Source: Candidatus Ruminococcus avistercoris
Lineage (GTDB): Bacteria > Bacillota > Clostridia > Lachnospirales > Lachnospiraceae
Direction: 5' to 3'
NCBI GenBank assembly: GCA_019120315.1
Contig: DWVJ01000008.1
Coordinates: forward strand, 1-64,000
Length of the DNA stretch: 64,000 bases
This document shows, one piece after another, positions 1 to 64,000 of the stretch. The notes below the pieces were generated by a model. That model did no database searches. It was given only the letters and a program-made list of their open reading frames with translations, and was not told where the DNA came from. How positions within the stretch are numbered: position 1 is the first letter of the stretch; every line of letters begins with the position of its first letter. Made by a program: the position numbers and the translations under genes.

Positions 1-43
1 GACCGAAGATATGAGATAGCAGCGTAGCTTTTGCAACTCCGAG

Positions 44-114
44 AACCGGATAGGAAGTGAATTACTCCAAGTATCTGAAGTATCTCACAAAAGTTAGAGT
101 TTGACTATCCGGTT
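44..114. repeat. 10-bp perfect inverted repeat in the left intergenic region
   Basis: AACCGGATAG at 44-53 is matched exactly by CTATCCGGTT at 105-114, with 51 bases between. No ORF of note lies in bases 1-248. The pair may be a stem or the trace of a lost element; no transposase or target duplication is visible. Confidence 0.35.
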
Positions 115-248
115 GGTTATAAAGCGCTTACGAAATATATCATTCCTTTACTATTAAAAAATAGTTTTGTTGGGGATATTTTGGAAAGTTATACGTCTAA
201 TCTATGTAAAGAAAATAGCTGGCCGGCTAAAAAGAAGGTGGTGTTAAA

Positions 249-377
249 GTGACGTTTGAAACCTTGAGGAATGATAAGTATGCCAGAACATGGTTGATTC
301 GTATATTGATTAATGAGTGCTATACTCTTTTGCGAAAATCCAGGAAACTAATAAATTCTTTGAAATATGAAGTTTGA
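249..377 (+). pseudogene. ECF sigma factor fragment (region 2 only)
   Basis: A 42-codon frame starting at GTG encodes residues such as TWLIRILINECYTLLRKSRK, the conserved core of sigma region 2 in ECF factors. The rest of region 2 and all of region 4 are missing, so it cannot be a working sigma factor. Its stop overlaps the start of the next ORF, which looks like the partner anti-sigma gene, so this was probably a sigma/anti-sigma operon before internal deletion. It is too short for the ORF track. The identification rests on motif resemblance only. Confidence 0.6.
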
Positions 378-1690
378 AGATATGAAAAAAGACATTCCTG
401 AAACTCCGGAGTTCATCCATACAATGATTCAAAACGAAGTAAAAAAGCAGCTTCAGGACACACAAGTGGTTCATATACAGAAAAGAAAAAAATGGATTGG
501 TACAAAAGTTGCAGCCGCCGCAGCGGTATGTATACTGGCTACATCGACGATAGCCTATGCAGGTGTTAAATTATATCATAAGTACCGCTGTTGGAATTAA
601 GACAGATGACAATAATAGAAAAATTGATCTTCCGGAAAAAATCCATGATATAGATATTGCAGCAGGATATATTCCAGAAGGTATGGAGTGGATAGATAAA
701 TGGCATCTGGAGTATCCAGATCATAGCCGGACAGGAGGATTCAGTTTTGCATCTGCGTTTTTAGATGAGAATGATCTGGCAGAGGATGGATCTTTTAATC
801 AAAGAATTTATCTTCTTTGTCCAGATGTGTATCGTGTAATTACTGTTTATATTGGTGATGATATTACGAAAGAGGATGCCATTAAAGTAGCGGAAAACCT
901 TGTAATCACTGAAAATGATACCGAGATTGAAACAGCTGGTATGGCCACATGGAGCGAAATGGTTTCACCGGAAGAATTATCATCAGAAGGGACTTTGATT
1001 TCTGTAGAAGATGATAAACTGCCAGTATATCAGATTGGTGAGGAGTTTGATATGTCGGCAGTTGGTGAAGATAATCATGGAAATTATTTGGAAGCAGATA
1101 AGATTTCCGTTTGCGTGGATAGTGTTCAGGTGGCAGATGATTTGCAACTTCTGGATCAGAATCGTATTCCTGAAGAATGGAAAACCACAGTTGAGGCGGA
1201 TGGAAAAATAATAAACAATACGCTATCTTATATTAAGTCGGGCGATGGTGTTAATACATTGGATAAGATTGTAAAAACAGAAAGTGTGAAACAAAAACTT
1301 GTCTACGCATCTGTCACTTATGCCAATAAGACAGATAAAGAAATAAATCATATGCCTTATCTTGGCTCATTGATGTTGATGAACCATGAAGATGGAATGT
1401 ATCGAATTTACGTTCCAGAAGAACAGTCTGGTAATGATTATGACAGTATTATTTGGGATGGTGCTGCAAAAACAGCTGAAATGACATATATGAGCGTAAC
1501 TGAGGATTATGGAAATGGAGACAATTATATTTCCTCTTTAAATCCAGGTGAGAGTATCCAGGTGAATATGGCTTGGATTGTGAATGAGAATGATTTGGAT
1601 AATATGTATCTTAACCTTAATGGTGATGGAGCAGCATTTGAATTTTCGGAATCAATGTTAGACGTTGGATTAGTGGATATTCGTCAGTAG
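367..1690 (+). pseudogene. Frameshifted anti-sigma-like membrane protein
   Basis: Two overlapping frames make one protein. The first (367-600, 77 aa) gives a cytoplasmic N-terminus and a membrane segment (AAAAAVCILATSTIAYAG). The second (in frame from 557 to 1690) continues with an extracytoplasmic part that starts near GIKTDDN. It carries a DUF4367-like stretch (YIPEGMEW) and a C-terminal beta-rich domain. The frame changes between about 557 and 600, just after the membrane helix, so the sensor half is uncoupled from its anchor. With the sigma fragment upstream, this points to a decayed ECF sigma/anti-sigma module. The 3' end overlaps the convergent TetR gene by 7 bases. Domain names are from memory and tentative. 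Confidence 0.6.
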
Positions 1691-2268
1691 AGTTCCGGTG
1701 CGTTGCTGGCCAGATAGCGTGTGATGACCCTGTGAATCAGGCGGGCCATATGTTCCGGAGAGTCCTGTTGGCCACCGGACAGCCAAGCCTTGATGAGCCC
1801 GACGCAGCCGTTGAGGCAGAAGGCATAAAGGTAATTCATATTATGGGGATCAGTGGAAAGCTGGCGGAAGAGATCGGGCAGTACGGTTTCAGCCACCAGC
1901 TTTTCGATCTTTCCCACAAAGACCATATCTCCGTTGGGCCCCATAAGAGCCATACAGAGTTCTTTGTTCTGATACAAGATGGACAGCAGTTCGACGGCGA
2001 ATTCCAGAGAAGATCCTCCGGCGTCATGGGAGGGGAAATGTCCCTGTATCGTTTTCTGAATTTCGTCCATCAGTTCATTTTCGATACTTTCCAGCATCTG
2101 ATAAATGTCTGCGTAATGAAGGTAGAAGGTGGAGCGATTGATATCGACTTCCTCTACCAGTTCTTTTACGGTAATTTCTTTGATGCTTTTTTTCTGCATC
2201 AGTGTGGCCAGTCCGGCACGAAGCTGCGCTCTTGTTTTACGGACGCGGCGATCTGTTTTTTCTGACAT
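1684..2268 (-). CDS. TetR/AcrR family transcriptional regulator
   Basis: A 194-residue protein with an N-terminal TetR helix-turn-helix (TRAQLRAGLATLMQKKSI, then INRSTFYLHYADIYQML) and a ligand-binding C-terminal half of the type seen in small TetR proteins. I start it at 2268 rather than 2382 because the reverse strand carries GGGAGG seven bases before that ATG and the residues upstream are not TetR-like. It is divergent from the YhgE/Pip gene, with about 180 bases between, and TetR genes beside YhgE/Pip genes commonly control them. A perfect 12-bp palindrome lies in the shared intergenic region. The ligand is unknown. Confidence 0.85.
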   Translation of the reverse strand: MSEKTDRRVRKTRAQLRAGLATLMQKKSIKEITVKELVEEVDINRSTFYLHYADIYQMLESIENELMDEIQKTIQGHFPSHDAGGSSLEFAVELLSILYQNKELCMALMGPNGDMVFVGKIEKLVAETVLPDLFRQLSTDPHNMNYLYAFCLNGCVGLIKAWLSGGQQDSPEHMARLIHRVITRYLASNAPELY

Positions 2269-2349
2269 AAAATTCCTCCCTGTTATGAGACAGATAGACA
2301 TTTTTAAAAAGTGTGTGCAGTAGTCGGCATTTGTTGGGGAACCTGATGG

Positions 2350-2418
2350 TTGTATCTTATTTTTTCTTTTAGTATAATGCATCCTGTAATAAAAATCAAC
2401 ATGACGTCTATTAATAGA
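2350..2418 (+). promoter_or_regulatory. Promoter and candidate TetR operator for the YhgE/Pip gene
   Basis: TTGTAT at 2350 and TATAAT at 2373 are spaced 17 bases apart and point at the YhgE/Pip gene. Downstream, TCTATTAATAGA at 2407-2418 is a perfect 12-bp palindrome about 30 bases before the start codon, where a bound repressor would block elongation. Assigning it to the divergent TetR protein is inference. Confidence 0.5.
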
Positions 2419-2447
2419 AAAATTGTCGAGGTAAAAGAAGGGATATT

Positions 2448-5400
2448 ATGATAAAAGAAGAATGGAAAAGTCTGTTTCGTAACAAAATTCTCTTGTTAGT
2501 AGTGCTGGTGATTGCATTGATTCCAGTTATTTATGCAGGGTTGTTTCTGGCATCCATGTGGGATCCATATGGAAATGTGGATAAACTTCCGGTGGCGGTG
2601 GTGAATGAGGACTGTCCGGCAGAGTATCGGGATGTTACGCTTGCCGTGGGAGATGAACTTGTGGAGAAGTTACGGGAGGACGGTTCCATGGCATTCCATT
2701 TTGTGGATCAGCGGACTGCTGATGAAGGATTAAAAAAGGGAATTTATTACATGGCGATTACCATACCAAAGGACTTCTCGGCCAATGCAGCCACGGTGAT
2801 GGATGATCATCCAAGAAAAATGCAGCTGAACTACAAAATTAACCCGGGAACAAATTATATCGCTTCCAAACTAAGTGAAACGGGGATGGAAAAGATCCGG
2901 ACAAGCGTGGCAGAGGAAGTGACGGAGACTTATACGGAAGTTATATTCGATCAGATCGATGCGGCCGGCGAGGGGATGCAAAAAGCGGCTGATGGAGCCG
3001 GACAGATCAAAGAAGGAGTAAAGGATGCGTCTGCAGGAAATAAAACTATCTCAGATAATCTGAAGAAACTGGCGGACAGTACGCTGACCTTTCAGAATGG
3101 GACAGAAGAACTGACAGAAGGCATCGGGGCGTATACCGCAGGAGTGAACCAGCTCCATGAAGGTGCGGGGCAGCTGAACCGCGGCGTCAGTTCTCTGACA
3201 GACGGACTGCCGGATCTGCTGAATGGAACCGGTACATTGAATCAGGGGGTTCAGGACTATACGGCAGGCGTGAGCAGGCTGTATGACCATTCCAGAGAAT
3301 TGACAGAGGGAAGCAGTCAGGCAGCGGACGGTACGCAAGCTTTGGCCCAAGGAGCAGCTGCTCTGGAAGATGGAGCACGGGAATATATGGCAGGGGTGAC
3401 ACGGTTGACAGATGGCCTTTTGGGGACAGAGAAAACCGTGGGCTATGTGGAAGGTGTGAAACAGCTGACAGATGGTCTGCTGGGAGATGGGACAAAGACA
3501 AATCCGGGGTATATTCAGGGGGTGGAACAGCTGGAAAAAGGAGTTTTACAGTTGTCCGGTCTGGAAAATCTGGGTCAGATCCACAGTGCAGTCATACAGT
3601 TGGAGAATGCGGTATCCGGGGAGAAGGAAGGTACATTGGAACAAGGCGCCCGGGAACTGACTTTTTCTTTAAAGAGCATCAGTGATCAGGCTGCTCTCCT
3701 GGAGACCAGCGCCGATGCGAAAGAAATGCAGACACTGTTTCAAAAAATAGCAGAGACTCAAAACGAGATGCTAACCGCTGGGCAAGTGATGGAGACGGTT
3801 TCGGAAGGAATGGAAGAATCATCAGAGACAATTGCCGCCGCCGCCAAACTCTGCGATATGACAGCGGAAGATGTGGACGGATGGGGGGAAAATTTGAGCG
3901 AATCGCAGCGGCAGTACAGCGGGGTGACCTCCGATGCTGTTTCAGAAGGAAATGATAAAATTGCCCGGGTCAATCGACGGTTGGCAGATGGGCATATGGC
4001 TTTTCAATCTGCGGCTGAGAAGCTTTTGGACATCAGCGCCGCATCTTCTGATGATGGAACTGTAACGGTTTCTGCGGAGGTATTAAATCAGCTGGCGGAT
4101 TCTCTAAATGCGGCCGGAGACAGTCTGGCAGAGGAAGAGCTGTTAAATGCCGGTGATTACGAAAGCAGGGTCGGGCAGATTTCTGACCAGATCAACGGGG
4201 ATATGCAGACAGAAAGAGAAACTGCCCTTTTAGCTGCAAAGGAATTAAATCAGATGACAGAGGGACTGAAGCACGAGGCACAGTCCATAGAATCAGAAAA
4301 GTTGCATATGAAAGACAGCGCAGAGGAAATGAAAGAGCGTGCAGCGGCCGTTCCAGCAGGATTTTCTCAGGACTCGCTGAAAGAATTGTGTGAGGATTTG
4401 AAAAAAGCGTATCAGGGGTCTGCCGCACTTTTAAAGGGGATACAGCAGACGGGAAACGGGCTGGATCAGCTGGAAAAGGGGACAGCATCTTTTCCGCAGG
4501 CGGCTGCAGGCATCCAGGCTTTGAAAGAGGGGTTTAACACCCTCACAGAAAAGGATACGATCTTGTCAGAAGGTGCGCGAAAACTGCAAAGTTCTGCCGC
4601 TGCTATCTCTGCGGGAGCAAAACAACTGAAGTTTCATGGCGATGATTTCATGAAAGGTGTTTCTCAGGCAGCCGTGGGTGTGCAGGAGCTGGCTGACGGA
4701 ATGAAACGGCTGGATAGCGGGATTATCGACTATACGGACGGCGTGAAAAAGCTGGATCAAAACAGCAGAAAATTGAAAGAAGGATCCCAATCTCTGGCGG
4801 ATGGAGCCGGTGTTTTGGGAGAGGGAGCTTTGAAATTAAAAGAGGGGGCAAACTCTCTGTATGAAGGAACAGGAGAATTGACGGCTGGCAGCATACGGCT
4901 GAATGACGGTGCGGCACGGCTAAGCGGCGGCGCACAGCAGATTCACATTGGCGCCAAACAGCTGCAGGAAGGTTCGCAGGAATTGGGAACGGGTCTTGGA
5001 AAATTGTACAGCGGTTCGGATACGCTGAAAAACAGCCTGGCGGACGGGGCACGGCAGATTAACGATAATACTGTCAGGGAAGACAATATCAAAATGATTT
5101 CTGCTCCGGTGGACAGCCGGGAAAGTAAAATGACGGATGTTCCAAATAACGGCCATGCCATGGCGCCTTATATGATGTCGGTGGGACTGTGGGTCGGCTC
5201 TCTTGCTTTTTGTCTGATGTATCCGCTGACCGAATACCAGGGTAAACTGAAATCGGGTTTTGCCTGGTGGATGAGCAAAGCGTCTGTTCTTTGTCCACTG
5301 GCGCTGCTGCAGGGGGCGCTCTTAATATGGCTGCTTCATATTTTGGATGGATTTACGCCGGAACAGATGGGAAAAGCGATTTTGTTTTCCTGTCTGGTAT

Positions 5401-5759
5401 CTGTGGCTTTCACTTCGATCATGTATTTCTTCAACGTCTGCCTGGGAAAAGTGGGAAGTTTTCTGATGCTGATATTCATGGTAGTACAGCTGGCCGGATC
5501 GGCGGGTACTTATCCGGTGGAATTGTCTCCCGGTTTTGTTGCCCGGATACATAATCTGGTGCCGTTTACGTACACGGTGAATGCATTTCGCAGCGTGATC
5601 TGTGCGGGAGAAAGTATAGCGGTTCCGGCGGCAGTCATGATCGCACTTACGCTTGTGTTTACGCTTTTGACGATTTTGCTGTTTGATTACCGGTCTAAGA
5701 AAATAAAAAGGGGCGAGAGGACGGTATACGATTTCCTGGAGAAAAAGGGGTTGGCGTAA
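2448..5759 (+). CDS. YhgE/Pip-family membrane protein, very long
   Basis: An 1103-residue protein. One N-terminal membrane helix (about 12-35) is followed by the YhgE/Pip start region (KLPVAVVNED). Then comes about 800 residues of extracytoplasmic heptad-like repeats of the form DGAxxLxxGAxxL, and a C-terminal ABC-2-type membrane domain (about residues 905-1085). Family members act as phage-infection proteins (Lactococcus Pip) or resemble export machinery, and the true role is usually unknown. The long coiled stalk suggests a structure that spans the cell wall. It is a single gene with an AAGAAGGG ribosome binding site, divergent from a TetR gene that probably represses it. The frame is intact. 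Confidence 0.88.
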   Translation: MIKEEWKSLFRNKILLLVVLVIALIPVIYAGLFLASMWDPYGNVDKLPVAVVNEDCPAEYRDVTLAVGDELVEKLREDGSMAFHFVDQRTADEGLKKGIYYMAITIPKDFSANAATVMDDHPRKMQLNYKINPGTNYIASKLSETGMEKIRTSVAEEVTETYTEVIFDQIDAAGEGMQKAADGAGQIKEGVKDASAGNKTISDNLKKLADSTLTFQNGTEELTEGIGAYTAGVNQLHEGAGQLNRGVSSLTDGLPDLLNGTGTLNQGVQDYTAGVSRLYDHSRELTEGSSQAADGTQALAQGAAALEDGAREYMAGVTRLTDGLLGTEKTVGYVEGVKQLTDGLLGDGTKTNPGYIQGVEQLEKGVLQLSGLENLGQIHSAVIQLENAVSGEKEGTLEQGARELTFSLKSISDQAALLETSADAKEMQTLFQKIAETQNEMLTAGQVMETVSEGMEESSETIAAAAKLCDMTAEDVDGWGENLSESQRQYSGVTSDAVSEGNDKIARVNRRLADGHMAFQSAAEKLLDISAASSDDGTVTVSAEVLNQLADSLNAAGDSLAEEELLNAGDYESRVGQISDQINGDMQTERETALLAAKELNQMTEGLKHEAQSIESEKLHMKDSAEEMKERAAAVPAGFSQDSLKELCEDLKKAYQGSAALLKGIQQTGNGLDQLEKGTASFPQAAAGIQALKEGFNTLTEKDTILSEGARKLQSSAAAISAGAKQLKFHGDDFMKGVSQAAVGVQELADGMKRLDSGIIDYTDGVKKLDQNSRKLKEGSQSLADGAGVLGEGALKLKEGANSLYEGTGELTAGSIRLNDGAARLSGGAQQIHIGAKQLQEGSQELGTGLGKLYSGSDTLKNSLADGARQINDNTVREDNIKMISAPVDSRESKMTDVPNNGHAMAPYMMSVGLWVGSLAFCLMYPLTEYQGKLKSGFAWWMSKASVLCPLALLQGALLIWLLHILDGFTPEQMGKAILFSCLVSVAFTSIMYFFNVCLGKVGSFLMLIFMVVQLAGSAGTYPVELSPGFVARIHNLVPFTYTVNAFRSVICAGESIAVPAAVMIALTLVFTLLTILLFDYRSKKIKRGERTVYDFLEKKGLA

Positions 5760-5786
5760 AAGCAGAATGTAGGCAAAGGAATCTCC

Positions 5787-5815
5787 TTGACAAAATAGAC
5801 CGACTAGTCTATTAT
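5787..5815 (+). promoter_or_regulatory. Promoter with overlapping TetR-type operator
   Basis: TTGACA (5787) and TATTAT (5810) are 17 bases apart. Between them sits TAGACCGACTAGTCTA (5796-5811), an inverted repeat with TAGAC/GTCTA arms. Its position inside the promoter spacer fits repression by the TetR protein encoded immediately downstream; TAGAC-type arms recall LmrA/YxaF-class operators. Confidence 0.7.
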
Positions 5816-5852
5816 TTAAATGTAAAAGAAAGAGAAATGGGTATGATGGAAG

Positions 5853-6419
5853 ATGAAAAAAGGAGAAGCATCAAAAGCAAAAATTGTAGAAGCGGCAGGA
5901 GAATTGTTCTGGAAGCAAGGGTATGCTGCGACGGGAATCCGTGATATTCTTGATGCCACCGGTCTGCCTAAAGGGTCTTTTTACTTCTATTTTAAAAGTA
6001 AGTCCGATGTGGCCAGGGAGGTCATCGGATATTACAGTCGGTTGATTATTGATGTTTTAAAAGATACGGAGGAATTGGCCGATTCATGGGAGGCGTTTTG
6101 CGACGCCTTCCTTTGTGCGTTTGAAGAAAAGCTGAAGGATAAGCAGTATTACGGCTGTCCGCTGGCAGTCCTGGGTATGGAGCTTGCCTTCCAGGAGGAG
6201 TTGGCAGAATCTTATTGGGAAGCTATGGATCAGGTCAGAGCAATATTTTTCCAGGTGCTGCAAAAAAGTGGAGTGTCCGGCGAAAAACTGGAAGCGGCGG
6301 CTGATTTTGCTTTGACGGTTTACGAGGGCAACCTTCTGCTTTATCGAATTTCCAGGGATCGAAACCGGCTGGAGAGGATGAGATATCAGATGAAACAGAT
6401 TGTCAGGGAGGAAGTGTGA
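5853..6419 (+). CDS. TetR/AcrR family transcriptional regulator
   Basis: A 188-residue TetR protein. The N-terminal helix-turn-helix is clear (KIVEAAGELFWKQGYAATGI, LPKGSFYFYFKSKSDV), and the C-terminal half (about 80-188) resembles LmrA/YxaF-type ligand domains. It leads an apparent operon: the stop TGA overlaps the ATG of the DUF3786 gene. The inverted repeat inside its own promoter suggests autoregulation that would also control the downstream DUF3786, DUF1638 and flavodoxin genes. The inducer is unknown. Confidence 0.88.
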   Translation: MKKGEASKAKIVEAAGELFWKQGYAATGIRDILDATGLPKGSFYFYFKSKSDVAREVIGYYSRLIIDVLKDTEELADSWEAFCDAFLCAFEEKLKDKQYYGCPLAVLGMELAFQEELAESYWEAMDQVRAIFFQVLQKSGVSGEKLEAAADFALTVYEGNLLLYRISRDRNRLERMRYQMKQIVREEV

Positions 6420-7057
6420 TGACGGTAAAAGCAGAAACTTCTAATTATGAGAAGATGAAAAATGACATGGCAAAGGTATTTCTTAAGTATGACCGGGAGA
6501 CAATGATCAAAAAGTTTGATCTGTCGTACGATGAGATTTTTCTGTACCTTGTATGCCTGAACCGAAATTATCGGATCAGCTGTCAGACGGGTCAGGTGAG
6601 TTGGTCGGAGGATGGTTTCCGGACGGAGGAGAGCGCGGGATATAATGAGGCGATGACTATCTACGATGTGCTTTGCAGCTCCAAAGAAGACTGCCGTCTT
6701 CTGGGAGAGTGGGTAAATGTAAACAGCCTTCCAGCTGTTTTGGGCGGTAATCTGAAAAAAGGAGGCGATTTCTTTCAGCATGCTGCCGATTATTTTGACG
6801 GTAAGACGAAAGAGCTTGCCAGAGCCTGTGAAGCGTTTGGCGGGAAAAAGCTGGAGAGAGGAGATGTGGCCTATGAACTGGCGCTTTTTCCTTTCCTTCC
6901 GGTCATCGTGAGATTCTGGGAGTCGGACGAGGAATTCCCGGCCAGTCTGCAGATTCTGACAGATAAAAATATGCTGGATTATATGCATTATGAAACGGTA
7001 ATGTTTGCTCTGTCCCATCTGATGAGCCGGCTGAAAGAAGAGATGGACAGGGGATGA
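6419..7057 (+). CDS. DUF3786 domain protein
   Basis: A 212-residue soluble protein that fits the DUF3786 family: an early FDLSYDEIFLYLVCLNR stretch, a central GDFFQHAADYFDG segment, and a late FPFLPVIVRFWESDEEFPAS motif typical of the group. The function is not established; members occur in anaerobes, often near corrinoid or metal-linked genes. I prefer ATG 6419 over GTG 6416 because GGGAGG sits seven bases before it. It overlaps the TetR stop and lies four bases before the DUF1638 gene, so the three are co-transcribed. Confidence 0.75.
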   Translation: MTVKAETSNYEKMKNDMAKVFLKYDRETMIKKFDLSYDEIFLYLVCLNRNYRISCQTGQVSWSEDGFRTEESAGYNEAMTIYDVLCSSKEDCRLLGEWVNVNSLPAVLGGNLKKGGDFFQHAADYFDGKTKELARACEAFGGKKLERGDVAYELALFPFLPVIVRFWESDEEFPASLQILTDKNMLDYMHYETVMFALSHLMSRLKEEMDRG

Positions 7058-7061
7058 AGGA

Positions 7062-7580
7062 ATGCTGACGAAGGATAATACAGTGATTCTGGCTTGTACT
7101 TCCATGCTTCTTCACGTGGAAGCAGCCCAGAAAAAAATGAAGACAGATTTTCCTGTTATCGAAGCAGACCGGGAGTACCATGTGGAGCCTCAGAGCATGA
7201 AGCAGTGTCTGCGGAATAAATTGGCAGAGCTGCCTGATTCTGTGGAAAATGTGCTGGCAGCGATGGCTTGCTGCGGAGGTTCCTGGGATGGAATAAGGGC
7301 AGAGAGAAAAATTGTGATTCCAAATATGGACGATTGTATCACCATGCTGCTTCACACGGATGTGGATATTATTGATACAGGCGCGTATGACTGCTACAGC
7401 GAAAAATTTGCCGTTCAGGCACAGGAAAATGCGGATTTGATCCGCTGTATTCTGGATTATGTGCCGGGAAGCAACCGGATCCTGGAAAAGCTGGTGTCCG
7501 GGAAATGGGATGAACAATTCGTGATTTTTGAGAAAGGAGAAACCATAGGATTTAAAAATTTTTCTATGGGATTATATTGA
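7062..7580 (+). CDS. DUF1638 domain protein
   Basis: A 172-residue protein with the DUF1638 pattern: an N-terminal VILACTSML strand, a central AMACCGGSW segment, and the IPNMDDCITMLL motif. Conserved Cys and Asp residues in this family suggest metal or cofactor binding. Relatives are often found near corrinoid-dependent methyltransferase genes in methanogens and acetogens, but no such enzyme is seen here. It is somewhat short for the family at its C-terminus. Its stop overlaps the ATG of the broken flavodoxin gene, so the operon originally continued. The function is unknown. Confidence 0.72.
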   Translation: MLTKDNTVILACTSMLLHVEAAQKKMKTDFPVIEADREYHVEPQSMKQCLRNKLAELPDSVENVLAAMACCGGSWDGIRAERKIVIPNMDDCITMLLHTDVDIIDTGAYDCYSEKFAVQAQENADLIRCILDYVPGSNRILEKLVSGKWDEQFVIFEKGETIGFKNFSMGLY

Positions 7581-8072
7581 TGAAAGTTTCAATTATTTAT
7601 GTAAGTCAGACAGATAATACGGAAGCAGCAGCGGAATATATCGAAGACGGAATCCTGGAAAATATCCATTTATTCAGGTGAAAAGAATGGACATCAGTGA
7701 AGATGAAGTGGATGTAGAATTTTTACAGACCAGCGATGCGGTGATATTTGGGTCTCCGGTATACTTTACCAGCATGAGTTGGGAGCTGAAACGGTGGTTT
7801 GACAACAGTTTTCGGATTGACCTTGAGGGTCGGTGGGAGCCGCATTTGTTACAGCGCAGTCGCCTGTCGGGGGAACGGATACTGCGCTGATGGAAATGAT
7901 CAGACATATGTTGGCCAAAGGAATGCTGGTTTTTTCCGGGAAGAGCGGCAGGTTTCAGATCGGAGCGGTAGCTCTGGCTCAGAATATAGATGCGTCGCAA
8001 AAGACGCTTGCGGCTTTTGGAGCGTCCATTGCAGAAAAAGCGATTCAGTCAGGCGGAATAAAAGGAATGTGA
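7580..8072 (+). pseudogene. Flavodoxin-like protein, broken by frameshifts
   Basis: Three frames join into one flavodoxin-fold protein. The N-terminal strand and FMN phosphate loop (MKVSIIYVSQTDNTEAAAEY) stop at 7681. The middle (TSDAVIFGSPVYFTSMSWELKRWFD) runs in a second frame to about 7830. The C-terminal part (GAAFVTAQSPVGGTDTALM) lies in a third frame to 8072. Two small indels are therefore needed, near 7660-7680 and 7825-7835. The start codon overlaps the DUF1638 stop, so this was the fourth gene of the TetR-led operon. Loss of the redox member may leave the rest without a partner. Confidence 0.8.
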
Positions 8073-8152
8073 AATGTCATGCAGGAAAATATTTTACATA
8101 AAGCAGACTTTATATGGTAGAATAGTTTCTATAAAGAATCTCAGGGAGACGG

Positions 8153-8471
8153 GATGATCCAAAATTTCTGGAGGGAGACATTTTCCGGACGATAGTTCCT
8201 CTGGATGAAAAGTACTCTTTTGATTATGAAACAACACATGAAATCGTGAAGGAATTGCCGGAAAACTACCGGAAAATTACCGGAAAACTGCACAGAGAGC
8301 GAAAGAAAAATTATTGCAGCATTAAAAAGCAGGCCGGATATTACACAATCTGAGCTGGCAGAGAGTACCGGGCTGACAGTGGATGGAGTCCGGTATACAA
8401 TAAAAAAAGCGGGAATACTGAGCAGAACGGGATCAAACAGAAGCGGAAGATGGGTGGTTCATCTTTACTGA
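8153..8471 (+). pseudogene. C-terminal remnant of an AlbA/ATP-binding winged-helix protein
   Basis: The first frame (8153-8353) reads EGDIFRTIVPLDEKYSFDY and then a Glu/Asn-rich linker with repeats (PENYRKITGK). This resembles the end of the large ATP-binding/AlbA_2 DNA-binding proteins common in Clostridia. After a frame change near 8300 a winged helix follows (ERKIIAALKSRPDITQSELAE, then RSGRWVV) and ends at 8471. No N-terminal domain is present upstream, so it is a truncated and frameshifted leftover. It ends just before the thioesterase ribosome binding site. Confidence 0.65.
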
Positions 8472-8491
8472 AATACAAAGGGGGAAACATC

Positions 8492-8962
8492 GTGCAGCCA
8501 AAACATATATCAGATACTATGATCGAACAGGTATACCAGGTACGCCCGGAGCACCTGAATGGGTCAGGGAGACTGTTCGGCGGCCGTTTGATGGAATGGA
8601 TCGATGAGGTGGCCGGTCTGGTGGCTATGCGCCATGCTCAGAGCAATGTGATCACCGCTTCCGTAGACAATCTGAAATTTATCCGGGGCGTATACCAGGG
8701 AGATCTTCTGGTGCTCATTGGAAAGATGACTTATGTCGGGAATACTTCCATGGAGGTGCGGGTGGATACTTATGTGGAAACTCTGGATGGCATGCGCCGC
8801 CCCGTAAACCGGGCTTATCTGGTACAGGTGGCGGTGGATCAGAAGGATAAACCGGTTCGTGTGCCGGGCTTGATCGTGGAAACGGAATCGGAAAAAGCGG
8901 AGTGGGAAGCAGGTATCCGCAGGCGGGCGATGCGCAAACAGAGAAAAGAGGAAGGGTTTTGA
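8492..8962 (+). CDS. Hotdog-fold acyl-CoA thioesterase
   Basis: A 156-residue YciA-like thioesterase that hydrolyses acyl-CoA thioesters in the cytoplasm. The sequence shows the hotdog pattern: HLNGSGRLFGGRLMEWIDEVAG with the catalytic Asp in the long helix, then ASVDNLKFIRGVYQGDLL and MEVRVDTYVE. I start at GTG 8492, seven bases after AAGGGGG; the ORF track start at 8450 adds residues that belong to the upstream winged-helix remnant. It is single, and convergent with the histidine kinase gene, leaving only five bases between the stops. The natural substrate is unknown. Confidence 0.87.
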   Translation: MQPKHISDTMIEQVYQVRPEHLNGSGRLFGGRLMEWIDEVAGLVAMRHAQSNVITASVDNLKFIRGVYQGDLLVLIGKMTYVGNTSMEVRVDTYVETLDGMRRPVNRAYLVQVAVDQKDKPVRVPGLIVETESEKAEWEAGIRRRAMRKQRKEEGF

Positions 8963-8967
8963 CAAAA

Positions 8968-10245
8968 TCACCCAATCAATATCACAACTTTGAAGGAATC
9001 CTGGTCATAAGAAATGTCCAGGGTTCCTTCATATTTATCGATCACTTCTTTTACCGATGCGATTCCGATTCCATGGATCCGTTTATCTTCCTTATCAGAA
9101 ATGTATCTTCCTCTGCGCAGGGTGACTGCATTTTCTTTGGCGTTTTCCAGTTTAAAGCTGAAGTAGCCGTTTTCTGTATAGCGGCATTTCAGACGGATCC
9201 ATCGCTTATCTGGCTGGCTGATTTTCTGGCAGGCCTCGATGGCATTGTCCAGTGTATTGGCAAAGATAGTGCAGAGGCTTACGTCGTCGATCAGAACCAT
9301 ATTGTCGATACTGATGTTGAAGAATCCATCGATGCCGTTTTCGGTCATGCGCTGATATTTTGCGTTCAGCACTGCGTTTACCACGCTGTTTTCACAGAAT
9401 TTTCGGTTGGCGCTTCGTATACTTCCGGACATTTTTTCAAAATACGCCAGAGCTTTTGGGATATCTTCTTTTTGCAGAAACTGGCTGATGACAGACAGAT
9501 GATTGTTCAAATCATGGCGGAATTTTCGGATCTGACTTTGATTATACTCCAATTCCTCATAATAATTTTTCTGCAGCTGCAGATTTTTCCGTTCCATATC
9601 GGCAAAGATTCCGTCAGCAAGATAGGCTGCCAGACGGATGATTCCCATGTTGGTTACGACACAGGCGGTCATGCAGGGCCAGATCGCCCAGGAATCGTAA
9701 AATGGCGACAGATAGATACAGCTGAAGATACTCACAAAAGAAGCGATGCAGACGAGATCGATGATGATCCAGGTCCGGTCGGTAAAAGTGTCATAAATCT
9801 TTTGGAAAGATTTACCAAAAAGGCGATAGAAAATCGCCCAGAAAAAGACGACGGAAAGGAAGGACAGTGTGGAAATCACAGTATTTGCCCTCAGATTTTC
9901 TTCCGTAAAAAATAAGAAGAAAATACGGGCGCCGATATCTCTTTCCAGAAAATTTATGGCGCAGGAGATGGGGAGAAGGATCAGGATCAGTGAAACTTTG
10001 ACGATCCATCTGCCACGGTACAGAGCAAAATTTAAAAAAAGGAAAAGGGGTACGATGATCGTGATGTTCCACATATCCTGAGGGTAGACGATAAGGGAGG
10101 CGACCGTCGCATAGCCGACGATTCCCAGGAGAAACAGCAGCCGGCTTTTTCGCCTTTTCAGGCAGCAGTCCAGAGATTTCATGAAAAAATATCCGGCAGT
10201 CAGATTCATGATGTCTCCCAGAATATTGAATATTGTTATATTCAT
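8968..10245 (-). CDS. GHKL-family sensor histidine kinase
   Basis: A 425-residue AgrC/VirS-like kinase. About six membrane helices fill residues 10-210 and serve as sensor. A coiled segment then leads to the phosphoacceptor RHDLNNHL (His near residue 244) and a GHKL ATPase domain (NTLDNAIEACQ, then GIGIASVKEVIDKY). A GGAGG precedes the ATG. It lies 11 bases after the LytTR regulator gene, so the two are co-transcribed. The divergent ABC transporter next door suggests that the system senses a peptide or antimicrobial and controls its export. Confidence 0.9.
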   Translation of the reverse strand: MNITIFNILGDIMNLTAGYFFMKSLDCCLKRRKSRLLFLLGIVGYATVASLIVYPQDMWNITIIVPLFLFLNFALYRGRWIVKVSLILILLPISCAINFLERDIGARIFFLFFTEENLRANTVISTLSFLSVVFFWAIFYRLFGKSFQKIYDTFTDRTWIIIDLVCIASFVSIFSCIYLSPFYDSWAIWPCMTACVVTNMGIIRLAAYLADGIFADMERKNLQLQKNYYEELEYNQSQIRKFRHDLNNHLSVISQFLQKEDIPKALAYFEKMSGSIRSANRKFCENSVVNAVLNAKYQRMTENGIDGFFNISIDNMVLIDDVSLCTIFANTLDNAIEACQKISQPDKRWIRLKCRYTENGYFSFKLENAKENAVTLRRGRYISDKEDKRIHGIGIASVKEVIDKYEGTLDISYDQDSFKVVILIG

Positions 10246-10256
10246 ATTTGCCTCCT

Positions 10257-10958
10257 TTACTGCAGCATTATCTGCGCAAACGCTACAGCCAGTTTTTGTT
10301 TATAGGTACGGCTCACGGGGATTTCGTCGCTGCCGCAGATACAGCGGTTCCCCTCCACAGAAGAGACGTAATTCATATTGACCAGATATCGATTGTGAAC
10401 TCGCTGAAAATATCCCGGCATTTCTTTTTCCAGATCGTCCAGTTTTCCATAAAAAATCGTGTTCTTTCCCAGGGTGTCAATGGCACAGATGCTTCTTTTA
10501 TCGCTGCAAAAGCAGAGAATCTGACTTAAGCGAAGACGTGTCACGCCGGATTTCTGTTCGATGTCGTAGTACTGTTCTGTCCGGGTCTCCAGCGCTTCCA
10601 AAGCTCTGTCCAGTACTTCTTTGATTTTCTTTTCCTGATACGGTTTTAAGATGTAATGAAAGGCCTGCACTTCATATCCCTGGAACACGTAGTCGGGGTA
10701 AGCGGTGATGAAGATGATCAGCATCTTCCGGCCGGATGCGCGCAGCAGGCTGGCAGTTTCCATACCGCCCTTCCCGGGCATTTCAATGTCAAGAAACAGG
10801 ATATCGATATCCTCAGACCGGGAATCGGCCAGCAGCTGTTCTCCGGATTCATATTCGCTGACGGAAAAGGAAAGTCCTTTCAATTCCAGGTGTATTTCCA
10901 CCAGACGGCGCAGATCACGGCGCAGATTTTTTTCATCGTCACATATAGCAATTTTCAT
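10257..10958 (-). CDS. LytTR-family response regulator
   Basis: A 233-residue AgrA-like regulator. The receiver domain (1-120) has acidic residues at DDE and the phosphorylation site Asp57 in LFLDIEMPG. The C-terminal LytTR DNA-binding domain (about 135-230) carries YFQRVHNRYLVNMNYV. The upstream reverse-strand GGAGGAGA supports ATG 10958. It is the first gene of the two-component operon and diverges from the ABC transporter; short TGACA/TGTCA repeats in the shared gap are candidate sites. Confidence 0.92.
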   Translation of the reverse strand: MKIAICDDEKNLRRDLRRLVEIHLELKGLSFSVSEYESGEQLLADSRSEDIDILFLDIEMPGKGGMETASLLRASGRKMLIIFITAYPDYVFQGYEVQAFHYILKPYQEKKIKEVLDRALEALETRTEQYYDIEQKSGVTRLRLSQILCFCSDKRSICAIDTLGKNTIFYGKLDDLEKEMPGYFQRVHNRYLVNMNYVSSVEGNRCICGSDEIPVSRTYKQKLAVAFAQIMLQ

Positions 10959-10995
10959 AATCTTGTCTCCTCCGCTACTATGGTATCATACAAAG

Positions 10996-11060
10996 ATGAC
11001 AAAATCCATGTCAAAAATGACATTTGCCGCCGGGAACAATTTCCTGCGTTTTTATATAAT
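10996..11060 (+). promoter_or_regulatory. Candidate LytTR-controlled promoter for the ABC transporter
   Basis: A TATAAT at 11055-11060 has no recognisable -35 box at the right spacing. Upstream are three related hexamers, ATGACA (10996), ATGTCA (11008) and ATGACA (11017). A good -10 without a -35 and with upstream repeats is typical of activator-dependent promoters, fitting the adjacent response regulator. This is a weak prediction. Confidence 0.4.
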
Positions 11061-11089
11061 CTATTTATCAAAGACGAGGAGGAAATAAA

Positions 11090-11845
11090 ATGCTGCAGGT
11101 GAAAAATCTGAATAAAAGCTACACAAACGGTGTCAATACATATCCGGTGTTAAAAAATGTATCACTGGAGGTGAAAAAGGGGGAATTCGTGGCGGTGATG
11201 GGCCCGTCGGGAAGCGGAAAAACCACGCTTTTAAACTGTATCTCCTGTTTCATACCCCATGACAGCGGTTCCATTCTTCTGGGAGATCAGGAACTTTCCA
11301 GTCTGGATGAGAAAAAGCTGGCCAAAGTCAGAAATCAGAAGCTGGGTTTTGTTTTCCAGGATTTTATGCTGCTGGACGGGCTGACTGTCCGGGAGAATAT
11401 ATGTCTGCCGCAGATTATCGCCGGGAAACCCATTGCGCAGATGGAAGCAAAGTCGGAAAAGTTCTGCCAGATGTTTGGTATTGACCGCATTATGGATAAG
11501 TATCCGGCACAGATCTCCGGGGGAGAGAAGCAAAGAACAGCGGTGGCGCGCGCCCTAATGAATCATCCATACGTCATTCTGGCGGATGAACCCACCGGAA
11601 ATCTGGACAGCAAGTCAGCGAAGGCGGTCATCGACGCTTTCCTTCAGGCAAAAAAGCAGGTGAACGCCACGATTTTCATGGTGACCCATGACAGCTATGC
11701 CGCCTCTTTCTGCGACCGGGTTATCGTGTTGAAGGATGGCAGCATTCACCAGGAAATCACGAGAAAGGGAGACAGAAGGGAATTCATGGATGAACTTCTG
11801 GATGTTCTGCGCACGCTGGGAGGTGAAGGCGATGAAGCTGAGTAA
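11090..11845 (+). CDS. ABC transporter ATP-binding protein (BceA/MacB type)
   Basis: A 251-residue ATPase with Walker A GPSGSGKTT, signature ISGGEKQRTAVARAL, Walker B VILADEPTGNLDS and the switch His in MVTHD. The DSKSAKAV after Walker B and the overall length match the BceA/LolD/MacB group, which powers mechanotransmission or peptide detoxification rather than classical export. GAGGAGG precedes the ATG. The gene overlaps the permease by 14 bases. The divergent GHKL/LytTR genes make an inducible antimicrobial-peptide resistance or signalling role plausible. Confidence 0.9.
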   Translation: MLQVKNLNKSYTNGVNTYPVLKNVSLEVKKGEFVAVMGPSGSGKTTLLNCISCFIPHDSGSILLGDQELSSLDEKKLAKVRNQKLGFVFQDFMLLDGLTVRENICLPQIIAGKPIAQMEAKSEKFCQMFGIDRIMDKYPAQISGGEKQRTAVARALMNHPYVILADEPTGNLDSKSAKAVIDAFLQAKKQVNATIFMVTHDSYAASFCDRVIVLKDGSIHQEITRKGDRREFMDELLDVLRTLGGEGDEAE

Positions 11846-13931
11846 AATTTATAAAAAGCTGCGGAAAAACAGTAAAGGTCAGTATCTGCTGCTGGGATTT
11901 TGTATTTTTCTTTCTGTCTTGCTTATCACATCTTTTACGCTGATGTATTATGGGCCTACGGTGCAGAATTTCCTGCCCAAGGGAGGGGACACCCGTAAGA
12001 TGGCCGTGCTTTTGATCGGCGTGACGGCGGTGGGATGTTTTATCTTTACCGTATATGCTTCCGGTCTGTTTTTCCGGCACAAATCCAGGGAGTACGGTAT
12101 CATGATGGCGCTCGGACTTCCCAAGAAAGAACTGAAAAAGCTTCTTTTTGGCGAACTGTCCGCCGTGACTGCACTTTCCTGTATTCTTGGTCTGGCAGCG
12201 GCCGTGCCGTCTTCCTGGCTGATCTGGAAGCTTTTCGAACTGTTTATCATTTCCAATGAGCAGATGGTATACCGCTTCGGAGCGGTGGGATTCCTTCCGG
12301 GAATACTCTTTTGTGTGGTACTGGCGCTGGCTCTTGGGCTTGCAGGGCGCAGGTTTGTCAGCCGGTCGGATATCATGGAAATTCTGCGTACCGGGCAAAA
12401 ATCAGAGATGGTAAGAGAAATCGGCAGCTGGACCTTTCCGGCAGGCGTGATTCTTACGGTGGCGGGTATCCTTTTGGGCAGCGGGCTTCCACAGTTTTTT
12501 GCCAGGGTGCTGGATATCAGTCTGCCGGGAATCGTCAGCCTGGTATACCTGCTTTCTCTTGTGGGGATCTATCTGATCCTTTTGTCCGTTGTGGCGCAGA
12601 ACAGGGTGAGAAAGAATAAGAAAAAGTATTACAAAAATCTGGTATCCATCAGTCTGATGCGTTTTGGAGCCAGGTCTGCCACGAGAAATATGTGCGTGTC
12701 TGTGCTGCTTTTGTTCGCATGCTGCTTTGCCGCCTTTTACGGTATGCAGTATTCTCTGGCGCCGAATATCCTGAACAGTGACACGGGAAAAACGTTTTCC
12801 ATGCATTATCCGGTTCTGGAAGATCAGATTCAAAAAGAAGAGATCGAAACGACTGCAGACAGGTATGGACAGACGGTGGAAGATTATTATCAGAATGAGG
12901 GGGCGAATCTGGTGATTTCCTATGACGCCCGGGATTTTAATGAAGAAGGAACCAGGTATCTGGAAGTATATAAGGATAAAGAAAGGACGGCGCTTTTTAT
13001 CCCGGCGTCGGATTACCAGGCGATTTCCGGATACGAAACAGCTATCGAACCGGGGACATATCAGACGGTGACCGTGACAGATTACCGGGAAGCCTTTGAT
13101 TATGTGGACGGGCTGAAAGAAGTGATGAATCCGGATACCGGGGAATCCTGGGAGTTGGCTTTCGCAGGGCAGCTGGAGTGCGATGCCCTGGCTTCCATGA
13201 GCGAACCCTTTGCCTATGTAGTCTGTGACGATGACTACCGTGTCATGACAGAAGGGATCAGCCGGGAATACATGGAACAGATGGTTTTCTTCAATGTGTC
13301 CGATTTGGAAAACTCCTATGATTTTGCCATGGATCTTTTAGGCCAGTATGTGAACCACGCTACGGATCTTTCCAATCATCTGGGATATTGGAATATCTGG
13401 GAGCAGAAAATGGCGGATGAAGCGGGCGAACCTTATATGTATGGCGACCGGATCGATATGACCATGGACAATAACATGCTGCTGGGAGACTGGAAGTTTG
13501 CTCCTTCCTTTAATATTATCACCGTGCAGGACAGGATGCAGCTGATCAGCGTCTACGTTATGTTAAGCCTCTATATCTGTCTGATTTCGCTGGCGGCCAT
13601 CAGCGTCATGTCCTATATAAGGAGTATCTCGGTGGCTTCGGATAATCAGGAACTTTTTGAAAGTCTGAGAAAACTGGGGGCTGATGAGAAATATCGAAGG
13701 ACGGTGCTGAAAAAACAGCTGGCAAGGATTTTCCAGTATCCTGCGGTATTGGGATGCGGGCTGGGCTTTCTCTTTTCCTTCGCCATGGATCTGTTTAACG
13801 ACGGAAGGATCTCTGCGACGGAAGGGCGGGCGCTTTTGTGGCTTCTCGGTATTATCCTTCTGGTGTCGGCGGTTTTGTATGGAGTTTACCGCTATTCCAT
13901 GAAGAAAGCAGCAAATTTGGCAAAATGCTAA
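11832..13931 (+). CDS. FtsX-like ABC permease (BceB-like)
   Basis: A 699-residue membrane protein that starts at ATG 11832 inside the ATPase 3' end; the longer track start lacks a ribosome binding site. Helices are clear near 20-45, 60-85, 110-135 and 150-175. After further helices comes a large extracellular region (about 315-560), then three C-terminal helices. This is the BceB-type 10-helix layout with the long extracellular loop that contacts peptide antibiotics. FtsX motifs (SREYGIMMALGL, NQELFESLRKLGA) flank helix pairs. The ligand is unknown. Confidence 0.87.
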   Translation: MKLSKIYKKLRKNSKGQYLLLGFCIFLSVLLITSFTLMYYGPTVQNFLPKGGDTRKMAVLLIGVTAVGCFIFTVYASGLFFRHKSREYGIMMALGLPKKELKKLLFGELSAVTALSCILGLAAAVPSSWLIWKLFELFIISNEQMVYRFGAVGFLPGILFCVVLALALGLAGRRFVSRSDIMEILRTGQKSEMVREIGSWTFPAGVILTVAGILLGSGLPQFFARVLDISLPGIVSLVYLLSLVGIYLILLSVVAQNRVRKNKKKYYKNLVSISLMRFGARSATRNMCVSVLLLFACCFAAFYGMQYSLAPNILNSDTGKTFSMHYPVLEDQIQKEEIETTADRYGQTVEDYYQNEGANLVISYDARDFNEEGTRYLEVYKDKERTALFIPASDYQAISGYETAIEPGTYQTVTVTDYREAFDYVDGLKEVMNPDTGESWELAFAGQLECDALASMSEPFAYVVCDDDYRVMTEGISREYMEQMVFFNVSDLENSYDFAMDLLGQYVNHATDLSNHLGYWNIWEQKMADEAGEPYMYGDRIDMTMDNNMLLGDWKFAPSFNIITVQDRMQLISVYVMLSLYICLISLAAISVMSYIRSISVASDNQELFESLRKLGADEKYRRTVLKKQLARIFQYPAVLGCGLGFLFSFAMDLFNDGRISATEGRALLWLLGIILLVSAVLYGVYRYSMKKAANLAKC

Positions 13932-13951
13932 GATGAAAAGAAAATCTGGGA

Positions 13952-13981
13952 TTGACAAATCAAAAAAAACATCTTTATAAT
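13952..13981 (+). promoter_or_regulatory. Strong promoter for the DtxR-like regulator operon
   Basis: TTGACA at 13952 and TATAAT at 13976 are 18 bases apart, both perfect consensus hexamers. Transcription would begin near 13988, only a few bases before a terminator-like hairpin, so leader control is likely. Confidence 0.75.
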
Positions 13982-13994
13982 ATATTCAAAAAGG

Positions 13995-14019
13995 GCCGCT
14001 TGAAATCAGCGGCTTTTTT
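13995..14019 (+). terminator. Hairpin with T6 tract in the regulator leader
   Basis: GCCGCT pairs with AGCGGC around a seven-base loop and is followed by six T. It could end transcription of the upstream ABC permease, or, because a strong promoter lies just 5' of it, attenuate the regulator operon. The same arrangement recurs before the NEAT-like gene at 16002. Confidence 0.65.
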
Positions 14020-14030
14020 GAACGCTATAG

Positions 14031-14046
14031 GTTAGTTGAAACTAAC
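14031..14046 (+). promoter_or_regulatory. GTTAG-N6-CTAAC palindrome, candidate DtxR-type box (copy 1)
   Basis: GTTAGTTGAAACTAAC is a 7-bp inverted repeat with a two-base centre. It resembles iron/manganese boxes of DtxR/IdeR proteins (TTAGG..CCTAA type). It lies 52 bases before the DtxR-like gene, suggesting autoregulation. A second copy precedes the NEAT-like gene at 16055. Confidence 0.6.
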
Positions 14047-14098
14047 AAGCAATTCTTTTAAAGAAAAAACAAGATTACAGAACGTGAGAAAGGGGGAA

Positions 14099-14968
14099 AT
14101 GACAACGAAAAAAGAAAAGGAATTTCTGCAGAGTCAGGAGGTGGGGCAAAATGTGGCCTACTCTCAGAAAGAACGGGAAGAAGACGTACTGGAGATTTTA
14201 TATCAGTGGTATCGGGAAGAACATCCGGCAAATTCGGAGAAATTATGCGACAGTCTGGATCTGGGAAGACGGGAGGTGAATGGGCTGCTTCGGAAAATGG
14301 CGCAGCACGGTTATCTGGAAGCCTGGGAACCGGGAGAGGAAATAAAGCTGACGGCTTTTGGAAAGGCTCAGGGGGCGGAGTGTCTGGCAAGACATCAGAG
14401 TCTGACCCAGTTTCTGGAAATGGTCTGCGGCGTGGATGAGAAAACGGCGGAGGAGAACGCCTGCCGCATGGAGCATGTGATCAGTAAGGAGATCGTACAG
14501 GGATTCAGCCGCTTTATCCGATACGGCGATGTGTTTGAGCGAAGTATCCGAAACAGCAATCTGAGATTTCTCTATGAAACCGGGGAATACCGGTTTTATA
14601 TGAGCCTGTATCGCGCCGGCGTCCGATATCCCAGAATTCTGGCGGACGAGACGGAGGATTTTGAAAGCATACTCAGGCTGGAGGTGGGAGAGGAGGCCAG
14701 CAGCTTCTGGCTGAAGAAAAAAAGAAGCGAGAGGGAAAATATCCTCTGGTACTGCAGCCGCAGCGGTTGGAAGCGGGCGGAAGAGAGACAGGGAGAGTAC
14801 CGGCTTCCGACGGAGATCTTTGTATTTTCCTTTGTGCCGGATGATCCCATCATCGAAGGGGAAAGTGTCGTTGCTCTGACCCAGGAAGACAAGACGCTCC
14901 CTTCGGAATCGGATTTCCGGGAAATCAACGTACATATCTGGCAGGAGGGGAATCATGGCACAAGGTGA
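14099..14968 (+). CDS. DtxR-like metal-dependent regulator with C-terminal extension
   Basis: A 289-residue protein. An N-terminal winged helix (about 25-85) is followed by a segment matching the DtxR dimerisation/metal domain: AECLARHQSLTQFLEMVCGV and ENACRMEHVISKEI, including the conserved RH and E..CxxEH pattern. Residues about 140-289 are an unrecognised extension, longer than the SH3-like domain of DtxR. The start is uncertain: ATG 14099 has AGGGGG two to three bases away, while in-frame GTG 14153 follows AGGAGG by 11 bases. It overlaps the next regulator by 14 bases. Expected role: iron- or heme-responsive control of the following uptake genes. Confidence 0.72.
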   Translation: MTTKKEKEFLQSQEVGQNVAYSQKEREEDVLEILYQWYREEHPANSEKLCDSLDLGRREVNGLLRKMAQHGYLEAWEPGEEIKLTAFGKAQGAECLARHQSLTQFLEMVCGVDEKTAEENACRMEHVISKEIVQGFSRFIRYGDVFERSIRNSNLRFLYETGEYRFYMSLYRAGVRYPRILADETEDFESILRLEVGEEASSFWLKKKRSERENILWYCSRSGWKRAEERQGEYRLPTEIFVFSFVPDDPIIEGESVVALTQEDKTLPSESDFREINVHIWQEGNHGTR

Positions 14969-15791
14969 CAATCTGAAACGGGAAAATCTGCCCACCATGC
15001 AGCTGCTGCGCTATCTGACGGAGCTGGAAAAACAGGGGGGAAAGAGAGGGAGCGTAACGGCAGTGGCTAAAGCCTGCGGCGTTCATCACGGCTCTGTCAG
15101 CCGTTATCTGAAAATCTGCTGCGAACTGGGGCATCTGACGGAGGATTATACCTTCACCGAACGGGGGAAAACCTGGCTGGCAGGATATCAGAGACTCCTG
15201 AGTGAACTGCCGGTTTTCCTGCGAAAAGCAGGGGTTCCGGAAAGGGAGATTCCCCAGAATGTGAAAAATCTGATTGAAAACACCGATTATCTGACGCTGA
15301 CAGCCGTTCTGCGCTATGACAGAAACCGTAAAGATGATTTTCAGGGGAAGAACCGTGCAGCAACCAGAAATATTTTAAGCGAAGTACTGGAATACGGTAC
15401 CAGTGAAGTCTTTTTCCTGCTGCTGCGGGTGGAGCACGGGCAGGACGAGCGGGGAATTTCCATGGCGAACAGAGGGTTTCGCAAACCCGGTCTTTTACGC
15501 CACAATAAAAGAGGCAGCTGGCTGGAACTGACCATCTGTGAAATGAGCGCTCATTCCAATATCGACGGGGCGCCCATGGAAGGACACCTTCAAAGTCTGA
15601 AATACGAGCAGGGAGGCGTCCTTCATCTGGCCAGGATAACCGGCGGACGGCTGCGGCTGCCGCTGGAGGCATGTACTTTGCGCAGACGAAGCGGAGGGGG
15701 GATCCGGGGTGAACTGGCGGTAACGGTCACCTGCAATGTGGGACGCGTCCATATGCCGGAGAGCACCGCCATGCTGGTTTTCTGGCTGTGA
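14955..15791 (+). CDS. Second DtxR-like/winged-helix regulator
   Basis: A 278-residue protein translationally coupled to the first regulator (14-base overlap, GGAGGGG before the ATG). Residues 12-75 form a winged helix (RGSVTAVAKACGVHHGSVSRYL, then FTERGKTWLAG). A segment like the DtxR dimerisation region follows (LPVFLRKAGVPEREIPQNVKNLIENT). The C-terminal half (about 130-278) is beta-rich and unrecognised. It has few of the usual metal ligands, so it may be a non-metal paralogue or co-regulator. Being paired with a DtxR-like protein directly before heme uptake genes suggests shared control of that locus. Confidence 0.6.
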   Translation: MAQGDNLKRENLPTMQLLRYLTELEKQGGKRGSVTAVAKACGVHHGSVSRYLKICCELGHLTEDYTFTERGKTWLAGYQRLLSELPVFLRKAGVPEREIPQNVKNLIENTDYLTLTAVLRYDRNRKDDFQGKNRAATRNILSEVLEYGTSEVFFLLLRVEHGQDERGISMANRGFRKPGLLRHNKRGSWLELTICEMSAHSNIDGAPMEGHLQSLKYEQGGVLHLARITGGRLRLPLEACTLRRRSGGGIRGELAVTVTCNVGRVHMPESTAMLVFWL

Positions 15792-15928
15792 AATATTACA
15801 GAAATATTAAATTTATTACCGGATGAAATGAGGAAGTCTTGCAGCTTCATCAAAAAAGCGGGCAGAAAACCGGCGATTTTTCCATTCAAAAACTGCGCAT
15901 CAGTTTGACGAATCGAAAAAACATGCCG

Positions 15929-15958
15929 TTGACAGGAGGAATCCATATGTGATATATA
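15929..15958 (+). promoter_or_regulatory. Promoter upstream of the heme locus
   Basis: TTGACA at 15929 with TATATA at 15953 (18-base spacing). The predicted start near 15964 is followed by GGTAGCCATAACTAACC (15969-15985), a degenerate partner of the GTTAG/CTAAC box. The 360-base gap 15792-16151 holds this promoter, a hairpin and a second palindrome, and no ORF. Confidence 0.6.
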
Positions 15959-16001
15959 TGAATCACGAGGTAGCCATAACTAACCAAGCCTTTAGAGATC
16001 G

Positions 16002-16042
16002 AAAAAGCGGTTTTCCGGAGAGAATGTGCACACCGCTTTTTT
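16002..16042 (+). terminator. Terminator-like hairpin in the leader of the NEAT-like gene
   Basis: AAAAAGCGGT (16002-16011) pairs fully with ACCGCTTTTT (16032-16041), a 10-bp stem with a T6 tract. The A-rich 5' arm makes it usable in both directions. It sits between the promoter at 15929 and the GTTAG/CTAAC palindrome, like the hairpin at 13995. It could terminate the regulator operon or attenuate the heme genes. Confidence 0.7.
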
Positions 16043-16054
16043 GAAAAAACAGAA

Positions 16055-16070
16055 GTTAGTGCTAGCTAAC
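16055..16070 (+). promoter_or_regulatory. GTTAG-N6-CTAAC palindrome, candidate DtxR-type box (copy 2)
   Basis: GTTAGTGCTAGCTAAC shares both GTTAG/CTAAC arms and the six-base spacing with copy 1 at 14031. It also follows a hairpin T-tract by 12 bases (11 in copy 1). TTGAAA at 16041 and TAGCTA at 16063 could form a weak promoter that the box would cover. Confidence 0.62.
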
Positions 16071-16151
16071 CAAGTGTGAGAAAACAATTACACAAATGCC
16101 GATACATTAACAAAGAGGCAAAGTGAAATACAGGAACAGGAGGTATTTGTA

Positions 16152-16658
16152 ATGAAATTTAAAAAAGCAGTTGGTCTTGCGACCGCAGCAACCATGATGC
16201 TGGCCATGAGCGCAACAGCATTTGCGGCGGATGGAGATGTGTATGCTAAGTTTTGCAGAGATGGACAAAGTTCGGTTTCCATGATGCAGAAAGTAGTGGA
16301 TGGACCTTGTACTATTACGCAAATCAGCGATAGTTACAGTGAAGTGACAATTCCAGTTACGGAATTTATACATACACAGACGGTCGGGTCAATGACTTTT
16401 ACCGGACAGGGTATGCTGACTGGTTTAGTGATTGACGGTGAAACTTATGATGTGGACTCATTAGGCGATGTGGATGGAGATAATCTGGAAGAAGGTGAAA
16501 TTACCATTGTTCTTCCGAATGAAAAAATAGCAGTTGACAGTGAAACTGTTTTTACTGACGTGACTGCTGAATATGAGATTACAATGGGAAGCGCTCCGGC
16601 AGACATGTCCAGCGAAGCTGATCTGTATTTCTCTTCTGATCTGGCGGCCTTCGAGTAA
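16152..16658 (+). CDS. Small secreted protein, possibly NEAT-like
   Basis: A 168-residue protein with a clear signal peptide (MKFKKAVGLATAATMMLAMSA, cleaved near AFA-AD) and no membrane anchor, so it is probably released. GGAGG lies before the ATG. Residues about 38-65 (SVSMMQKVVDGPCTITQISD) mimic the NEAT pattern: a 3-10 helix with SM, then a GP-T-T strand. The rest is acidic and beta-rich but lacks a clear C-terminal Tyr hairpin. It precedes the giant NEAT receptor, after the candidate DtxR box. It may be a diverged hemophore; the similarity is weak and may be chance. Confidence 0.55.
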   Translation: MKFKKAVGLATAATMMLAMSATAFAADGDVYAKFCRDGQSSVSMMQKVVDGPCTITQISDSYSEVTIPVTEFIHTQTVGSMTFTGQGMLTGLVIDGETYDVDSLGDVDGDNLEEGEITIVLPNEKIAVDSETVFTDVTAEYEITMGSAPADMSSEADLYFSSDLAAFE

Positions 16659-16690
16659 GTTTTGCCAGAGAACATAAACTGGAAAGGAGG

Positions 16691-16721
16691 AAAAGGGCTG
16701 TCATGTTTGGACAGCCCTTTT
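16691..16721 (+). terminator. Hairpin between ribosome binding site and receptor start codon
   Basis: AAAAGGGCTGTC pairs with GACAGCCCTTTT, a perfect 12-bp stem with a 7-base loop. It directly follows AAAGGAGG (16684-16690) and ends nine bases before ATG 16731. As a terminator it has only four T. If folded it would bring the ribosome binding site to roughly ten bases from the ATG. Either partial termination or a structured initiation region is possible. Confidence 0.65.
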
Positions 16722-16730
16722 GTCAGCAGT

Positions 16731-19700
16731 ATGAAAAAAATAATGACAGCTGTGGTTTTGCCGGTTTGTATGATTATATTTCTTTTTTGCTGTGTGTCAG
16801 TCGTATATGCTGATGTGGATGAAGTACAGTATACAGAGATGAAAATTGAAGAATACACACCGGAAGTCAGCAGTACCCGGGGAGATCCCCTGGAAAATTT
16901 GAATTTAATCTATGGGCGAGTGATAAAAAATGGAGATAATTATACACTTCAGATGGAGATAGCATACGAAAACTATCGTATATCAAATGAAGATACCACT
17001 TATACGATGACAAGCGTTCTTTCTTATCTGGATGATGCTCAGGAATATCAAGATCTTTTAAAGGATAAACAGTTCCAAGAGTCCGTTTACTGGTCTGGAA
17101 GCGGGGATTCTGTATCTAATGCGGATATTTATACAGTGGAAATTCCGCTTAGTATTTCCGACTTTTCACAAGTGGAAGGACAGAAAGTTCAACTGCAATA
17201 TCAGGGCAGCGGAAGGACTATTTATAATATCACGCTTAGACTGGCAGCGTGTACAGAAGAAAAACCGGCGATTCAGCCATTGGTGATGCCGTATAGTTAT
17301 AATCTGACGTCGAACGAAGAGTATGGCCCCAAACCGGGCAACAGTTCTTCGAACAGGAGTGTAAGTTTGTACATGAGTTACCCGCTGTCGGAAGGAGGAG
17401 CAGTTACATGGTATTATACCACGGGCGAGGAAGATATTACGGAGGAATCCGATTATTTTCAGTCGTATGGCGACGCATCGTACAAATCAGGAACAATTAA
17501 CGCGTCTGGTGAAGAAGCGTATACCATGACGATGCGCATACGGGGACGGTTTCAGAACGGTACCTGGACGGATGAAATTTCCGTACCTCTGAAGTTTTCA
17601 AAGGCGGGAGTCAGTGTTCTGACAGATGAATCTACGGGTGTCCAGATTATCGGGCTGAATAATACGATACCCTATGATACGGAACTGAAAGTGACGCAGG
17701 TTACAGATGAAGACAGCCTGAAAGAAATCAGTCAGATACTGAAAAAGGAAGCAGGAGAAAATTATGGAAAATATAAGCTGTATGACATTTCTTTAAGTGA
17801 TCCGGAAGGAAATCCTGTCGTGCTTTTAAATGAAACCGGTGAATGGGGGGAAGGAATTTATGGCGCAGGTACAAGGGATGCTAAGAAACAGATACAGTTT
17901 AATTTTTCGGATGATGACTTGGCAGATGGATGGCATCCGATGAATTGTCAGATTTATCGGTTAAATGATGATGGCGAGCTGCAGCCTTTGCATATGTATT
18001 CTGTAGTAAATAGCTTTCGATACTGTTATGGAAGCTATTCGGAAAATAAAGATCCAAGCGGAACATATGTATTAATGCAGACGCCTTTGACTGATTTGAC
18101 GGAAGATATATCGGCAGGTAATTACCGTGTGCCTGCGGAGTTTGTAGTTCCGGAAAGGGATGATGACGGTGAGTCTGTTGATCAATGGTTTTCCAGCAAA
18201 TCATCGCTGGATCAGTATCTGGGAGAAAATGCAGAGGCTTTGCTTGCAGTAAGTGAGGAAAATAATCCGTCAGTATATCTGAATTTGTATGGGGTAGACA
18301 ATAAATATCTGACTGCTGTCAGATATGAGGGAAAAAACGCTGAAATAGTAGAGAGGTATAGTTCTACAGAGGAAAAGTACCCCAAAGTTATAAAAATAGA
18401 TCTTTTGGAAAATGATAAGAATTCCGCCTATATTGATCTGCAAGTGAGAGTCAGTGGAGAAAGCGGCTGGCAGGATGTGGTGCTGGCCTTGAATTACAAT
18501 GATCGATATGTGTACAGTGATGGAGTTAAACTTACGGCTCCGGTTATTACAACGGCAACGGGAGCCACTGCCTATGTTAATGAAGATGAAGCTGAGATTT
18601 CCATGCAGTGTGATGCGGTAGACGGGCAGATTTATTATACAACGGACGGAACAGACCCTGTGGCAGAAGAACAATATCTGTATAAGGAGCCATTTACATT
18701 AACGACTGATCTGTCGGACGGACAGACATATCAGATCAAAGCCATTACTGTGAAAGACGGATATACCACATCAAATGTCGCATCTCTGGAGATTGAGTTT
18801 AAGGCGGAAGGCGAGCAGGCAGAAACCGTTCAGGCTCCGGTGATTGATGCCAGATATGACTATGCCTTTGAGGAAAATGGTGACACTGCAGAGACCGGTT
18901 ATTATAATGTAAAACTTTCTACAGACACAGAAGAAGCGACGATATATTATACAGTAGATGGAACTGTACCAACAGAAAACAGCAATCGATATGAAGGTGA
19001 ATTTCGTGTTCCGGCGCTGACAAATGGCAATCCAACCGTAATCCAGAGTTATGCGGTAAAAGACGGATATAATGATTCTTCAACTTCATCCTATACGATC
19101 AGCTTTTCTGATTCCTGGTGGGATAATATGCGGGAAGGAGATTCCTATCAGGTTCCTGTGGATATGATAAATATAGGCATCTGGCAAAATCAGGAAATCA
19201 AAGTAAACTCTATGGGAGCAGACGCATTGAATGGGGATGCTACAGTTTATGTTGAGGATGGTAAAAAATATTTAGAAGTAGCTCTGAAAAGCTTATCTGT
19301 AGGAGGAATACCTGGTTATCTGGTAGGAATGTGGTATTGGGATAATAATGATAACAATACCGGGGATAAAGCGGGGAATTTTAGTACTACAAATACGGAG
19401 GGAGCAATTGAAGCCTCTTATACTTACAACGACGACGGAACGATAGCAACGGCGACCGTTCCCTTGTTCAGTGATTTTGAACAAGTGTTCGTAGGTATTC
19501 AGTCTAATGTCAGCATTATGGGTAAACAGGGAACAATTCTCTGGCTGGATTACAGTGATGTAATTTATCAGATTACCGGTGAGGAGCAGGAAGAGCAGGA
19601 GATAACGGAGACGCCGGTTATTACTTATACATATAATGAGGAAGCAGATTCCTATGAAATAGAGATCACAGCGGAAGAAAATGCAGCGATAGAGTATTCG

Positions 19701-20843
19701 GTAAACGCACAGGAAGGCGAGTTCGAATGGGAGAAATATACCGGAAAATTTACAGTGACCGGTGAAGACGCGCAGGTAAAAGACGGTATTGTAAATATCT
19801 CGGCCAGGGCCACGGCGGAGGATAAAGAGACTTCACAGGTGGCGTTCCAGAAGCTTACCTTTAAAGCTTTTGGGGAGGAAACAACTCTGGAAGACGGAAC
19901 GTACCAGGTTCCGGTAACGTTGATGCAGGCATACAAGGATGAGCCCAGCATGGGCGCGGGAGCTTTGGAAGGAACTGCTCTTGTTACTATTAAGGAAGGA
20001 ACCTCCAGTATTCAGCTTACATTTAAAGGCGTTTCCATCGATGTGGATGGAACAGGAGAGAAATATGGACATCTCCAGCAGCTTTGGAGTTATAAAGAAG
20101 GCAGTACAGTTAAAGATCTGACAGAAGCAAATCGCAGCGAAGTGAAAGTAATTCAAACCTATGAAGATACAGATCTGGCCGGTGGAACGTCTACATTTCC
20201 ACAAATATTTGAACTGAACCGCAGCACGGCAGAGGAAGAAACTATTTATGTTCGTGTGAAAGTAGACGCTATGGGCGATGTGCAGCAGGACGCACGTCTT
20301 GTATTTGATTACACTGAGGCGGTGAAAGCAGAGGAATCGGAGAAAATTCCGGCAGGAAATTATATTGTGCCGGTTCAGATGCGTAAATGGGGATCTGACA
20401 CAGAATTGTCTATGGGAAATGCTGGAATGGAGTCATCAGCTGTTTTGGTTGTGTCAGAAGACGGAACGGCTGTGTTGGAACTTGGATTCCATGCACTTCA
20501 GAATTCTTCACTGACAGGGTATCTTGGCTGGCTCAAGAAAGTGATCAGTGTGGAAGAAGAAAATCAGTATGGTTATCCTGTGAAATATACCACAGAAGAT
20601 GCTGTGGTGTTGGAAGAATGGGATGGCGTGTATGACAATTATAATGATCCGCAGGCAGGAACAGATAGCCAGATGAAAGGGCGGTTGTATCCGAAAACGG
20701 TTTCTATTCCGGTAAAAGTAACGGCCAACGCAGACAGCGAACTCGGATTTGAAACTGAGAATTCTATTTTGATTCAGGTTTATGTACCGGTTATGGAAGC
20801 AATTAATAGGGAAGCGGTACACAGTTTGCTTATCTTGATTTGA
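16731..20843 (+). CDS. Shr-like heme/hemoprotein receptor, N-terminal part (frameshifted)
   Basis: 1370 residues from ATG 16731, beginning with a signal peptide (MKKIMTAVVLPVCMIIFLFC). The N-terminal 550 residues are beta-rich with NEAT-like strands (AGNYRVPAEF). Two chitobiase C-terminal-like (CHB_HEX) repeats follow: YYTTDGTDP near 634 and YYTVDGTVP near 738. Three NEAT domains then show the heme-lip helix: NSMGADAL (~826), PSMGAGAL (~1072), LSMGNAGM (~1226). The last NEAT domain breaks off at EAINRE; its final strand (GSGTQFAYLDLKW) continues in another frame into the next ORF. One missing base near 20807-20809 explains this. Homologues capture heme or hemoglobin at the surface. Confidence 0.85.
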   Translation: MKKIMTAVVLPVCMIIFLFCCVSVVYADVDEVQYTEMKIEEYTPEVSSTRGDPLENLNLIYGRVIKNGDNYTLQMEIAYENYRISNEDTTYTMTSVLSYLDDAQEYQDLLKDKQFQESVYWSGSGDSVSNADIYTVEIPLSISDFSQVEGQKVQLQYQGSGRTIYNITLRLAACTEEKPAIQPLVMPYSYNLTSNEEYGPKPGNSSSNRSVSLYMSYPLSEGGAVTWYYTTGEEDITEESDYFQSYGDASYKSGTINASGEEAYTMTMRIRGRFQNGTWTDEISVPLKFSKAGVSVLTDESTGVQIIGLNNTIPYDTELKVTQVTDEDSLKEISQILKKEAGENYGKYKLYDISLSDPEGNPVVLLNETGEWGEGIYGAGTRDAKKQIQFNFSDDDLADGWHPMNCQIYRLNDDGELQPLHMYSVVNSFRYCYGSYSENKDPSGTYVLMQTPLTDLTEDISAGNYRVPAEFVVPERDDDGESVDQWFSSKSSLDQYLGENAEALLAVSEENNPSVYLNLYGVDNKYLTAVRYEGKNAEIVERYSSTEEKYPKVIKIDLLENDKNSAYIDLQVRVSGESGWQDVVLALNYNDRYVYSDGVKLTAPVITTATGATAYVNEDEAEISMQCDAVDGQIYYTTDGTDPVAEEQYLYKEPFTLTTDLSDGQTYQIKAITVKDGYTTSNVASLEIEFKAEGEQAETVQAPVIDARYDYAFEENGDTAETGYYNVKLSTDTEEATIYYTVDGTVPTENSNRYEGEFRVPALTNGNPTVIQSYAVKDGYNDSSTSSYTISFSDSWWDNMREGDSYQVPVDMINIGIWQNQEIKVNSMGADALNGDATVYVEDGKKYLEVALKSLSVGGIPGYLVGMWYWDNNDNNTGDKAGNFSTTNTEGAIEASYTYNDDGTIATATVPLFSDFEQVFVGIQSNVSIMGKQGTILWLDYSDVIYQITGEEQEEQEITETPVITYTYNEEADSYEIEITAEENAAIEYSVNAQEGEFEWEKYTGKFTVTGEDAQVKDGIVNISARATAEDKETSQVAFQKLTFKAFGEETTLEDGTYQVPVTLMQAYKDEPSMGAGALEGTALVTIKEGTSSIQLTFKGVSIDVDGTGEKYGHLQQLWSYKEGSTVKDLTEANRSEVKVIQTYEDTDLAGGTSTFPQIFELNRSTAEEETIYVRVKVDAMGDVQQDARLVFDYTEAVKAEESEKIPAGNYIVPVQMRKWGSDTELSMGNAGMESSAVLVVSEDGTAVLELGFHALQNSSLTGYLGWLKKVISVEEENQYGYPVKYTTEDAVVLEEWDGVYDNYNDPQAGTDSQMKGRLYPKTVSIPVKVTANADSELGFETENSILIQVYVPVMEAINREAVHSLLILI

Positions 20844-23800
20844 AGTGGGATGAATATACTCCGGTAAGTCCGGATGTGGACAGAAGCAGTCTTCAGGAAA
20901 TGATTAATCAGGCGCAGGAAAAGTTGGACGATGCAGCAGTAAATGCCGATAAATATGATCCCGAAACAGTAGCCGCATTGCAGAAAGCTGTGGCAGATGC
21001 GCTGGCAGTATTACAGAATCCAGAAGCAGATCAGACAGCTGTTGATGAACAGACAGAACTGGTAAAAACGGCTCTGGAAGGTGTGAAATTGAATCTGAAT
21101 CCGGATATTCTTTCCAAACTGATTCAGGAAGCGCAGGCTCTGGATGAAAATCTCTACACACCGGCCAGCTATCAGAAGCTGACAGAGCAGATTGAAGCGG
21201 CCCTGGCATTGCTGGAGAAAGAAGATCTGACACAGGAGCAGATTGAAGCGCAGCTGACCGCACTGAACGCGGCTGTGGAAGGACTGATTGAAAAGGCCGA
21301 TAAGACAAAGCTGCAGGCAAAATATGACGAGGCGGCGGCGATAGAGAACAATAATTATCCAGGCTGGGAGGCGCTTCAGGCAGCCCTTGTCTCTGTGAAG
21401 GAAGTGCTGGAGGATCCCAACGTATCCCAGACGGATGTGGACGGACAGCTGACTCTGCTGCAGAACGCGCTGGACAATCTCTACGGTTCCGTGGATAAGA
21501 GTGAACTTCAGAACCTGGTGGAACAGGCGGATGCCATGGATACATTGGGATATGCAGAAGAAACCACAGCGCTTTTTGAAGCGGCGGTTGCTTCGGCAAA
21601 GAATATTCTGAGCAATGGTGCAGCATCCCAGACGGATGTGGACAAGCATATTCAGCTGCTGGAAAAAACTTCCGCTTCCCTTATCAAAGCAGAGGAAGAG
21701 GGAGTGGTCTATGACGGCATTTATACCATTGACGGGGCTATCATGCATGCCAGCAATGATAATCAGACTTCGATGGGAAATGCAGCGCTGAAAAAACCGA
21801 TGCAGATTATCATGAAAGACGGACAGCCAACGCTTCGGATGGAATTCGGACCGCTGACTACCACCGGCCTGACCGGTTATCTGGGAGAACTGTATTACTT
21901 CCCGGATTATACGGATGCAGAATTGCCGGATGGAAGCCAGGAGAAAGTGTCTGTGAACGTGGAATCGGTTTATGAGGAGGTATATGATTCCTATAATGAT
22001 CCCGAGACGGGAACCGATGCCACCATGAAGGGAAAAGAATATCCCCATTTCGTGACGATGCCGGTGAACTTTGATTACAGCCAGTTCTGGGTGGAAGTAT
22101 ACGTACCGGTGATGGAAAGTATTTCAGCAGGAAGCGGACGTCAGTATGCAAAGCTGACTCTGGACTGGAGTACGCTGACTCAGGTAAGCGGTGTTGAAAC
22201 AGACAAGAAAGACCTTCAGGCACAGATCAGTGCGCTGGAAAAACTGAAAGAGCAGCTGGGTGATCAAAATCCGCAGGAAGGAGCCCTGACGGCGGCAGAC
22301 TTTACTCAGGAAGAGTTAAATGTCCTGGAAGCAGCCATTGTGGCCGGAAAATATGTGGATAACAGTCTGAACGTGGAACAGATTGCGGTGGACGCCATGA
22401 CGGAATCTCTGACGGCAGTTTATCATCTTTTCAGCCAGGAAGCTGTGGAAGTGGATAAGAGTGAGCTGGCGAAAGCCATTGAAGTGGCGGACAGCTATCT
22501 GAACCGTGACGATGTGGTTTATACGGAAGCTACAAGACAGATTCTTCAGGCAGCCAGAGATGAGGCGGCCAGGGTCTATGAAGACGAAGAGGCTACCCAG
22601 ACCCAGGTAAACAGATGCGTAAGGGCGATCGATGAAGCTATCCAGGGACTGGAAATCGTGGGAGCTGTAAAGACAGATCTGAAGACGGCGCTGGAAAACG
22701 CTTATGCGTGTCTCAACGATGCGGACAGTTATACAGCGGCAGCGCTGGAAACTCTGCGGACGTTGTATGATGAGGCGCTGACAGTTTATGAAAATGAGAA
22801 TGCCAGTCAGGAGGAAGTGGATGCCCAGGTAAGAATTCTCACCTATGCAGTTAACAACCTGAAGAGAGTGGATGAGGTCGCCGTGAACAGACAGGGACTT
22901 CACGAGATGATCGTAGCGGCCTCCAACATGGCCGGAAGAGAACATCTCTACACAGCTGAGTCAATTAAAGCCCTGAAAGCGGCTATTAAGGCAGCGGAAG
23001 CAGTTTACAATGACGAAGAAGCAACGCAGGAAGAGATCAATGCCCAGGCATCAGCGCTGGCCATGGCCATGCTGGATCTGGAAGGAAAGACCTCTGTGGT
23101 GAATCCTGACCCGGAAACGCCGGGCGGAGATGAAAAACCGAATGACGGAGAGGGAGATAACAAACCGGGCGATACCACCCTGGATTACAGGAATCTAAAG
23201 GACGGTGTGTATTCCATCAACGGCGAGATGGTGAAGATTGACAAGGAGACTTACTCCATGTCCAACGAAGCCATTAACCACACGATCAAACTGACGGTGA
23301 AGGACGGAAAATATTACCTCACCATGAACTTCAACGGTCTTAAGATCAACAGTCAGTTCGGGTATCTGGGAACGCTGAAATATTTCCTGACCGGATATAC
23401 CATTGATCAGTACGGCGCGCCTCAGGGCAGTCTGGCGGACGTAACGGTAGATTCCTATCAGACGGATGAGAGCGGAAACCGTATCACAGACAGTTTCGGC
23501 ACAGACTATCCGGATTATGTAACCTTTGAACTGATTCCGGAAGCGCTGGAAGACGGTTACGTGCCGCTGCAGGTGTTTGTTCCAATCATGGAATCCATCG
23601 CTGCGGGCACAGGAACCCAGCCCGTATTCCTGAGACTTGACTGGAGCACCATCGAAAGCGCCGATGCCGATGATCCTTCTTTTGAGGATGATGGAAACAA
23701 TGATGACACCGACCTAAACGGTGGTTCTAATTTAAGCGGTGGCTCCAATTTAAGCGGCGGCTCCGGTTTAACCAGCGGTTCCGGATTAAGCGGCAGCGGA

Positions 23801-24022
23801 AGCAGCTTAAAGAGCGGCAGTTCCGGTCTGAGCGGCAGCTCGGGACTGAGCAGCGGCACTTCCGGTACAGGTTCTTCTTTGAAAGCTTCCAGTGTGAAAA
23901 CCGGGGACGAGACGCCGGTGGGAGCGTTGGCCGGACTGACGGCTCTGGCTTTTGGAGCGGCAGCTTTAGCTCTTTATATGAAACGAAGTGAAAGAGATGG
24001 CCATAAGGCGGAAAGGAAATAA
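20840..24022 (+). CDS. Shr-like heme receptor, C-terminal part with FIVAR and NEAT domains
   Basis: 1060 residues that continue the preceding protein; the nominal TTG start has no ribosome binding site, and in-frame residues upstream (TQFAYLD) complete a NEAT domain. Order: about four FIVAR helical repeats (10-280), a NEAT domain (TSMGNAALKK near 310, YAKLTLDW near 430), about four more FIVAR repeats (450-755), a Pro/Gly/Asp linker, and a NEAT domain (YSMSNEAINH near 805, ending in VFLRLDW). A Ser/Gly-rich stalk follows, with a SVKTGD sorting-like motif, a membrane helix and a basic tail. Joined, the receptor would have about 2,430 residues and five NEAT domains, anchored at the surface and wall-spanning. 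Confidence 0.87.
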   Translation: MKWDEYTPVSPDVDRSSLQEMINQAQEKLDDAAVNADKYDPETVAALQKAVADALAVLQNPEADQTAVDEQTELVKTALEGVKLNLNPDILSKLIQEAQALDENLYTPASYQKLTEQIEAALALLEKEDLTQEQIEAQLTALNAAVEGLIEKADKTKLQAKYDEAAAIENNNYPGWEALQAALVSVKEVLEDPNVSQTDVDGQLTLLQNALDNLYGSVDKSELQNLVEQADAMDTLGYAEETTALFEAAVASAKNILSNGAASQTDVDKHIQLLEKTSASLIKAEEEGVVYDGIYTIDGAIMHASNDNQTSMGNAALKKPMQIIMKDGQPTLRMEFGPLTTTGLTGYLGELYYFPDYTDAELPDGSQEKVSVNVESVYEEVYDSYNDPETGTDATMKGKEYPHFVTMPVNFDYSQFWVEVYVPVMESISAGSGRQYAKLTLDWSTLTQVSGVETDKKDLQAQISALEKLKEQLGDQNPQEGALTAADFTQEELNVLEAAIVAGKYVDNSLNVEQIAVDAMTESLTAVYHLFSQEAVEVDKSELAKAIEVADSYLNRDDVVYTEATRQILQAARDEAARVYEDEEATQTQVNRCVRAIDEAIQGLEIVGAVKTDLKTALENAYACLNDADSYTAAALETLRTLYDEALTVYENENASQEEVDAQVRILTYAVNNLKRVDEVAVNRQGLHEMIVAASNMAGREHLYTAESIKALKAAIKAAEAVYNDEEATQEEINAQASALAMAMLDLEGKTSVVNPDPETPGGDEKPNDGEGDNKPGDTTLDYRNLKDGVYSINGEMVKIDKETYSMSNEAINHTIKLTVKDGKYYLTMNFNGLKINSQFGYLGTLKYFLTGYTIDQYGAPQGSLADVTVDSYQTDESGNRITDSFGTDYPDYVTFELIPEALEDGYVPLQVFVPIMESIAAGTGTQPVFLRLDWSTIESADADDPSFEDDGNNDDTDLNGGSNLSGGSNLSGGSGLTSGSGLSGSGSSLKSGSSGLSGSSGLSSGTSGTGSSLKASSVKTGDETPVGALAGLTALAFGAAALALYMKRSERDGHKAERK

Positions 24023-24023
24023 G

Positions 24024-25079
24024 ATGAAGGCGAAGGGAAAAAGAAAAGCATTCCTCGCCGGACTTTTAAGCATGATGCTTGCCCTCTTTTGGGGGGCAGG
24101 CATTCCTGCTGTTCCGGTATGGGCGGAATCGGGGACGGTGTACACCTGTGCCATCCATCCCTGCTATGCCCATCCGGTGACCGGCGAGATCGAAGATTCC
24201 GGCGGCGAGGCTTCCTATGCCACAGGACAGGGTATGGTGGAGGGGGCCGTATATACCACCGGTATTCTGGAACTGACGGATTCCGGAGGATATTATCTGA
24301 CGATCCGCATGAGTCTGATGGATTATACCTCCGGGCACAGTTTCTGGGTGCAGAATGTGGGAGATTCCGGCTGGGCCACTCCTGCGGTGGGCGTCACCGG
24401 AAACGGCTCGGACAGCAATGGAACTACGGCGGATATCTGTATTCAGGTACCCAGTGAAAACTGCGTGGTGCGGGGCAGCATGTATGTGGATCCCATGGGA
24501 AGGGACGTGGTGTTTTACCTCTATCCCAGCGATTTTTCCCAGGGAAATAATACGGATATGAACGCCACCATGGTGACTGCCGCCGCAGGCAGTGATGCGG
24601 CGGCAGCCTCCGGGAGCACAGCGGCGGCGGAATCTTCTTCCGCCGGTACATCTGCTCAAAGCAGCGAGGCGGCACAGCTGCAGTCCCAGACAGCGGAAAC
24701 CACGCCCGCTCCGACAGCAGAAGCGCTGGAGAGCGAAGCGGCGACTCCAACGCCGACGGCTGCTCCCGAATCAGAGGAACAGGAAGAGCCGGCTATGGAG
24801 CTGGAGAGCAGTATCGAGGCTGCGGCCACGCCACAGCCGGAAGTTTCCACTGATGAGACGCTCAGCGATGCTCAGGGATTAAGTCTTTCCACGCAAGGGG
24901 AGGCTGCGGCCGGCGAACTGGGAGAGAGCATCGGGCAGGCGCTGGTCAGTTATCTGTTTATCGCCGGGGCAGTATTTGTCCTGGGAGGTCTGATTCTGCT
25001 GGGAGCGGCTGCGGGGATCGTATATTTCTTCCGCAAAAACTGGAGACGATGGGGCGGTGGTGAAGATGATGAAGATTAG
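24024..25079 (+). CDS. shp: Membrane-anchored heme-binding Shp-domain protein
   Basis: A 351-residue protein: signal peptide 1-34 (VPVWA-ES), then a Shp domain (36-185) with motifs close to streptococcal Shp: HPVTGEIEDSGGE, GQGMVEG and YYLTIRMSLMDY. Shp holds heme between two Met residues, and Met residues are present in these segments. A Thr/Glu/Pro/Ala linker (about 186-300), a membrane helix (about 312-336) and a charged tail follow. I start at ATG 24024, one base after the receptor stop, with GGAAAGGAA before it. Known role: accepting heme from the NEAT receptor and passing it to the ABC lipoprotein. It overlaps the next gene. Confidence 0.9.
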   Translation: MKAKGKRKAFLAGLLSMMLALFWGAGIPAVPVWAESGTVYTCAIHPCYAHPVTGEIEDSGGEASYATGQGMVEGAVYTTGILELTDSGGYYLTIRMSLMDYTSGHSFWVQNVGDSGWATPAVGVTGNGSDSNGTTADICIQVPSENCVVRGSMYVDPMGRDVVFYLYPSDFSQGNNTDMNATMVTAAAGSDAAAASGSTAAAESSSAGTSAQSSEAAQLQSQTAETTPAPTAEALESEAATPTPTAAPESEEQEEPAMELESSIEAAATPQPEVSTDETLSDAQGLSLSTQGEAAAGELGESIGQALVSYLFIAGAVFVLGGLILLGAAAGIVYFFRKNWRRWGGGEDDED

Positions 25080-26196
25080 GAAAATCCTGTATGTGCTTTC
25101 CATCGTCGCGGCGCTGGCGCTGCTTTGTCTGACGATGGGAGGCTGTGTCAATCAGGATCCGGAAGGGGAAGCAAAGGAGTCGTCTGAAGAGACAGATGAC
25201 TCGGCCGGGGAGGAGCAGACGGCCAGCAGTCTGCTGCAGATCACCGATCCGCAGGAAAAAGCGGCGGTGGAAGCGGCTGCGGCCAGGGTAGAGGCTATGG
25301 ATTCTGCTCCCAGGATCATTGCTACTTCGGCGGCCACGGCGGACATCTGTGACCGTCTGGATCTGGATCTGGTGGGGATCTGTAAAACCACCATATCGGA
25401 AGTGCCGGAACGATACGCGGATCTGCCCCAGGTGGGGACGGCCATGGCGCCGGATATGGAGATCGTTTCTTCTCTGGATCCTGACTGGATCTTAAGCCCT
25501 TCCTCCCTGCAGTCGGATCAGCAGCCCAAATATGAAGCCATCGATACGGACTGGGCTTTTTTGAATCTGCGCAGCGTGCAGGGGATGTACCGTTCGATTC
25601 AGGAACTGGGAGAGATTTTTGACCGGCAGGCGCAGGCGCAGGAGCTGGTAGATGAGTTCACGGAGTTTTATGAAGAGTATAAGGGTAAAAATGAAGGGAA
25701 AGAATCTCCCAAAGTGCTGGTGCTGATGGGACTTCCCGGTTCTTATATCATCGCCACGGAAAATTCTTATGTGGGAAGTCTGGTGGAGCTGGCCGGCGGG
25801 GAAAATGTCTATGCCGGGACGAACCAGGAATTTCTCACAGTGAACACGGAGGATATGAAGACGAAGGAGCCGGATGTGATCCTGCGCGCGGCCCATGCGC
25901 TGCCGGATCAGGTGGTGGAGATGTTCCAGGAAGATTTTGAAACCAATGATATCTGGAAACATTTCGATGCGGTGCAGGAGGGAAGGGTCTATGACCTGAC
26001 ATATGAACTGTTCGGCATGAGCGCAACCTTCCGTTATCCGGAGGCGCTGGAGGAACTGCAGCCCATGCTGTACCCGGAAAGCGAGGAGGATGTCTCCCGG
26101 GCGAAGGAGAACAGTGAAAAGGCAACAGAGGCGGCTGAAGATTCCAAGGCCACAGAAAAAACCGATGAGGAAACACTGAAAGAAGCTACAAAGTAG
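25066..26196 (+). CDS. Heme ABC transporter substrate-binding lipoprotein (HtsA/IsdE-like)
   Basis: A 376-residue lipoprotein. The signal helix ends in the lipobox TMGGC (Cys27). A class III periplasmic-binding fold follows, with the long helix typical of heme and siderophore binders. AMAPDMEIVSSLDPDW places a Met (~127) where HtsA/IsdE have their axial Met, and ILRAAHALPDQV places a His (~277) where they have the axial His, supporting heme as ligand. A Lys/Glu-rich C-terminal tail is extra. The start overlaps the Shp gene by 14 bases; ATG 25069 is also possible. Confidence 0.88.
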   Translation: MMKIRKILYVLSIVAALALLCLTMGGCVNQDPEGEAKESSEETDDSAGEEQTASSLLQITDPQEKAAVEAAAARVEAMDSAPRIIATSAATADICDRLDLDLVGICKTTISEVPERYADLPQVGTAMAPDMEIVSSLDPDWILSPSSLQSDQQPKYEAIDTDWAFLNLRSVQGMYRSIQELGEIFDRQAQAQELVDEFTEFYEEYKGKNEGKESPKVLVLMGLPGSYIIATENSYVGSLVELAGGENVYAGTNQEFLTVNTEDMKTKEPDVILRAAHALPDQVVEMFQEDFETNDIWKHFDAVQEGRVYDLTYELFGMSATFRYPEALEELQPMLYPESEEDVSRAKENSEKATEAAEDSKATEKTDEETLKEATK

Positions 26197-26209
26197 AAAG
26201 GGGGAAGCT

Positions 26210-27238
26210 ATGGAATTACAGGAAAAAGATCAGGATATAGTACGGAAAAGAAAGAAAAGGCTGCGGGCGGTTCTCTCCTTTGTGATCATGGCTTTCCTGC
26301 TGTGTGTGCTTTTTTTCGCGGCGGTGAATATCGGAAGCCTGAAGGTGAGTCTGACTCAGTTATGGGAGGGGCTGTTTGTGGAATATAACGACGATGTGGC
26401 GACGATCTTTGATCTTCGTTTCCCGCGTATTATCATTTCCATGCTGGCAGGAGCAGCCATCGCCGTATCCGGCGTTCTTTTCCAGGCAGTGCTGAAGAAT
26501 CCTCTGGCGGATCCGGAGATCATCGGAATCTCCAGCGGAGCCAGTTTTGCGGCGGTGCTGATCACCGCTTTTGCCCCCATGCTGTTTTTCTTCACGCCTC
26601 TGTTTGCCTTTCTGGGCGGAGTGCTGGCTTTCTTTCTGGTCTACACACTGTCCTGGAAGGGGGGCTTAAGCCCTCTTCGCATCATTCTGGTGGGCGTGGC
26701 GGTAAACGCCATGTTCAGCGGGCTGTCCAGCGCGCTGAATTCCATGAGCGGCGGCAGCATGTCGGGGGTGGCCTCCATCGTCAACGGCAATATCACCATG
26801 AAAACCTGGGACGATGTAAAGACGCTGGTGCCCTATGTCATCGTGGGATTGATACTGGCGCTGTTTTTTACAGGAAAGTGTAACCTGTTGTCGCTGGAGG
26901 ACAAGACGGCCAGGGGGCTGGGGGTCAATGTCAACACCATGCGGATTCTTATTTCCCTGACGGCAGTCCTGCTGGCAGGCATTTCCACGGCCGTGGCCGG
27001 AGCCATCAGTTTTCTGGGGCTGATCGTACCACATATTGGACGGATTCTGGTGGGAAGCGATCACAAGGCGCTGATCCCCTTTTCCATGCTGTCCGGGGCC
27101 TTTACTTTTTTGCTGGCGGATACCATTGGCAGGACCATCGCGGCGCCCTATGAGGTGTCGGCCTCCATTATCATGAGCGTGGTGGGCGGTCCCTTCTTTA
27201 TCATTCTGCTGAGGAGGTCGAAGAAATATGCAAACTGA
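26210..27238 (+). CDS. FecCD/BtuC-family heme ABC permease
   Basis: A 342-residue permease with about ten helices. Family motifs are visible: LRFPRIIISMLAGAAIAVSG, LADPEIIGISSGASFAAV, and SFLGLIVPHIGRILVG near the ATPase-contact loop. AAAGGGGGAAG precedes the ATG. It lies between the heme-type lipoprotein and the ATPase and overlaps the latter by 11 bases, so the three form one importer. Substrate heme is inferred from the Shp and NEAT neighbours; the permease itself cannot distinguish heme from siderophores or cobalamin. Confidence 0.92.
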   Translation: MELQEKDQDIVRKRKKRLRAVLSFVIMAFLLCVLFFAAVNIGSLKVSLTQLWEGLFVEYNDDVATIFDLRFPRIIISMLAGAAIAVSGVLFQAVLKNPLADPEIIGISSGASFAAVLITAFAPMLFFFTPLFAFLGGVLAFFLVYTLSWKGGLSPLRIILVGVAVNAMFSGLSSALNSMSGGSMSGVASIVNGNITMKTWDDVKTLVPYVIVGLILALFFTGKCNLLSLEDKTARGLGVNVNTMRILISLTAVLLAGISTAVAGAISFLGLIVPHIGRILVGSDHKALIPFSMLSGAFTFLLADTIGRTIAAPYEVSASIIMSVVGGPFFIILLRRSKKYAN

Positions 27239-28010
27239 AAACAAACCTGCCATGGAGGTGAAAAACCTTTCTTTTGCCTACGGAAAGAACCGGGTGCTGA
27301 AGGATATCTCCTTCCGGATTAAAGAGGGGGATATCACCACCATCATGGGAGCCAACGGCTGTGGAAAAACCACGCTGTTTTCTCTGATGACCAGGAATCT
27401 TTACCCCCGCAGGGGTGACATCTTTCTCAAAGGGAAGAATATCCAGAATCTGGGACTGAAGGAATTTGCCAGGAGGGTTTCCATCGTCCATCAGTACAAT
27501 ACCTCCAGCGACGATATTACCGTGGAGCGTCTGGTATCCTTTGGACGTACGCCCCACATGAAGATGATGCGGGGAAGAAGCGAGGAGGATGAACGGCTGA
27601 TCCGATGGGCCATGGAGGTGACCAATGTGGAGAAATACCGGGACCGGGAGATCTCCCGGCTCTCCGGCGGTCAGCGCCAGCGGGTGTGGATTGCCATGGC
27701 GCTGGCGCAGAATACGAAGATCCTGTTTCTGGACGAGCCTACCACCTATCTGGATATCCGGTATCAGATTGAGATTCTGGAGCTGGTGAAAAAGCTGAAC
27801 CGGGAGTTTGGGATCACCATCATCATGGTGCTCCACGATATTAATCAGGCCATTTATTTTTCTGACTGTGTGATCGGACTGAAGGACGGGCTGGTGGAGA
27901 TGGAAGGGGATCCCCAGGAGGTGATCACCCGGGAAAGTATCCGTTCTTTGTATGGGATTGAACTGGATGTGACGGTGATAGGTGAGAAAAAATTTGTATT
28001 GACAGTGTGA
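27228..28010 (+). CDS. Heme ABC importer ATP-binding protein
   Basis: A 260-residue ATPase of the FecE/BtuD type: Walker A GANGCGKTT, signature LSGGQRQRVWIAMAL, Walker B ILFLDEPTTYLD and switch His in VLHDINQA. The short C-terminal strand region (ELDVTVIGEKKFVLTV) is usual for this group. AGGAGG precedes the ATG and overlaps the end of the permease gene. It energises import by the FecCD permease. Confidence 0.93.
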   Translation: MQTENKPAMEVKNLSFAYGKNRVLKDISFRIKEGDITTIMGANGCGKTTLFSLMTRNLYPRRGDIFLKGKNIQNLGLKEFARRVSIVHQYNTSSDDITVERLVSFGRTPHMKMMRGRSEEDERLIRWAMEVTNVEKYRDREISRLSGGQRQRVWIAMALAQNTKILFLDEPTTYLDIRYQIEILELVKKLNREFGITIIMVLHDINQAIYFSDCVIGLKDGLVEMEGDPQEVITRESIRSLYGIELDVTVIGEKKFVLTV

Positions 28011-28028
28011 GAGGGGAGGCGATTGCAG

Positions 28029-28424
28029 GTGAAAAAACAACCATTACGGATTTTCTGGCTGCTGCTGGGATGTCTCTGTCTGGGGCTGGGGACCCTGGGA
28101 GTGATTCTGCCCATTTTACCCACGGTGCCTTTTTTCATGGCGACGGTGTTTTGCTTTGCCAAAAGTTCCCGCAGGCTCCATGACTGGTTTCTGGGGACAA
28201 AGCTTTACAAAAAGCACCTGGAAAGCTTTGTCCGGCAGAAGGCCATGACTTTAAAGACCAAGTGTTCCATCGTGGGAACGGTGACGGCGGTGATGGCGGC
28301 AGCCTTTGTCATGATGCGGGACGTGCCTGTGGGACGGATCTGCCTGGCAGCGGTGTGGGTCTGCCATGTGCTTTACTTTTTCCTGCGGGTAAAAACAGTC
28401 AAAAAAGAGGAAGCTTATGATTAA
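28029..28424 (+). CDS. DUF454 (YbaN-like) inner membrane protein
   Basis: A 131-residue membrane protein with the DUF454 motif [26 protein letters not shown] and three to four helices. The function is unknown, but DUF454 genes are often found with heme uptake or heme-degradation genes in Firmicutes. I start at GTG 28029, nine bases after GGGGAGG; TTG 28023 is too close to that site. It overlaps the next ABC exporter by 8 bases, so it belongs to the heme operon. Confidence 0.82.
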
Positions 28425-30153
28425 AAAAAGACTGATCGGGCTTTTGGCCCACGGGAAAAAATATATTGTGTTCCAGGTGTTGTGGCAGTGGTTTGCGCTG
28501 CTGTGTCAGGTGCTGATCATCTATGCTGTGGCCATGACGCTGGACGGAGCCGTTTTCGGCACGCTGACAGAAAGGCGGCTGGCCATTTACGCATGTCTGG
28601 GAGCAGGAGGAATGGCGCTGCGTTTTTTCTGTGACCGGCAGGCGGCGCAGGCTTCTTTTGCGGCCAGCATGGATGTGAAACGGATCCTGAGGGAGCAGAT
28701 TTACCGAAAGCTCCTGCGGCTGGGGGCTTCTTACCGGGAAGGGGTATCTACTTCGGAAGTGGTGCAGATGGCGGCCGAAGGAGTGGAACAGCTGGAAACG
28801 TATTTCGGGAAATATCTGCCCCAGCTGTTCTACAGTCTGGCGGCGCCGGTGACACTGTTTGTAATCCTTTCCTTTGTCAACTGGCAGGCAAGTCTGGTGC
28901 TGCTGGTTTGTGTGCCGCTGATACCGGTATCCATCGTGGCGGTACAGAAAATAGCCGGGAGACTTCTGAAACGGTATTGGGGAATTTACACAGAACTGGG
29001 GGACAGCTTTCTGGAAAATCTTCAGGGTCTGACCACGCTGAAGATATACCAGTGTGACGGCATCCGGGCCCGGAAGATGGACGAGGAGGCGCAAAGGTTC
29101 CGGCAGATCACCATGAAGGTGCTGATGATGCAGCTGAATTCCACCAGTGTGATGGATATCATCGCCTATGGCGGAGCAGCGGCGGGCATGATCGTCACCG
29201 TCTGCCAGTTTTGCGCCGGCCATGTGGGATTAGGAGGCGCACTGATGCTGATTTTGCTGGCGTCGGAGTTTTTCATCCCCCTGCGGCTGCTGGGTTCCTT
29301 TTTCCATATCGCCATGAATGGCATGGCGGCCAGCGACAGGATTTTCGCACTGTTGGATCTCCCGGAACCGCAGGAACAGGAAGGAAAGATTCAGGAGGAG
29401 CGGGTGAACATTACTATGTTCAAAGTCCGGTTTTCCTATGAACCGGACCGGGAGATTCTGAAAGGAATTCACATGAATTTTCCGGCAGGCAGCTTTACTT
29501 CTCTGGTGGGGCTGTCCGGCAGCGGAAAGAGTACAGTGGCGGGATTGCTCACAGGCAGAAACAAAGGATATGAAGGAAGTATCACGGCGGCAGGGATGGA
29601 ACTGTCCCGGGTGTCGGAGGCCAGTCTGATGGATACAGTGACTATGGTCAGCCATAACAGTTATCTGTTTAAAGGCACGGTGGAGGAAAATCTGCGGATG
29701 GGAAAAGAGAATGCTTCTGATGAGGAGCTGGAGGAAGTACTGAGGGAAGTGCGCCTTTATGATTTTCTGCACAGCCGGCAGGGACTTGGGACAGCAGTGG
29801 CGGAAAGAGGAGAGAATTTCTCAGGCGGCCAGCGTCAGCGGCTGGCGCTGGCCCGGGCGCTGCTGCACGACACACCGGTGTATATCTTTGACGAAGCTAC
29901 CTCCAATATCGATATGGAGAGCGAAGAGATGATCATGGATGTGATTCATCGTCTGGCCAAAAAGAAGACGGTGATTCTGATTTCTCACCGTCTGGCCAAT
30001 GTGGTGAAATCAGACCGGATTTATCTGCTGGAACAGGGCAAGGTCGTTCAGTGGGGAAACCATGACGCTCTGATGGCGCAGGAAGGCCCCTATCGGGAGC
30101 TGTTTCAACATCAGCAGGAGCTGGAAAATTATGGAAGGAGGGGGAGAGTATGA
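28417..30153 (+). CDS. ABC exporter half-transporter, CydD-like
   Basis: A 578-residue fused permease-ATPase. Six helices (about 15-320) precede an ATPase with Walker [10 protein letters not shown], signature [16 protein letters not shown], Walker [11 protein letters not shown] and switch His in ISHRLANV. It forms a heterodimer with the next gene (4-base overlap). CydDC-type exporters move thiols such as glutathione or cysteine and affect heme and cytochrome assembly. The locus context suggests a heme-, porphyrin- or thiol-linked role, which is inference. The frame is intact. Confidence 0.82.
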
Positions 30154-31847
30154 GAGAAGGAAGACGAAGAAGCGGGCCTGCGGTTATGGGCCGGCTGATC
30201 GGACTGGTAAAGCCGCTGCTGCCCCTGATGTGCCTGGCGATCCTTCTGGGAGTGGCCGGCTATCTGTGCGCTATTTTTCTGACCATTCTGGCCGGACAGG
30301 CGCTGTTTCGCGGGCTGATGGAAATGATGGGGATCTCCCTGATGCCGGGTATGACGGGAGGTTTTGCATCCATGAGATTTACTTCCCTTTTTTTCCTGCT
30401 GATCCTGCTGGCAGTGCTGCGGGGCGTTCTGCACTACGGGGAACAGTACTGCAATCATTTTATTGCCTTTAAGCTGCTGGCGGTGATCCGTCATAAGGTG
30501 TTTGCCGCTCTGCGGCGTCTCTGTCCGGCCAAACTGGAGGGGCGTGACAAGGGAAATCTGATCGCAGTGCTTACCTCGGACATCGAACTGCTGGAGGTGT
30601 TTTATGCCCATACCATTTCTCCCATTGTGATCGCAGTACTTACCTCGGGGATCATGATATTATACATAGGAAGGAATTCTGCGGCAGCGGGGATTCTGGC
30701 GCTGGCAGGCTATCTGGCAGTGGGGGCGGCGGTTCCCCTGCTGGTGGGACGCGCAGGCGGGCAGGAAGGACTGTGGATGCGAAATTCTTTTGGCGATTTA
30801 AACAGTTTCATACTGGATTCCCTGCGGGGGCTGGATGAAACCATCCAGTACCGGGGCGGGGCAAAACGTCTGCAGGAGATGGAAGAGCGTTCCCGCCGGC
30901 TGGGAAAGATGCAAAGGAAACTGAACCGGCTGGAGGCGTCACAGCGTTCGGTGACTAACCTTTTGATTTTACTCTTTTCCTTTGCCATGCTGATTCTGAT
31001 GCTGTATTTTTACCGGAAAGGCGGCGTAGATTACCGGCAGATGCTGACGGCGGTCATCGCCATGATGGGATCCTTTGGGCCGGTGGTGGCGCTGTCTAAT
31101 CTGTCAAACAACCTGAATCAGACGCTGGCCAGCGGTGAACGGGTACTGTCTCTTCTGGAGGAGACTCCAAAGGTGGAAGAGATCGAAGGAAAAGAGCCGG
31201 CTGTGTTCGGAGATGTGGCCATGGAGCAGGTGGATTTTGCTTATGAAAAAGAGCAGATTTTAAAAAACTGCTCCCTGACGGTTCCCCAGGGTAAGATTCT
31301 GGGAATCCACGGAGTCAGCGGTTCGGGGAAATCTACGATCCTGAAGCTGCTGATGCGGTTCTGGGATATCCAGGGAGGCAGCATTCGCATTGGCAGTCGG
31401 GAGATTTCCGGGATCAATACCGCAGATCTGCGGGATATGGAAAGTTATGTAACTCAGGAAACCTGTCTGTTTCACGATACCATCGCAGAAAATATCGCAG
31501 TGGGAAAACCGGATGCCTCCAGGGAAGAGATCATTGCGGCGGCTAAAAAGGCATCTATCCATGATTTTATCACCGGCCTTCCCAAAGGATACGATACGCC
31601 GGTGGGAGAACTGGGAGATACCCTTTCCGGCGGGGAACGCCAGAGAATCGGTATCGCCAGATCCTTCCTGCACGACGCCCCTTTGCTTTTGCTGGATGAA
31701 CCTACCAGTAACCTGGACGCCCTCAATGAAGGAGTGATTCTGAAGTCTCTGACGGAAACCCGTGGTGAAAAGACGGTGGTGCTGGTGTCTCACCGGGATT
31801 CCACTATGAATGCGGCGGATCTGGTTTATGAGATGAGAAAGCGGTAA
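30150..31847 (+). CDS. ABC exporter half-transporter, CydC-like
   Basis: A 565-residue partner of the preceding gene. Six helices (about 15-310) precede an ATPase with GVSGSGKST, signature LSGGERQRIGIARSFL, LLLLDEPTSNLD and a switch His in SHRDST. GGAGGGGGAG precedes the ATG. It is the last gene of the apparent heme operon; about 120 bases follow before the amtB leader. Both subunits keep complete catalytic motifs, so both ATP sites may work. The substrate is unknown. Confidence 0.82.
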   Translation: MREGRRRSGPAVMGRLIGLVKPLLPLMCLAILLGVAGYLCAIFLTILAGQALFRGLMEMMGISLMPGMTGGFASMRFTSLFFLLILLAVLRGVLHYGEQYCNHFIAFKLLAVIRHKVFAALRRLCPAKLEGRDKGNLIAVLTSDIELLEVFYAHTISPIVIAVLTSGIMILYIGRNSAAAGILALAGYLAVGAAVPLLVGRAGGQEGLWMRNSFGDLNSFILDSLRGLDETIQYRGGAKRLQEMEERSRRLGKMQRKLNRLEASQRSVTNLLILLFSFAMLILMLYFYRKGGVDYRQMLTAVIAMMGSFGPVVALSNLSNNLNQTLASGERVLSLLEETPKVEEIEGKEPAVFGDVAMEQVDFAYEKEQILKNCSLTVPQGKILGIHGVSGSGKSTILKLLMRFWDIQGGSIRIGSREISGINTADLRDMESYVTQETCLFHDTIAENIAVGKPDASREEIIAAAKKASIHDFITGLPKGYDTPVGELGDTLSGGERQRIGIARSFLHDAPLLLLDEPTSNLDALNEGVILKSLTETRGEKTVVLVSHRDSTMNAADLVYEMRKR

Positions 31848-31926
31848 CCGGTTTTCAATACGTATCCGGTGAAGATAAATCCGGCATATTGCCGAAATTC
31901 ACAGAGAATTCACAGTTTTTTTCTAC

Positions 31927-32008
31927 TTGTGTCTCATACTGAAATATGCTAATCTGAGTATGACAAAGGTGTCTGAAGCGTAAGTTTTACGTTTCGGGCA
32001 CTTTTTTT
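31927..32008 (+). promoter_or_regulatory. amtB leader: promoter and strong terminator-like hairpin
   Basis: TTGTGT at 31927 and TAATCT at 31950 (17-base spacing) point at amtB. From 31969 to 32001, GTGTCTGAAGCGTAA pairs along all 15 positions (with G-T pairs) with TTACGTTTCGGGCAC around three bases, followed by seven T. It begins a few bases after the predicted transcript start and 50 bases before the amtB ATG. It may terminate the heme operon or attenuate amtB. ANTAR-type antitermination is known for nitrogen genes in Clostridia; the second hairpin expected for that was not seen. Confidence 0.6.
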
Positions 32009-32057
32009 GTGCGAAAACCGGTTTTTGAAAAATAAATACAGAAGGGTAGGAAAACGT

Positions 32058-33299
32058 ATGAATACAGGTGACACAGCTTTTATGATGATTTGTTCCGCTC
32101 TGGTGTTTTTCATGACTCCGGGACTGGCGTTCTTTTATGGCGGACTGGTGAGGAGAAAAAATGTCTGCAATACGATGATGGCCTGCGTGGCGATTATGGG
32201 GCTTTCTGTGATTATGTGGACACTTTTTGGATACTCTTTGTCTTTTGGAGGAAACCATGGGGGCATTATCGGGGATCTGCGGTGGTTTGCGTTAAATGGC
32301 GTAGGGATGGAGCCGGGATTATATGCCGATTCCATTCCCCATCTGGTGTTCTGTGCATTTCAGATGATGTTTGCCATGATCACACCGGCCCTGATTACAG
32401 GTTCTTTGGTGGGCCGTATGAAATTTAAGGCGCTGTTCCTTTTTATCGCGCTCTGGTCGTTGGCAGTATATTATCCAATGGCTCATATGGTGTGGGGAGA
32501 GGGAGGTTTCCTGGCGGCGATCGGTTCTGTGGATTTTGCCGGCGGAAACGTGGTTCATATCAGTTCAGGTATCAGTGCACTGACGCTGGCGGTCATTCTG
32601 GGAAGACGAAGGGGATATGAGCATACCTCTTACCGTATTCACAATATTCCTTTCGTGGTATTGGGAGCGGGACTGCTCTGGTTTGGCTGGTTCGGATTCA
32701 ATGCGGGCAGTGCTCTGAAGGCCGACGGCTTGGCGGCTCATGCGTTTATGACCTCAGCCATTTCAGCAGCGGCGGCGCTGCTTTCCTGGATGTTGATTGA
32801 TACGGTGAAAACGGGAAAGGCCACTCTGGTGGGTGCGTCCACAGGGCTGGTTGTGGGACTGGTTGCCATCACGCCCGGTGCAGGATTCGTCCCCATCTGG
32901 TCTGCTTTTATCATTGGCGCGCTGGTAAGCCCCATCTGCTATTTTGGCGTAGCGCTTGTAAAGAAAAAACTGAAGATCGACGATGCGCTGGATGCTTTCG
33001 GCTGTCACGGCATCGGCGGCATCTGGGGCGGTGTCGCAACCGGCCTGTTTGGTAAAAGTTCTATTAACAGTGTGGCTCGCTGGGATGGACTGATCTTTGG
33101 AGATTACCAGCTTTTTGCGGCCCAGCTGCTGGGTATTGTAATTACGGCTGCCGTGGCGCTTGTGGGAACGCTGATCTGTGTGGCCATTGTGAGAATTTTT
33201 ACACCGCTTCGCGTATCTTTAAAGGAAGAACAGGTAGGCCTGGACATTTCTCAACATGGCGAGAGCGCATATCCAAGTTTCAATGGACTGGATCAGTAA
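32058..33299 (+). CDS. amtB: Ammonium transporter
   Basis: A 413-residue Amt channel that conducts ammonium/ammonia across the membrane. Eleven helices are predicted. The twin-His pore is present: NVVHISSGISAL and DAFGCHGIGGIWGG. The N-terminal FFMTPGLAFFYGGLVR motif is also typical. ATG 32058 follows GAAGGGTAGG; the track start at 32007 lies inside the leader. It is followed 15 bases later by the P-II gene, the usual glnK-amtB partner, here in the order amtB-glnK. Confidence 0.95.
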   Translation: MNTGDTAFMMICSALVFFMTPGLAFFYGGLVRRKNVCNTMMACVAIMGLSVIMWTLFGYSLSFGGNHGGIIGDLRWFALNGVGMEPGLYADSIPHLVFCAFQMMFAMITPALITGSLVGRMKFKALFLFIALWSLAVYYPMAHMVWGEGGFLAAIGSVDFAGGNVVHISSGISALTLAVILGRRRGYEHTSYRIHNIPFVVLGAGLLWFGWFGFNAGSALKADGLAAHAFMTSAISAAAALLSWMLIDTVKTGKATLVGASTGLVVGLVAITPGAGFVPIWSAFIIGALVSPICYFGVALVKKKLKIDDALDAFGCHGIGGIWGGVATGLFGKSSINSVARWDGLIFGDYQLFAAQLLGIVITAAVALVGTLICVAIVRIFTPLRVSLKEEQVGLDISQHGESAYPSFNGLDQ

Positions 33300-33314
33300 G
33301 GTGGTGATGAAAAT

Positions 33315-33671
33315 ATGATGATAAAAATTGAGGCATATGTAAGAGAAGACAAATTTGAAGATGTGAAAAAGGCGCTGGATGAGATCAATGTAAACGGTCT
33401 TACGGTATATCAGGTGATGGGATGCGGTATCCAGCGGGGTTATAAAGAAATCGTCCGCGGCATGGAAGTGGATATGCAGATGCAGCCGAAGATCAAATTT
33501 GAGATTGTGGTTTCCTCGGAGGAATGGGAAAGGAAAACCATTGAGGCCATACAAAAGGCTGCATTTACCGGGGAAACAGGGGACGGAAAAATTTTCAGTT
33601 ATGAGATACGTTCCGCGTTGAAGATCCGTACCGGTGAGACCGGCTATGATGCCATACAGGAATCGGAATAA
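33315..33671 (+). CDS. glnK: P-II family nitrogen regulator
   Basis: A 118-residue P-II protein that would bind ATP/ADP and 2-oxoglutarate and plug the AmtB pore through its T-loop. The core is recognisable (MIKIEAYVREDKFEDVKKAL, GETGDGKIFSYE). The T-loop reads KEIVRGMEVDMQ where enteric GlnB/GlnK have TELYRGAEYMVD. Both T-loop tyrosines (46 and 51 in E. coli numbering) are Val here, so uridylylation is impossible, as in many Clostridia. GGTGGTG precedes the start; ATG 33318 is also possible. Confidence 0.92.
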   Translation: MMIKIEAYVREDKFEDVKKALDEINVNGLTVYQVMGCGIQRGYKEIVRGMEVDMQMQPKIKFEIVVSSEEWERKTIEAIQKAAFTGETGDGKIFSYEIRSALKIRTGETGYDAIQESE

Positions 33672-33678
33672 AAAGAAT

Positions 33679-33715
33679 GCAGGAGTGAAAAATGTTTCAC
33701 CCCTGCGTTTTATTT
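33679..33715 (+). terminator. Terminator after amtB-glnK
   Basis: GCAGG-A-GTGAAA pairs with TTTCAC-C-CCTGC (one mismatch) and is followed by GTTTTATTTT. It lies eight bases after the glnK stop. Confidence 0.8.
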
Positions 33716-33891
33716 TGCACAGAATGCAACAAAATGTTTCTTGCATCGGAAGCGGGCATATGATATGATTATACCACTCTACAACCGGGGTTTCCGGTGT
33801 CAGAAGGCCGTTCGGCCGACAAATTCCATGATAAACAATTAAAAACAGTCAGATGGACAGTCAGGATTGCACAGATCTGTGTGATTGTATA

Positions 33892-33937
33892 AAATGCAGT
33901 ATTTTTCGTTGCATTTGCAGCTCCTTTCTTGTATAAT
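33892..33937 (+). promoter_or_regulatory. Promoter of the Rpn-like gene with inverted repeat
   Basis: TTGCAT at 33909 and TATAAT at 33932 are 17 bases apart. AAATGCA (33892) and TGCATTT (33910) form an inverted repeat that covers the -35 box, a possible operator. The rest of the 300-base gap after glnK holds only a GGCCGTTCGGCC-type short hairpin near 33807 and no gene. Confidence 0.55.
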
Positions 33938-33979
33938 GAAAGCAAATCCAGGATGTGCATTTGACGGAAAGGAGAATGC

Positions 33980-35341
33980 ATGCGGGATAAAGATGTATTA
34001 ACGGCAGCTTATCTTAAGAACAACAGCCGCTTTGCGGATCTGCTCAATGGCTGGCTTTTTGGCGGCCGCCCGGTGGTCCGGCCGGATGATATCCAGGAGC
34101 TGGACAGCGCGGAAATCCGGATCCGCAGGGACCGGACGACAGGAGGCGTACGGACCGGGAAGCGGTACCGGGATGTGATCCGCCGGGTAGCCCTGGGGAT
34201 GCGGTTTGCGGTGATCTGCGTGGAAGAGCAGAGCGAGGTGGATTACACCATGCCCTTCCGGGTGATCGGCTACGACCTGGACCGCTATGAGCAGCAGCTT
34301 CGGATCCGCAGGCAGGAGCATCGCCAGCGGAAAGATTTAAAGGCGGAGGAATATCTGTCCGGGATCTCCCGGGAGGACCGGTTCCTGCCGGTAGTGACGC
34401 TGGTGCTCTATTTCGGGAAGCACTGGGACGGCCCTAGGAATCTGAAAGATCTGCTGGATCTGGAAGGGATGCTGCCGGAGGTACGGGAGCTTTTAGCAGA
34501 CTACCCGGTTCACGTGATTGAGGTGGGGAATTATCCTTACGCGGAAGCATTCCGGACGGATCTGAAGCTGGTGTTCGGTTTCGTGCAGAATGCGGACGAC
34601 AAGGAGAAGCTGCAGGCCTTTGCCAGGGCAGAAGAGGAAGCGCTGTCAGAACTGGCGGAGGACGCCTATGACCTGATCAGCGTGATGACCGGGACGGAGG
34701 AACTGGATCGAATCAAAAAAGAGAAGCAGGAGCGAAAGGGGAAGGTGAATATGTGCAAAGCGATCGATGATATGCTGGCGGATGCCAGAGAGGAAGGACG
34801 AGAGAGGGGGAGAAGTGAGATGATGAACGGCTTGCAGGAGATGATAGCGGACGCCAGAGAGGAAGGACGAGAGGCAGGGAGAAGTGAGACGATGAACGGC
34901 TTGCAGGAGATGATAGCGGACGCCAGAGAGGAAGGGCGAGAGGCAGGGAGAAGTGAGACGATGAACGGCTTGCAGGAGATGATAGCGGACGCCAGAGAAG
35001 AAGGACGAGAGGCAGGGAGAAGTGAGACGATGAACGGCTTGCAGGAGATGATAGCGGACGCCAGAGAGGAAGGGCGAGAGGCAGGGAGAAGTGAGACGAT
35101 GAACGGCTTGCAGGAAATGATAGCGGATGCCAGAGAGGAAGGGCGAGAGGCAGGGAGAAGTGAGACGATGAACGGTTTGCAGGAGATGATAACAGACGTC
35201 AGAGAGGAGGAGCGAAAGGAAACGATTCAAACTTTTGTTAACGATTATATTGAGGAAGGATTCTCGCGGGAAATACTCATTAAGAAGCTGCAAAAAATGT
35301 TTTCCCTGGATCAAAAAACCGCGCTGGAATATGTAAAGTGA
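33980..35341 (+). CDS. Rpn-like PD-(D/E)XK nuclease/transposase-related protein with internal repeats
   Basis: A 453-residue protein. The N-terminal 230 residues match the Rpn/YhgA-like group common in Lachnospiraceae: NNSRFADLLNGWLFGGRPVV, MPFRVIGYDLDRYEQQLR and FLPVVTLVLYFGKHWDGP. This family has a PD-(D/E)XK nuclease fold and is linked to RecA-independent recombination. Residues about 265-415 are six copies of a 23-residue charged helix (SETMNGLQEMIADAREEGRE), perfect at protein level in the middle copies. A short C-terminal helix follows (FSREILIKKLQKMF). AAAGGAG precedes the ATG. It has its own promoter and terminator, so it is a single gene. The repeat count may vary between strains. 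Confidence 0.8.
   Translation: MRDKDVLTAAYLKNNSRFADLLNGWLFGGRPVVRPDDIQELDSAEIRIRRDRTTGGVRTGKRYRDVIRRVALGMRFAVICVEEQSEVDYTMPFRVIGYDLDRYEQQLRIRRQEHRQRKDLKAEEYLSGISREDRFLPVVTLVLYFGKHWDGPRNLKDLLDLEGMLPEVRELLADYPVHVIEVGNYPYAEAFRTDLKLVFGFVQNADDKEKLQAFARAEEEALSELAEDAYDLISVMTGTEELDRIKKEKQERKGKVNMCKAIDDMLADAREEGRERGRSEMMNGLQEMIADAREEGREAGRSETMNGLQEMIADAREEGREAGRSETMNGLQEMIADAREEGREAGRSETMNGLQEMIADAREEGREAGRSETMNGLQEMIADAREEGREAGRSETMNGLQEMITDVREEERKETIQTFVNDYIEEGFSREILIKKLQKMFSLDQKTALEYVK
34814..35227 (+). repeat. Six tandem 69-bp coding repeats
   Basis: Units begin at 34814, 34883, 34952, 35021, 35090 and 35159, each with AGTGAGA-GATGAACGG at the start. Middle units differ by only a few bases (GGAAGGACGA or GGAAGGGCGA), mostly silent, which points to recent expansion. 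69 is a multiple of three, so copy changes keep the frame. Confidence 0.95.
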
Positions 35342-35355
35342 TTTTCAGATGAATA

Positions 35356-35410
35356 GAGCTTGACAGCGCAGATCTCAAAGAAGAGACTGCGCTGTATCAG
35401 GCTCTTTTTT
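35356..35410 (+). terminator. Terminator after the Rpn-like gene
   Basis: ACAGCGCAG pairs with CTGCGCTGT, with an inner TCTC/GAGA extension and an outer GAGC/GCTC pair, followed by six T. It lies 15 bases after the stop. The ~120 bases beyond it hold a 27-codon frame (35414-35497) that I cannot assign. Confidence 0.85.
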
Positions 35411-35532
35411 AGTGTGCTCCAAAAGGACAAAGATCATCGGGCGGCATTTGAATCCCCCTATGGGGCTTGTGAGGAGTTTAACGATCTGGTAAAGTAAAAT
35501 GGATCAATAAAGAGAACGAAAAGGGTTATTTT

Positions 35533-37992
35533 ATGACGGAATTATTGAAGGAGATAAAAACGTATTGGAGTACCCGCACAGAGGGATATTCTCAGGTAAA
35601 TCAAAAGGAATTGTCCGGCATGCAAAAAAAAGCATGGCTTTCGGTGCTGAAGGAACAGTTTCCCAGGAAAGCGAAGGAGGAACTGAAAGTCCTGGATGTG
35701 GGCTGCGGGCCCGGATTTTTCCCCATTATCTTGGCAGAGGCCGGGTATAACGTGACGGCGGTGGACTACACGGAGGAGATGCTGGAGAAAGCCCGGGAAA
35801 ATGCAGGGAATCTGACAGAAAAGATTACCTTCCAGCAGATGGATGGACAGAATCTGGAGTTTGCGGATGGAACCTTTGATGTGGTGATATCCCGGAATCT
35901 GACCTGGAATCTGGAGAAGCCGCAGAAAGCCTACAGCGAATGGCAGAGGGTACTCAAAGAGGGCGGCGTACTGCTGAATTTTGATGCCAACTGGTATGGC
36001 TATCTGTATGATGCAGAGAAAAAAAGACAGTACGAGCAGGATAGAAAAAACGTGGAGGAGAAGCATCTGGAAGATCATTATCTGTGTACGGATATTGACC
36101 GGATGGAAAAAATCGCACTTCAGATGCCTTTGTCAGGGATTACAAGACCTGCCTGGGATCTGCAGATTCTAAAAGAGCTGGATATGGAATCCGTGCAGGC
36201 GGATGAAGATGTCTGGAAATGTGTCTGGAGCGAAGAAGAGAAACTGAATTATGGTTCCACTCCCATGTTTATGGTCTGTGCCAGAAAGAAACGGACGGCA
36301 AATGGAACGTATCATCTGTTGAATCTGGATGTACAGCCGGGGGAACGGCTCAGCGGATATCTGGAACTGGCCGAAGGGAAATTCCGGCTGCCGGCAACGA
36401 TTCTCCACGGGGTGAAACCGGGAAAGACAGTGCTGGTTACGGCAGGCGTCCATGCCGGCGAATATGTGGGTATCCAGGCGGCGGTGGAATTGTCTGCTAT
36501 GCTGAAACCGGAGAAAATAGCGGGTACGGTGATCCTTGTTAAGGTAATCAATCGTCCGGCCTTTGAACATCGCAGCGGTAGCCTGGGATACGAAGATCAT
36601 AAGAATCTGAACCGGGTGTTTCCGGGAGATCCGAAAGGTACAGAGATGGAGCAGCTGGCCTGGGCCATCTCTCAGCAGCTGTATCCTGCGGCAGATTATC
36701 TGATCGATCTGCACAGCGGAGACGACTATGAAAGACTGACGCCCTATGTCTATTATGCAGGGATGGCTAAACCGGAGATATCGGACATTTCGCGGGAGAT
36801 GGCGCAGCAGGTGGACGTGCCCTATATGGTAAGGTCCAATGTGGCGTCCGGCGGTATGTATAACTATGCAGCATCCTGCGGTATTCCCGGTATACTGCTT
36901 GAACGGGGCGGCATGGGGCAGTGGACGGCAGAGGAAGTGTCCTCCACCTGCCGTGATGTGCGCAATATTCTCTGCCATCTGGGAATCTATGACAGTAAGA
37001 AAGATTACCGCACCTATTATCCGCTGGATGTGACAGACGTCTGTTACCAGATCGCCTGGCATACGGGCCTTTGGTATCCCTTTAAAAATCCAGGTGATAT
37101 GATTCAAAAAGGCGATATCCTGGGAGAAGTAAGAGATTACAACGGCAAAGTGATGGAAGTCTGCCGGGCGGAGAGCGACGGTGTGGTGCTGTACTGTACC
37201 GGTTCTTTGCAGGTACTTCAGGATGGACCGGTTATTGCCTACGGGCGGATCGTGAAAAATTACGACGACCGGAAGGTACGGATCACAAAATATTGGGGAA
37301 AACGAAGCGACAGCTTCCTGGACCAGAGGAGGAGGGAACTTCACAGTGCGCTGGCAGATCGCTGGCTTAGAGAAATCAGTGCGCAGATTCCTGCCGGAAG
37401 GAAACTGAACATTCTGGATGTGGGCTGCGGAGCCGGGTTCTTTTCCATTTTGCTGGCCGGTCTGGGACATCAGGTGACGGGAACGGATCTGACGCCTCAG
37501 ATGGTAGAAAGCGCGGAAAAGCTTGCCGGGGAAGAACAGGTTTCCTGTGAATTCCTGGTGATGGATGCGGAAAAGCTGGAGTTTGGGGATGATACCTTTG
37601 ATGTGGTGATTTCGCGGAATCTGACCTGGACGCTGCCTCACCCTCAGGAAGCTTACCGGGAATGGAAACGGGTATTGAAACCGGGCGGAATATTGCTGAA
37701 CTTTGATGCGGATTACGGGGCAGACGACTGTTCGGATACTTCCGGACTGCCGGGAGGACATGCACATAACAGACTGGGAAATGAGATGATGCGGGAGTGC
37801 GAAGAGATCAAACGTCTTCTGCCCATCAGTTCCCGTCAGCGGCCGGCCTGGGATCTTATGGCGCTTGGCGAAGAAGGTTTCCGGGAATTTTCCATTGATC
37901 TGGGAATCAGCAGCAGGGTTTACGTGGAAAAGGATGAATTCTATAATCCGGTTCCGCTGTTTATGCTGCGGGTTCAAAAGCCGGGAATGTAA
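35533..37992 (+). CDS. Three-domain enzyme: methyltransferase, AstE-type zinc deacylase, methyltransferase
   Basis: An 819-residue soluble protein. Residues 1-255 are a class I SAM methyltransferase (VLDVGCGPGFFPIILAEAGY, then VISRNLTWNLEKPQKAY). Residues about 256-575 are a succinylglutamate desuccinylase/aspartoacylase-type M14 domain with zinc ligands in GVHAGEY and DLHSGD and the catalytic Glu in LLERGG. Residues about 580-819 are a second, paralogous methyltransferase (ILDVGCGAGFFSILLAGLGH, VISRNLTWTLPHPQEAY). All three sites look intact. Such parts are normally separate proteins. It leads an operon with an FmdE-like protein and a Nik/Opp importer, suggesting modification and cleavage of a transported metal chelate or peptide; that role is inference. 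Confidence 0.82.
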   Translation: MTELLKEIKTYWSTRTEGYSQVNQKELSGMQKKAWLSVLKEQFPRKAKEELKVLDVGCGPGFFPIILAEAGYNVTAVDYTEEMLEKARENAGNLTEKITFQQMDGQNLEFADGTFDVVISRNLTWNLEKPQKAYSEWQRVLKEGGVLLNFDANWYGYLYDAEKKRQYEQDRKNVEEKHLEDHYLCTDIDRMEKIALQMPLSGITRPAWDLQILKELDMESVQADEDVWKCVWSEEEKLNYGSTPMFMVCARKKRTANGTYHLLNLDVQPGERLSGYLELAEGKFRLPATILHGVKPGKTVLVTAGVHAGEYVGIQAAVELSAMLKPEKIAGTVILVKVINRPAFEHRSGSLGYEDHKNLNRVFPGDPKGTEMEQLAWAISQQLYPAADYLIDLHSGDDYERLTPYVYYAGMAKPEISDISREMAQQVDVPYMVRSNVASGGMYNYAASCGIPGILLERGGMGQWTAEEVSSTCRDVRNILCHLGIYDSKKDYRTYYPLDVTDVCYQIAWHTGLWYPFKNPGDMIQKGDILGEVRDYNGKVMEVCRAESDGVVLYCTGSLQVLQDGPVIAYGRIVKNYDDRKVRITKYWGKRSDSFLDQRRRELHSALADRWLREISAQIPAGRKLNILDVGCGAGFFSILLAGLGHQVTGTDLTPQMVESAEKLAGEEQVSCEFLVMDAEKLEFGDDTFDVVISRNLTWTLPHPQEAYREWKRVLKPGGILLNFDADYGADDCSDTSGLPGGHAHNRLGNEMMRECEEIKRLLPISSRQRPAWDLMALGEEGFREFSIDLGISSRVYVEKDEFYNPVPLFMLRVQKPGM

Positions 37993-38022
37993 ATAGAAAA
38001 AATCACAGAGAGAGGGCAGACT

Positions 38023-38553
38023 ATGGATAAAAAAGAATTATGGAAGAAATGCGCAGACTTCCACGGACATGAATGCGGCGGTCTGACCATTGGTTATCAG
38101 GCGGCGAGGTATGCTGTGAAGCTGCTGGAGTTGGTATCGCCCAAGGATGAAGAGGTGGTCTGTATCTCGGAAAATGACGCCTGCGGAGTGGATGCCATCC
38201 AGGTGATCCTGGGATGCAGCGTAGGGAAGGGAAATCTTTTGTTTCATATGACAGGGAAACAGGCCTTCTCCTTTTATAACAGGACAACGGGAAAGTCGGT
38301 ACGCCTGGTACTGCGGGAACGGCCGGCGGGGATGACGCGGGAGGAATCCTTTCAATACCTGCAGAGTAAGGAGCCGGAGGAACTTTTCGATGTGAAAGAG
38401 ACAAAGATTCCCCTGCCGGAAAAGGCGAGAATTTTTGATTCTGTTATCTGTGAGAAATGCCATGAACGGACGGGAAGCAACTGGATCCGTCTGGTAAACG
38501 GGAAAGAATACTGTATCGACTGCTGCAGGGAGTATGATCGTTTTCATGTGTGA
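38023..38553 (+). CDS. FmdE-family zinc-ribbon protein
   Basis: A 176-residue protein. The FmdE core shows FHGHECGGLTIGYQAA, NDACGVDAIQVILGCSVGKGN and the catalytic-like Cys and His residues of the family. A C-terminal zinc ribbon (CEKCHERTG, CIDCC) follows. FmdE was named from a formylmethanofuran dehydrogenase operon, but members in Clostridia have no proven reaction and often sit beside metal-transport genes. It lies 30 bases after the three-domain enzyme and 36 before the first permease, with a GAGAGGG site, so it is part of the same operon. Confidence 0.85.
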   Translation: MDKKELWKKCADFHGHECGGLTIGYQAARYAVKLLELVSPKDEEVVCISENDACGVDAIQVILGCSVGKGNLLFHMTGKQAFSFYNRTTGKSVRLVLRERPAGMTREESFQYLQSKEPEELFDVKETKIPLPEKARIFDSVICEKCHERTGSNWIRLVNGKEYCIDCCREYDRFHV

Positions 38554-38589
38554 CAGGCGGGCGAAAGAAGAGAAAGGAGGACGCGGCAG

Positions 38590-39534
38590 ATGAAAAAAAT
38601 ACTGTTCAGAAGACTGTTGATGCTGATTCCCATTCTGTTTGGCGTCACTTTTCTGTCCTTTGCCATGATGCGGATCGCTGGAAGCGACGCCGTACTGCAA
38701 AAAACGGATACTTCCGGTGTAGCGTTGTCCGAGGAAGTTATAGAGGCGCAAAGAGAAGAGATGGGACTGGATAAGCCTTTTCTGATACAGTACGTCAACT
38801 GGCTGGGGAGGTTTCTTCGAGGTGATCTGGGGGAAAGCTATATTTCCGGTGAAGATGTGTTTACGGAGTTTGTTTCCAAACTTCCGGCAACCTTGTTTCT
38901 TACCCTGACTTCCGTTCTGCTGACGGTGATCATCTCGATCCCGCTGGGCATTCTCGCTGCGGTGAAGCAGAACAGATTTATCGACTATCTGATCCGGGTA
39001 TGCAGCTTTATCGGCAACAGCCTGCCTAATTTTTTTGTAGCTCTGGTGCTGATGTATTTTTTTGCCATCCGGCTGGGGGTGTTTCCGGTGATTTCAGAAG
39101 GGATCAGTCTGCGCAGCGCGGCTTTGCCCACCCTTACGCTGGCCATTGCCATGTCAGCCAAATATCTGCGGCAGGTGCGGGCCGCGGTGCTGGATGAACT
39201 GAGTAAAGGATATGTGACAGGGGCAAAGGCCAGGGGCGTGAAATTTTCTGTGACGATGCGAAAAAGCGTGCTGCGGGCGGCGCTGGTTACGATCCTCACG
39301 CTGCTGGCCCTTTCCATTGGAAATCTCCTGGGAGGAACGGCCATCGTGGAATCCATTTTCATGTGGGACGGGGTGGGAAAGCTGGCAGTGGACGCCATTA
39401 ATATGCGGGATTATCCCGTCATCCAGGCCTATGTGGTCTGGATGGCGCTGATCTATGTGGCGGTCAATCTGGTCACTGATCTGACTTACAGTCTGCTGGA
39501 TCCCAGAATCCGGCCGGGAGGTGAGGACGCATGA
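38590..39534 (+). CDS. Nickel/peptide-type ABC permease (NikB/DppB-like)
   Basis: A 314-residue permease with six helices. The N-terminus (ILFRRLLMLIPILFGVTFLSF) and the EAA-type loop (YVTGAKARGVKFSVTMRKSVLRAAL) are typical of the DppB/NikB group. AAAGGAGG lies before the ATG. It overlaps the next permease by 4 bases (ATGA). The substrate cannot be told from the permease; the FmdE and methyltransferase neighbours favour a metal or metal chelate over a plain peptide. Confidence 0.9.
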   Translation: MKKILFRRLLMLIPILFGVTFLSFAMMRIAGSDAVLQKTDTSGVALSEEVIEAQREEMGLDKPFLIQYVNWLGRFLRGDLGESYISGEDVFTEFVSKLPATLFLTLTSVLLTVIISIPLGILAAVKQNRFIDYLIRVCSFIGNSLPNFFVALVLMYFFAIRLGVFPVISEGISLRSAALPTLTLAIAMSAKYLRQVRAAVLDELSKGYVTGAKARGVKFSVTMRKSVLRAALVTILTLLALSIGNLLGGTAIVESIFMWDGVGKLAVDAINMRDYPVIQAYVVWMALIYVAVNLVTDLTYSLLDPRIRPGGEDA

Positions 39535-40394
39535 GCAGCGGTAAGGTAACAGTTCGCGGGCAGAGAAGAAAAAAAAATCACACCAAAGCCAGGCTGATCC
39601 TGTTCGGAGCGCTGGTGCTCCTGTTGATTCTGGCGGCCATATTTGCTGAAACGCTATGTCCTTACGATCCCAATCAGCAGGATCTTTCTGCGGCGCTTCA
39701 GCCGCCGGGAGCCGGTCATCTTTTTGGTACGGATCGGTATGGAAGGGATATGCTTTCCAGGGTGATCGTCGGTGCCCGGGTCAGCATATTTTCCGCGCTG
39801 ATCCTGGTAGCAGTGATTGCAGCCGCAGGGACTCTGATCGGTATGATCTGCGGTTACATTCAGGGGGCGGCGGACAGTATCATTATGCGCATCGCAGATA
39901 TCTGTCTGGCATTTCCGGGTCTGGTGTTTGCCTTGGCGATTGCGGCTGTTTTAAACGGCGGCGTGGGAAATGCCGTGATTGCCCTGGCGGTGATCAGCTG
40001 GCCCAAATATGCGAGGATTGCCAGGGGACAGACCCTGGCGGTGAAAAGTTCGGAGTATATCGCGGCAGCCCGTCTTGCGGGGAGCACGCCGCTGAAGATT
40101 TTGTTTTGCCATATTCTTCCCAATATCATCGGGCCGGTGCTGGTGACAGCCATGCTGGATATCGGGACCATGATGATGGAGATTGCGGCCCTGTCTTTTC
40201 TGGGGCTGGGCGCAAAACCGCCCACGGCAGAGTGGGGAAGTATGATGAGCGAAGGAAGAAGTATGCTGCAGACTTATCCCTGGACGGTGCTGACGCCGGG
40301 TATTGCCATTTTTATTTCTGTTGTATTGTTTAACCTGCTGGGAGATACGATCCGGGATTATGCGGATCCCGGCAATGGAAGCAGACAAGGATGA
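39531..40394 (+). CDS. Nickel/peptide-type ABC permease (NikC/DppC-like)
   Basis: A 287-residue DppC/NikC permease. The N-terminal periplasmic motif (LCPYDPNQQDLSAALQPPGAGHLFGTDRYGRDMLSRVIVGAR) and EAA loop (YIAAARLAGSTPLKILFCHILPN) are diagnostic of the family. It pairs with the NikB-like permease. The start overlaps the upstream stop. The solute-binding lipoprotein follows after 15 bases. Confidence 0.92.
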   Translation: MSSGKVTVRGQRRKKNHTKARLILFGALVLLLILAAIFAETLCPYDPNQQDLSAALQPPGAGHLFGTDRYGRDMLSRVIVGARVSIFSALILVAVIAAAGTLIGMICGYIQGAADSIIMRIADICLAFPGLVFALAIAAVLNGGVGNAVIALAVISWPKYARIARGQTLAVKSSEYIAAARLAGSTPLKILFCHILPNIIGPVLVTAMLDIGTMMMEIAALSFLGLGAKPPTAEWGSMMSEGRSMLQTYPWTVLTPGIAIFISVVLFNLLGDTIRDYADPGNGSRQG

Positions 40395-40409
40395 CGAGGA
40401 GGAAAGATA

Positions 40410-41987
40410 ATGAAAAAGAGGAAAAGCGCTCTGCTGCTGGCAGCGGTTCTGACGGCATCGCTTCTGACAGCCTGCAGTCCCGGCGCGCAGGAGGGACAGG
40501 AAGAGACTGCCAAAAGTGAAGGAGAAGCCCAAGAAAAGACCTTTATTTTCGGAGATACAACTTTTAATGCCGAGAACGGCGAGGCAGACATCAATCCCCA
40601 TAAAGACAGCGGAGGCTGGCCCTGTATCCGTTACGGCGTGGGGGAGACGCTGTTTCGTTTTTCAGATACCATGGAAATCGAACCCTGGCTGGCCACCGAC
40701 TATCAGAATCCGGATGAGCTGACCTGGGTGATTACGCTGCGGGATGGCGTGACATTTTCCAATGGACGTCCCATGGATGCCGAGGCGGTAAAGGAATGTC
40801 TGGACGCGCTGACAGCGGATCATGAGCGGGCAGCCGGCGATCTGCATATAGCGCAGATTACAGCGGATGGACAGACTCTGACGATCCGGACGGAGGAACC
40901 GGTGCCGGCGCTGATCAATTATTTGGCCGATCCCTATGGTTGTATCATCGATATGGACGCCGGAATCAGCGAGGAAGGAATCGTCGTCGGTACGGGGCCT
41001 TACCAGGCGGTGTCTCTGGAGACAGATACCCGTCTGGAACTGGTAAAAAACGAAAATTACTGGGATGGCGAACCGAAGATTGACAGGATTACTGTGCGCA
41101 CTATTTCCGACGGTGATACGCTGACCATGGCGCTGCAGTCCGGCGAGATCGATGCGGCTTACGGTATGCCTTATGCCAGCTATCCTCTTTTTGACAACGA
41201 TCAGTATACATTCAGCAGCACAGCCACCAGCCGGGTCTTTTTCGGCGCCATGAATTATGAAAGCGAGATCACATCTGATCCGGCGGTACGGGAAGCGATC
41301 GTGCTGGGAATTGACAAGGAAAGTTTTGTGAAAACGCTGCTGGGCGGAAACGGATATCCGGCCACAGGCGTATATCCCGACAGCTTTACTTTCGGCGGGG
41401 AAGCGGTGAGGGAGGATTCCTATGATCCCCAAAAGGCTGCGAAGATCCTGGAGGAGGCCGGATGGAAGGATACAGATGGCGACGGCGTCAGGGAGAAAGA
41501 CGGAAAAACACTGACGCTGCGGTGGCTGACCTATCCCAGCCGGCAGGAACTGCCGCTGCTGGCGGAAGCGGCTCAGGCCACGCTGGGTGATATTGGCTTT
41601 GATGTGGAGATTAACAGCACGGCGGATCACAACAGTATACGGGTGGATACTTCCGCATGGGATATCTACGTGAGCGCTTTTGTGACGGCGCCCACGGGAG
41701 ATCCGGAGTACTTTTTCAACTATCATTGCCTGGATGACTCCGCACAGAATGACGGTCATTACCACAATGATCAGCTGGAAGAATTGGCAGAGGAGCTGTC
41801 AAAGACTTTTGACGTACAAAAACGCAGTGAACTTGCGGTGCAGATGCAGCAGATTATCCTGGACGACAACGCCTATGTGTTCTGTTCCCATCTGCGGATG
41901 ACCATGATTTCCAGAGCCAATGTGACCGGGCTTACGGCTCATCCCTGCGATTACTATGAGATCACGGCAGATCTGGATATCAACTGA
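40410..41987 (+). CDS. Nickel/oligopeptide-family substrate-binding lipoprotein
   Basis: A 525-residue SBP family 5 lipoprotein with lipobox LLTAC near residue 21. The family pattern is present: INPHKDSGGWPCIRYGVGETLF, then LATDYQNPDELTWVITLRDGVTFSNG, and ETDTRLELVKNENYWDGEPKIDRI. The length and INPH start resemble NikA-type proteins. GAGGAGGAAAG precedes the ATG. It delivers substrate to the two permeases. The specificity (free nickel, nickel chelate, opine metallophore or peptide) is not visible. Confidence 0.88.
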   Translation: MKKRKSALLLAAVLTASLLTACSPGAQEGQEETAKSEGEAQEKTFIFGDTTFNAENGEADINPHKDSGGWPCIRYGVGETLFRFSDTMEIEPWLATDYQNPDELTWVITLRDGVTFSNGRPMDAEAVKECLDALTADHERAAGDLHIAQITADGQTLTIRTEEPVPALINYLADPYGCIIDMDAGISEEGIVVGTGPYQAVSLETDTRLELVKNENYWDGEPKIDRITVRTISDGDTLTMALQSGEIDAAYGMPYASYPLFDNDQYTFSSTATSRVFFGAMNYESEITSDPAVREAIVLGIDKESFVKTLLGGNGYPATGVYPDSFTFGGEAVREDSYDPQKAAKILEEAGWKDTDGDGVREKDGKTLTLRWLTYPSRQELPLLAEAAQATLGDIGFDVEINSTADHNSIRVDTSAWDIYVSAFVTAPTGDPEYFFNYHCLDDSAQNDGHYHNDQLEELAEELSKTFDVQKRSELAVQMQQIILDDNAYVFCSHLRMTMISRANVTGLTAHPCDYYEITADLDIN

Positions 41988-42002
41988 GGATGGAGTGGAT
42001 AG

Positions 42003-42785
42003 ATGGAACAAAGACTGATCTATGATTCGGTGGAAATCTGTTATAACGGCAGACCGGCTGTCCGGGATATCAGCTTTTCCCTCTGTCCGGGAGAAATTCT
42101 GGGTATTGTGGGAGAATCGGGTTCCGGAAAGAGCACGCTGATCCGGGCGGCGCTGGGGATACTGGGACAGGGCGGGATGGTGACGAAGGGAGATATCTGG
42201 TTTGCAGGACAGAATCTTCCGGAAGTACCGGAACGCAGGATGCGTTTGATCCGTGGGGCGAAAATAGGTATGATTTTCCAGGATGCCGGTGATTCCCTTT
42301 GCCCGGTCCGTACCATAGGGGATCAGATATACGAAAGTCTGGCAGCGCATGAAAAACTGAATCGTCAGAAGTCGGACCGGCGGGCTGGCGAACTGCTGGC
42401 CAGTCTGGGATTTTCTGACAGCAAAAGGATTCTGGAAAGTTATCCCTTTGAATTATCCGGCGGTATGAAGCAGCGTGTCGGCGCCGCGATGGCCATGCTG
42501 CCCAATCCTTCCGTACTGCTGGCGGATGAACCGACCAGTGCGCTGGATGTGACGGTACAAAAACAGATGGTGGAAGAAATGCTTTTGTTTCGCAGGCGAT
42601 ACGGTACGTCCATTATTCTGGTAACCCATAATATCGGTGTGGTATCTGCCATGGCGGATACGGTACTGGTGCTGCGGGAAGGAGAAGCAGTGGAATACGG
42701 GGAAGCAGAAAAAGTACTGCGGGAACCGAGGGAAGCTTATACCCGGGAACTGCTTCTGGCAGCGCCCCGGCTTCGGAGGAAATAG
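42003..42785 (+). CDS. Nickel/peptide ABC transporter ATPase (NikD/DppD-like)
   Basis: A 260-residue ATPase with Walker A GESGSGKST, signature LSGGMKQRVGAAMAML, Walker B VLLADEPTSALDVT and VTHNIGVV. It lacks the long Cys-rich C-terminal oligopeptide motif of full DppD proteins, as NikD proteins do. The stop is directly followed by the ATG of the second ATPase. Confidence 0.9.
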   Translation: MEQRLIYDSVEICYNGRPAVRDISFSLCPGEILGIVGESGSGKSTLIRAALGILGQGGMVTKGDIWFAGQNLPEVPERRMRLIRGAKIGMIFQDAGDSLCPVRTIGDQIYESLAAHEKLNRQKSDRRAGELLASLGFSDSKRILESYPFELSGGMKQRVGAAMAMLPNPSVLLADEPTSALDVTVQKQMVEEMLLFRRRYGTSIILVTHNIGVVSAMADTVLVLREGEAVEYGEAEKVLREPREAYTRELLLAAPRLRRK

Positions 42786-43544
42786 ATGGAACCTGTACTT
42801 GAAGTGAAAAATCTGACCAAGATATTTAAAAGAGGCGGACAGGAAGATCTGGCAGCGGTGAAAAATGTGAGTTTCTGCCTGTATCCGGGAGAAATCCTGG
42901 GTATCGTAGGAGAATCGGGCTCGGGGAAAAGTACGGCGGCAAGGATGATTACCCGGCTGATCAAGGCGGATTCCGGCAGGATCCTGCTGAGGCAGGAAGA
43001 CATTACAGAGGTGAGAGGGAAACGTCTGCGGCAGATTTACCAGCGGATTCAGATGGTGTTTCAGTCGCCGGCTGCATCCTTTGATCCGCGGCGTACGCTG
43101 GGAGACGGGATCGGTGAAGGTCTGCGAAACAGCGGGATTTCCAGACAGGAGGCCAGACGGCAGGTGCGGGAACTTTTGCTAAGATGCGGTTTAAAGGAAG
43201 AATTTGCCGGGCGGTATCCCCATGAGGTCAGCGGCGGTCAGTGTCAGAGAGCGGCCATTGCCAGAGCCCTGGCGATGCAGCCTGAGATCCTGATCTGCGA
43301 TGAGGCCACCAGCGCATTGGATGTCACCGTACAAAGACAGATTGTGGAACTGTTGACGCAGCTGAGGAAAGAGCAGAAAATGGCCTGCCTGTTTATCTGC
43401 CATGATCTGGCTCTGGTACAGAATTTCTGTGATCGGGTATTGGTTATGTATGAAGGGAAAATCGTGGAAGAGGGGACGCCGGATGAGGTGATTATGCAGC
43501 CTAAGACGGAATATACCAGAACGCTGGTGGAGGCGGTTCTGTAG
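42786..43544 (+). CDS. Nickel/peptide ABC transporter ATPase (NikE/DppF-like)
   Basis: A 252-residue ATPase: Walker A GESGSGKST, signature VSGGQCQRAAIARAL, Walker B ILICDEATSALDVT and CHDLALVQ. The N-terminus (LEVKNLTKIFKRGG) and IQMVFQSPAASFDPR are typical of the DppF/NikE subgroup. It is the last gene of the operon. It begins right after the preceding stop, with CGGAGG upstream. Confidence 0.92.
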   Translation: MEPVLEVKNLTKIFKRGGQEDLAAVKNVSFCLYPGEILGIVGESGSGKSTAARMITRLIKADSGRILLRQEDITEVRGKRLRQIYQRIQMVFQSPAASFDPRRTLGDGIGEGLRNSGISRQEARRQVRELLLRCGLKEEFAGRYPHEVSGGQCQRAAIARALAMQPEILICDEATSALDVTVQRQIVELLTQLRKEQKMACLFICHDLALVQNFCDRVLVMYEGKIVEEGTPDEVIMQPKTEYTRTLVEAVL

Positions 43545-43560
43545 GAGAATAAAAGAAAAG

Positions 43561-43587
43561 GGAAGGAGCGCCGACGGCGCTCCTTCC
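43561..43587 (-). terminator. Terminator between converging operons
   Basis: GGAAGGAGCGCC pairs perfectly with GGCGCTCCTTCC around GAC, a 12-bp stem. Read on the minus strand it is followed by CTTTTCTTTTATTC, so it mainly ends the sucrose operon; the plus-strand side lacks a T tract. Confidence 0.8.
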
Positions 43588-43593
43588 GGCAGT

Positions 43594-44565
43594 TTACGGA
43601 CACTGCATATCTCCGGCAGCGGGATAGGAGGCGATGGCTCCTTCCTTTTGCACACTGCAGGCACAGTAACGGTTGGAAAAGTCCAGCATGGTTTCCAGCT
43701 CCCTGGCAGACAGGGTGGAAAGGGTTTTTGCATCAAGCCCCCGGCTGAAAAGCTGATACAGGAAAGAGCCGATAAAGGCGTCGCCGGCTCCGGTGGTATC
43801 GACTGCTTTTACCGATATGCCAGGGGACTGGGCACAGGCCTCCCGGGTGCAGGCAAAAGCGCCTTTTGCGCCTTCCGTGTAGACGATCAGCTGTACCCGT
43901 CCCTGGAAGAGTAAAGGCCTGGCTTCTTCGATATCGTGACAGCCGGTGAGGAAAAACAATTCCTCATCAGAAAGTTTCAGTACATCTGCCAGAGGAAGGA
44001 ATTCCAGAACAGCTTTTTTTAAAGCTTCATCGTCATTCCAGAGAGGTCTTCTCAGGTTCGGGTCGAAGCTGATCAGCATACCGGCTTTTTCTGCCAGAGA
44101 GATGGCTTTGCGGTGAGATTCCTTCATGGGGTAATCTCCCAGAGACACAGAGCAAAAATGCAGGCCGAAGCCATCGTCAAACCAGTCAGGCAAGATCCGG
44201 GAAGGCTCCAGCAGCATATCGGCTCCGGGTTTGCGGTAAAAAGAAAATTCCCGGTTTCCGTCTTCTTTCAGCGCTACGAAAGCCAGTGAAGTATTGGCTT
44301 TTTCTGTCCGGCTGACTGCCTCGCAGCCGATGCCGCAGCGGCGGAAATCTTCCAGTATCTTATCGCCGAAGGGATCCATGCCAAGCTGGGTAATCATCCG
44401 GGCGCGGCCGCCAAGTTTGACGAAAGCGCCGCAGACATTGGCAGGCGCGCCGCCCACTACCGGGTGAAAAGACGATACGTCTTTGATGTGTTTTCCGGTC
44501 TGTCCGGGAATGAAATCAATCAGTGCTTCACCGATTGCCAGCAGAGTATTTTTTTTCGTTTTCAT
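43594..44565 (-). CDS. scrK: Fructokinase, PfkB family
   Basis: A 323-residue PfkB sugar kinase with GGAPANVCGAFVKLGG near the N-terminus and the C-terminal signature DTTGAGDAFIGSF holding the catalytic Asp. It phosphorylates the fructose released by the sucrose-6-phosphate hydrolase encoded just upstream (38-base overlap). Last gene of the sucrose operon; expected to be under LacI-type control with the rest. Fructose specificity is inferred from context. Confidence 0.9.
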   Translation of the reverse strand: MKTKKNTLLAIGEALIDFIPGQTGKHIKDVSSFHPVVGGAPANVCGAFVKLGGRARMITQLGMDPFGDKILEDFRRCGIGCEAVSRTEKANTSLAFVALKEDGNREFSFYRKPGADMLLEPSRILPDWFDDGFGLHFCSVSLGDYPMKESHRKAISLAEKAGMLISFDPNLRRPLWNDDEALKKAVLEFLPLADVLKLSDEELFFLTGCHDIEEARPLLFQGRVQLIVYTEGAKGAFACTREACAQSPGISVKAVDTTGAGDAFIGSFLYQLFSRGLDAKTLSTLSARELETMLDFSNRYCACSVQKEGAIASYPAAGDMQCP

Positions 44566-45955
44566 CTGTTTCTACCTCCATCCTGCGAAGTTCCCAGAAC
44601 TGCGCGTCCAGAACGGTTCCGGTGACCGTGACGGCGGTGCGGTTCGTATTTTTGGGGAAGTACTTCGTGGTAAATACCAGTTCTCCATCGTTGATGTAAA
44701 TTTCCAGCAAAGAGGTATCCTTTAAAATCCGCAGATTTTCCATATGGCCGTCCGGCTGTTTCAGCCGTGCACAGCGGGAAGTTCTTCCGCATCCGGTACC
44801 GTTTAAGAAAGTCAGAGTCACCAGTCCTTTCTGGCAGGTCAGGATCAGATCATCATTGAGACGCACAGACTGATCAGAACCGCCGAAAGTCAGACACAGA
44901 TCAAAGGCCGGCGCTTCGATAAAGTCACTGTCCAGAGAAAGCTTCCGGCTGCGCAGCTGTTCCAGTTCCGGGACAGGATACTGACGCAGAATCCCATCGG
45001 AAAAAGACAGCAGGCGGGGGACGGTCAGGGAGTGCTGCCATCCCTCTTTGATAATGGGATCATTTCCATAATCCGCCTCTTCGGACATACCGGCCCAGCC
45101 AATCAGGATACGGCGTCCCTGCTGGTCGGTGAAGGTCTGCGGGGCATAGAAGTCAAAGCCGTAATCCAGCTCCCGGAAGTTTGCGGGATGGCAGACATAA
45201 TCCTTTTGGTCCTCCAGAGTAAAATCGTCACAGACGAAATAACCGGACTGATACAGATTCTGGTACCGCTCCTGCTGCGCCTCCAGACCCTGGGGGCAGC
45301 ATAAGAGGAAACGGGTTCCTGCCATCTCAAAAAGATCCGGGCATTCCCACATGTAGCCGAAAGGCTCACGGGTGGACATTTCCCTGCACAGCGACCAGGT
45401 TTTTTTGTCCGGTGAAGAATAGATCATGACAGCGCCCTGGTCATTTTTCCGGCGGCCGCCCAGAATCATATAATACTGTCCGTTTTCTTTCCACACTTTG
45501 GGATCCCGCACGTGGCAGGTATAGGATGCAGGATAATCTTCGTTGGAAAGCAGCAGATTTTTCTCTTTAAAGGTTTCTCCACTGCTGCTTTTAGTATACA
45601 ACACATTTGCCCCTCTGCCAGCAGAAATATAATCAAAATCTCCCTTTTCTTTTACATTTCCCGTATAAAACAGTTCCAGAAAACCGTCTTCGGTGAAAGC
45701 GCTGCCGGAATAGACTCCGTCCCGGTCCCATTTCGTATCAGGACACAGCGCCGTTCCGAGGAACTTCCAGCGGATCAGATCCGGGGACACATAGTGCCCC
45801 CAGAATTTGCGCCCGCCCAGAGGGCTTTCTGGCGCATACTGAAAAAAAACGTGATATCTGCCGCGGTATTCACATAATCCATTGGGATCATTGAGCCAGC
45901 CGGCGGGCGGCGTCAGATGAAAATAAAGTCGATACGTTTCATTCGTTTCATTCAT
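44528..45955 (-). CDS. scrB: Sucrose-6-phosphate hydrolase (GH32)
   Basis: A 475-residue GH32 enzyme without signal peptide. The nucleophile motif WLNDPNGLCEYRG, the RDPKVW motif and the acid/base motif ECPDLF are all present, followed by a C-terminal beta-sandwich (about 340-475). It cleaves sucrose-6-phosphate delivered by the PTS into glucose-6-phosphate and fructose. It overlaps the PTS gene by 8 bases and the fructokinase by 38. Confidence 0.94.
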   Translation of the reverse strand: MNETNETYRLYFHLTPPAGWLNDPNGLCEYRGRYHVFFQYAPESPLGGRKFWGHYVSPDLIRWKFLGTALCPDTKWDRDGVYSGSAFTEDGFLELFYTGNVKEKGDFDYISAGRGANVLYTKSSSGETFKEKNLLLSNEDYPASYTCHVRDPKVWKENGQYYMILGGRRKNDQGAVMIYSSPDKKTWSLCREMSTREPFGYMWECPDLFEMAGTRFLLCCPQGLEAQQERYQNLYQSGYFVCDDFTLEDQKDYVCHPANFRELDYGFDFYAPQTFTDQQGRRILIGWAGMSEEADYGNDPIIKEGWQHSLTVPRLLSFSDGILRQYPVPELEQLRSRKLSLDSDFIEAPAFDLCLTFGGSDQSVRLNDDLILTCQKGLVTLTFLNGTGCGRTSRCARLKQPDGHMENLRILKDTSLLEIYINDGELVFTTKYFPKNTNRTAVTVTGTVLDAQFWELRRMEVETDENEKKYSAGNR

Positions 45956-47861
45956 TTGCCTTTTCCACCTCCAGTATCGGATCCATAAAAGAAATATCTC
46001 CCGGTTTTGCAGTCATGACAACCTGCTTATAGCTGTCGGAATTAGTGATGATCACCGGTGTGGTCGTGTCGTAACCGGCCTGACGGATCTGCTCCAGGTC
46101 GGCAGTCAGCAGCAGCTGTCCGGCTTTCACGGTATCGCCCTGGGAAACATGAGCGGTGAAGGGGGCTCCCTTTAATTCCACTGTGTTGATACCCACATGA
46201 ATCAGCAGATCCATACCGTCTTCGGAAGTTATGCCGATGGCATGGCCGGTGTCAAAAAGGACTGTGACGGTTCCGTTGACGGGAGAGACGATGTTTCCGC
46301 TTTCCGGTATGACAGCCATGCCCTTTCCCAGTACTCCGGAGGCGAAGGTATCATCGGGGACTTCGGACAGCGGGATAGAACGGCCCTCCATGGGACTGCC
46401 GACGATGGTGGATGCCGGATTTCCTTTTGGCAGGGCTGCTGTCTTTTCTTCTGTGTGTCCGGTTTCGGGAACAGGTACGTCTGTCGCTGTTTTCGGGTCA
46501 TGGTATAAGATCCAGGAAACGATAAAAGCGGCAGCGAAGGATACCAGCATCACCAGAGCATACTGGAAAGCATAATCGGTGGTGATCAGAAAACCGAAAA
46601 TGCCGGTGATGCCGTAAGCGGTAGCGCCTACTTTGAACAGTCCGGCCACCAGACCGCCGCAGGCGCCGCCGATGCAGCCGGCGATAAAGGGTTTCATGTA
46701 GCGGATGTTGACGCCGAAGATAGCCGGTTCTGTAATCCCCAGGAAAGCGGAAAGGGATGCGGGAAGCGCGATGGATTTCGTCTTTTTATTTCTTGTTTTC
46801 AGCGCCAGCGCCAGTGCGGCGGCTCCCTGGCCCACATTGGCGGCTGTGGCCAGCGGCATCCAGGTATTTAATCCGGTGCTGCTTAAAAGGCCGGCTTCCA
46901 GGGCGTTGTACATATGATGAACACCGGCCACCACGGTGGGAGCATAGGCGGCGCCGATAAGGCAGCCGCCGATACCGAAGGGAACGGCAATCAGTGCCTG
47001 GGCTCCGGCCAGAACGTAGTTTTCGATGGTGGAAAAGACCGGACCGATGACCGTCAGTGTCAGGTAGCCGGTTACCAGTACCGTCACCAGAGGGGTGACG
47101 AACAGGTCGATGATCTCCGGTACAATTTTGTGCAGTTTCTTTTCCAGGGCTGACATCAGCCACACGGCGATGACTACGGGGATCACGTGTCCCTGGTAGC
47201 CCACCAGATTGATGTCATACAGTCCGAACCACGCGGAAGCGGTGGGGATGTCAGCGGGATCCATGCCGGCTACGCTCCAGGCATTCAAAAGATCCGTATG
47301 GATCATAATCATACCGATGACGGCGCCCAGGAAAAGATTGCCGCCAAAGGTTCTGGCAGCGCTGATGGCGATCAGAATGGGCAAAAAGACGAAAGCCGCG
47401 TTGCTGAACAGATGGATGATCGTATAGGTTCCGGATTCCGTCATGGACGGCCATACGTTGGCCAGACCTTCCAGAAGACCCATGAGAAGTCCGCTGGCGA
47501 CGATGGCGGGAATAATGGGTACGAAAATATCTCCCAGCGTTTTGATGGCCCGTTTGAATGGATTCTGTTTTTTGGCTGCCGCCTGTTTCACCTCGTCTTT
47601 GCTGGCTTCGCTGATGCCGGTCAGTTTGACGAATTCATCGTAAACCTTGTTGACCGTGCCGGTACCAAAGATGATCTGCAGCTGTCCGGCTGCTTCAAAC
47701 ACCCCCTTTACTCCATCGATATTTTCCAGCGCTTCTTTGCTGCATTTTTTATTGTCCGCGATCACCAGACGCAGTCTGGTGGCGCAGTGTGCGGCGGAGA
47801 TGATATTTTCCCGGCCGCCGATATGGTCGCAGACTTCCTTTGCCGCTTTTCCATAATCCAT
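45948..47861 (-). CDS. scrA: Sucrose-type PTS transporter subunit EIIBCA
   Basis: A 637-residue fused PTS permease. IIB (1-85) has the phosphocysteine in ISAAHCATRLRLV. IIC (about 105-455) has ten or so helices and the GITEPAIFGVN motif. IIA (about 490-630) has the active His in LLIHVGINTVELKG. It takes up and phosphorylates sucrose (or a related beta-glucoside; the neighbours favour sucrose). GGAGGG precedes the ATG. It is the first gene of the minus-strand operon, with two LacI-type operators upstream. Confidence 0.92.
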   Translation of the reverse strand: MDYGKAAKEVCDHIGGRENIISAAHCATRLRLVIADNKKCSKEALENIDGVKGVFEAAGQLQIIFGTGTVNKVYDEFVKLTGISEASKDEVKQAAAKKQNPFKRAIKTLGDIFVPIIPAIVASGLLMGLLEGLANVWPSMTESGTYTIIHLFSNAAFVFLPILIAISAARTFGGNLFLGAVIGMIMIHTDLLNAWSVAGMDPADIPTASAWFGLYDINLVGYQGHVIPVVIAVWLMSALEKKLHKIVPEIIDLFVTPLVTVLVTGYLTLTVIGPVFSTIENYVLAGAQALIAVPFGIGGCLIGAAYAPTVVAGVHHMYNALEAGLLSSTGLNTWMPLATAANVGQGAAALALALKTRNKKTKSIALPASLSAFLGITEPAIFGVNIRYMKPFIAGCIGGACGGLVAGLFKVGATAYGITGIFGFLITTDYAFQYALVMLVSFAAAFIVSWILYHDPKTATDVPVPETGHTEEKTAALPKGNPASTIVGSPMEGRSIPLSEVPDDTFASGVLGKGMAVIPESGNIVSPVNGTVTVLFDTGHAIGITSEDGMDLLIHVGINTVELKGAPFTAHVSQGDTVKAGQLLLTADLEQIRQAGYDTTTPVIITNSDSYKQVVMTAKPGDISFMDPILEVEKANE

Positions 47862-47892
47862 ATTTTTTCCCTCCTACATTTTAAAATATAAT

Positions 47893-47908
47893 GAAAACGT
47901 TCTCATAT
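47893..47908. promoter_or_regulatory. LacI-type operator O1 near scrA
   Basis: ATGAAAACGTTCTCAT matches the perfect site at 47956 at all but one position. It lies about 30 bases upstream of the scrA start, where ScrR would block transcription. Confidence 0.8.
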
Positions 47909-47955
47909 ATAAAAAACTTATAAATAAAAGAATTTGTTGGAGAATCATTTTTTTA

Positions 47956-47973
47956 TATGAGAACGTTCTCATA
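47956..47973. promoter_or_regulatory. LacI-type operator O2, perfect palindrome
   Basis: TATGAGAACGTTCTCATA is an 18-bp perfect palindrome with the central CG typical of LacI/GalR family sites. It lies between scrA and scrR and may form a loop with O1 or O3. Confidence 0.88.
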
Positions 47974-48083
47974 AGATGATTTTATTGTAACGGAAGATGG
48001 TCAAAAAGTAAACAGAAATACCAGACAAAATTTACTATTCTTTTTTGTGCAATAGTGCAGATGATCAATGGCAGGGTCTTGCG

Positions 48084-48133
48084 TTGACATCCTGGTTTGC
48101 AGATGCTAAAATTTTTGTGAAATCGTTCTCGTA
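48084..48133 (+). promoter_or_regulatory. scrR promoter and operator O3
   Basis: TTGACA (48084) and TAAAAT (48107) are 17 bases apart. Directly after them, TGTGAAATCGTTCTCGTA (48116-48133) is a degenerate copy of O2, covering the transcript start. This suggests autorepression of scrR. The 306-base gap between scrA and scrR holds the three operators and this promoter. Confidence 0.8.
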
Positions 48134-48167
48134 TCTGTATGAATAAGAAAGAAAGTGAAGCTGCGGT

Positions 48168-49169
48168 ATGAATATTAATGAAATTGCCAGACTGGCAGGG
48201 GTATCCCGGGCGACCGTGTCCCGTTATCTGAATCAGGGGTACGTCAGCGAAGAGAAAAAAGTCAGGATCCGGCAGGTTATCGAAGAGACAGGATACCGGC
48301 CTTTAAGTTCCGCTCAGACGCTGCGCAGTAAAAAAACCAATTTCGTGGGAGTGATTATTCCGAAAATCAATTCGGATTCCATCAGCCGTATGGTATCGGG
48401 AATCAGCAGCGCGCTGTCCCGGGAAGGATATCAGATTTTACTGGCCTGCACGGATAACCAGGAAAAAGAAGAACTGCGTTTCCTGACTTTGTTCCGGGAA
48501 AACCACGTGGACGGTATTATTCTGCTGGGGACTATTTTTACAGCAGAACACCGGAAGGCGCTGAAAAATCTTTCCGTTCCCATTGTTATTTTGAGCCAAT
48601 ATCTCAAAGGTTATTCCTGTGTTTATCACGATGATTATCAGGCGGCACGAAATCTGGCGGAGTACCTGGCAAGAGCCGGCCGCCGCTTTGGTTATCTGGG
48701 TGTAACCCAACAGGACGAAGCCGTTGGCAGGGAAAGACTGCGCGGCGTACTGGACGCAGCGGCTGCTGCCGGGGCGATTCTTCCAAAGGAGAATATCCTG
48801 GAATGTCAGTTTCAGATGGAATCTGGCTTTTTGCAGGCGCAGGAACTTCTGCAAAGGGATCCTGACCTGGATACCGTCATCTGTGCCACTGATACCATCG
48901 CTGTCGGCGCGCTGCAATACATCAAATCTGCCGGGAAAAGAGTGCCGGATGATATACAGATCGCAGGGATCGGGGACAGTACTTTGTCCCGCGTGACAGA
49001 TCCGGCATTGACGACGGTACATTTGCATTTTGAAGAAGCAGGCAGGGAAGCTGCTCAATTGCTGACGGAACTGATGGAAAAGGGAAAAGATGCCGTGCAA
49101 AAAGAAGTGAAGCTGGACAGCCGGCTGATCGTACAGGAGAGTACACGTAGGAGGGATGGAACGTTATGA
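48168..49169 (+). CDS. scrR: LacI-family sucrose operon repressor
   Basis: A 333-residue LacI protein. The N-terminal helix-turn-helix and hinge (NINEIARLAGVSRATVSRYLNQG, then LRSKKTNFVGVIIPKINSDS) are followed by a periplasmic-binding-like sugar domain. The inducer is likely sucrose-6-phosphate or fructose. It diverges from scrA with three operator-like palindromes between. The stop overlaps the ATG of the metallo-hydrolase gene, so that gene is probably co-transcribed. Confidence 0.92.
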   Translation: MNINEIARLAGVSRATVSRYLNQGYVSEEKKVRIRQVIEETGYRPLSSAQTLRSKKTNFVGVIIPKINSDSISRMVSGISSALSREGYQILLACTDNQEKEELRFLTLFRENHVDGIILLGTIFTAEHRKALKNLSVPIVILSQYLKGYSCVYHDDYQAARNLAEYLARAGRRFGYLGVTQQDEAVGRERLRGVLDAAAAAGAILPKENILECQFQMESGFLQAQELLQRDPDLDTVICATDTIAVGALQYIKSAGKRVPDDIQIAGIGDSTLSRVTDPALTTVHLHFEEAGREAAQLLTELMEKGKDAVQKEVKLDSRLIVQESTRRRDGTL

Positions 49170-49888
49170 AAGTGACCTATATCGGCCATAGTGGTTTTTT
49201 AATGGAGTGGGAAAATTGTGTGTGGCTGTTTGACTACTACAGGGGAGAGATTCCATATGTTTCTCCCGAAAAGAAGGTGTTGGTGTTTGTCAGCCACAGC
49301 CATGGGGATCATTTTAATCCGCAGATTTTCGAAAGATTTGCCGATTATCCCCAGGTGGAGTATATTCTGGCTTCAGAGGTACGCCACAAAGTGAAACGGT
49401 GCGGTCTATCGGAAAAAGAAAGCGGCAGGGTGACATTTTTGAAACCGCATCAGTCCTGGCAGACAAAAGACGGATGCGGAGAGGACATTCGACTTTATAC
49501 CTGCCATTCCACAGACTGCGGAGTGGCGTTTCTGGCAGAGTATCAGGGGAAGAAAATTTACCATGCCGGCGATCTGAACTGGTGGGTCTGGAAGGGAGAA
49601 TCCAAACAGGAATACAATAATATGACGGCCAGTTACCAGCGGGAAATCGGACTTTTAAAGGAAAAGGCCGGACAGATTGATGTTGCTTTTGCTCCTCTGG
49701 ATCCCCGCCAGGAGGAATGGTACCGGCTGGGTATGGATTATTTTCTGGGGCAGATCGACGTCCAAACCGTATTTCCCATGCACTTCTGGGGGGATTACTC
49801 TGTGATCACACGTTATCAGGAGGAACAGCCGCAATACGCCAGCCGCGTGATTCCACTGTCACGGGAAGGATATGAAGTGGTGATGTGA
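49166..49888 (+). CDS. Metallo-beta-lactamase-fold hydrolase
   Basis: A 240-residue MBL protein with the metal motif SHSHGDHFN and a later GDLNWW segment with a metal-binding Asp. It is of the small YycJ/UlaG-like group, whose members hydrolyse phosphodiester or lactone bonds; the substrate is unknown. ATGA overlap with scrR. No signal peptide, so it is cytoplasmic. Confidence 0.82.
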   Translation: MKVTYIGHSGFLMEWENCVWLFDYYRGEIPYVSPEKKVLVFVSHSHGDHFNPQIFERFADYPQVEYILASEVRHKVKRCGLSEKESGRVTFLKPHQSWQTKDGCGEDIRLYTCHSTDCGVAFLAEYQGKKIYHAGDLNWWVWKGESKQEYNNMTASYQREIGLLKEKAGQIDVAFAPLDPRQEEWYRLGMDYFLGQIDVQTVFPMHFWGDYSVITRYQEEQPQYASRVIPLSREGYEVVM

Positions 49889-49950
49889 GAAGATTTTGAC
49901 GGTCGAGCGCTGACCTTTCTTACGAAATTCTTAAATTAAATGCAGATCTC

Positions 49951-49978
49951 TTGTAATCCTCGCAAAATCCTGTATGAT
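49951..49978 (+). promoter_or_regulatory. Promoter for the DUF975/CmpB fusion gene
   Basis: TTGTAA at 49951 and TATGAT at 49973 with 16-base spacing, about 45 bases before the ATG at 50024. No operator-like repeat was seen. Confidence 0.5.
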
Positions 49979-50023
49979 GGAAAAGAACGAAGAGGAAAAA
50001 TCGTCATATATGAGAGGGGAAAC

Positions 50024-51706
50024 ATGAGAAAAGAGATAAAAGCACAGGCCAGAAAATCTTTAAAAAAACATTATCTGCTGTTTGTGGCGGTATGTCTGAT
50101 CGCGCTGTTTTTAAGTTCGGAATCTTCCAACTTTGACAGTGTGCTCCATCTGCAGATTCCGGAAACGGCTGCGGATGGAAGCGCCCCGAGAAGGGGGGTA
50201 CTTGGGCCGTTGATTAACGGTATTACTTCCGGAACCTTTGAGAGAAGGCTGGCAGCCGCCATAAATTCCTTCGTGGGATCGCAGACAGTTGGCGAATGGT
50301 GTATGGTGCTGGCTGGTTTGGCGGTGGTATTTGTTTTCTGGTTTTTTGTCCAGAATCTGTTCTGCGTGGTGTCTGCGCGGATTTTTCTGGAGAGCCGGAC
50401 ATATGAAAAAGTACCTTTTCAGCGCTTTTTGTTTCTCCTGCGGGTGAAACGATGGTGCAAGGCGGCCAGGGTCTTGTTTGTGGAATGGATCTTACGTTTT
50501 CTGTGGACGTTTACCATCGTGGGGGGCATTATTAAGCACTATTCTTATTTTCTGGTACCTTATATTGTGGCAGAAAATCCGGATGTCACAGCAAAAGAGG
50601 CCATTACATTGTCCAGAAGGATGATGAACGGTCATAAATGGGAATGTTTTGTGCTGGATCTGTCTTTTATCGGCTGGTATATACTGGGCATGGCAACGTT
50701 CGGACTGTCGGATGTTTTGTTTGTAACGCCTTACAGAAACGCTGTTTTCTGTGAATATTACGTTCGTTTAAGGGAACTTGCCCTGGATGAACGGGTGGAA
50801 AATATAGCTATCCTTCATGACCGGTATCTGTATGAACAGCCGGAAGACAAAACGCTTCGCCTGGCATATGCGGATGTTTTTGCCGCTATGGAGCAGCCTG
50901 AGGAAACATTCGCAGAGCGAAAGGGAATAGCAAGATTTTTTGCAGAATACCTGGGGATTCTGCTGAAATACAGTCCGAAAGAACGGGAATATGAAAGAGG
51001 GCAGGCCAAGCAGCTGCAGATCATGGCGCTGAAGGCGGCAGTGGAGAAGAAGGTTTATCCGGGACGGCTGTTTCCCATAGCAGAGGAAGAGAAGAGAAAG
51101 TGGATTGAAATTATTTATTATCTGCGCCACTATTCCGTTTGTTCTTTGATTCTTTTGTTTTTCATTTTTTCCTTTGTGGGATGGGGATGGGAAGTAAGTC
51201 TCCATCTGATTACCGATGGTACCTTTGTCAATCGCGGCGTCCTGCACGGACCGTGGCTCCCCATCTATGGCAGCGGCGGGATTTTGATCCTGACGCTGCT
51301 TCACAGAGCGAGAAAGCGTCCCGCCCTGGAATTTATGCTGATTGTTCTGCTGTGCGGTGTCGTGGAGTATAGTACATCCTGGCTGCTGGAGACGCTTCAC
51401 GACGGGAAAAAATGGTGGGATTACAGCGGATACTTCCTGAATCTCAACGGAAGAATCTGTGCGGAGGGATTGTTTGTGTTTGGCATAGGCGGCATGGCGT
51501 TTGTGTATGTGGCGGCTCCTGTTCTTGATAACTGGATCCGGAAGATTCCAAAAAACGTTCTGATTCCGATCTGTGCTGCATTGGTAATTCTGTTTGCAGG
51601 AGATACGGCATGGTCTGCCAGATTCCCCAATACGGGAAAGGGAATCACTGATTATGATCAAAGAAACCATATGGCGTGGCAGGCGGAAAGGAATATACCA
51701 TCATGA
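50024..51706 (+). CDS. Fused DUF975 and CmpB-type (PF06541) membrane protein
   Basis: A 560-residue membrane protein. The N-terminal half is DUF975-like: MRKEIKAQARKSLKKHYLLF, then helices and EAITLSRRMMNGHKWECFVLDLSFIGW. A cytoplasmic segment (about 255-365) links it to a C-terminal PF06541 domain (FVGWGWEVSLHLITDGTFVNRGVLHGPWLPIYG). These two domains are usually on separate proteins. The start at 50024 follows AGAGGGGAAAC; the longer track start has no ribosome binding site. It overlaps the phosphoesterase gene (ATGA). The function of both domains is unknown. Confidence 0.82.
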   Translation: MRKEIKAQARKSLKKHYLLFVAVCLIALFLSSESSNFDSVLHLQIPETAADGSAPRRGVLGPLINGITSGTFERRLAAAINSFVGSQTVGEWCMVLAGLAVVFVFWFFVQNLFCVVSARIFLESRTYEKVPFQRFLFLLRVKRWCKAARVLFVEWILRFLWTFTIVGGIIKHYSYFLVPYIVAENPDVTAKEAITLSRRMMNGHKWECFVLDLSFIGWYILGMATFGLSDVLFVTPYRNAVFCEYYVRLRELALDERVENIAILHDRYLYEQPEDKTLRLAYADVFAAMEQPEETFAERKGIARFFAEYLGILLKYSPKEREYERGQAKQLQIMALKAAVEKKVYPGRLFPIAEEEKRKWIEIIYYLRHYSVCSLILLFFIFSFVGWGWEVSLHLITDGTFVNRGVLHGPWLPIYGSGGILILTLLHRARKRPALEFMLIVLLCGVVEYSTSWLLETLHDGKKWWDYSGYFLNLNGRICAEGLFVFGIGGMAFVYVAAPVLDNWIRKIPKNVLIPICAALVILFAGDTAWSARFPNTGKGITDYDQRNHMAWQAERNIPS

Positions 51707-52896
51707 TTGCCGTTTTTTTATCGCCGGTGTATATTTTAGTTAATATTTATCTTATCCGCTGGCTGTTTCGCTGGCTGAAAGCCGTTCATCCTTGTCTGGG
51801 CAAACGGCGGGTAAAGATCCTGATATCCGTGATTTATCTTTTTTTCGCCAGCGCTCTGCTGGCAGGTTTTTTACTGCCGGCAGGAGAGGCGAAGCGTTTT
51901 TTTATGCATGTGGGCAATTACTGGCTGGGAGTGCTGGCCTATGTGATACTGACAGTGGCGGCTGCCGATATCCTGCGCTTTTTCCTGAAAAGATGCAGAT
52001 GGGTCAATCAGGAAAAACTGCGTTCACCCCGTACGTTTGTCCTGGCCGGCGGGTTCTGCATTTTGCTGATCACTGCGGTCAGTCTCTGGGGCGTTGTCAA
52101 TGCGCGGATCATCCGGACTACGGAATATGAGATTACCGTGGAAAAGGAAACGAAGTCTATAGATGAGATGAAAATCGTGCTGGCGGCCGATCTGCATATG
52201 GGCTACAATATCGGATGCCGTCATATGGAACGGATGGTAGAGAAAATCAATCGGGAAGATCCGGATCTGGTGGTGATCGCCGGTGATATCTTTGATAATG
52301 AGTACGAGGCGCTGGAGAATCCGGAAAGACTGGCATCCATTCTAAAGGGTATACAGAGCAGGTACGGCGTCTATGCCTGCTATGGGAACCATGATATTCA
52401 GGAGAAAATTCTGGCCGGATTTACGTTCAGGAGCAAAGGGAAAAAAGAAAGCGACATCCGGATGGATGCATTTTTGGAACAGGCTGGGATTACACTGCTG
52501 CGTGATGAAAGTGTGATGATTGCCGACGAGATCGTTCTCTACGGACGGCCGGATGCCAAGAAGCCCGGGCGGGGAATCACGGTGCGCCGGACGCCGGGAG
52601 AGATTACGTCGGGGCTGGACTTGTCAAAGCCGATTTTTGTGATAGATCATGAGCCAGGGGAGCTGCAGGAACTGGCTGATGCCGGAGCAGATCTGGATCT
52701 GTGCGGGCACACCCACGACGGGCAGATGTTTCCTGGCAATATCCTCACTGCTATGATGTGGGAAAATGCCTGCGGGTATCTGAAAAAAGATGATATGCAC
52801 AGTATTGTCACCTCCGGAGTGGGGGTCTTCGGTCCGAATATGCGGGTGGGAACTATTGCGGAAATCTGTTCCATCACGGTTCATTTCAAAGGATAA
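51703..52896 (+). CDS. Membrane-anchored metallophosphoesterase
   Basis: A 397-residue protein. Three or four helices (1-135) precede a calcineurin-like phosphoesterase domain with metal motifs LAADLHMG, GDIFDNE, GNHD and GHTHDGQ. It resembles YkuE/YpbG-type proteins that act on membrane-linked substrates. The catalytic domain should lie outside the membrane. ATG 51703 overlaps the upstream stop; the track start at 51676 lies inside the previous gene. Confidence 0.87.
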   Translation: MIAVFLSPVYILVNIYLIRWLFRWLKAVHPCLGKRRVKILISVIYLFFASALLAGFLLPAGEAKRFFMHVGNYWLGVLAYVILTVAAADILRFFLKRCRWVNQEKLRSPRTFVLAGGFCILLITAVSLWGVVNARIIRTTEYEITVEKETKSIDEMKIVLAADLHMGYNIGCRHMERMVEKINREDPDLVVIAGDIFDNEYEALENPERLASILKGIQSRYGVYACYGNHDIQEKILAGFTFRSKGKKESDIRMDAFLEQAGITLLRDESVMIADEIVLYGRPDAKKPGRGITVRRTPGEITSGLDLSKPIFVIDHEPGELQELADAGADLDLCGHTHDGQMFPGNILTAMMWENACGYLKKDDMHSIVTSGVGVFGPNMRVGTIAEICSITVHFKG

Positions 52897-52912
52897 GAGG
52901 AGGAGAAAGAAG

Positions 52913-53470
52913 ATGGAACTGCTGGACATTGTGGACGAAAAGGGGAATCCTACGGGGGAGGTAAAGGAGCGCGCCCTGATACACCGGGAAGGGCTGCTTC
53001 ACCGGACTTCCCATGTATGGATCGCCAGAAAAAATCGAAAAAGCGGGATGGATCTGCTGCTGCAAAAAAGAAGCGCCAAGAAAGATTCTCATCCCGGCTG
53101 CTACGATATCTCTTCCGCCGGCCATATTCCGGCGGGCTGCGGTTATCTGGAATCTGCTCTGCGGGAATTGGAAGAAGAACTGGGAGTAACTGCGCGGCCG
53201 GAGGAACTGGAAGATAAAGGACTGCGCCGGATTTGCTGGGATGAGGTGTTTCACGGGGAACTCTTCAAAGACCGGCAGGTCAGCCGGGTCTATCTTTTGT
53301 GGGAAGAGATCGATATCACGAAGCTGCGTCTGCAAAAAGAAGAAGTGGAATCCGTTATGTGGATGGATTACATGGAGTGTGTGAATGCAGTGAAATCAGG
53401 GAGCATTCCCAACTGTATTTCGCTGGAAGAATTGAAGATGTTAAAAAGCGAAGTCCCAAGAAACGCATGA
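52913..53470 (+). CDS. Nudix hydrolase
   Basis: A 185-residue Nudix protein with box GHIPAGCGYLESALRELEEELG and an N-terminus (LLDIVDEKGNPTGEV) like the isopentenyl-diphosphate isomerase-related Nudix group often annotated YfcD-like. The ATG at 52913 is preceded by GAGGAGGAG. The ORF track start at 52790 is inside the phosphoesterase gene. The substrate cannot be predicted; it lies in a run of housekeeping-type genes. Confidence 0.88.
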   Translation: MELLDIVDEKGNPTGEVKERALIHREGLLHRTSHVWIARKNRKSGMDLLLQKRSAKKDSHPGCYDISSAGHIPAGCGYLESALRELEEELGVTARPEELEDKGLRRICWDEVFHGELFKDRQVSRVYLLWEEIDITKLRLQKEEVESVMWMDYMECVNAVKSGSIPNCISLEELKMLKSEVPRNA

Positions 53471-53491
53471 GAGTGAGAAAGGGGAAGGAAA

Positions 53492-54136
53492 ATGGAGTAT
53501 TCCAGTGAATACAGATCCCTCCGACCGGGAGGAACGCTTCTGACCAGACAGCTTCTGTCACTGGGAGGCGAACTGAAAAACCGGCGGGTGTTGGAAGTTG
53601 GCTGCGGCAGGGGAGAGACGGCAGCGCTGCTTGCACGGGAATTCGGTGCAAGCATCATCGGAGTGGATCTTTCAGAAGCGCGGATCAGCGAATGCCGGGA
53701 GAAATATCCGGAGCTCACATTTATGACTGCAGATGCGAAAGCGCTCCCCTTCGGGGATGGATCCTTCGACGTCCTGGTGTCCGAGTGTTCTTTTTCTGTC
53801 TTTTCGGATCCCCAAAAGGCCTTTCGGGAGGCGGGGCGGGTGCTGGTTCCCCAGGGGAAGCTGCTGTTGAGCGATCTGTGGCAGCGCGGAGGGATGCCTT
53901 CCGGGAAGAGGATGGTGCGCAGTCTGTATACCCGGGAAACCTGGCTTGACCTGGCTGTTTGCGCGGGGTTCATCCAGACGGAATTTTTGGATGTCCGCGA
54001 AGCTCTGACTCAGATGTATGTGCAGATGATTTTTGACCTGGGGCTGGAAGGCGCTCAGCGCCAGATAGGGCTTTGTCTGCAGCCGGAGGAGATGAAAAAG
54101 GTTTCCTATATGCTGCTGGCCGGGGAAAAAAGATGA
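53492..54136 (+). CDS. Class I SAM-dependent methyltransferase
   Basis: A 214-residue enzyme. Motif I VLEVGCGRGETAALLAREFG binds SAM, followed by GVDLSEARI, DAKALPFGDGSFDVLVSE and a motif like GRVLVPQGKLLLSDL. The N-terminus (LRPGGTLLTRQLL) recalls the DVU_1556-type methyltransferases of anaerobes, which elsewhere sit with redox genes not found here. GAAAGGGGAAGG precedes the ATG. The substrate is unknown. Confidence 0.82.
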   Translation: MEYSSEYRSLRPGGTLLTRQLLSLGGELKNRRVLEVGCGRGETAALLAREFGASIIGVDLSEARISECREKYPELTFMTADAKALPFGDGSFDVLVSECSFSVFSDPQKAFREAGRVLVPQGKLLLSDLWQRGGMPSGKRMVRSLYTRETWLDLAVCAGFIQTEFLDVREALTQMYVQMIFDLGLEGAQRQIGLCLQPEEMKKVSYMLLAGEKR

Positions 54137-54183
54137 GCGTTTTCTGCCTGAAATCGCAGGTGTTTTAGAAAATGAAATGTCAC

Positions 54184-54237
54184 AGAATCCTTCTGTTGTT
54201 TGTTATAAATAGAAACAACAAGAGGATTCTTTTATTT
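54184..54237 (+). terminator. Long terminator-like hairpin before the ECF sigma gene
   Basis: AGAATCCTTCTGTTGTTT and AAACAACAAGAGGATTCT pair over 18 positions with one two-base mismatch, around an 11-base loop, followed by TTTATTT. It lies 47 bases after the methyltransferase stop and a few bases before the sigma ribosome binding site, so it may also affect sigma expression. Confidence 0.8.
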
Positions 54238-54252
54238 CAGGGGGAAAATACA

Positions 54253-54810
54253 ATGCTTTTTTATATGACGATGCTGGAGTCGGAGCGGGAGAAAGACAAA
54301 TTCCAGCGGATCTATCAGCGATATTATCAGCCGATGTATCATGTGGCGCTGCAGATCCTGGGAGATGCGCCGGGGGCACAGGACTGTGTTCATGATGCCT
54401 TCCTGAAGATCATTTCCCGGATGGATCAGATTCCGGAAGCGGAGGATAACAGGACGCGTTCCTTTGTGCTGATTGTAGTTCGAAATACGGCGATTAATCT
54501 GTATCGGGAAAGGAAACGAAAAAAGCAAAGTGCCATAGAGGATGAGGTGATCTGCCATCTGCCGCAGCTGTGGGTTTATGACCGGTACGATCTGGGAGAA
54601 CAGGAAGATTTGGTGAAGGTTCTCCTTGATATGTCACCCATTTATCGGGATATTCTGACTTTAAAATATGTGGAAGAATATTCCAACAGTGAGATCGGCA
54701 GTCTGCTGGGAATTACAGAATCCACAGTCCGTAAGAGACTGGAACGGGCAAGAAAGGAACTGGCCGGGCGTTGGGAAGAAGGGAGGAAACTGTATGAATC
54801 AGAAAGATGA
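54253..54810 (+). CDS. ECF-family RNA polymerase sigma factor
   Basis: A 185-residue ECF sigma. Region 2 (FQRIYQRYYQPMYHVALQILGD, then VHDAFLKIISRM) and region 4 (SPIYRDILTLKYVEEYSNSEIGSLLGITESTVRKRL) are complete. The start at 54253 has AGGGGG nine bases upstream; the track start at 54172 lies in the hairpin. It overlaps the next gene by 17 bases, the common sigma/anti-sigma coupling. The target promoters are unknown; the secreted protein after the pair is a plausible regulon member. Confidence 0.9.
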   Translation: MLFYMTMLESEREKDKFQRIYQRYYQPMYHVALQILGDAPGAQDCVHDAFLKIISRMDQIPEAEDNRTRSFVLIVVRNTAINLYRERKRKKQSAIEDEVICHLPQLWVYDRYDLGEQEDLVKVLLDMSPIYRDILTLKYVEEYSNSEIGSLLGITESTVRKRLERARKELAGRWEEGRKLYESER

Positions 54811-55387
54811 ACTGTACAGGGCTTTGGTTACGGCGAATCAGTACGAAACAGATTTTATATTCGGCAAAGGGAAATACATACCCAAGAGGAAGCAAGGGAA
54901 GATGAGAAAAGGAAAAGTTGTTCTGATTGCAGCGCTTTTCCTGCTCAGTGTGACTGCGGTGACGGCTTCTCGGGGATTTGTTTTCAAAAGCAGTGAGAAG
55001 ACAGGACTCGTACAGGAGGTAACCTGGGGCACACCTTCCCATGAGATCCGCCTTCCCATAGGCGGGACGGTTACACTTGCCAGAGAAGAAAAAGAGAAAA
55101 TCCTTCAGGGATGGAATCTGGAGAAAGGGGACAAAGTACATCTGTCATTTCAGACGGAAAGTCTGTTTTACTATCGACACAATATAAGAATCGATCAGGC
55201 GCTGGAAATGGGGTATGTTTATCAGGGGGAATTTTATCCGGTAAACGATAGCTGTGAAGAACAGGAAGAAAAGGAACAGCTGGAGTTTTCAGTGGATATG
55301 GAAATAACAGAGGAGGGTGATTACTGCTTTTACGTAAAAAATCTGTGTTCGGAAAATATTCTAATAAAAAATATATGCTTGTCTTAA
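54794..55387 (+). CDS. Putative anti-sigma membrane protein
   Basis: A 197-residue protein: a short cytoplasmic N-terminus (MNQKDELYRALVTANQYETDF), one membrane helix (about 41-58, KVVLIAALFLLSVTAVTA) and a 140-residue beta-rich outer domain. No known anti-sigma domain was recognised, but the size, single helix and translational coupling to the sigma gene are typical. The outer domain would be the sensor. The start at 54794 follows GGGAGGAAAC. Confidence 0.7.
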   Translation: MNQKDELYRALVTANQYETDFIFGKGKYIPKRKQGKMRKGKVVLIAALFLLSVTAVTASRGFVFKSSEKTGLVQEVTWGTPSHEIRLPIGGTVTLAREEKEKILQGWNLEKGDKVHLSFQTESLFYYRHNIRIDQALEMGYVYQGEFYPVNDSCEEQEEKEQLEFSVDMEITEEGDYCFYVKNLCSENILIKNICLS

Positions 55388-55478
55388 AAAGATGTCACAA
55401 ATATATAAGATAAGTTGTTATCTATATTTAGCAGTCCTGGATGCATAAATTAATTATAGGAAGGAATGAAGTGGTAGC

Positions 55479-55949
55479 ATGAAAAAAATATGGAAATTTT
55501 TGAGCGTATTGCTGATGGCACAAATGATATTAACATCATCAATGAATGTATTTGCAGCGAATGTAAAAAATCAGGAACAAATTAATAATGGAGTTAAAGT
55601 AAATCTTTTGAATGAAAATTGTTATATTATAAGTGCAAAAGGTCAGATGAAAAGAGTTACTATAGTTGGAAATCAAGTTACACTTGGAATTGGAGAAGCT
55701 TTAGTTTGCCCAAATTATCCTGTGAATGCGGGACAGCGTATTAGAGTTACATGGACACTGAAACAGTCAGGCACTATTAAAGTAGAGATGAGAAAAAATA
55801 GTAGTTTGATGGGAAGTAGTATAGTTACAGGGCCATCTGGATATAAATACTACACCGCAGATGTAACGACAAACTATTCAGTAAGATTTACTAATGCGCA
55901 GTCATCTCCTCTAACTATAACAGGTGCTACAATGACTTGGCCAGCATAG
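55479..55949 (+). CDS. Small AT-rich secreted protein
   Basis: A 156-residue protein with a signal peptide (MKKIWKFLSVLLMAQMILTS, cleaved near VFAAN). The mature part is about 127 residues, beta-strand rich, with no anchor; no family recognised. Base composition is clearly more AT-rich than the neighbours, suggesting recent acquisition. AGGAAGG precedes the ATG, and a terminator follows. The position after an ECF sigma/anti-sigma pair suggests an effector or stress-induced exoprotein; this is inference. Confidence 0.7.
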   Translation: MKKIWKFLSVLLMAQMILTSSMNVFAANVKNQEQINNGVKVNLLNENCYIISAKGQMKRVTIVGNQVTLGIGEALVCPNYPVNAGQRIRVTWTLKQSGTIKVEMRKNSSLMGSSIVTGPSGYKYYTADVTTNYSVRFTNAQSSPLTITGATMTWPA

Positions 55950-56016
55950 AATTATGTATGTTGCCAGGACAACATACGATACTTTGGCCTCAAACCATTA
56001 TGAATAAAGGGTACTG

Positions 56017-56050
56017 AAAAACTTCCATTTCCCAAGTGGAAGTTTTTCTT
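56017..56050 (+). terminator. Terminator after the secreted protein
   Basis: AAAAACTTCCA pairs with TGGAAGTTTTT (11 bp) and runs into TTTTTCTTTT. On the minus strand the same stem could end the broken MATE gene. A second small stem, TATGTTG/CAACATA, lies near 55957. Confidence 0.82.
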
Positions 56051-56051
56051 T

Positions 56052-56587
56052 TCAACAATTTGAAGCGGTAATAAACGCATTCAGCCCTAACGTCAGCAGC
56101 ACAAAAACATTTCCGCAGGCATAAATACGCAGATAAGCTGCCGCATATGGCATTGTGATCTTGCTTGCACTAAATACTTTCAAAATTGGCTCTGTGAAGA
56201 TAAGAAGAACGGCTGTTAAGGCGACAGCCATAAGAAGTATGGCGGTGAATGAATTGCCTAAAATCTGTTCCGCCCGCGATTTTTGCCCGCTGCCCAGTTG
56301 TATAGAAGAAAGCGGTGCGGCTCCGCTGCTGACAAGTTGGCAAAGGAAGAAACGAGGGTAATAATCGGCACACAAACGCCTAACGCGGTCAAAGCAACCG
56401 TCCCTGTTTCCGGTATATATCCTACGTACATTCGATCTACGACACTGTACAGCAGATTGACAATCTGGGAAATGTTGGAGGGAATGGCTAATGAGATAAA
56501 CAGCTTTCCTATCGGCTCTGTTTCCAGCTTTTTCTCTTTATCTTTCCCGGAATGTCCTGCCGCCAGTTCCAAATCCGGGTCACTCAA
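56052..56587 (-). pseudogene. MATE efflux transporter, truncated and frameshifted
   Basis: Frame one (from TTG 56587) gives a MATE N-terminus (KLFISLAIPSNISQIVNLLYSVVDRMYVGYIP). The reading then shifts near 56300 to the frame with LSSIQLGSGQKSRAEQILGNSF and further helices, which stops at 56052. Together this is about 180 of the usual 450 residues, so it is inactive. It follows an HxlR regulator gene, a common pairing for MATE pumps. Confidence 0.82.
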
Positions 56588-56667
56588 TTATGATTTCCTC
56601 CTCGGTAATTGCACTTTTTGCATTGGGATAAGGAAAGTTCTGAATCTTTATTACGGTAAATACCGGC

Positions 56668-56973
56668 TCATTGACAGATACTTCTAAGGATTGGTATGAC
56701 GGAAACGCCCTTATCGGTCGGACAGCATTCTACACGCGGGGGAATTTCATCAAACTGTTTTCTGTTTATGACTTCATCAGCAATCAGTTCTTTTAACGTA
56801 GTTGCCAGAACAGCGTCCGTAATATTTGCCATCTCGCGTCGCAGTTCACTGTACCTCAACAACTTCTTTTCTGCCAATACACAGATGATTCTGGATTTCC
56901 ATTTCCCACCAAAAACTTCAAGCCCATATTCCAACGGGCAGCGAATATCCTCTTGCATTTTCTTCTGATACAT
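56668..56973 (-). pseudogene. HxlR-family regulator, C-terminus cut by a TGA codon
   Basis: A 101-residue winged-helix HxlR protein (CPLEYGLEVFGGKWKSRIICVL, LRYSELRREMANITDAVLATTL). It ends at PILRSICQ-TGA where relatives continue with Trp, and the frame after TGA reads AGIYRNKDSEL and stays open to the start of the MATE gene. This suggests a TGG to TGA change that removes about 28 residues of the last helix, which is part of the dimer interface. It may still bind DNA, but I treat it as damaged together with its MATE target. Confidence 0.7.
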
Positions 56974-57030
56974 GATGCGTGGCTCCTTTCGCTTCCCATT
57001 GTATCATTTGACTGTGATGTTTAAAAGTTA

Positions 57031-57153
57031 CTATGAAATTAATGAGTTATAATCTTTTTGCAACCATGGTGCCTTTCTATGGCACAGTTCCGCGCACTTT
57101 CCGCAGCCAATGCATTTGGTTCTGTCAATTTTTGCTGTTTTATACTTCATCAT
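57031..57153 (-). CDS. 40-residue ferredoxin-like ORF (4Fe-4S motif)
   Basis: A short minus-strand frame, missing from the ORF track, encodes TKCIGCGKCAELCHRKAP, a CxxCxxCxxxC motif for one 4Fe-4S cluster. AAGGAAA precedes the ATG at 57153. At 40 residues it is shorter than a working ferredoxin and may be the remnant of a larger iron-sulfur protein, or a fragment that once followed the split-barrel gene upstream. Whether it is translated is unknown. Confidence 0.5.
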   Translation of the reverse strand: MMKYKTAKIDRTKCIGCGKCAELCHRKAPWLQKDYNSLIS

Positions 57154-57167
57154 TTTCCTTACAATAA

Positions 57168-57200
57168 GGGCGGGTGTAAAGTGTGCCTCTGTACCCGCCC
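57168..57200 (-). terminator. GC-rich hairpin after the split-barrel gene
   Basis: GGGCGGGT pairs with ACCCGCCC (8 bp) around 17 bases. On the minus strand it is followed by TTATTGT, a weak T tract. It probably terminates, incompletely, between the FMN split-barrel gene and the ferredoxin-like ORF. Confidence 0.55.
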
Positions 57201-57227
57201 CGCTTGGTTTTTCGTTTGTTCAGATAA

Positions 57228-57623
57228 TCACAGCACCTTCTTATTGTCTGCGCCCGGGGTGGTCACAATCACCTTTTCCGGCGTGATAATCAAGGCTCCC
57301 TTTGCTGTGGCAGCTCCGTTGAACATCTTCTCCACCATGGCCTTGAAAGTGTCAACGACAGCACCCTCGGACACATATTCGGCAGAGCCTTTGATCTGGT
57401 AGCCTTCCAGATTTTGCGGATCGTACACCGAAATAGCAATCTTGCCATTGTTTGCCTTGATGTTGTTCAGAGTGGTTTCCAGAAATACATCTCCGACAAC
57501 CAGTTTGCCGTCCCCGGTAATATCCTTAAATGCAACAGGAACAACATTCGGCTCTCCATTTGCACAAGTCGCCAAATCCCACATACTCGTCTTTAACAGG
57601 TTCACAACATTTTCATTCATCAT
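57228..57623 (-). CDS. Pyridoxamine 5'-phosphate oxidase-family FMN split-barrel protein
   Basis: A 131-residue protein of the small split-barrel group (MWDLATCANGEPNVVPVAFKDITGDGKLVVGDV, then GYQIKGSAEYVSEG). Such proteins bind FMN or F420-like cofactors; the exact reaction is unknown. I start at 57623, with GGAGG eight bases away; the track start at 57725 overlaps the promoter. The gene is intact, with its own promoter and upstream palindromes, unlike its damaged neighbours. Confidence 0.82.
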   Translation of the reverse strand: MMNENVVNLLKTSMWDLATCANGEPNVVPVAFKDITGDGKLVVGDVFLETTLNNIKANNGKIAISVYDPQNLEGYQIKGSAEYVSEGAVVDTFKAMVEKMFNGAATAKGALIITPEKVIVTTPGADNKKVL

Positions 57624-57672
57624 GAGAACTACCTCCAAATCTGATTTTAGCCCGTTCACTTGAGCTGTCCTT

Positions 57673-57741
57673 ATTATAAAAAATCGACTCATGGCAAACA
57701 AGATATTAGCAAATTTATGAGTCACTCATAAATTTATGAGT
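57673..57741 (-). promoter_or_regulatory. Promoter and overlapping palindromes for the split-barrel gene
   Basis: On the minus strand TTGTTT (57701-57696) and TATAAT (57678-57673) are 17 bases apart. Just upstream are two overlapping palindromes: AAATTTATGAG-TCA-CTCATAAATTT (57711-57735) and ACTCATAAATTTATGAGT (57724-57741, perfect). This gives three copies of ATTTATGAG half-sites, suggesting a dimeric regulator. Confidence 0.75.
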
Positions 57742-57894
57742 TATGATATGTAAGGTAAAGTAAAGTACAGTACAGGGATAGGGGGGCTGTCTGTTTTTTT
57801 CTTGTGTTACTTTATGGCATATGAGCATTATGAAAGGGAAGCATTTACTTTCAGAGAAAATTCGATTGTTGTCACGATTCCGACTCTTATACTC

Positions 57895-57924
57895 TTGTCA
57901 ACACAGGGGCAAATCATGTAAAAT
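57895..57924 (+). promoter_or_regulatory. Promoter of the CDP-sugar gene cluster
   Basis: TTGTCA at 57895 and TAAAAT at 57919 (18-base spacing), about 58 bases before the rfbF start. No gene was found between 57742 and 57981. Confidence 0.6.
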
Positions 57925-57981
57925 AAGCTGTGTAGGATGTCGATATTCTGCAGCACAAGAAATGCATGGGAGAGAAAGAAC

Positions 57982-58758
57982 GTGAAAGTGGTAATTCTGG
58001 CCGGCGGTTTCGGTACCAGGATCAGTGAAGAAAGTCATCTGAAGCCGAAACCAATGATTGAAATCGGGGAAAAACCGATTCTCTGGCATATTATGAAATT
58101 ATATTCCTTTTATGGATATAATGAGTTTATCATCTGCTGCGGATACAAGCAGCATGTGATCAAGGAATGGTTTGCGGATTACTATCTGCACAACAGTGAT
58201 ATTACCTTTGATTTTACCCAGAACAACAAGATGATTGTTCATAATAATATTTCCGAACCCTGGAAGGTGACCTTGATCGACACCGGGCTGTATACCATGA
58301 CCGGAGGACGAATCAAAAGAATTGCAGACTATCTGGAAGGCGAATCCTTCCTTCTGACCTACGGGGACGGGGTTTCGGATGTGAATATCCGGGATCTGGT
58401 GGCTTTTCACCGTTCCCACGGGAAGATGGCCACCATCACTTCGGCCCAGCCGGGAGGAAGGTTCGGCGTACTGGATATCCTGGAGGACGGCACCATCACC
58501 AATTTCAAAGAGAAGAAAAAGGAAGACGGCGGCTGGATTAACGCCGGATTCATGGTACTGGAGCCGCAGATCATGGATCTGATCGAAGGCGATGATACGG
58601 TATTTGAGAAATATCCGCTGGAGGAGGCGGCCAGGAGGGGCCAGCTGAATGCCTACCGTCACAATGGATTCTGGCAGTGTATGGATACCATGCGGGAGAA
58701 AGAAAAACTGGAGGAGCTGTGGCAGAGCGGCCAGGCTCCATGGAAAGTGTGGAAATAA
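57982..58758 (+). CDS. rfbF: Glucose-1-phosphate cytidylyltransferase
   Basis: A 258-residue nucleotidyltransferase that makes CDP-glucose from CTP and glucose-1-phosphate. The N-terminal loop GGFGTRISEESHLKPKPMIEIG, the LTYGDGVSDV metal site and GGWINAGFMVLEP are characteristic of RfbF. I start at GTG 57982, since the residues upstream in the track ORF are not conserved-like. The stop TAA overlaps the ATG of rfbG. First step of CDP-3,6-dideoxyhexose synthesis for a surface polysaccharide. Confidence 0.93.
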   Translation: MKVVILAGGFGTRISEESHLKPKPMIEIGEKPILWHIMKLYSFYGYNEFIICCGYKQHVIKEWFADYYLHNSDITFDFTQNNKMIVHNNISEPWKVTLIDTGLYTMTGGRIKRIADYLEGESFLLTYGDGVSDVNIRDLVAFHRSHGKMATITSAQPGGRFGVLDILEDGTITNFKEKKKEDGGWINAGFMVLEPQIMDLIEGDDTVFEKYPLEEAARRGQLNAYRHNGFWQCMDTMREKEKLEELWQSGQAPWKVWK

Positions 58759-59813
58759 TGACAGATTTGGATTTTTATAAAGGGAAAAAAGTGCTGGTCA
58801 CGGGGTATACCGGCTTCAAGGGAAGCTGGCTGGTGAAGATCCTGGCGGATGCCGGGGCGCAGGTGACCGGGTATTCTCTGGAGCCGCCTACCAGGCCGGC
58901 TCTTTTTCCGCTGTGTAAGGTCAAAGAGCGGATCGAGTCCGTTACAGGGGATATCCGGGATAAGGAGCATCTGTGGCAGGTGCTGGAGAAGGCAAAGCCG
59001 GAGATCGTTTTTCATCTGGCGGCACAGCCCATCGTGCGGGATTCCTATAAGGATCCCGTCTATACCTATGAGACCAACGTGATGGGGACAGTCTATCTTC
59101 TGGAAGGAGTGCGCGCCCTGGGGGGAGTGCGCTCTTTTTTGAATGTGACCACAGACAAAGTATATGAAAACCGGGAATGGGAATGGGGATACCGGGAGAC
59201 AGATCCGCTGGATGGTTATGACCCCTATTCCAACAGTAAATCCTGTTCGGAACTGGTAACCCACAGTTACCGGAATTCTTTTTTCGATGGTTCCGGGACA
59301 GCGGTATCCACGGCCAGAGCGGGCAATGTGATCGGAGGAGGAGATTTTGCCAACGACCGGATTATTCCCGATTGTATCCGGGCGGCCATGGCAGGCGAGC
59401 CGGTGAAGGTGAGAAACCGCTGGTCCATCCGGCCTTTCCAGCATGTGCTGGAGCCTCTCTTTGCCTATCTTCTGATTGCGAAAAGGCAGTATGAAGACGG
59501 GAAATACGCAGGGTACTATAACGTGGGGCCTTCGGATGAGGACTGTATCACCACCGGAGAACTGACGGAACTGTTCTGCCGGGCCTGGGGGAAAGGACAG
59601 ACCTGGATCAGCCAGTCACAGGACGGTCCCCACGAGGCTTCTTTCCTGAAACTGGACTGTTCCAGGATGCGGCAGGTATTTGGCTGGAAGCCCCGCTGGA
59701 ATATTGAAGAGGCCGTGAAGAAAACGGTGGAATGGTTTCAGGTATACGCTTCCGGCGGCGATGTGGCATCATGTATGGAAGCGCAAATCAGAGAATTTAT
59801 GGAGGAAGCATGA
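58758..59813 (+). CDS. rfbG: CDP-glucose 4,6-dehydratase
   Basis: A 351-residue short-chain dehydrogenase/reductase-type dehydratase. The NAD-binding motif is GYTGFKGSW, and the catalytic YDPYSNSK (YxxxK) is preceded by VTTDKVYEN. RfbG converts CDP-glucose to CDP-4-dehydro-6-deoxyglucose. The start is at 58758, overlapping the rfbF stop; the track start lies inside rfbF. The next gene starts one base after its stop. Confidence 0.94.
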   Translation: MTDLDFYKGKKVLVTGYTGFKGSWLVKILADAGAQVTGYSLEPPTRPALFPLCKVKERIESVTGDIRDKEHLWQVLEKAKPEIVFHLAAQPIVRDSYKDPVYTYETNVMGTVYLLEGVRALGGVRSFLNVTTDKVYENREWEWGYRETDPLDGYDPYSNSKSCSELVTHSYRNSFFDGSGTAVSTARAGNVIGGGDFANDRIIPDCIRAAMAGEPVKVRNRWSIRPFQHVLEPLFAYLLIAKRQYEDGKYAGYYNVGPSDEDCITTGELTELFCRAWGKGQTWISQSQDGPHEASFLKLDCSRMRQVFGWKPRWNIEEAVKKTVEWFQVYASGGDVASCMEAQIREFMEEA

Positions 59814-59814
59814 C

Positions 59815-61149
59815 ATGTTTGAACATATGACGGAGCAGGAGGCAAAGAAACAGATTCTGGATATGGTGGGGGCTTACTGCGATCAGTACCATCAGAAAAA
59901 ACCTTATCAGGAGGGAGAGAGGATCCCTTACGCTTCCCGGGTATATGACCGGGAGGAGATGACGAATCTGGTGGACAGCGCCCTGGAATTCTGGCTGACG
60001 GCAGGCCGCTATACCGATGAATTCGAATCGGAGTTTGCGAAATATCTGAAGGTAAAATACTGTTCTTTGGTGAATTCCGGCTCCTCTGCCAATCTTCTGG
60101 CTTTTATGGCGCTGACTTCTCCCCTGCTGAAAGAGCGGCAGGTACGTCCCGGCGATGAGATCATCACGGTGGCGGCGGGATTCCCCACCACGGTGACGCC
60201 TATGGTACAGTACGGCGCCGTGCCGGTGTTTGTGGATGTGACCATCCCCCAGTACAATATCGATGTAACCAGACTGGAAGCTGCTCTTTCAGAAAAGACA
60301 AAGGGTGTGATGCTGGCCCACACTCTGGGAAATCCCTTTGATCTAAAGGCGGTGAAGCAGTTTTGTGACGACCATAACCTCTGGCTGATCGAAGACAACT
60401 GCGACGCCCTGGGAAGTACGTATACCCTGGATGGCAAAACCTGCCTGACCGGTACGGTGGGTGATATCGGAACATCCAGTTTTTATCCGCCTCACCATAT
60501 GACCATGGGAGAAGGCGGAGCGGTCTATACCAATGATCCGCTGCTGCATAAGATCATCCGTTCTCTGCGCGACTGGGGACGGGACTGCATGTGCCCGCCG
60601 GGACGGGACAATCTGTGCGGACACCGTTTCGACCGCCAGTACGGGGAGCTGCCTGTGGGATACGATCACAAATACGTATACTCCCATTTCGGATATAACT
60701 TAAAAGCGACGGATATGCAGGCGGCCGTGGGATGTGCTCAGATCAAAAAATTCCCGTCCTTTGTGGTGCGGCGAAAAGAGAACTTTGCCCGGCTGAAAGA
60801 AGGGCTTCTGGATCTGCAGGATTCCTTCATTCTGCCGGAACCCTGTGAAAATTCCGATCCCTGCTGGTTCGGTTTCCTGATCACCTGCAAAGAGGGCTGT
60901 GACCGGAACAAAGTGGTGCGGTATGCGGAAGAGCAGGGCGTGCAGACCAGGATGCTGTTTTCCGGAAATCTGACGAAGCATCCCTGTTTTGACCAGATGA
61001 GAAGAGAGGGCAGGGGCTACCGCATCGCGGGAGATCTGACGGTGACGGACCAGATCATGACGGATACCTTCTGGATCGGCGTCTATCCCGGCATGACGGA
61101 TGCGATGATCGACCGGATGATCCGGGTGCTGAAAGAGGCGGTGAAATAG
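59815..61149 (+). CDS. rfbH: CDP-4-dehydro-6-deoxyglucose 3-dehydratase
   Basis: A 444-residue member of the aspartate aminotransferase-fold sugar enzymes. In SSFYPPHHMTMGEGGAV the usual PLP-binding Lys is replaced by His, the mark of the E1 dehydratase that uses PMP and a 2Fe-2S cluster; Cys residues are present (CMCPPGRDNLCGH). It removes the C3 hydroxyl with electrons from an E3 reductase, which is not in this window. The start follows GGAGGAAGC. It shares an operon with rfbFG. Confidence 0.93.
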   Translation: MFEHMTEQEAKKQILDMVGAYCDQYHQKKPYQEGERIPYASRVYDREEMTNLVDSALEFWLTAGRYTDEFESEFAKYLKVKYCSLVNSGSSANLLAFMALTSPLLKERQVRPGDEIITVAAGFPTTVTPMVQYGAVPVFVDVTIPQYNIDVTRLEAALSEKTKGVMLAHTLGNPFDLKAVKQFCDDHNLWLIEDNCDALGSTYTLDGKTCLTGTVGDIGTSSFYPPHHMTMGEGGAVYTNDPLLHKIIRSLRDWGRDCMCPPGRDNLCGHRFDRQYGELPVGYDHKYVYSHFGYNLKATDMQAAVGCAQIKKFPSFVVRRKENFARLKEGLLDLQDSFILPEPCENSDPCWFGFLITCKEGCDRNKVVRYAEEQGVQTRMLFSGNLTKHPCFDQMRREGRGYRIAGDLTVTDQIMTDTFWIGVYPGMTDAMIDRMIRVLKEAVK

Positions 61150-62463
61150 ATGGCATTGGATGAGAAACTCAGATGGTACGGGTTCTGGATGCTGGACGGC
61201 CTGCGGGGATCAAAGGTGCGAAAGTATTACAATCAGATACAGAACAGTTTTAAAAACGGAACATCCATCGCGGGGACGGAAGAAAAGATCAGGAAACTGA
61301 TCCGTCATGCGGTGAGGACGACGAAATATTATCAGGACTTTGGAGAGGACACGCCCCTGTCCCGCCTGCCGGTGGTCAACAAGGACACCTTCCGGCAGCA
61401 TTACGACGATTTTCTTTCGCAGCCCTATAAAAATGTGAAGGACAACCGGCTGATGTCCACCAGCGGTTCCACCGGTACGCCGCTGACGATGGTGCAGAAT
61501 AAGGACAAGATCGATCACAATACGGCGGGAGGCATTTTCCTGAGCGCGGCGGGAGGCTATTACATCGGTATGAAAGAAGCCTTCATCCGTGTCTGGGTCA
61601 ATAATGTAAAAAAAGGCAGGCTGCAGCTTCTGATGGAGAATATGATCATGATGGACAGTTCTCATATGGATGACGATGGAGTGGAGCAGATGCTGCGGCA
61701 GATCGAAAAGAAACAGGTGAAATGCCTGGTGGGCTATTCTTCCGCGCTGGAGCAGATCAGCCGTTATATCACCCGCACCGGGAGAGACACCAGTGGATTT
61801 GCGGTGGCGGCCATCATTCCCATCTCCGAGTCCATGGCCCCGTCTCTTCGCAAGAATCTGCAGGCGCAGTTCCATTGTCCGGTGAGAGCCTGGTACTCCA
61901 ATGAGGAAAACGGCATCATGGGGATCCAGGACGCTGTGGAGGAAGGATATCATATTGATACGGAGAGTTACTATTATGAGATCCTGAAGATGGACAGCGA
62001 TGAACCGGCTAAGCCCGGCGAACTGGGAAGAATCGTCATCACAGATCTGTACAACTACGCTTTCCCCATTTTGCGGTATGACAACGGGGATACGGCGGTG
62101 GCCAGGAAAAGGGTGAAGAACGGCAGATACAAACTGTATCTTTCAGAATTGTACGGCAGGCGCAGCGATCTGATCTACGACTGTGACGGAAAAGCGCTGA
62201 CTCCCTATATCATCACCAATAATATGTGGGATGTGAAAGGAGTGAAACAGTTTCGCTTCATCCAGGAGGACGCCGCGCGTTATACGCTGTGGCTGAACGG
62301 CGACCGCGATGAAATAGATGTGGATGATATCGTGGGACGGATCCGGCCGTATCTGGGGGAACGGGCACAGCTTACCGTAGAATATGTGGATGAGATTCCG
62401 GTGCTGGCTTCCGGGAAACGAAAATACATTGAAAACAGATGGAAAGCAGGGGAGAAACGGTGA
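61150..62463 (+). CDS. CapK/phenylacetate-CoA ligase-like adenylating enzyme
   Basis: A 437-residue protein of the CapK group. The ATP-binding motif STSGSTGTPLTMV and the RYDNGDTA segment typical of phenylacetate-CoA ligase-like enzymes are present. In polysaccharide clusters CapK-like proteins may attach acyl or amino acid groups; the role is not settled. The ATG immediately follows the rfbH stop. A second, related gene follows two positions later. Confidence 0.82.
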   Translation: MALDEKLRWYGFWMLDGLRGSKVRKYYNQIQNSFKNGTSIAGTEEKIRKLIRHAVRTTKYYQDFGEDTPLSRLPVVNKDTFRQHYDDFLSQPYKNVKDNRLMSTSGSTGTPLTMVQNKDKIDHNTAGGIFLSAAGGYYIGMKEAFIRVWVNNVKKGRLQLLMENMIMMDSSHMDDDGVEQMLRQIEKKQVKCLVGYSSALEQISRYITRTGRDTSGFAVAAIIPISESMAPSLRKNLQAQFHCPVRAWYSNEENGIMGIQDAVEEGYHIDTESYYYEILKMDSDEPAKPGELGRIVITDLYNYAFPILRYDNGDTAVARKRVKNGRYKLYLSELYGRRSDLIYDCDGKALTPYIITNNMWDVKGVKQFRFIQEDAARYTLWLNGDRDEIDVDDIVGRIRPYLGERAQLTVEYVDEIPVLASGKRKYIENRWKAGEKR

Positions 62464-63650
62464 AAAAAGCCCAGGGGAAACAGATTTTGGGAAATACAGC
62501 CTATACCATGGGCGGCATGCTGCTGATGAACGGCGTTCTGCAGCTGGCCGTCTATCCCCTTCTCAATGCCCGGATGGGGCAGGAAGAGCTGGGCAGTGTG
62601 CTTTACATCATGGGGTTGGTCAGTATCCTGTGTCCTTCTGTGGGACAGGCGCTGAACACCAGCCGCCTGGTGGTCCGCAGAACCTGCAGCGTGACCAACG
62701 GGGATTATGACAGACTTTTGCTGTTGTTTGCCGGCGTGGGGGGTGTAGCTGCCATCCTGGGATCCGGCTCCTCGGTGAGAGGCGGTCTGACCATGGCCCT
62801 GACGCTGCTTCTCGTTTTGATGACGGCGTTTCGGTATTATGGCGATGTGGAATACCGGCTGAATCTGGATTACCGGAAATACTTTATTTATTATGCGCTG
62901 ATCAGTATCGGTTATCTGGCAGGCTATGGCCTGTTTCGTCTGACAGGGAACTGGTTTTTAATTTTCCTGCTGGGCGAGGGGGCTGCGCTGATTTACGTGG
63001 GAATCACCGGAAGCGTTTTCAGAAGGTTCTGGAAGAAAAGCGCATACTTTGGTACCGCTGCTGTGAGAGGATTTTTTCTGACGCTGTCCTATCTGATCAC
63101 CAATACCACCCTGAATATGGACCGGCTGGCGCTGAAGCATATGGTGGGAAATGAAGCGGTCACTTGGTATTACGTAGTTTCTCTCATCGGGAAAACCATG
63201 GTGCTGCTGGTGGCGCCCATCAATACGATCGTGATTTCCTATCTGACCAGACGGGAAAGAACACTGAATAAAAAAGAATTCACTCTGGCTGCCGGAGCGG
63301 GATTTTTGGTGGCAGCGGTGTTCTTTTTGTGTTGTCAGATTGGAACGCCCCTGTTTATCCGGATCTTTTATCCGGATTTATATGATGCGGTCAGCACTCT
63401 GGTGACGGTGGTGAACCTGACGCAGGTTCTGGCGCTGTACTCCGCATTTCTTTTTATTCTGGTACTGACTTTCACCGGCGAGACCTGGCAGCTGATCCTG
63501 CAGACCTCCCATCTGGTGATCATGGCGGTGCTGGTGGTTCTTTTCACCATGCGGGACGGAATCATAGGGTTTTCTTACGCTGCGCTGGCGGCAAACGTAT
63601 TGCGGGTGGCGGCGGTAATTATTCTGGGCTATGGAAAGATCAGGAGGTAA
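62460..63650 (+). CDS. Polysaccharide flippase-like membrane protein
   Basis: A 396-residue protein with about twelve helices, like a Wzx/MATE-superfamily exporter that moves lipid-linked repeat units outward. GNTAYTMGGMLLMNGVLQLAV is a typical first helix. I start at GTG 62460, overlapping the upstream stop (GTGA) after GGGGAGA; ATG 62439 in the track is also possible. Flippase identity is inferred from topology and cluster context. Confidence 0.75.
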   Translation: MKKAQGKQILGNTAYTMGGMLLMNGVLQLAVYPLLNARMGQEELGSVLYIMGLVSILCPSVGQALNTSRLVVRRTCSVTNGDYDRLLLLFAGVGGVAAILGSGSSVRGGLTMALTLLLVLMTAFRYYGDVEYRLNLDYRKYFIYYALISIGYLAGYGLFRLTGNWFLIFLLGEGAALIYVGITGSVFRRFWKKSAYFGTAAVRGFFLTLSYLITNTTLNMDRLALKHMVGNEAVTWYYVVSLIGKTMVLLVAPINTIVISYLTRRERTLNKKEFTLAAGAGFLVAAVFFLCCQIGTPLFIRIFYPDLYDAVSTLVTVVNLTQVLALYSAFLFILVLTFTGETWQLILQTSHLVIMAVLVVLFTMRDGIIGFSYAALAANVLRVAAVIILGYGKIRR

Positions 63651-63657
63651 GAGTGGT

Positions 63658-64000
63658 ATGCAGACAGGTGAAGTGGTAAGGCGCGCAGCGTTCAACCTGC
63701 TGGACCGGATTCACGGCGGCAGGCTGAACCGGCTCAAAGAAGTGAATAAAAGAGAGATCCTGGAGGGTATCAGCCAGGAATATGAAGACAGAAGGCTGAA
63801 AGCGATTCTGGGTTTCGCAAAGAACCATTCAGAATTTTACCGGGGATACGCGCAGGCGCAAAGACTGGAAGATTTTCCGGTGATGAATAAAAGTGACTAT
63901 AATCAGAATTTTGACAGGATCCTCTGTGATGAATGGCAGGAAGGCGGGAAAAAAACGTATCGTCTTTCCACCAGCGGCTCCACAGGCGCGCCGTTTACCG
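63658..64000 (+). CDS. Second CapK/phenylacetate-CoA ligase-like enzyme (partial)
   Basis: The first 114 residues of a gene cut by the window edge. After an N-terminal helical part (LKAILGFAKNHSEFYRGYAQ, DFPVMNKSDYNQNF) the adenylate motif STSGSTGAPFT begins, as in the gene at 61150. AGGAGG lies before ATG 63658. The two CapK-like genes are paralogues flanking the flippase. It is absent from the ORF track because it is open at the end. Confidence 0.82.
   Translation, partial: MQTGEVVRRAAFNLLDRIHGGRLNRLKEVNKREILEGISQEYEDRRLKAILGFAKNHSEFYRGYAQAQRLEDFPVMNKSDYNQNFDRILCDEWQEGGKKTYRLSTSGSTGAPFT

Follow-up and report, generated by a model that had tools for sequence, protein, structure and literature searches.

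Ahead of a heme-uptake operon in Candidatus Ruminococcus avistercoris lie two overlapping genes for DtxR-like regulators, here called P1 and P2, which raise the question of what such a pair senses and how it acts on the genes that follow. The window analyzed comprises 64,000 nt of contig DWVJ01000008.1 (GCA_019120315.1, positions 1-64,000, forward strand), and its features are listed in Table 1. Both ORFs are intact and co-directional with a 14-nt overlap, each has a strong Shine-Dalgarno sequence in front of it, and no membrane segment was detected in either product (maximum KD 1.03). The first-pass annotation had described tandem, coupled DtxR-like genes whose products share a winged helix and a DtxR-like dimerisation segment. 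Both parts of this description hold: the ORF layout is joined by family and profile matches, and the DtxR/MntR winged helix with its helical dimerisation domain is present in both proteins, recognized in P1 by Pfam and PDB searches and in P2 by its family profile.

Table 1. Coordinates of the features discussed (positions in the window unless a locus is given)
Feature	Position	Strand	Remarks
Sigma-70-type promoter, TTGACA-18-TATAAT	13952..13981	+	12/12 matches
Terminator-like hairpin with T6 tract	13986..14022	+	Between promoter and operator; fold -16.1 kcal/mol, z -3.35
Putative operator GTTAGttgaaaCTAAC upstream of the pair	14031..14046	.	Perfect GTTAG-N6-CTAAC palindrome
P1	14099..14968	+	289 aa; DtxR-type regulator, metal site kept, C-terminal putative degenerate NEAT-like domain
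P1 dimerisation and metal-binding domain	14351..14524	+	Residues 85-142; ligands H99, C122, E125, H126
P1 C-terminal beta domain	14540..14947	+	Homologous to P2 NEAT domain, without SMA lip
P2	14955..15791	+	278 aa; winged helix, metal-free DtxR-like dimerisation segment, predicted NEAT domain
P2 NEAT domain (predicted)	15369..15788	+	Residues 139-278; profile, profile-profile, AF2/Foldseek
SMAN heme-lip (3-10 helix) motif	15459..15470	+	In P2; SM in 79/79 homologues
HMPES motif, predicted beta7-beta8 hairpin	15750..15764	+	In P2; candidate heme-iron ligand site
Putative operator variant GGTAGccataaCTAAC upstream of the heme operon	15969..15984	.	One mismatch
Terminator-like hairpin with T6	16000..16044	+	Between two operators; fold -15 kcal/mol, z -2.4
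Putative operator GTTAGtgctagCTAAC upstream of the heme-uptake operon	16055..16070	.	Perfect GTTAG-N6-CTAAC palindrome
Small exported protein	16152..16658	+	May contain an SM-type NEAT-like stretch; by itself matches no family or PDB entry
Large surface protein, NEAT domains	16731..20843	+	Pfam NEAT 2.1e-10
Surface protein, NEAT and FIVAR domains	20840..24022	+	Pfam NEAT 1.9e-21
Shp-type cell-surface heme-binding protein	24021..25079	+	Pfam HemeBinding_Shp 6.1e-60
IsdE, heme ABC transporter lipoprotein	25057..26196	+	TIGR03659 2e-119, above cut-off
FecCD-type permease	26210..27238	+	Pfam 5.7e-91
ABC ATPase of importer	27228..28010	+	Position and sequence
Two fused ABC half-transporters, CydD/CydC-like	28417..31847	+	Recurrent beside HTH-NEAT genes
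Further boxes, same genome	L126:3670; L127:4076 and 4133; L128:3864		Before feoAB, flavodoxin-containing operon, transporter pair

In its N-terminal half, P1 matches Pfam Fe_dep_repr_C (6.7e-12) and, by sequence, MntR/DtxR structures; a profile search against the PDB returns DtxR/MntR at 5e-17, and the Foldseek list is dominated by DtxR/MntR structures, with an rmsd of 1.5-2 to MntR. Two metal ligands, D29 and E32, come from the winged helix and join H99, C122, E125 and H126. The cysteine ligand occupies the position of DtxR C102 and MntR E99, which points to iron as the metal of P1. Searched as a single sequence against Pfam, NCBIfam and the PDB, P2 yielded weak generic HTH or winged-helix matches and nothing convincing. 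A family profile of 10 homologues matches MntR over residues 27-127 (2.6e-8), one of 79 homologues reaches MntR in the PDB at 2e-12, and Foldseek with the AF2 model finds MntR at 1.9e-4 for the non-NEAT half. When P1 and P2-type proteins are aligned jointly, 32 of 35 P1 proteins carry the full D-E-H-C-E-H metal set as against 0 of 79 P2-type proteins, in agreement with the earlier impression that the second protein lacks metal ligands. To judge by its sequence, P2 is a DtxR relative and not a metal-sensing DtxR. The same alignment reveals a conserved recognition helix of the (V/I)SR type in P2 and no conserved one in P1.

The C-terminal halves had been called unrecognised and novel, a view that did not survive the use of family profiles, which place them as belonging to or derived from the NEAT family; single-sequence searches had missed this. 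The SH3-like/FeoA domain that ends long DtxR members was not found in P1 or P2. Pfam NEAT is matched singly by 38 of the 79 P2-type members, and because the window's own P2 is not among them, its assignment rests on the family. The C-terminus of the P2 family aligns with the NEAT domains of surface proteins from these loci at an hhalign probability of 97.5% (E 4.8e-12), whereas controls that were column-shuffled or reversed did not exceed 1.4%, and an HMM made from surface NEAT proteins only, with no regulators, matches most regulators at residues ~140-220. Against IsdX1 NEAT structures the P2 profile scores 5e-4 with 10 homologues and 4e-5 (to 3sik) with 79. Structure prediction, which the first-pass annotation had proposed as a check, was run on both proteins: the P2 model (pLDDT 80.6; pTM 0.49, so that domain placement is not settled by the model) has NEAT structures as its best PDB matches in Foldseek (4h8q, 5.7e-5, prob 1.00). 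From sequence and model together, the C-terminal half of P2 is a NEAT domain, predicted to bind heme. The C-terminus of P1 aligns with the P2 family (hhalign 97.9%, E 4.2e-13) and reaches surface NEAT domains directly at 5% only, so its link holds solely through P2; the P1 model (pLDDT 86.1) has a strand order similar to that of P2. This P1 domain is probably a degenerate relative of the NEAT domain.

Residue conservation divides the two C-termini in turn. All 79 P2-type proteins have the SM lip, mostly in the form SMA, and no P1 of the joint alignment does; HMPES is near-invariant among P2-type proteins, and these two motifs belong to the most strongly conserved stretches of the family. NEAT domains carry a heme-ligating tyrosine in the beta7-beta8 hairpin region. 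The classical ligand motif of beta8, (S/Y)xxxY, is absent in P2, with HMPES in its place. Of 144 NEAT domains on surface proteins of these loci, 15 have YxxxY and 78 a P-x-M motif in the hairpin region, and a 2021 review (PMC7815599) notes NEAT domains that use other axial ligands. Since P1 keeps the metal ligands and has lost the SMA lip, while P2 shows the reverse, P1 looks like an iron sensor and P2 like a heme sensor. The suggestion that the pair responds to a second ligand such as heme thereby gains a concrete basis in the NEAT domain of P2.

The collection of relatives drew on 98 related genomes and on GTDB species genomes, the latter giving 80 loci; once duplicates were removed, 84 loci were left. 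Thirty-eight of these loci hold a pair, in which P1 always (38/38) immediately precedes a co-directional P2, and 46 hold a solo P2-like protein; P1 without P2 was not found among the 84 loci. HTH-NEAT proteins, paired or solo, are spread across Clostridia, the GTDB-derived loci including Lachnospiraceae (Blautia, Coprococcus, Hespellia, Mediterraneibacter), Pseudoflavonifractor, Merdimmobilis and Thomasclavelia. In a tree of the DtxR-like part, P1, paired P2 and most solo proteins group separately, and paired P2 form one clade (support 100); the deep forks are without resolution because few columns are available. The solo proteins have no metal site at all, which leaves the NEAT domain as their only visible sensor. 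Tandem pairs of other kinds suggest repeated duplication: two solo-type HTH-NEAT genes stand in tandem at L110:6557-8217, and a different degenerate partner precedes the HTH-NEAT gene at L118:5979-7780.

A complete NEAT/Shp/IsdE heme-uptake operon lies downstream of the P1-P2 pair in the window. Heme-uptake or exporter genes are present in 75 of the 84 loci, and eight of the nine loci without such genes are retrieved stretches of <10 kb. Among 196 genomes of the order, IsdE was found above the cut-off in 7 of the 8 genomes with the regulator, as compared to 4 of the 188 without (Fisher 1.3e-9). Single-NEAT proteins of similar size occupy the position of the 16152-16658 gene in other loci, and the small exported protein encoded here, directly behind the operator, may therefore be a minimal hemophore. 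Separately, a CydDC-like ABC half-transporter pair adjoins HTH-NEAT genes in 37 of the 84 loci, often behind an iron box of its own; the pair at 28417-31847 may move heme or a siderophore.

These data bear on whether the NEAT domains sense anything. If they no longer bind heme and serve for dimerisation or as a scaffold only, the system would be an ordinary iron-dependent repressor, with P1 as the Fe(II) sensor and P2 as the DNA-binding partner. Such a function would suit a NEAT-like domain that P1 retains despite the loss of its heme lip, the missing (S/Y)xxxY motif and the sharing of the iron box with feoAB (see below). We nevertheless consider it unlikely in view of the universal SM lip and near-invariant HMPES of P2-type proteins, the solo proteins whose NEAT domain is the sole candidate sensor, and the strict link to heme-uptake genes.

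Our preferred reading is that P1 and P2 probably act in the cytoplasm as a pair of repressors that sense iron and heme and control the downstream heme-uptake operon. Each subunit joins a NEAT-type domain to a DtxR/MntR-type module for DNA binding and dimerisation. P1 would serve as the iron sensor, with its Fe(II)-type metal site kept and its heme lip and conserved recognition helix lost; P2 would be the heme sensor and main DNA reader, with the SMAN lip, HMPES and (V/I)SR-type helix kept and the metal ligands lost. Most likely the two would form a heterodimer through their DtxR-type dimerisation segments and, when internal iron and/or heme is high, bind GTTAG-N6-CTAAC before their own genes and before the NEAT/Shp/IsdE operon. 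The bound pair would then stop transcription, partly by halting RNA polymerase at the intrinsic terminator just upstream of the box.

A heterodimer is not the only arrangement in which P2 could sense heme and P1 iron, as two separate homodimers might act on the same boxes. Solo HTH-NEAT proteins without a P1 partner, present in 46 loci, imply that P2-type proteins can probably homodimerise. For the pair itself, two homodimers seem improbable to us: P1 would have to read DNA without a conserved recognition helix and P2 would act without a metal site, and the loci contain no P1 that stands apart from P2.

The GTTAG/CTAAC boxes at 14031 and 16055, to which the pair had been predicted to bind, are supported as operators by their conservation. 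They are the only two exact GTTAG-N6-CTAAC sequences in the window. Across 1.05 Mb of loci, we counted 117 exact boxes at spacer 6 versus 0-3 at each other spacer from 0 to 13. The boxes lie mostly a few tens of nucleotides from NEAT, regulator or exporter genes, and those that could be assigned to a gene precede NEAT (42), P2-type (25), exporter (12), P1 (7) and Shp (2) genes. The same genome also carries the box before feoAB, before a flavodoxin-containing operon and before an ABC transporter pair; it is found in 89 of 98 related genomes, where a spacer-7 control is far rarer, and 5 of 13 standalone DtxR genes have it nearby. By this pattern, the box is a general iron box, marking a DtxR-type iron regulon of Lachnospirales, and the idea that it is specific to heme loci was rejected. 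Binding there need therefore not be specific to the P1-P2 pair, and a standalone DtxR (L129) could be the binder. It could then be that boxes 14031 and 16055 are housekeeping DtxR sites only and that the pair binds elsewhere or is a heme-dependent co-regulator or activator, for which the wide occurrence of the palindrome speaks. This reading we regard as doubtful, given the very high box density directly before HTH-NEAT genes and their NEAT neighbours and the DtxR-like recognition helix core kept in P2.

The order of elements in front of the pair, a 12/12 promoter followed by a hairpin and then box 14031, is repeated at many related loci. Among the 72 heme-locus boxes (L032-L119), 40 have a hairpin and T-run before the box in gene orientation, versus 2 on the mirrored side (Fisher 4e-13); at other iron boxes the count is 8 of 50 (Fisher 1e-5 against the heme loci). 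The T-run starts at -18 to -11 from the box, in 31 cases at -16 to -14, and of 32 strictly defined sites, 15 have a promoter-like match ahead of the hairpin. In the second common layout, the box directly follows a TATAAT. Rfam detected no known riboswitch or leader RNA. A hidden promoter at the box of terminator-type sites was considered as well and is unsupported, with no fixed -10 there and the promoter-like matches before the hairpin in 15/32. The sites form a composite terminator-operator element with an intrinsic terminator ~15 nt before the box. Any single site is more simply read as a bidirectional terminator belonging to the upstream gene, yet this leaves the fixed terminator-box spacing unexplained. 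The spacing suggests instead that a bound repressor may stop polymerase in the U-tract, as a repressor-clamped terminator. As in transcriptional roadblocking by CcpA, CodY, PurR and LexA (review PMC10310618), a regulator bound to DNA downstream of a promoter could here stop RNA polymerase; what differs is the constant distance of ~15 nt that separates the box from an intrinsic terminator before it.

Each of these modules is known, and it is their combination and complementary split that are new, as far as we found in the open-access literature. MntR, DtxR and IdeR (PF01325, PF02742) share with P1 and P2 the winged helix and helical dimerisation domain, with P1 the ligand set, and with the box a DtxR-like palindrome. 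They differ in carrying an SH3-like/FeoA C-terminal domain or nothing where P1 and P2 have NEAT-type domains, in the absence of a metal site from P2 and the solo proteins, and in the P1-P2 tandem with its complementary loss. To the NEAT domains of Isd systems (PF05031; IsdX1, IsdX2, IsdC, Hbp2, IsdH), P2 is similar in its predicted beta-sandwich, its SMA lip and its adjoining Shp/IsdE heme-uptake genes, and it is homologous to the operon's own surface NEAT domains. Unlike them, it has no signal peptide or anchor, is fused to a DNA-binding module, and its beta7-beta8 hairpin carries HMPES in place of (S/Y)xxxY. Bacterial heme-responsive regulators such as HrtR, PefR, HatR, HsmR, Irr and HssRS/HrrSA belong to the TetR, MarR, Fur or two-component families. 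They resemble the P1-P2 pair in its proposed role of coupling heme level to heme-handling genes, and to our knowledge none of them uses a NEAT domain.

Within the open-access literature, we found no NEAT transcription factors, heme-responsive DtxR proteins or roadblock-assisted terminators. The terms helix-turn, transcription, cytoplasm, DNA-binding and regulator are all absent from the main text of a 2014 NEAT survey (PMC4143258), and the passages searched in the 2021 review (PMC7815599) make no mention of a transcription factor. NEAT domains have been described as heme carriers that sit at the cell surface or are secreted. We tentatively propose, at somewhat less than even confidence, a widespread and undescribed class of transcription factors that read heme by an intracellular NEAT domain, with iron (P1) and heme (P2) sensing split in the Lachnospiraceae within a dual-input repressor that partly clamps polymerase at a terminator fixed ~15 nt before its operator. 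If true, sensing heme directly at heme-uptake promoters, through a DNA-binding protein with a NEAT domain in the cytoplasm, would be new for bacteria and would explain the control of NEAT/Isd-type heme uptake in many gut Clostridia. The P1-P2 pair would offer a clean natural case of metal and heme sensing divided between two proteins, and the constant distance between terminator and operator allows a direct test of repressor-assisted intrinsic termination.

Two further ORFs of the window have unusual products. The 453-aa protein encoded at 33980-35341 has a C-terminal part that is a run of near-identical repeats (ADAREEGREAGRSETMNGLQEMI), and the 819-aa protein encoded at 35533-37992 appears by eye to be a single chain in which two methyltransferases flank a deacylase/carboxypeptidase-like middle.
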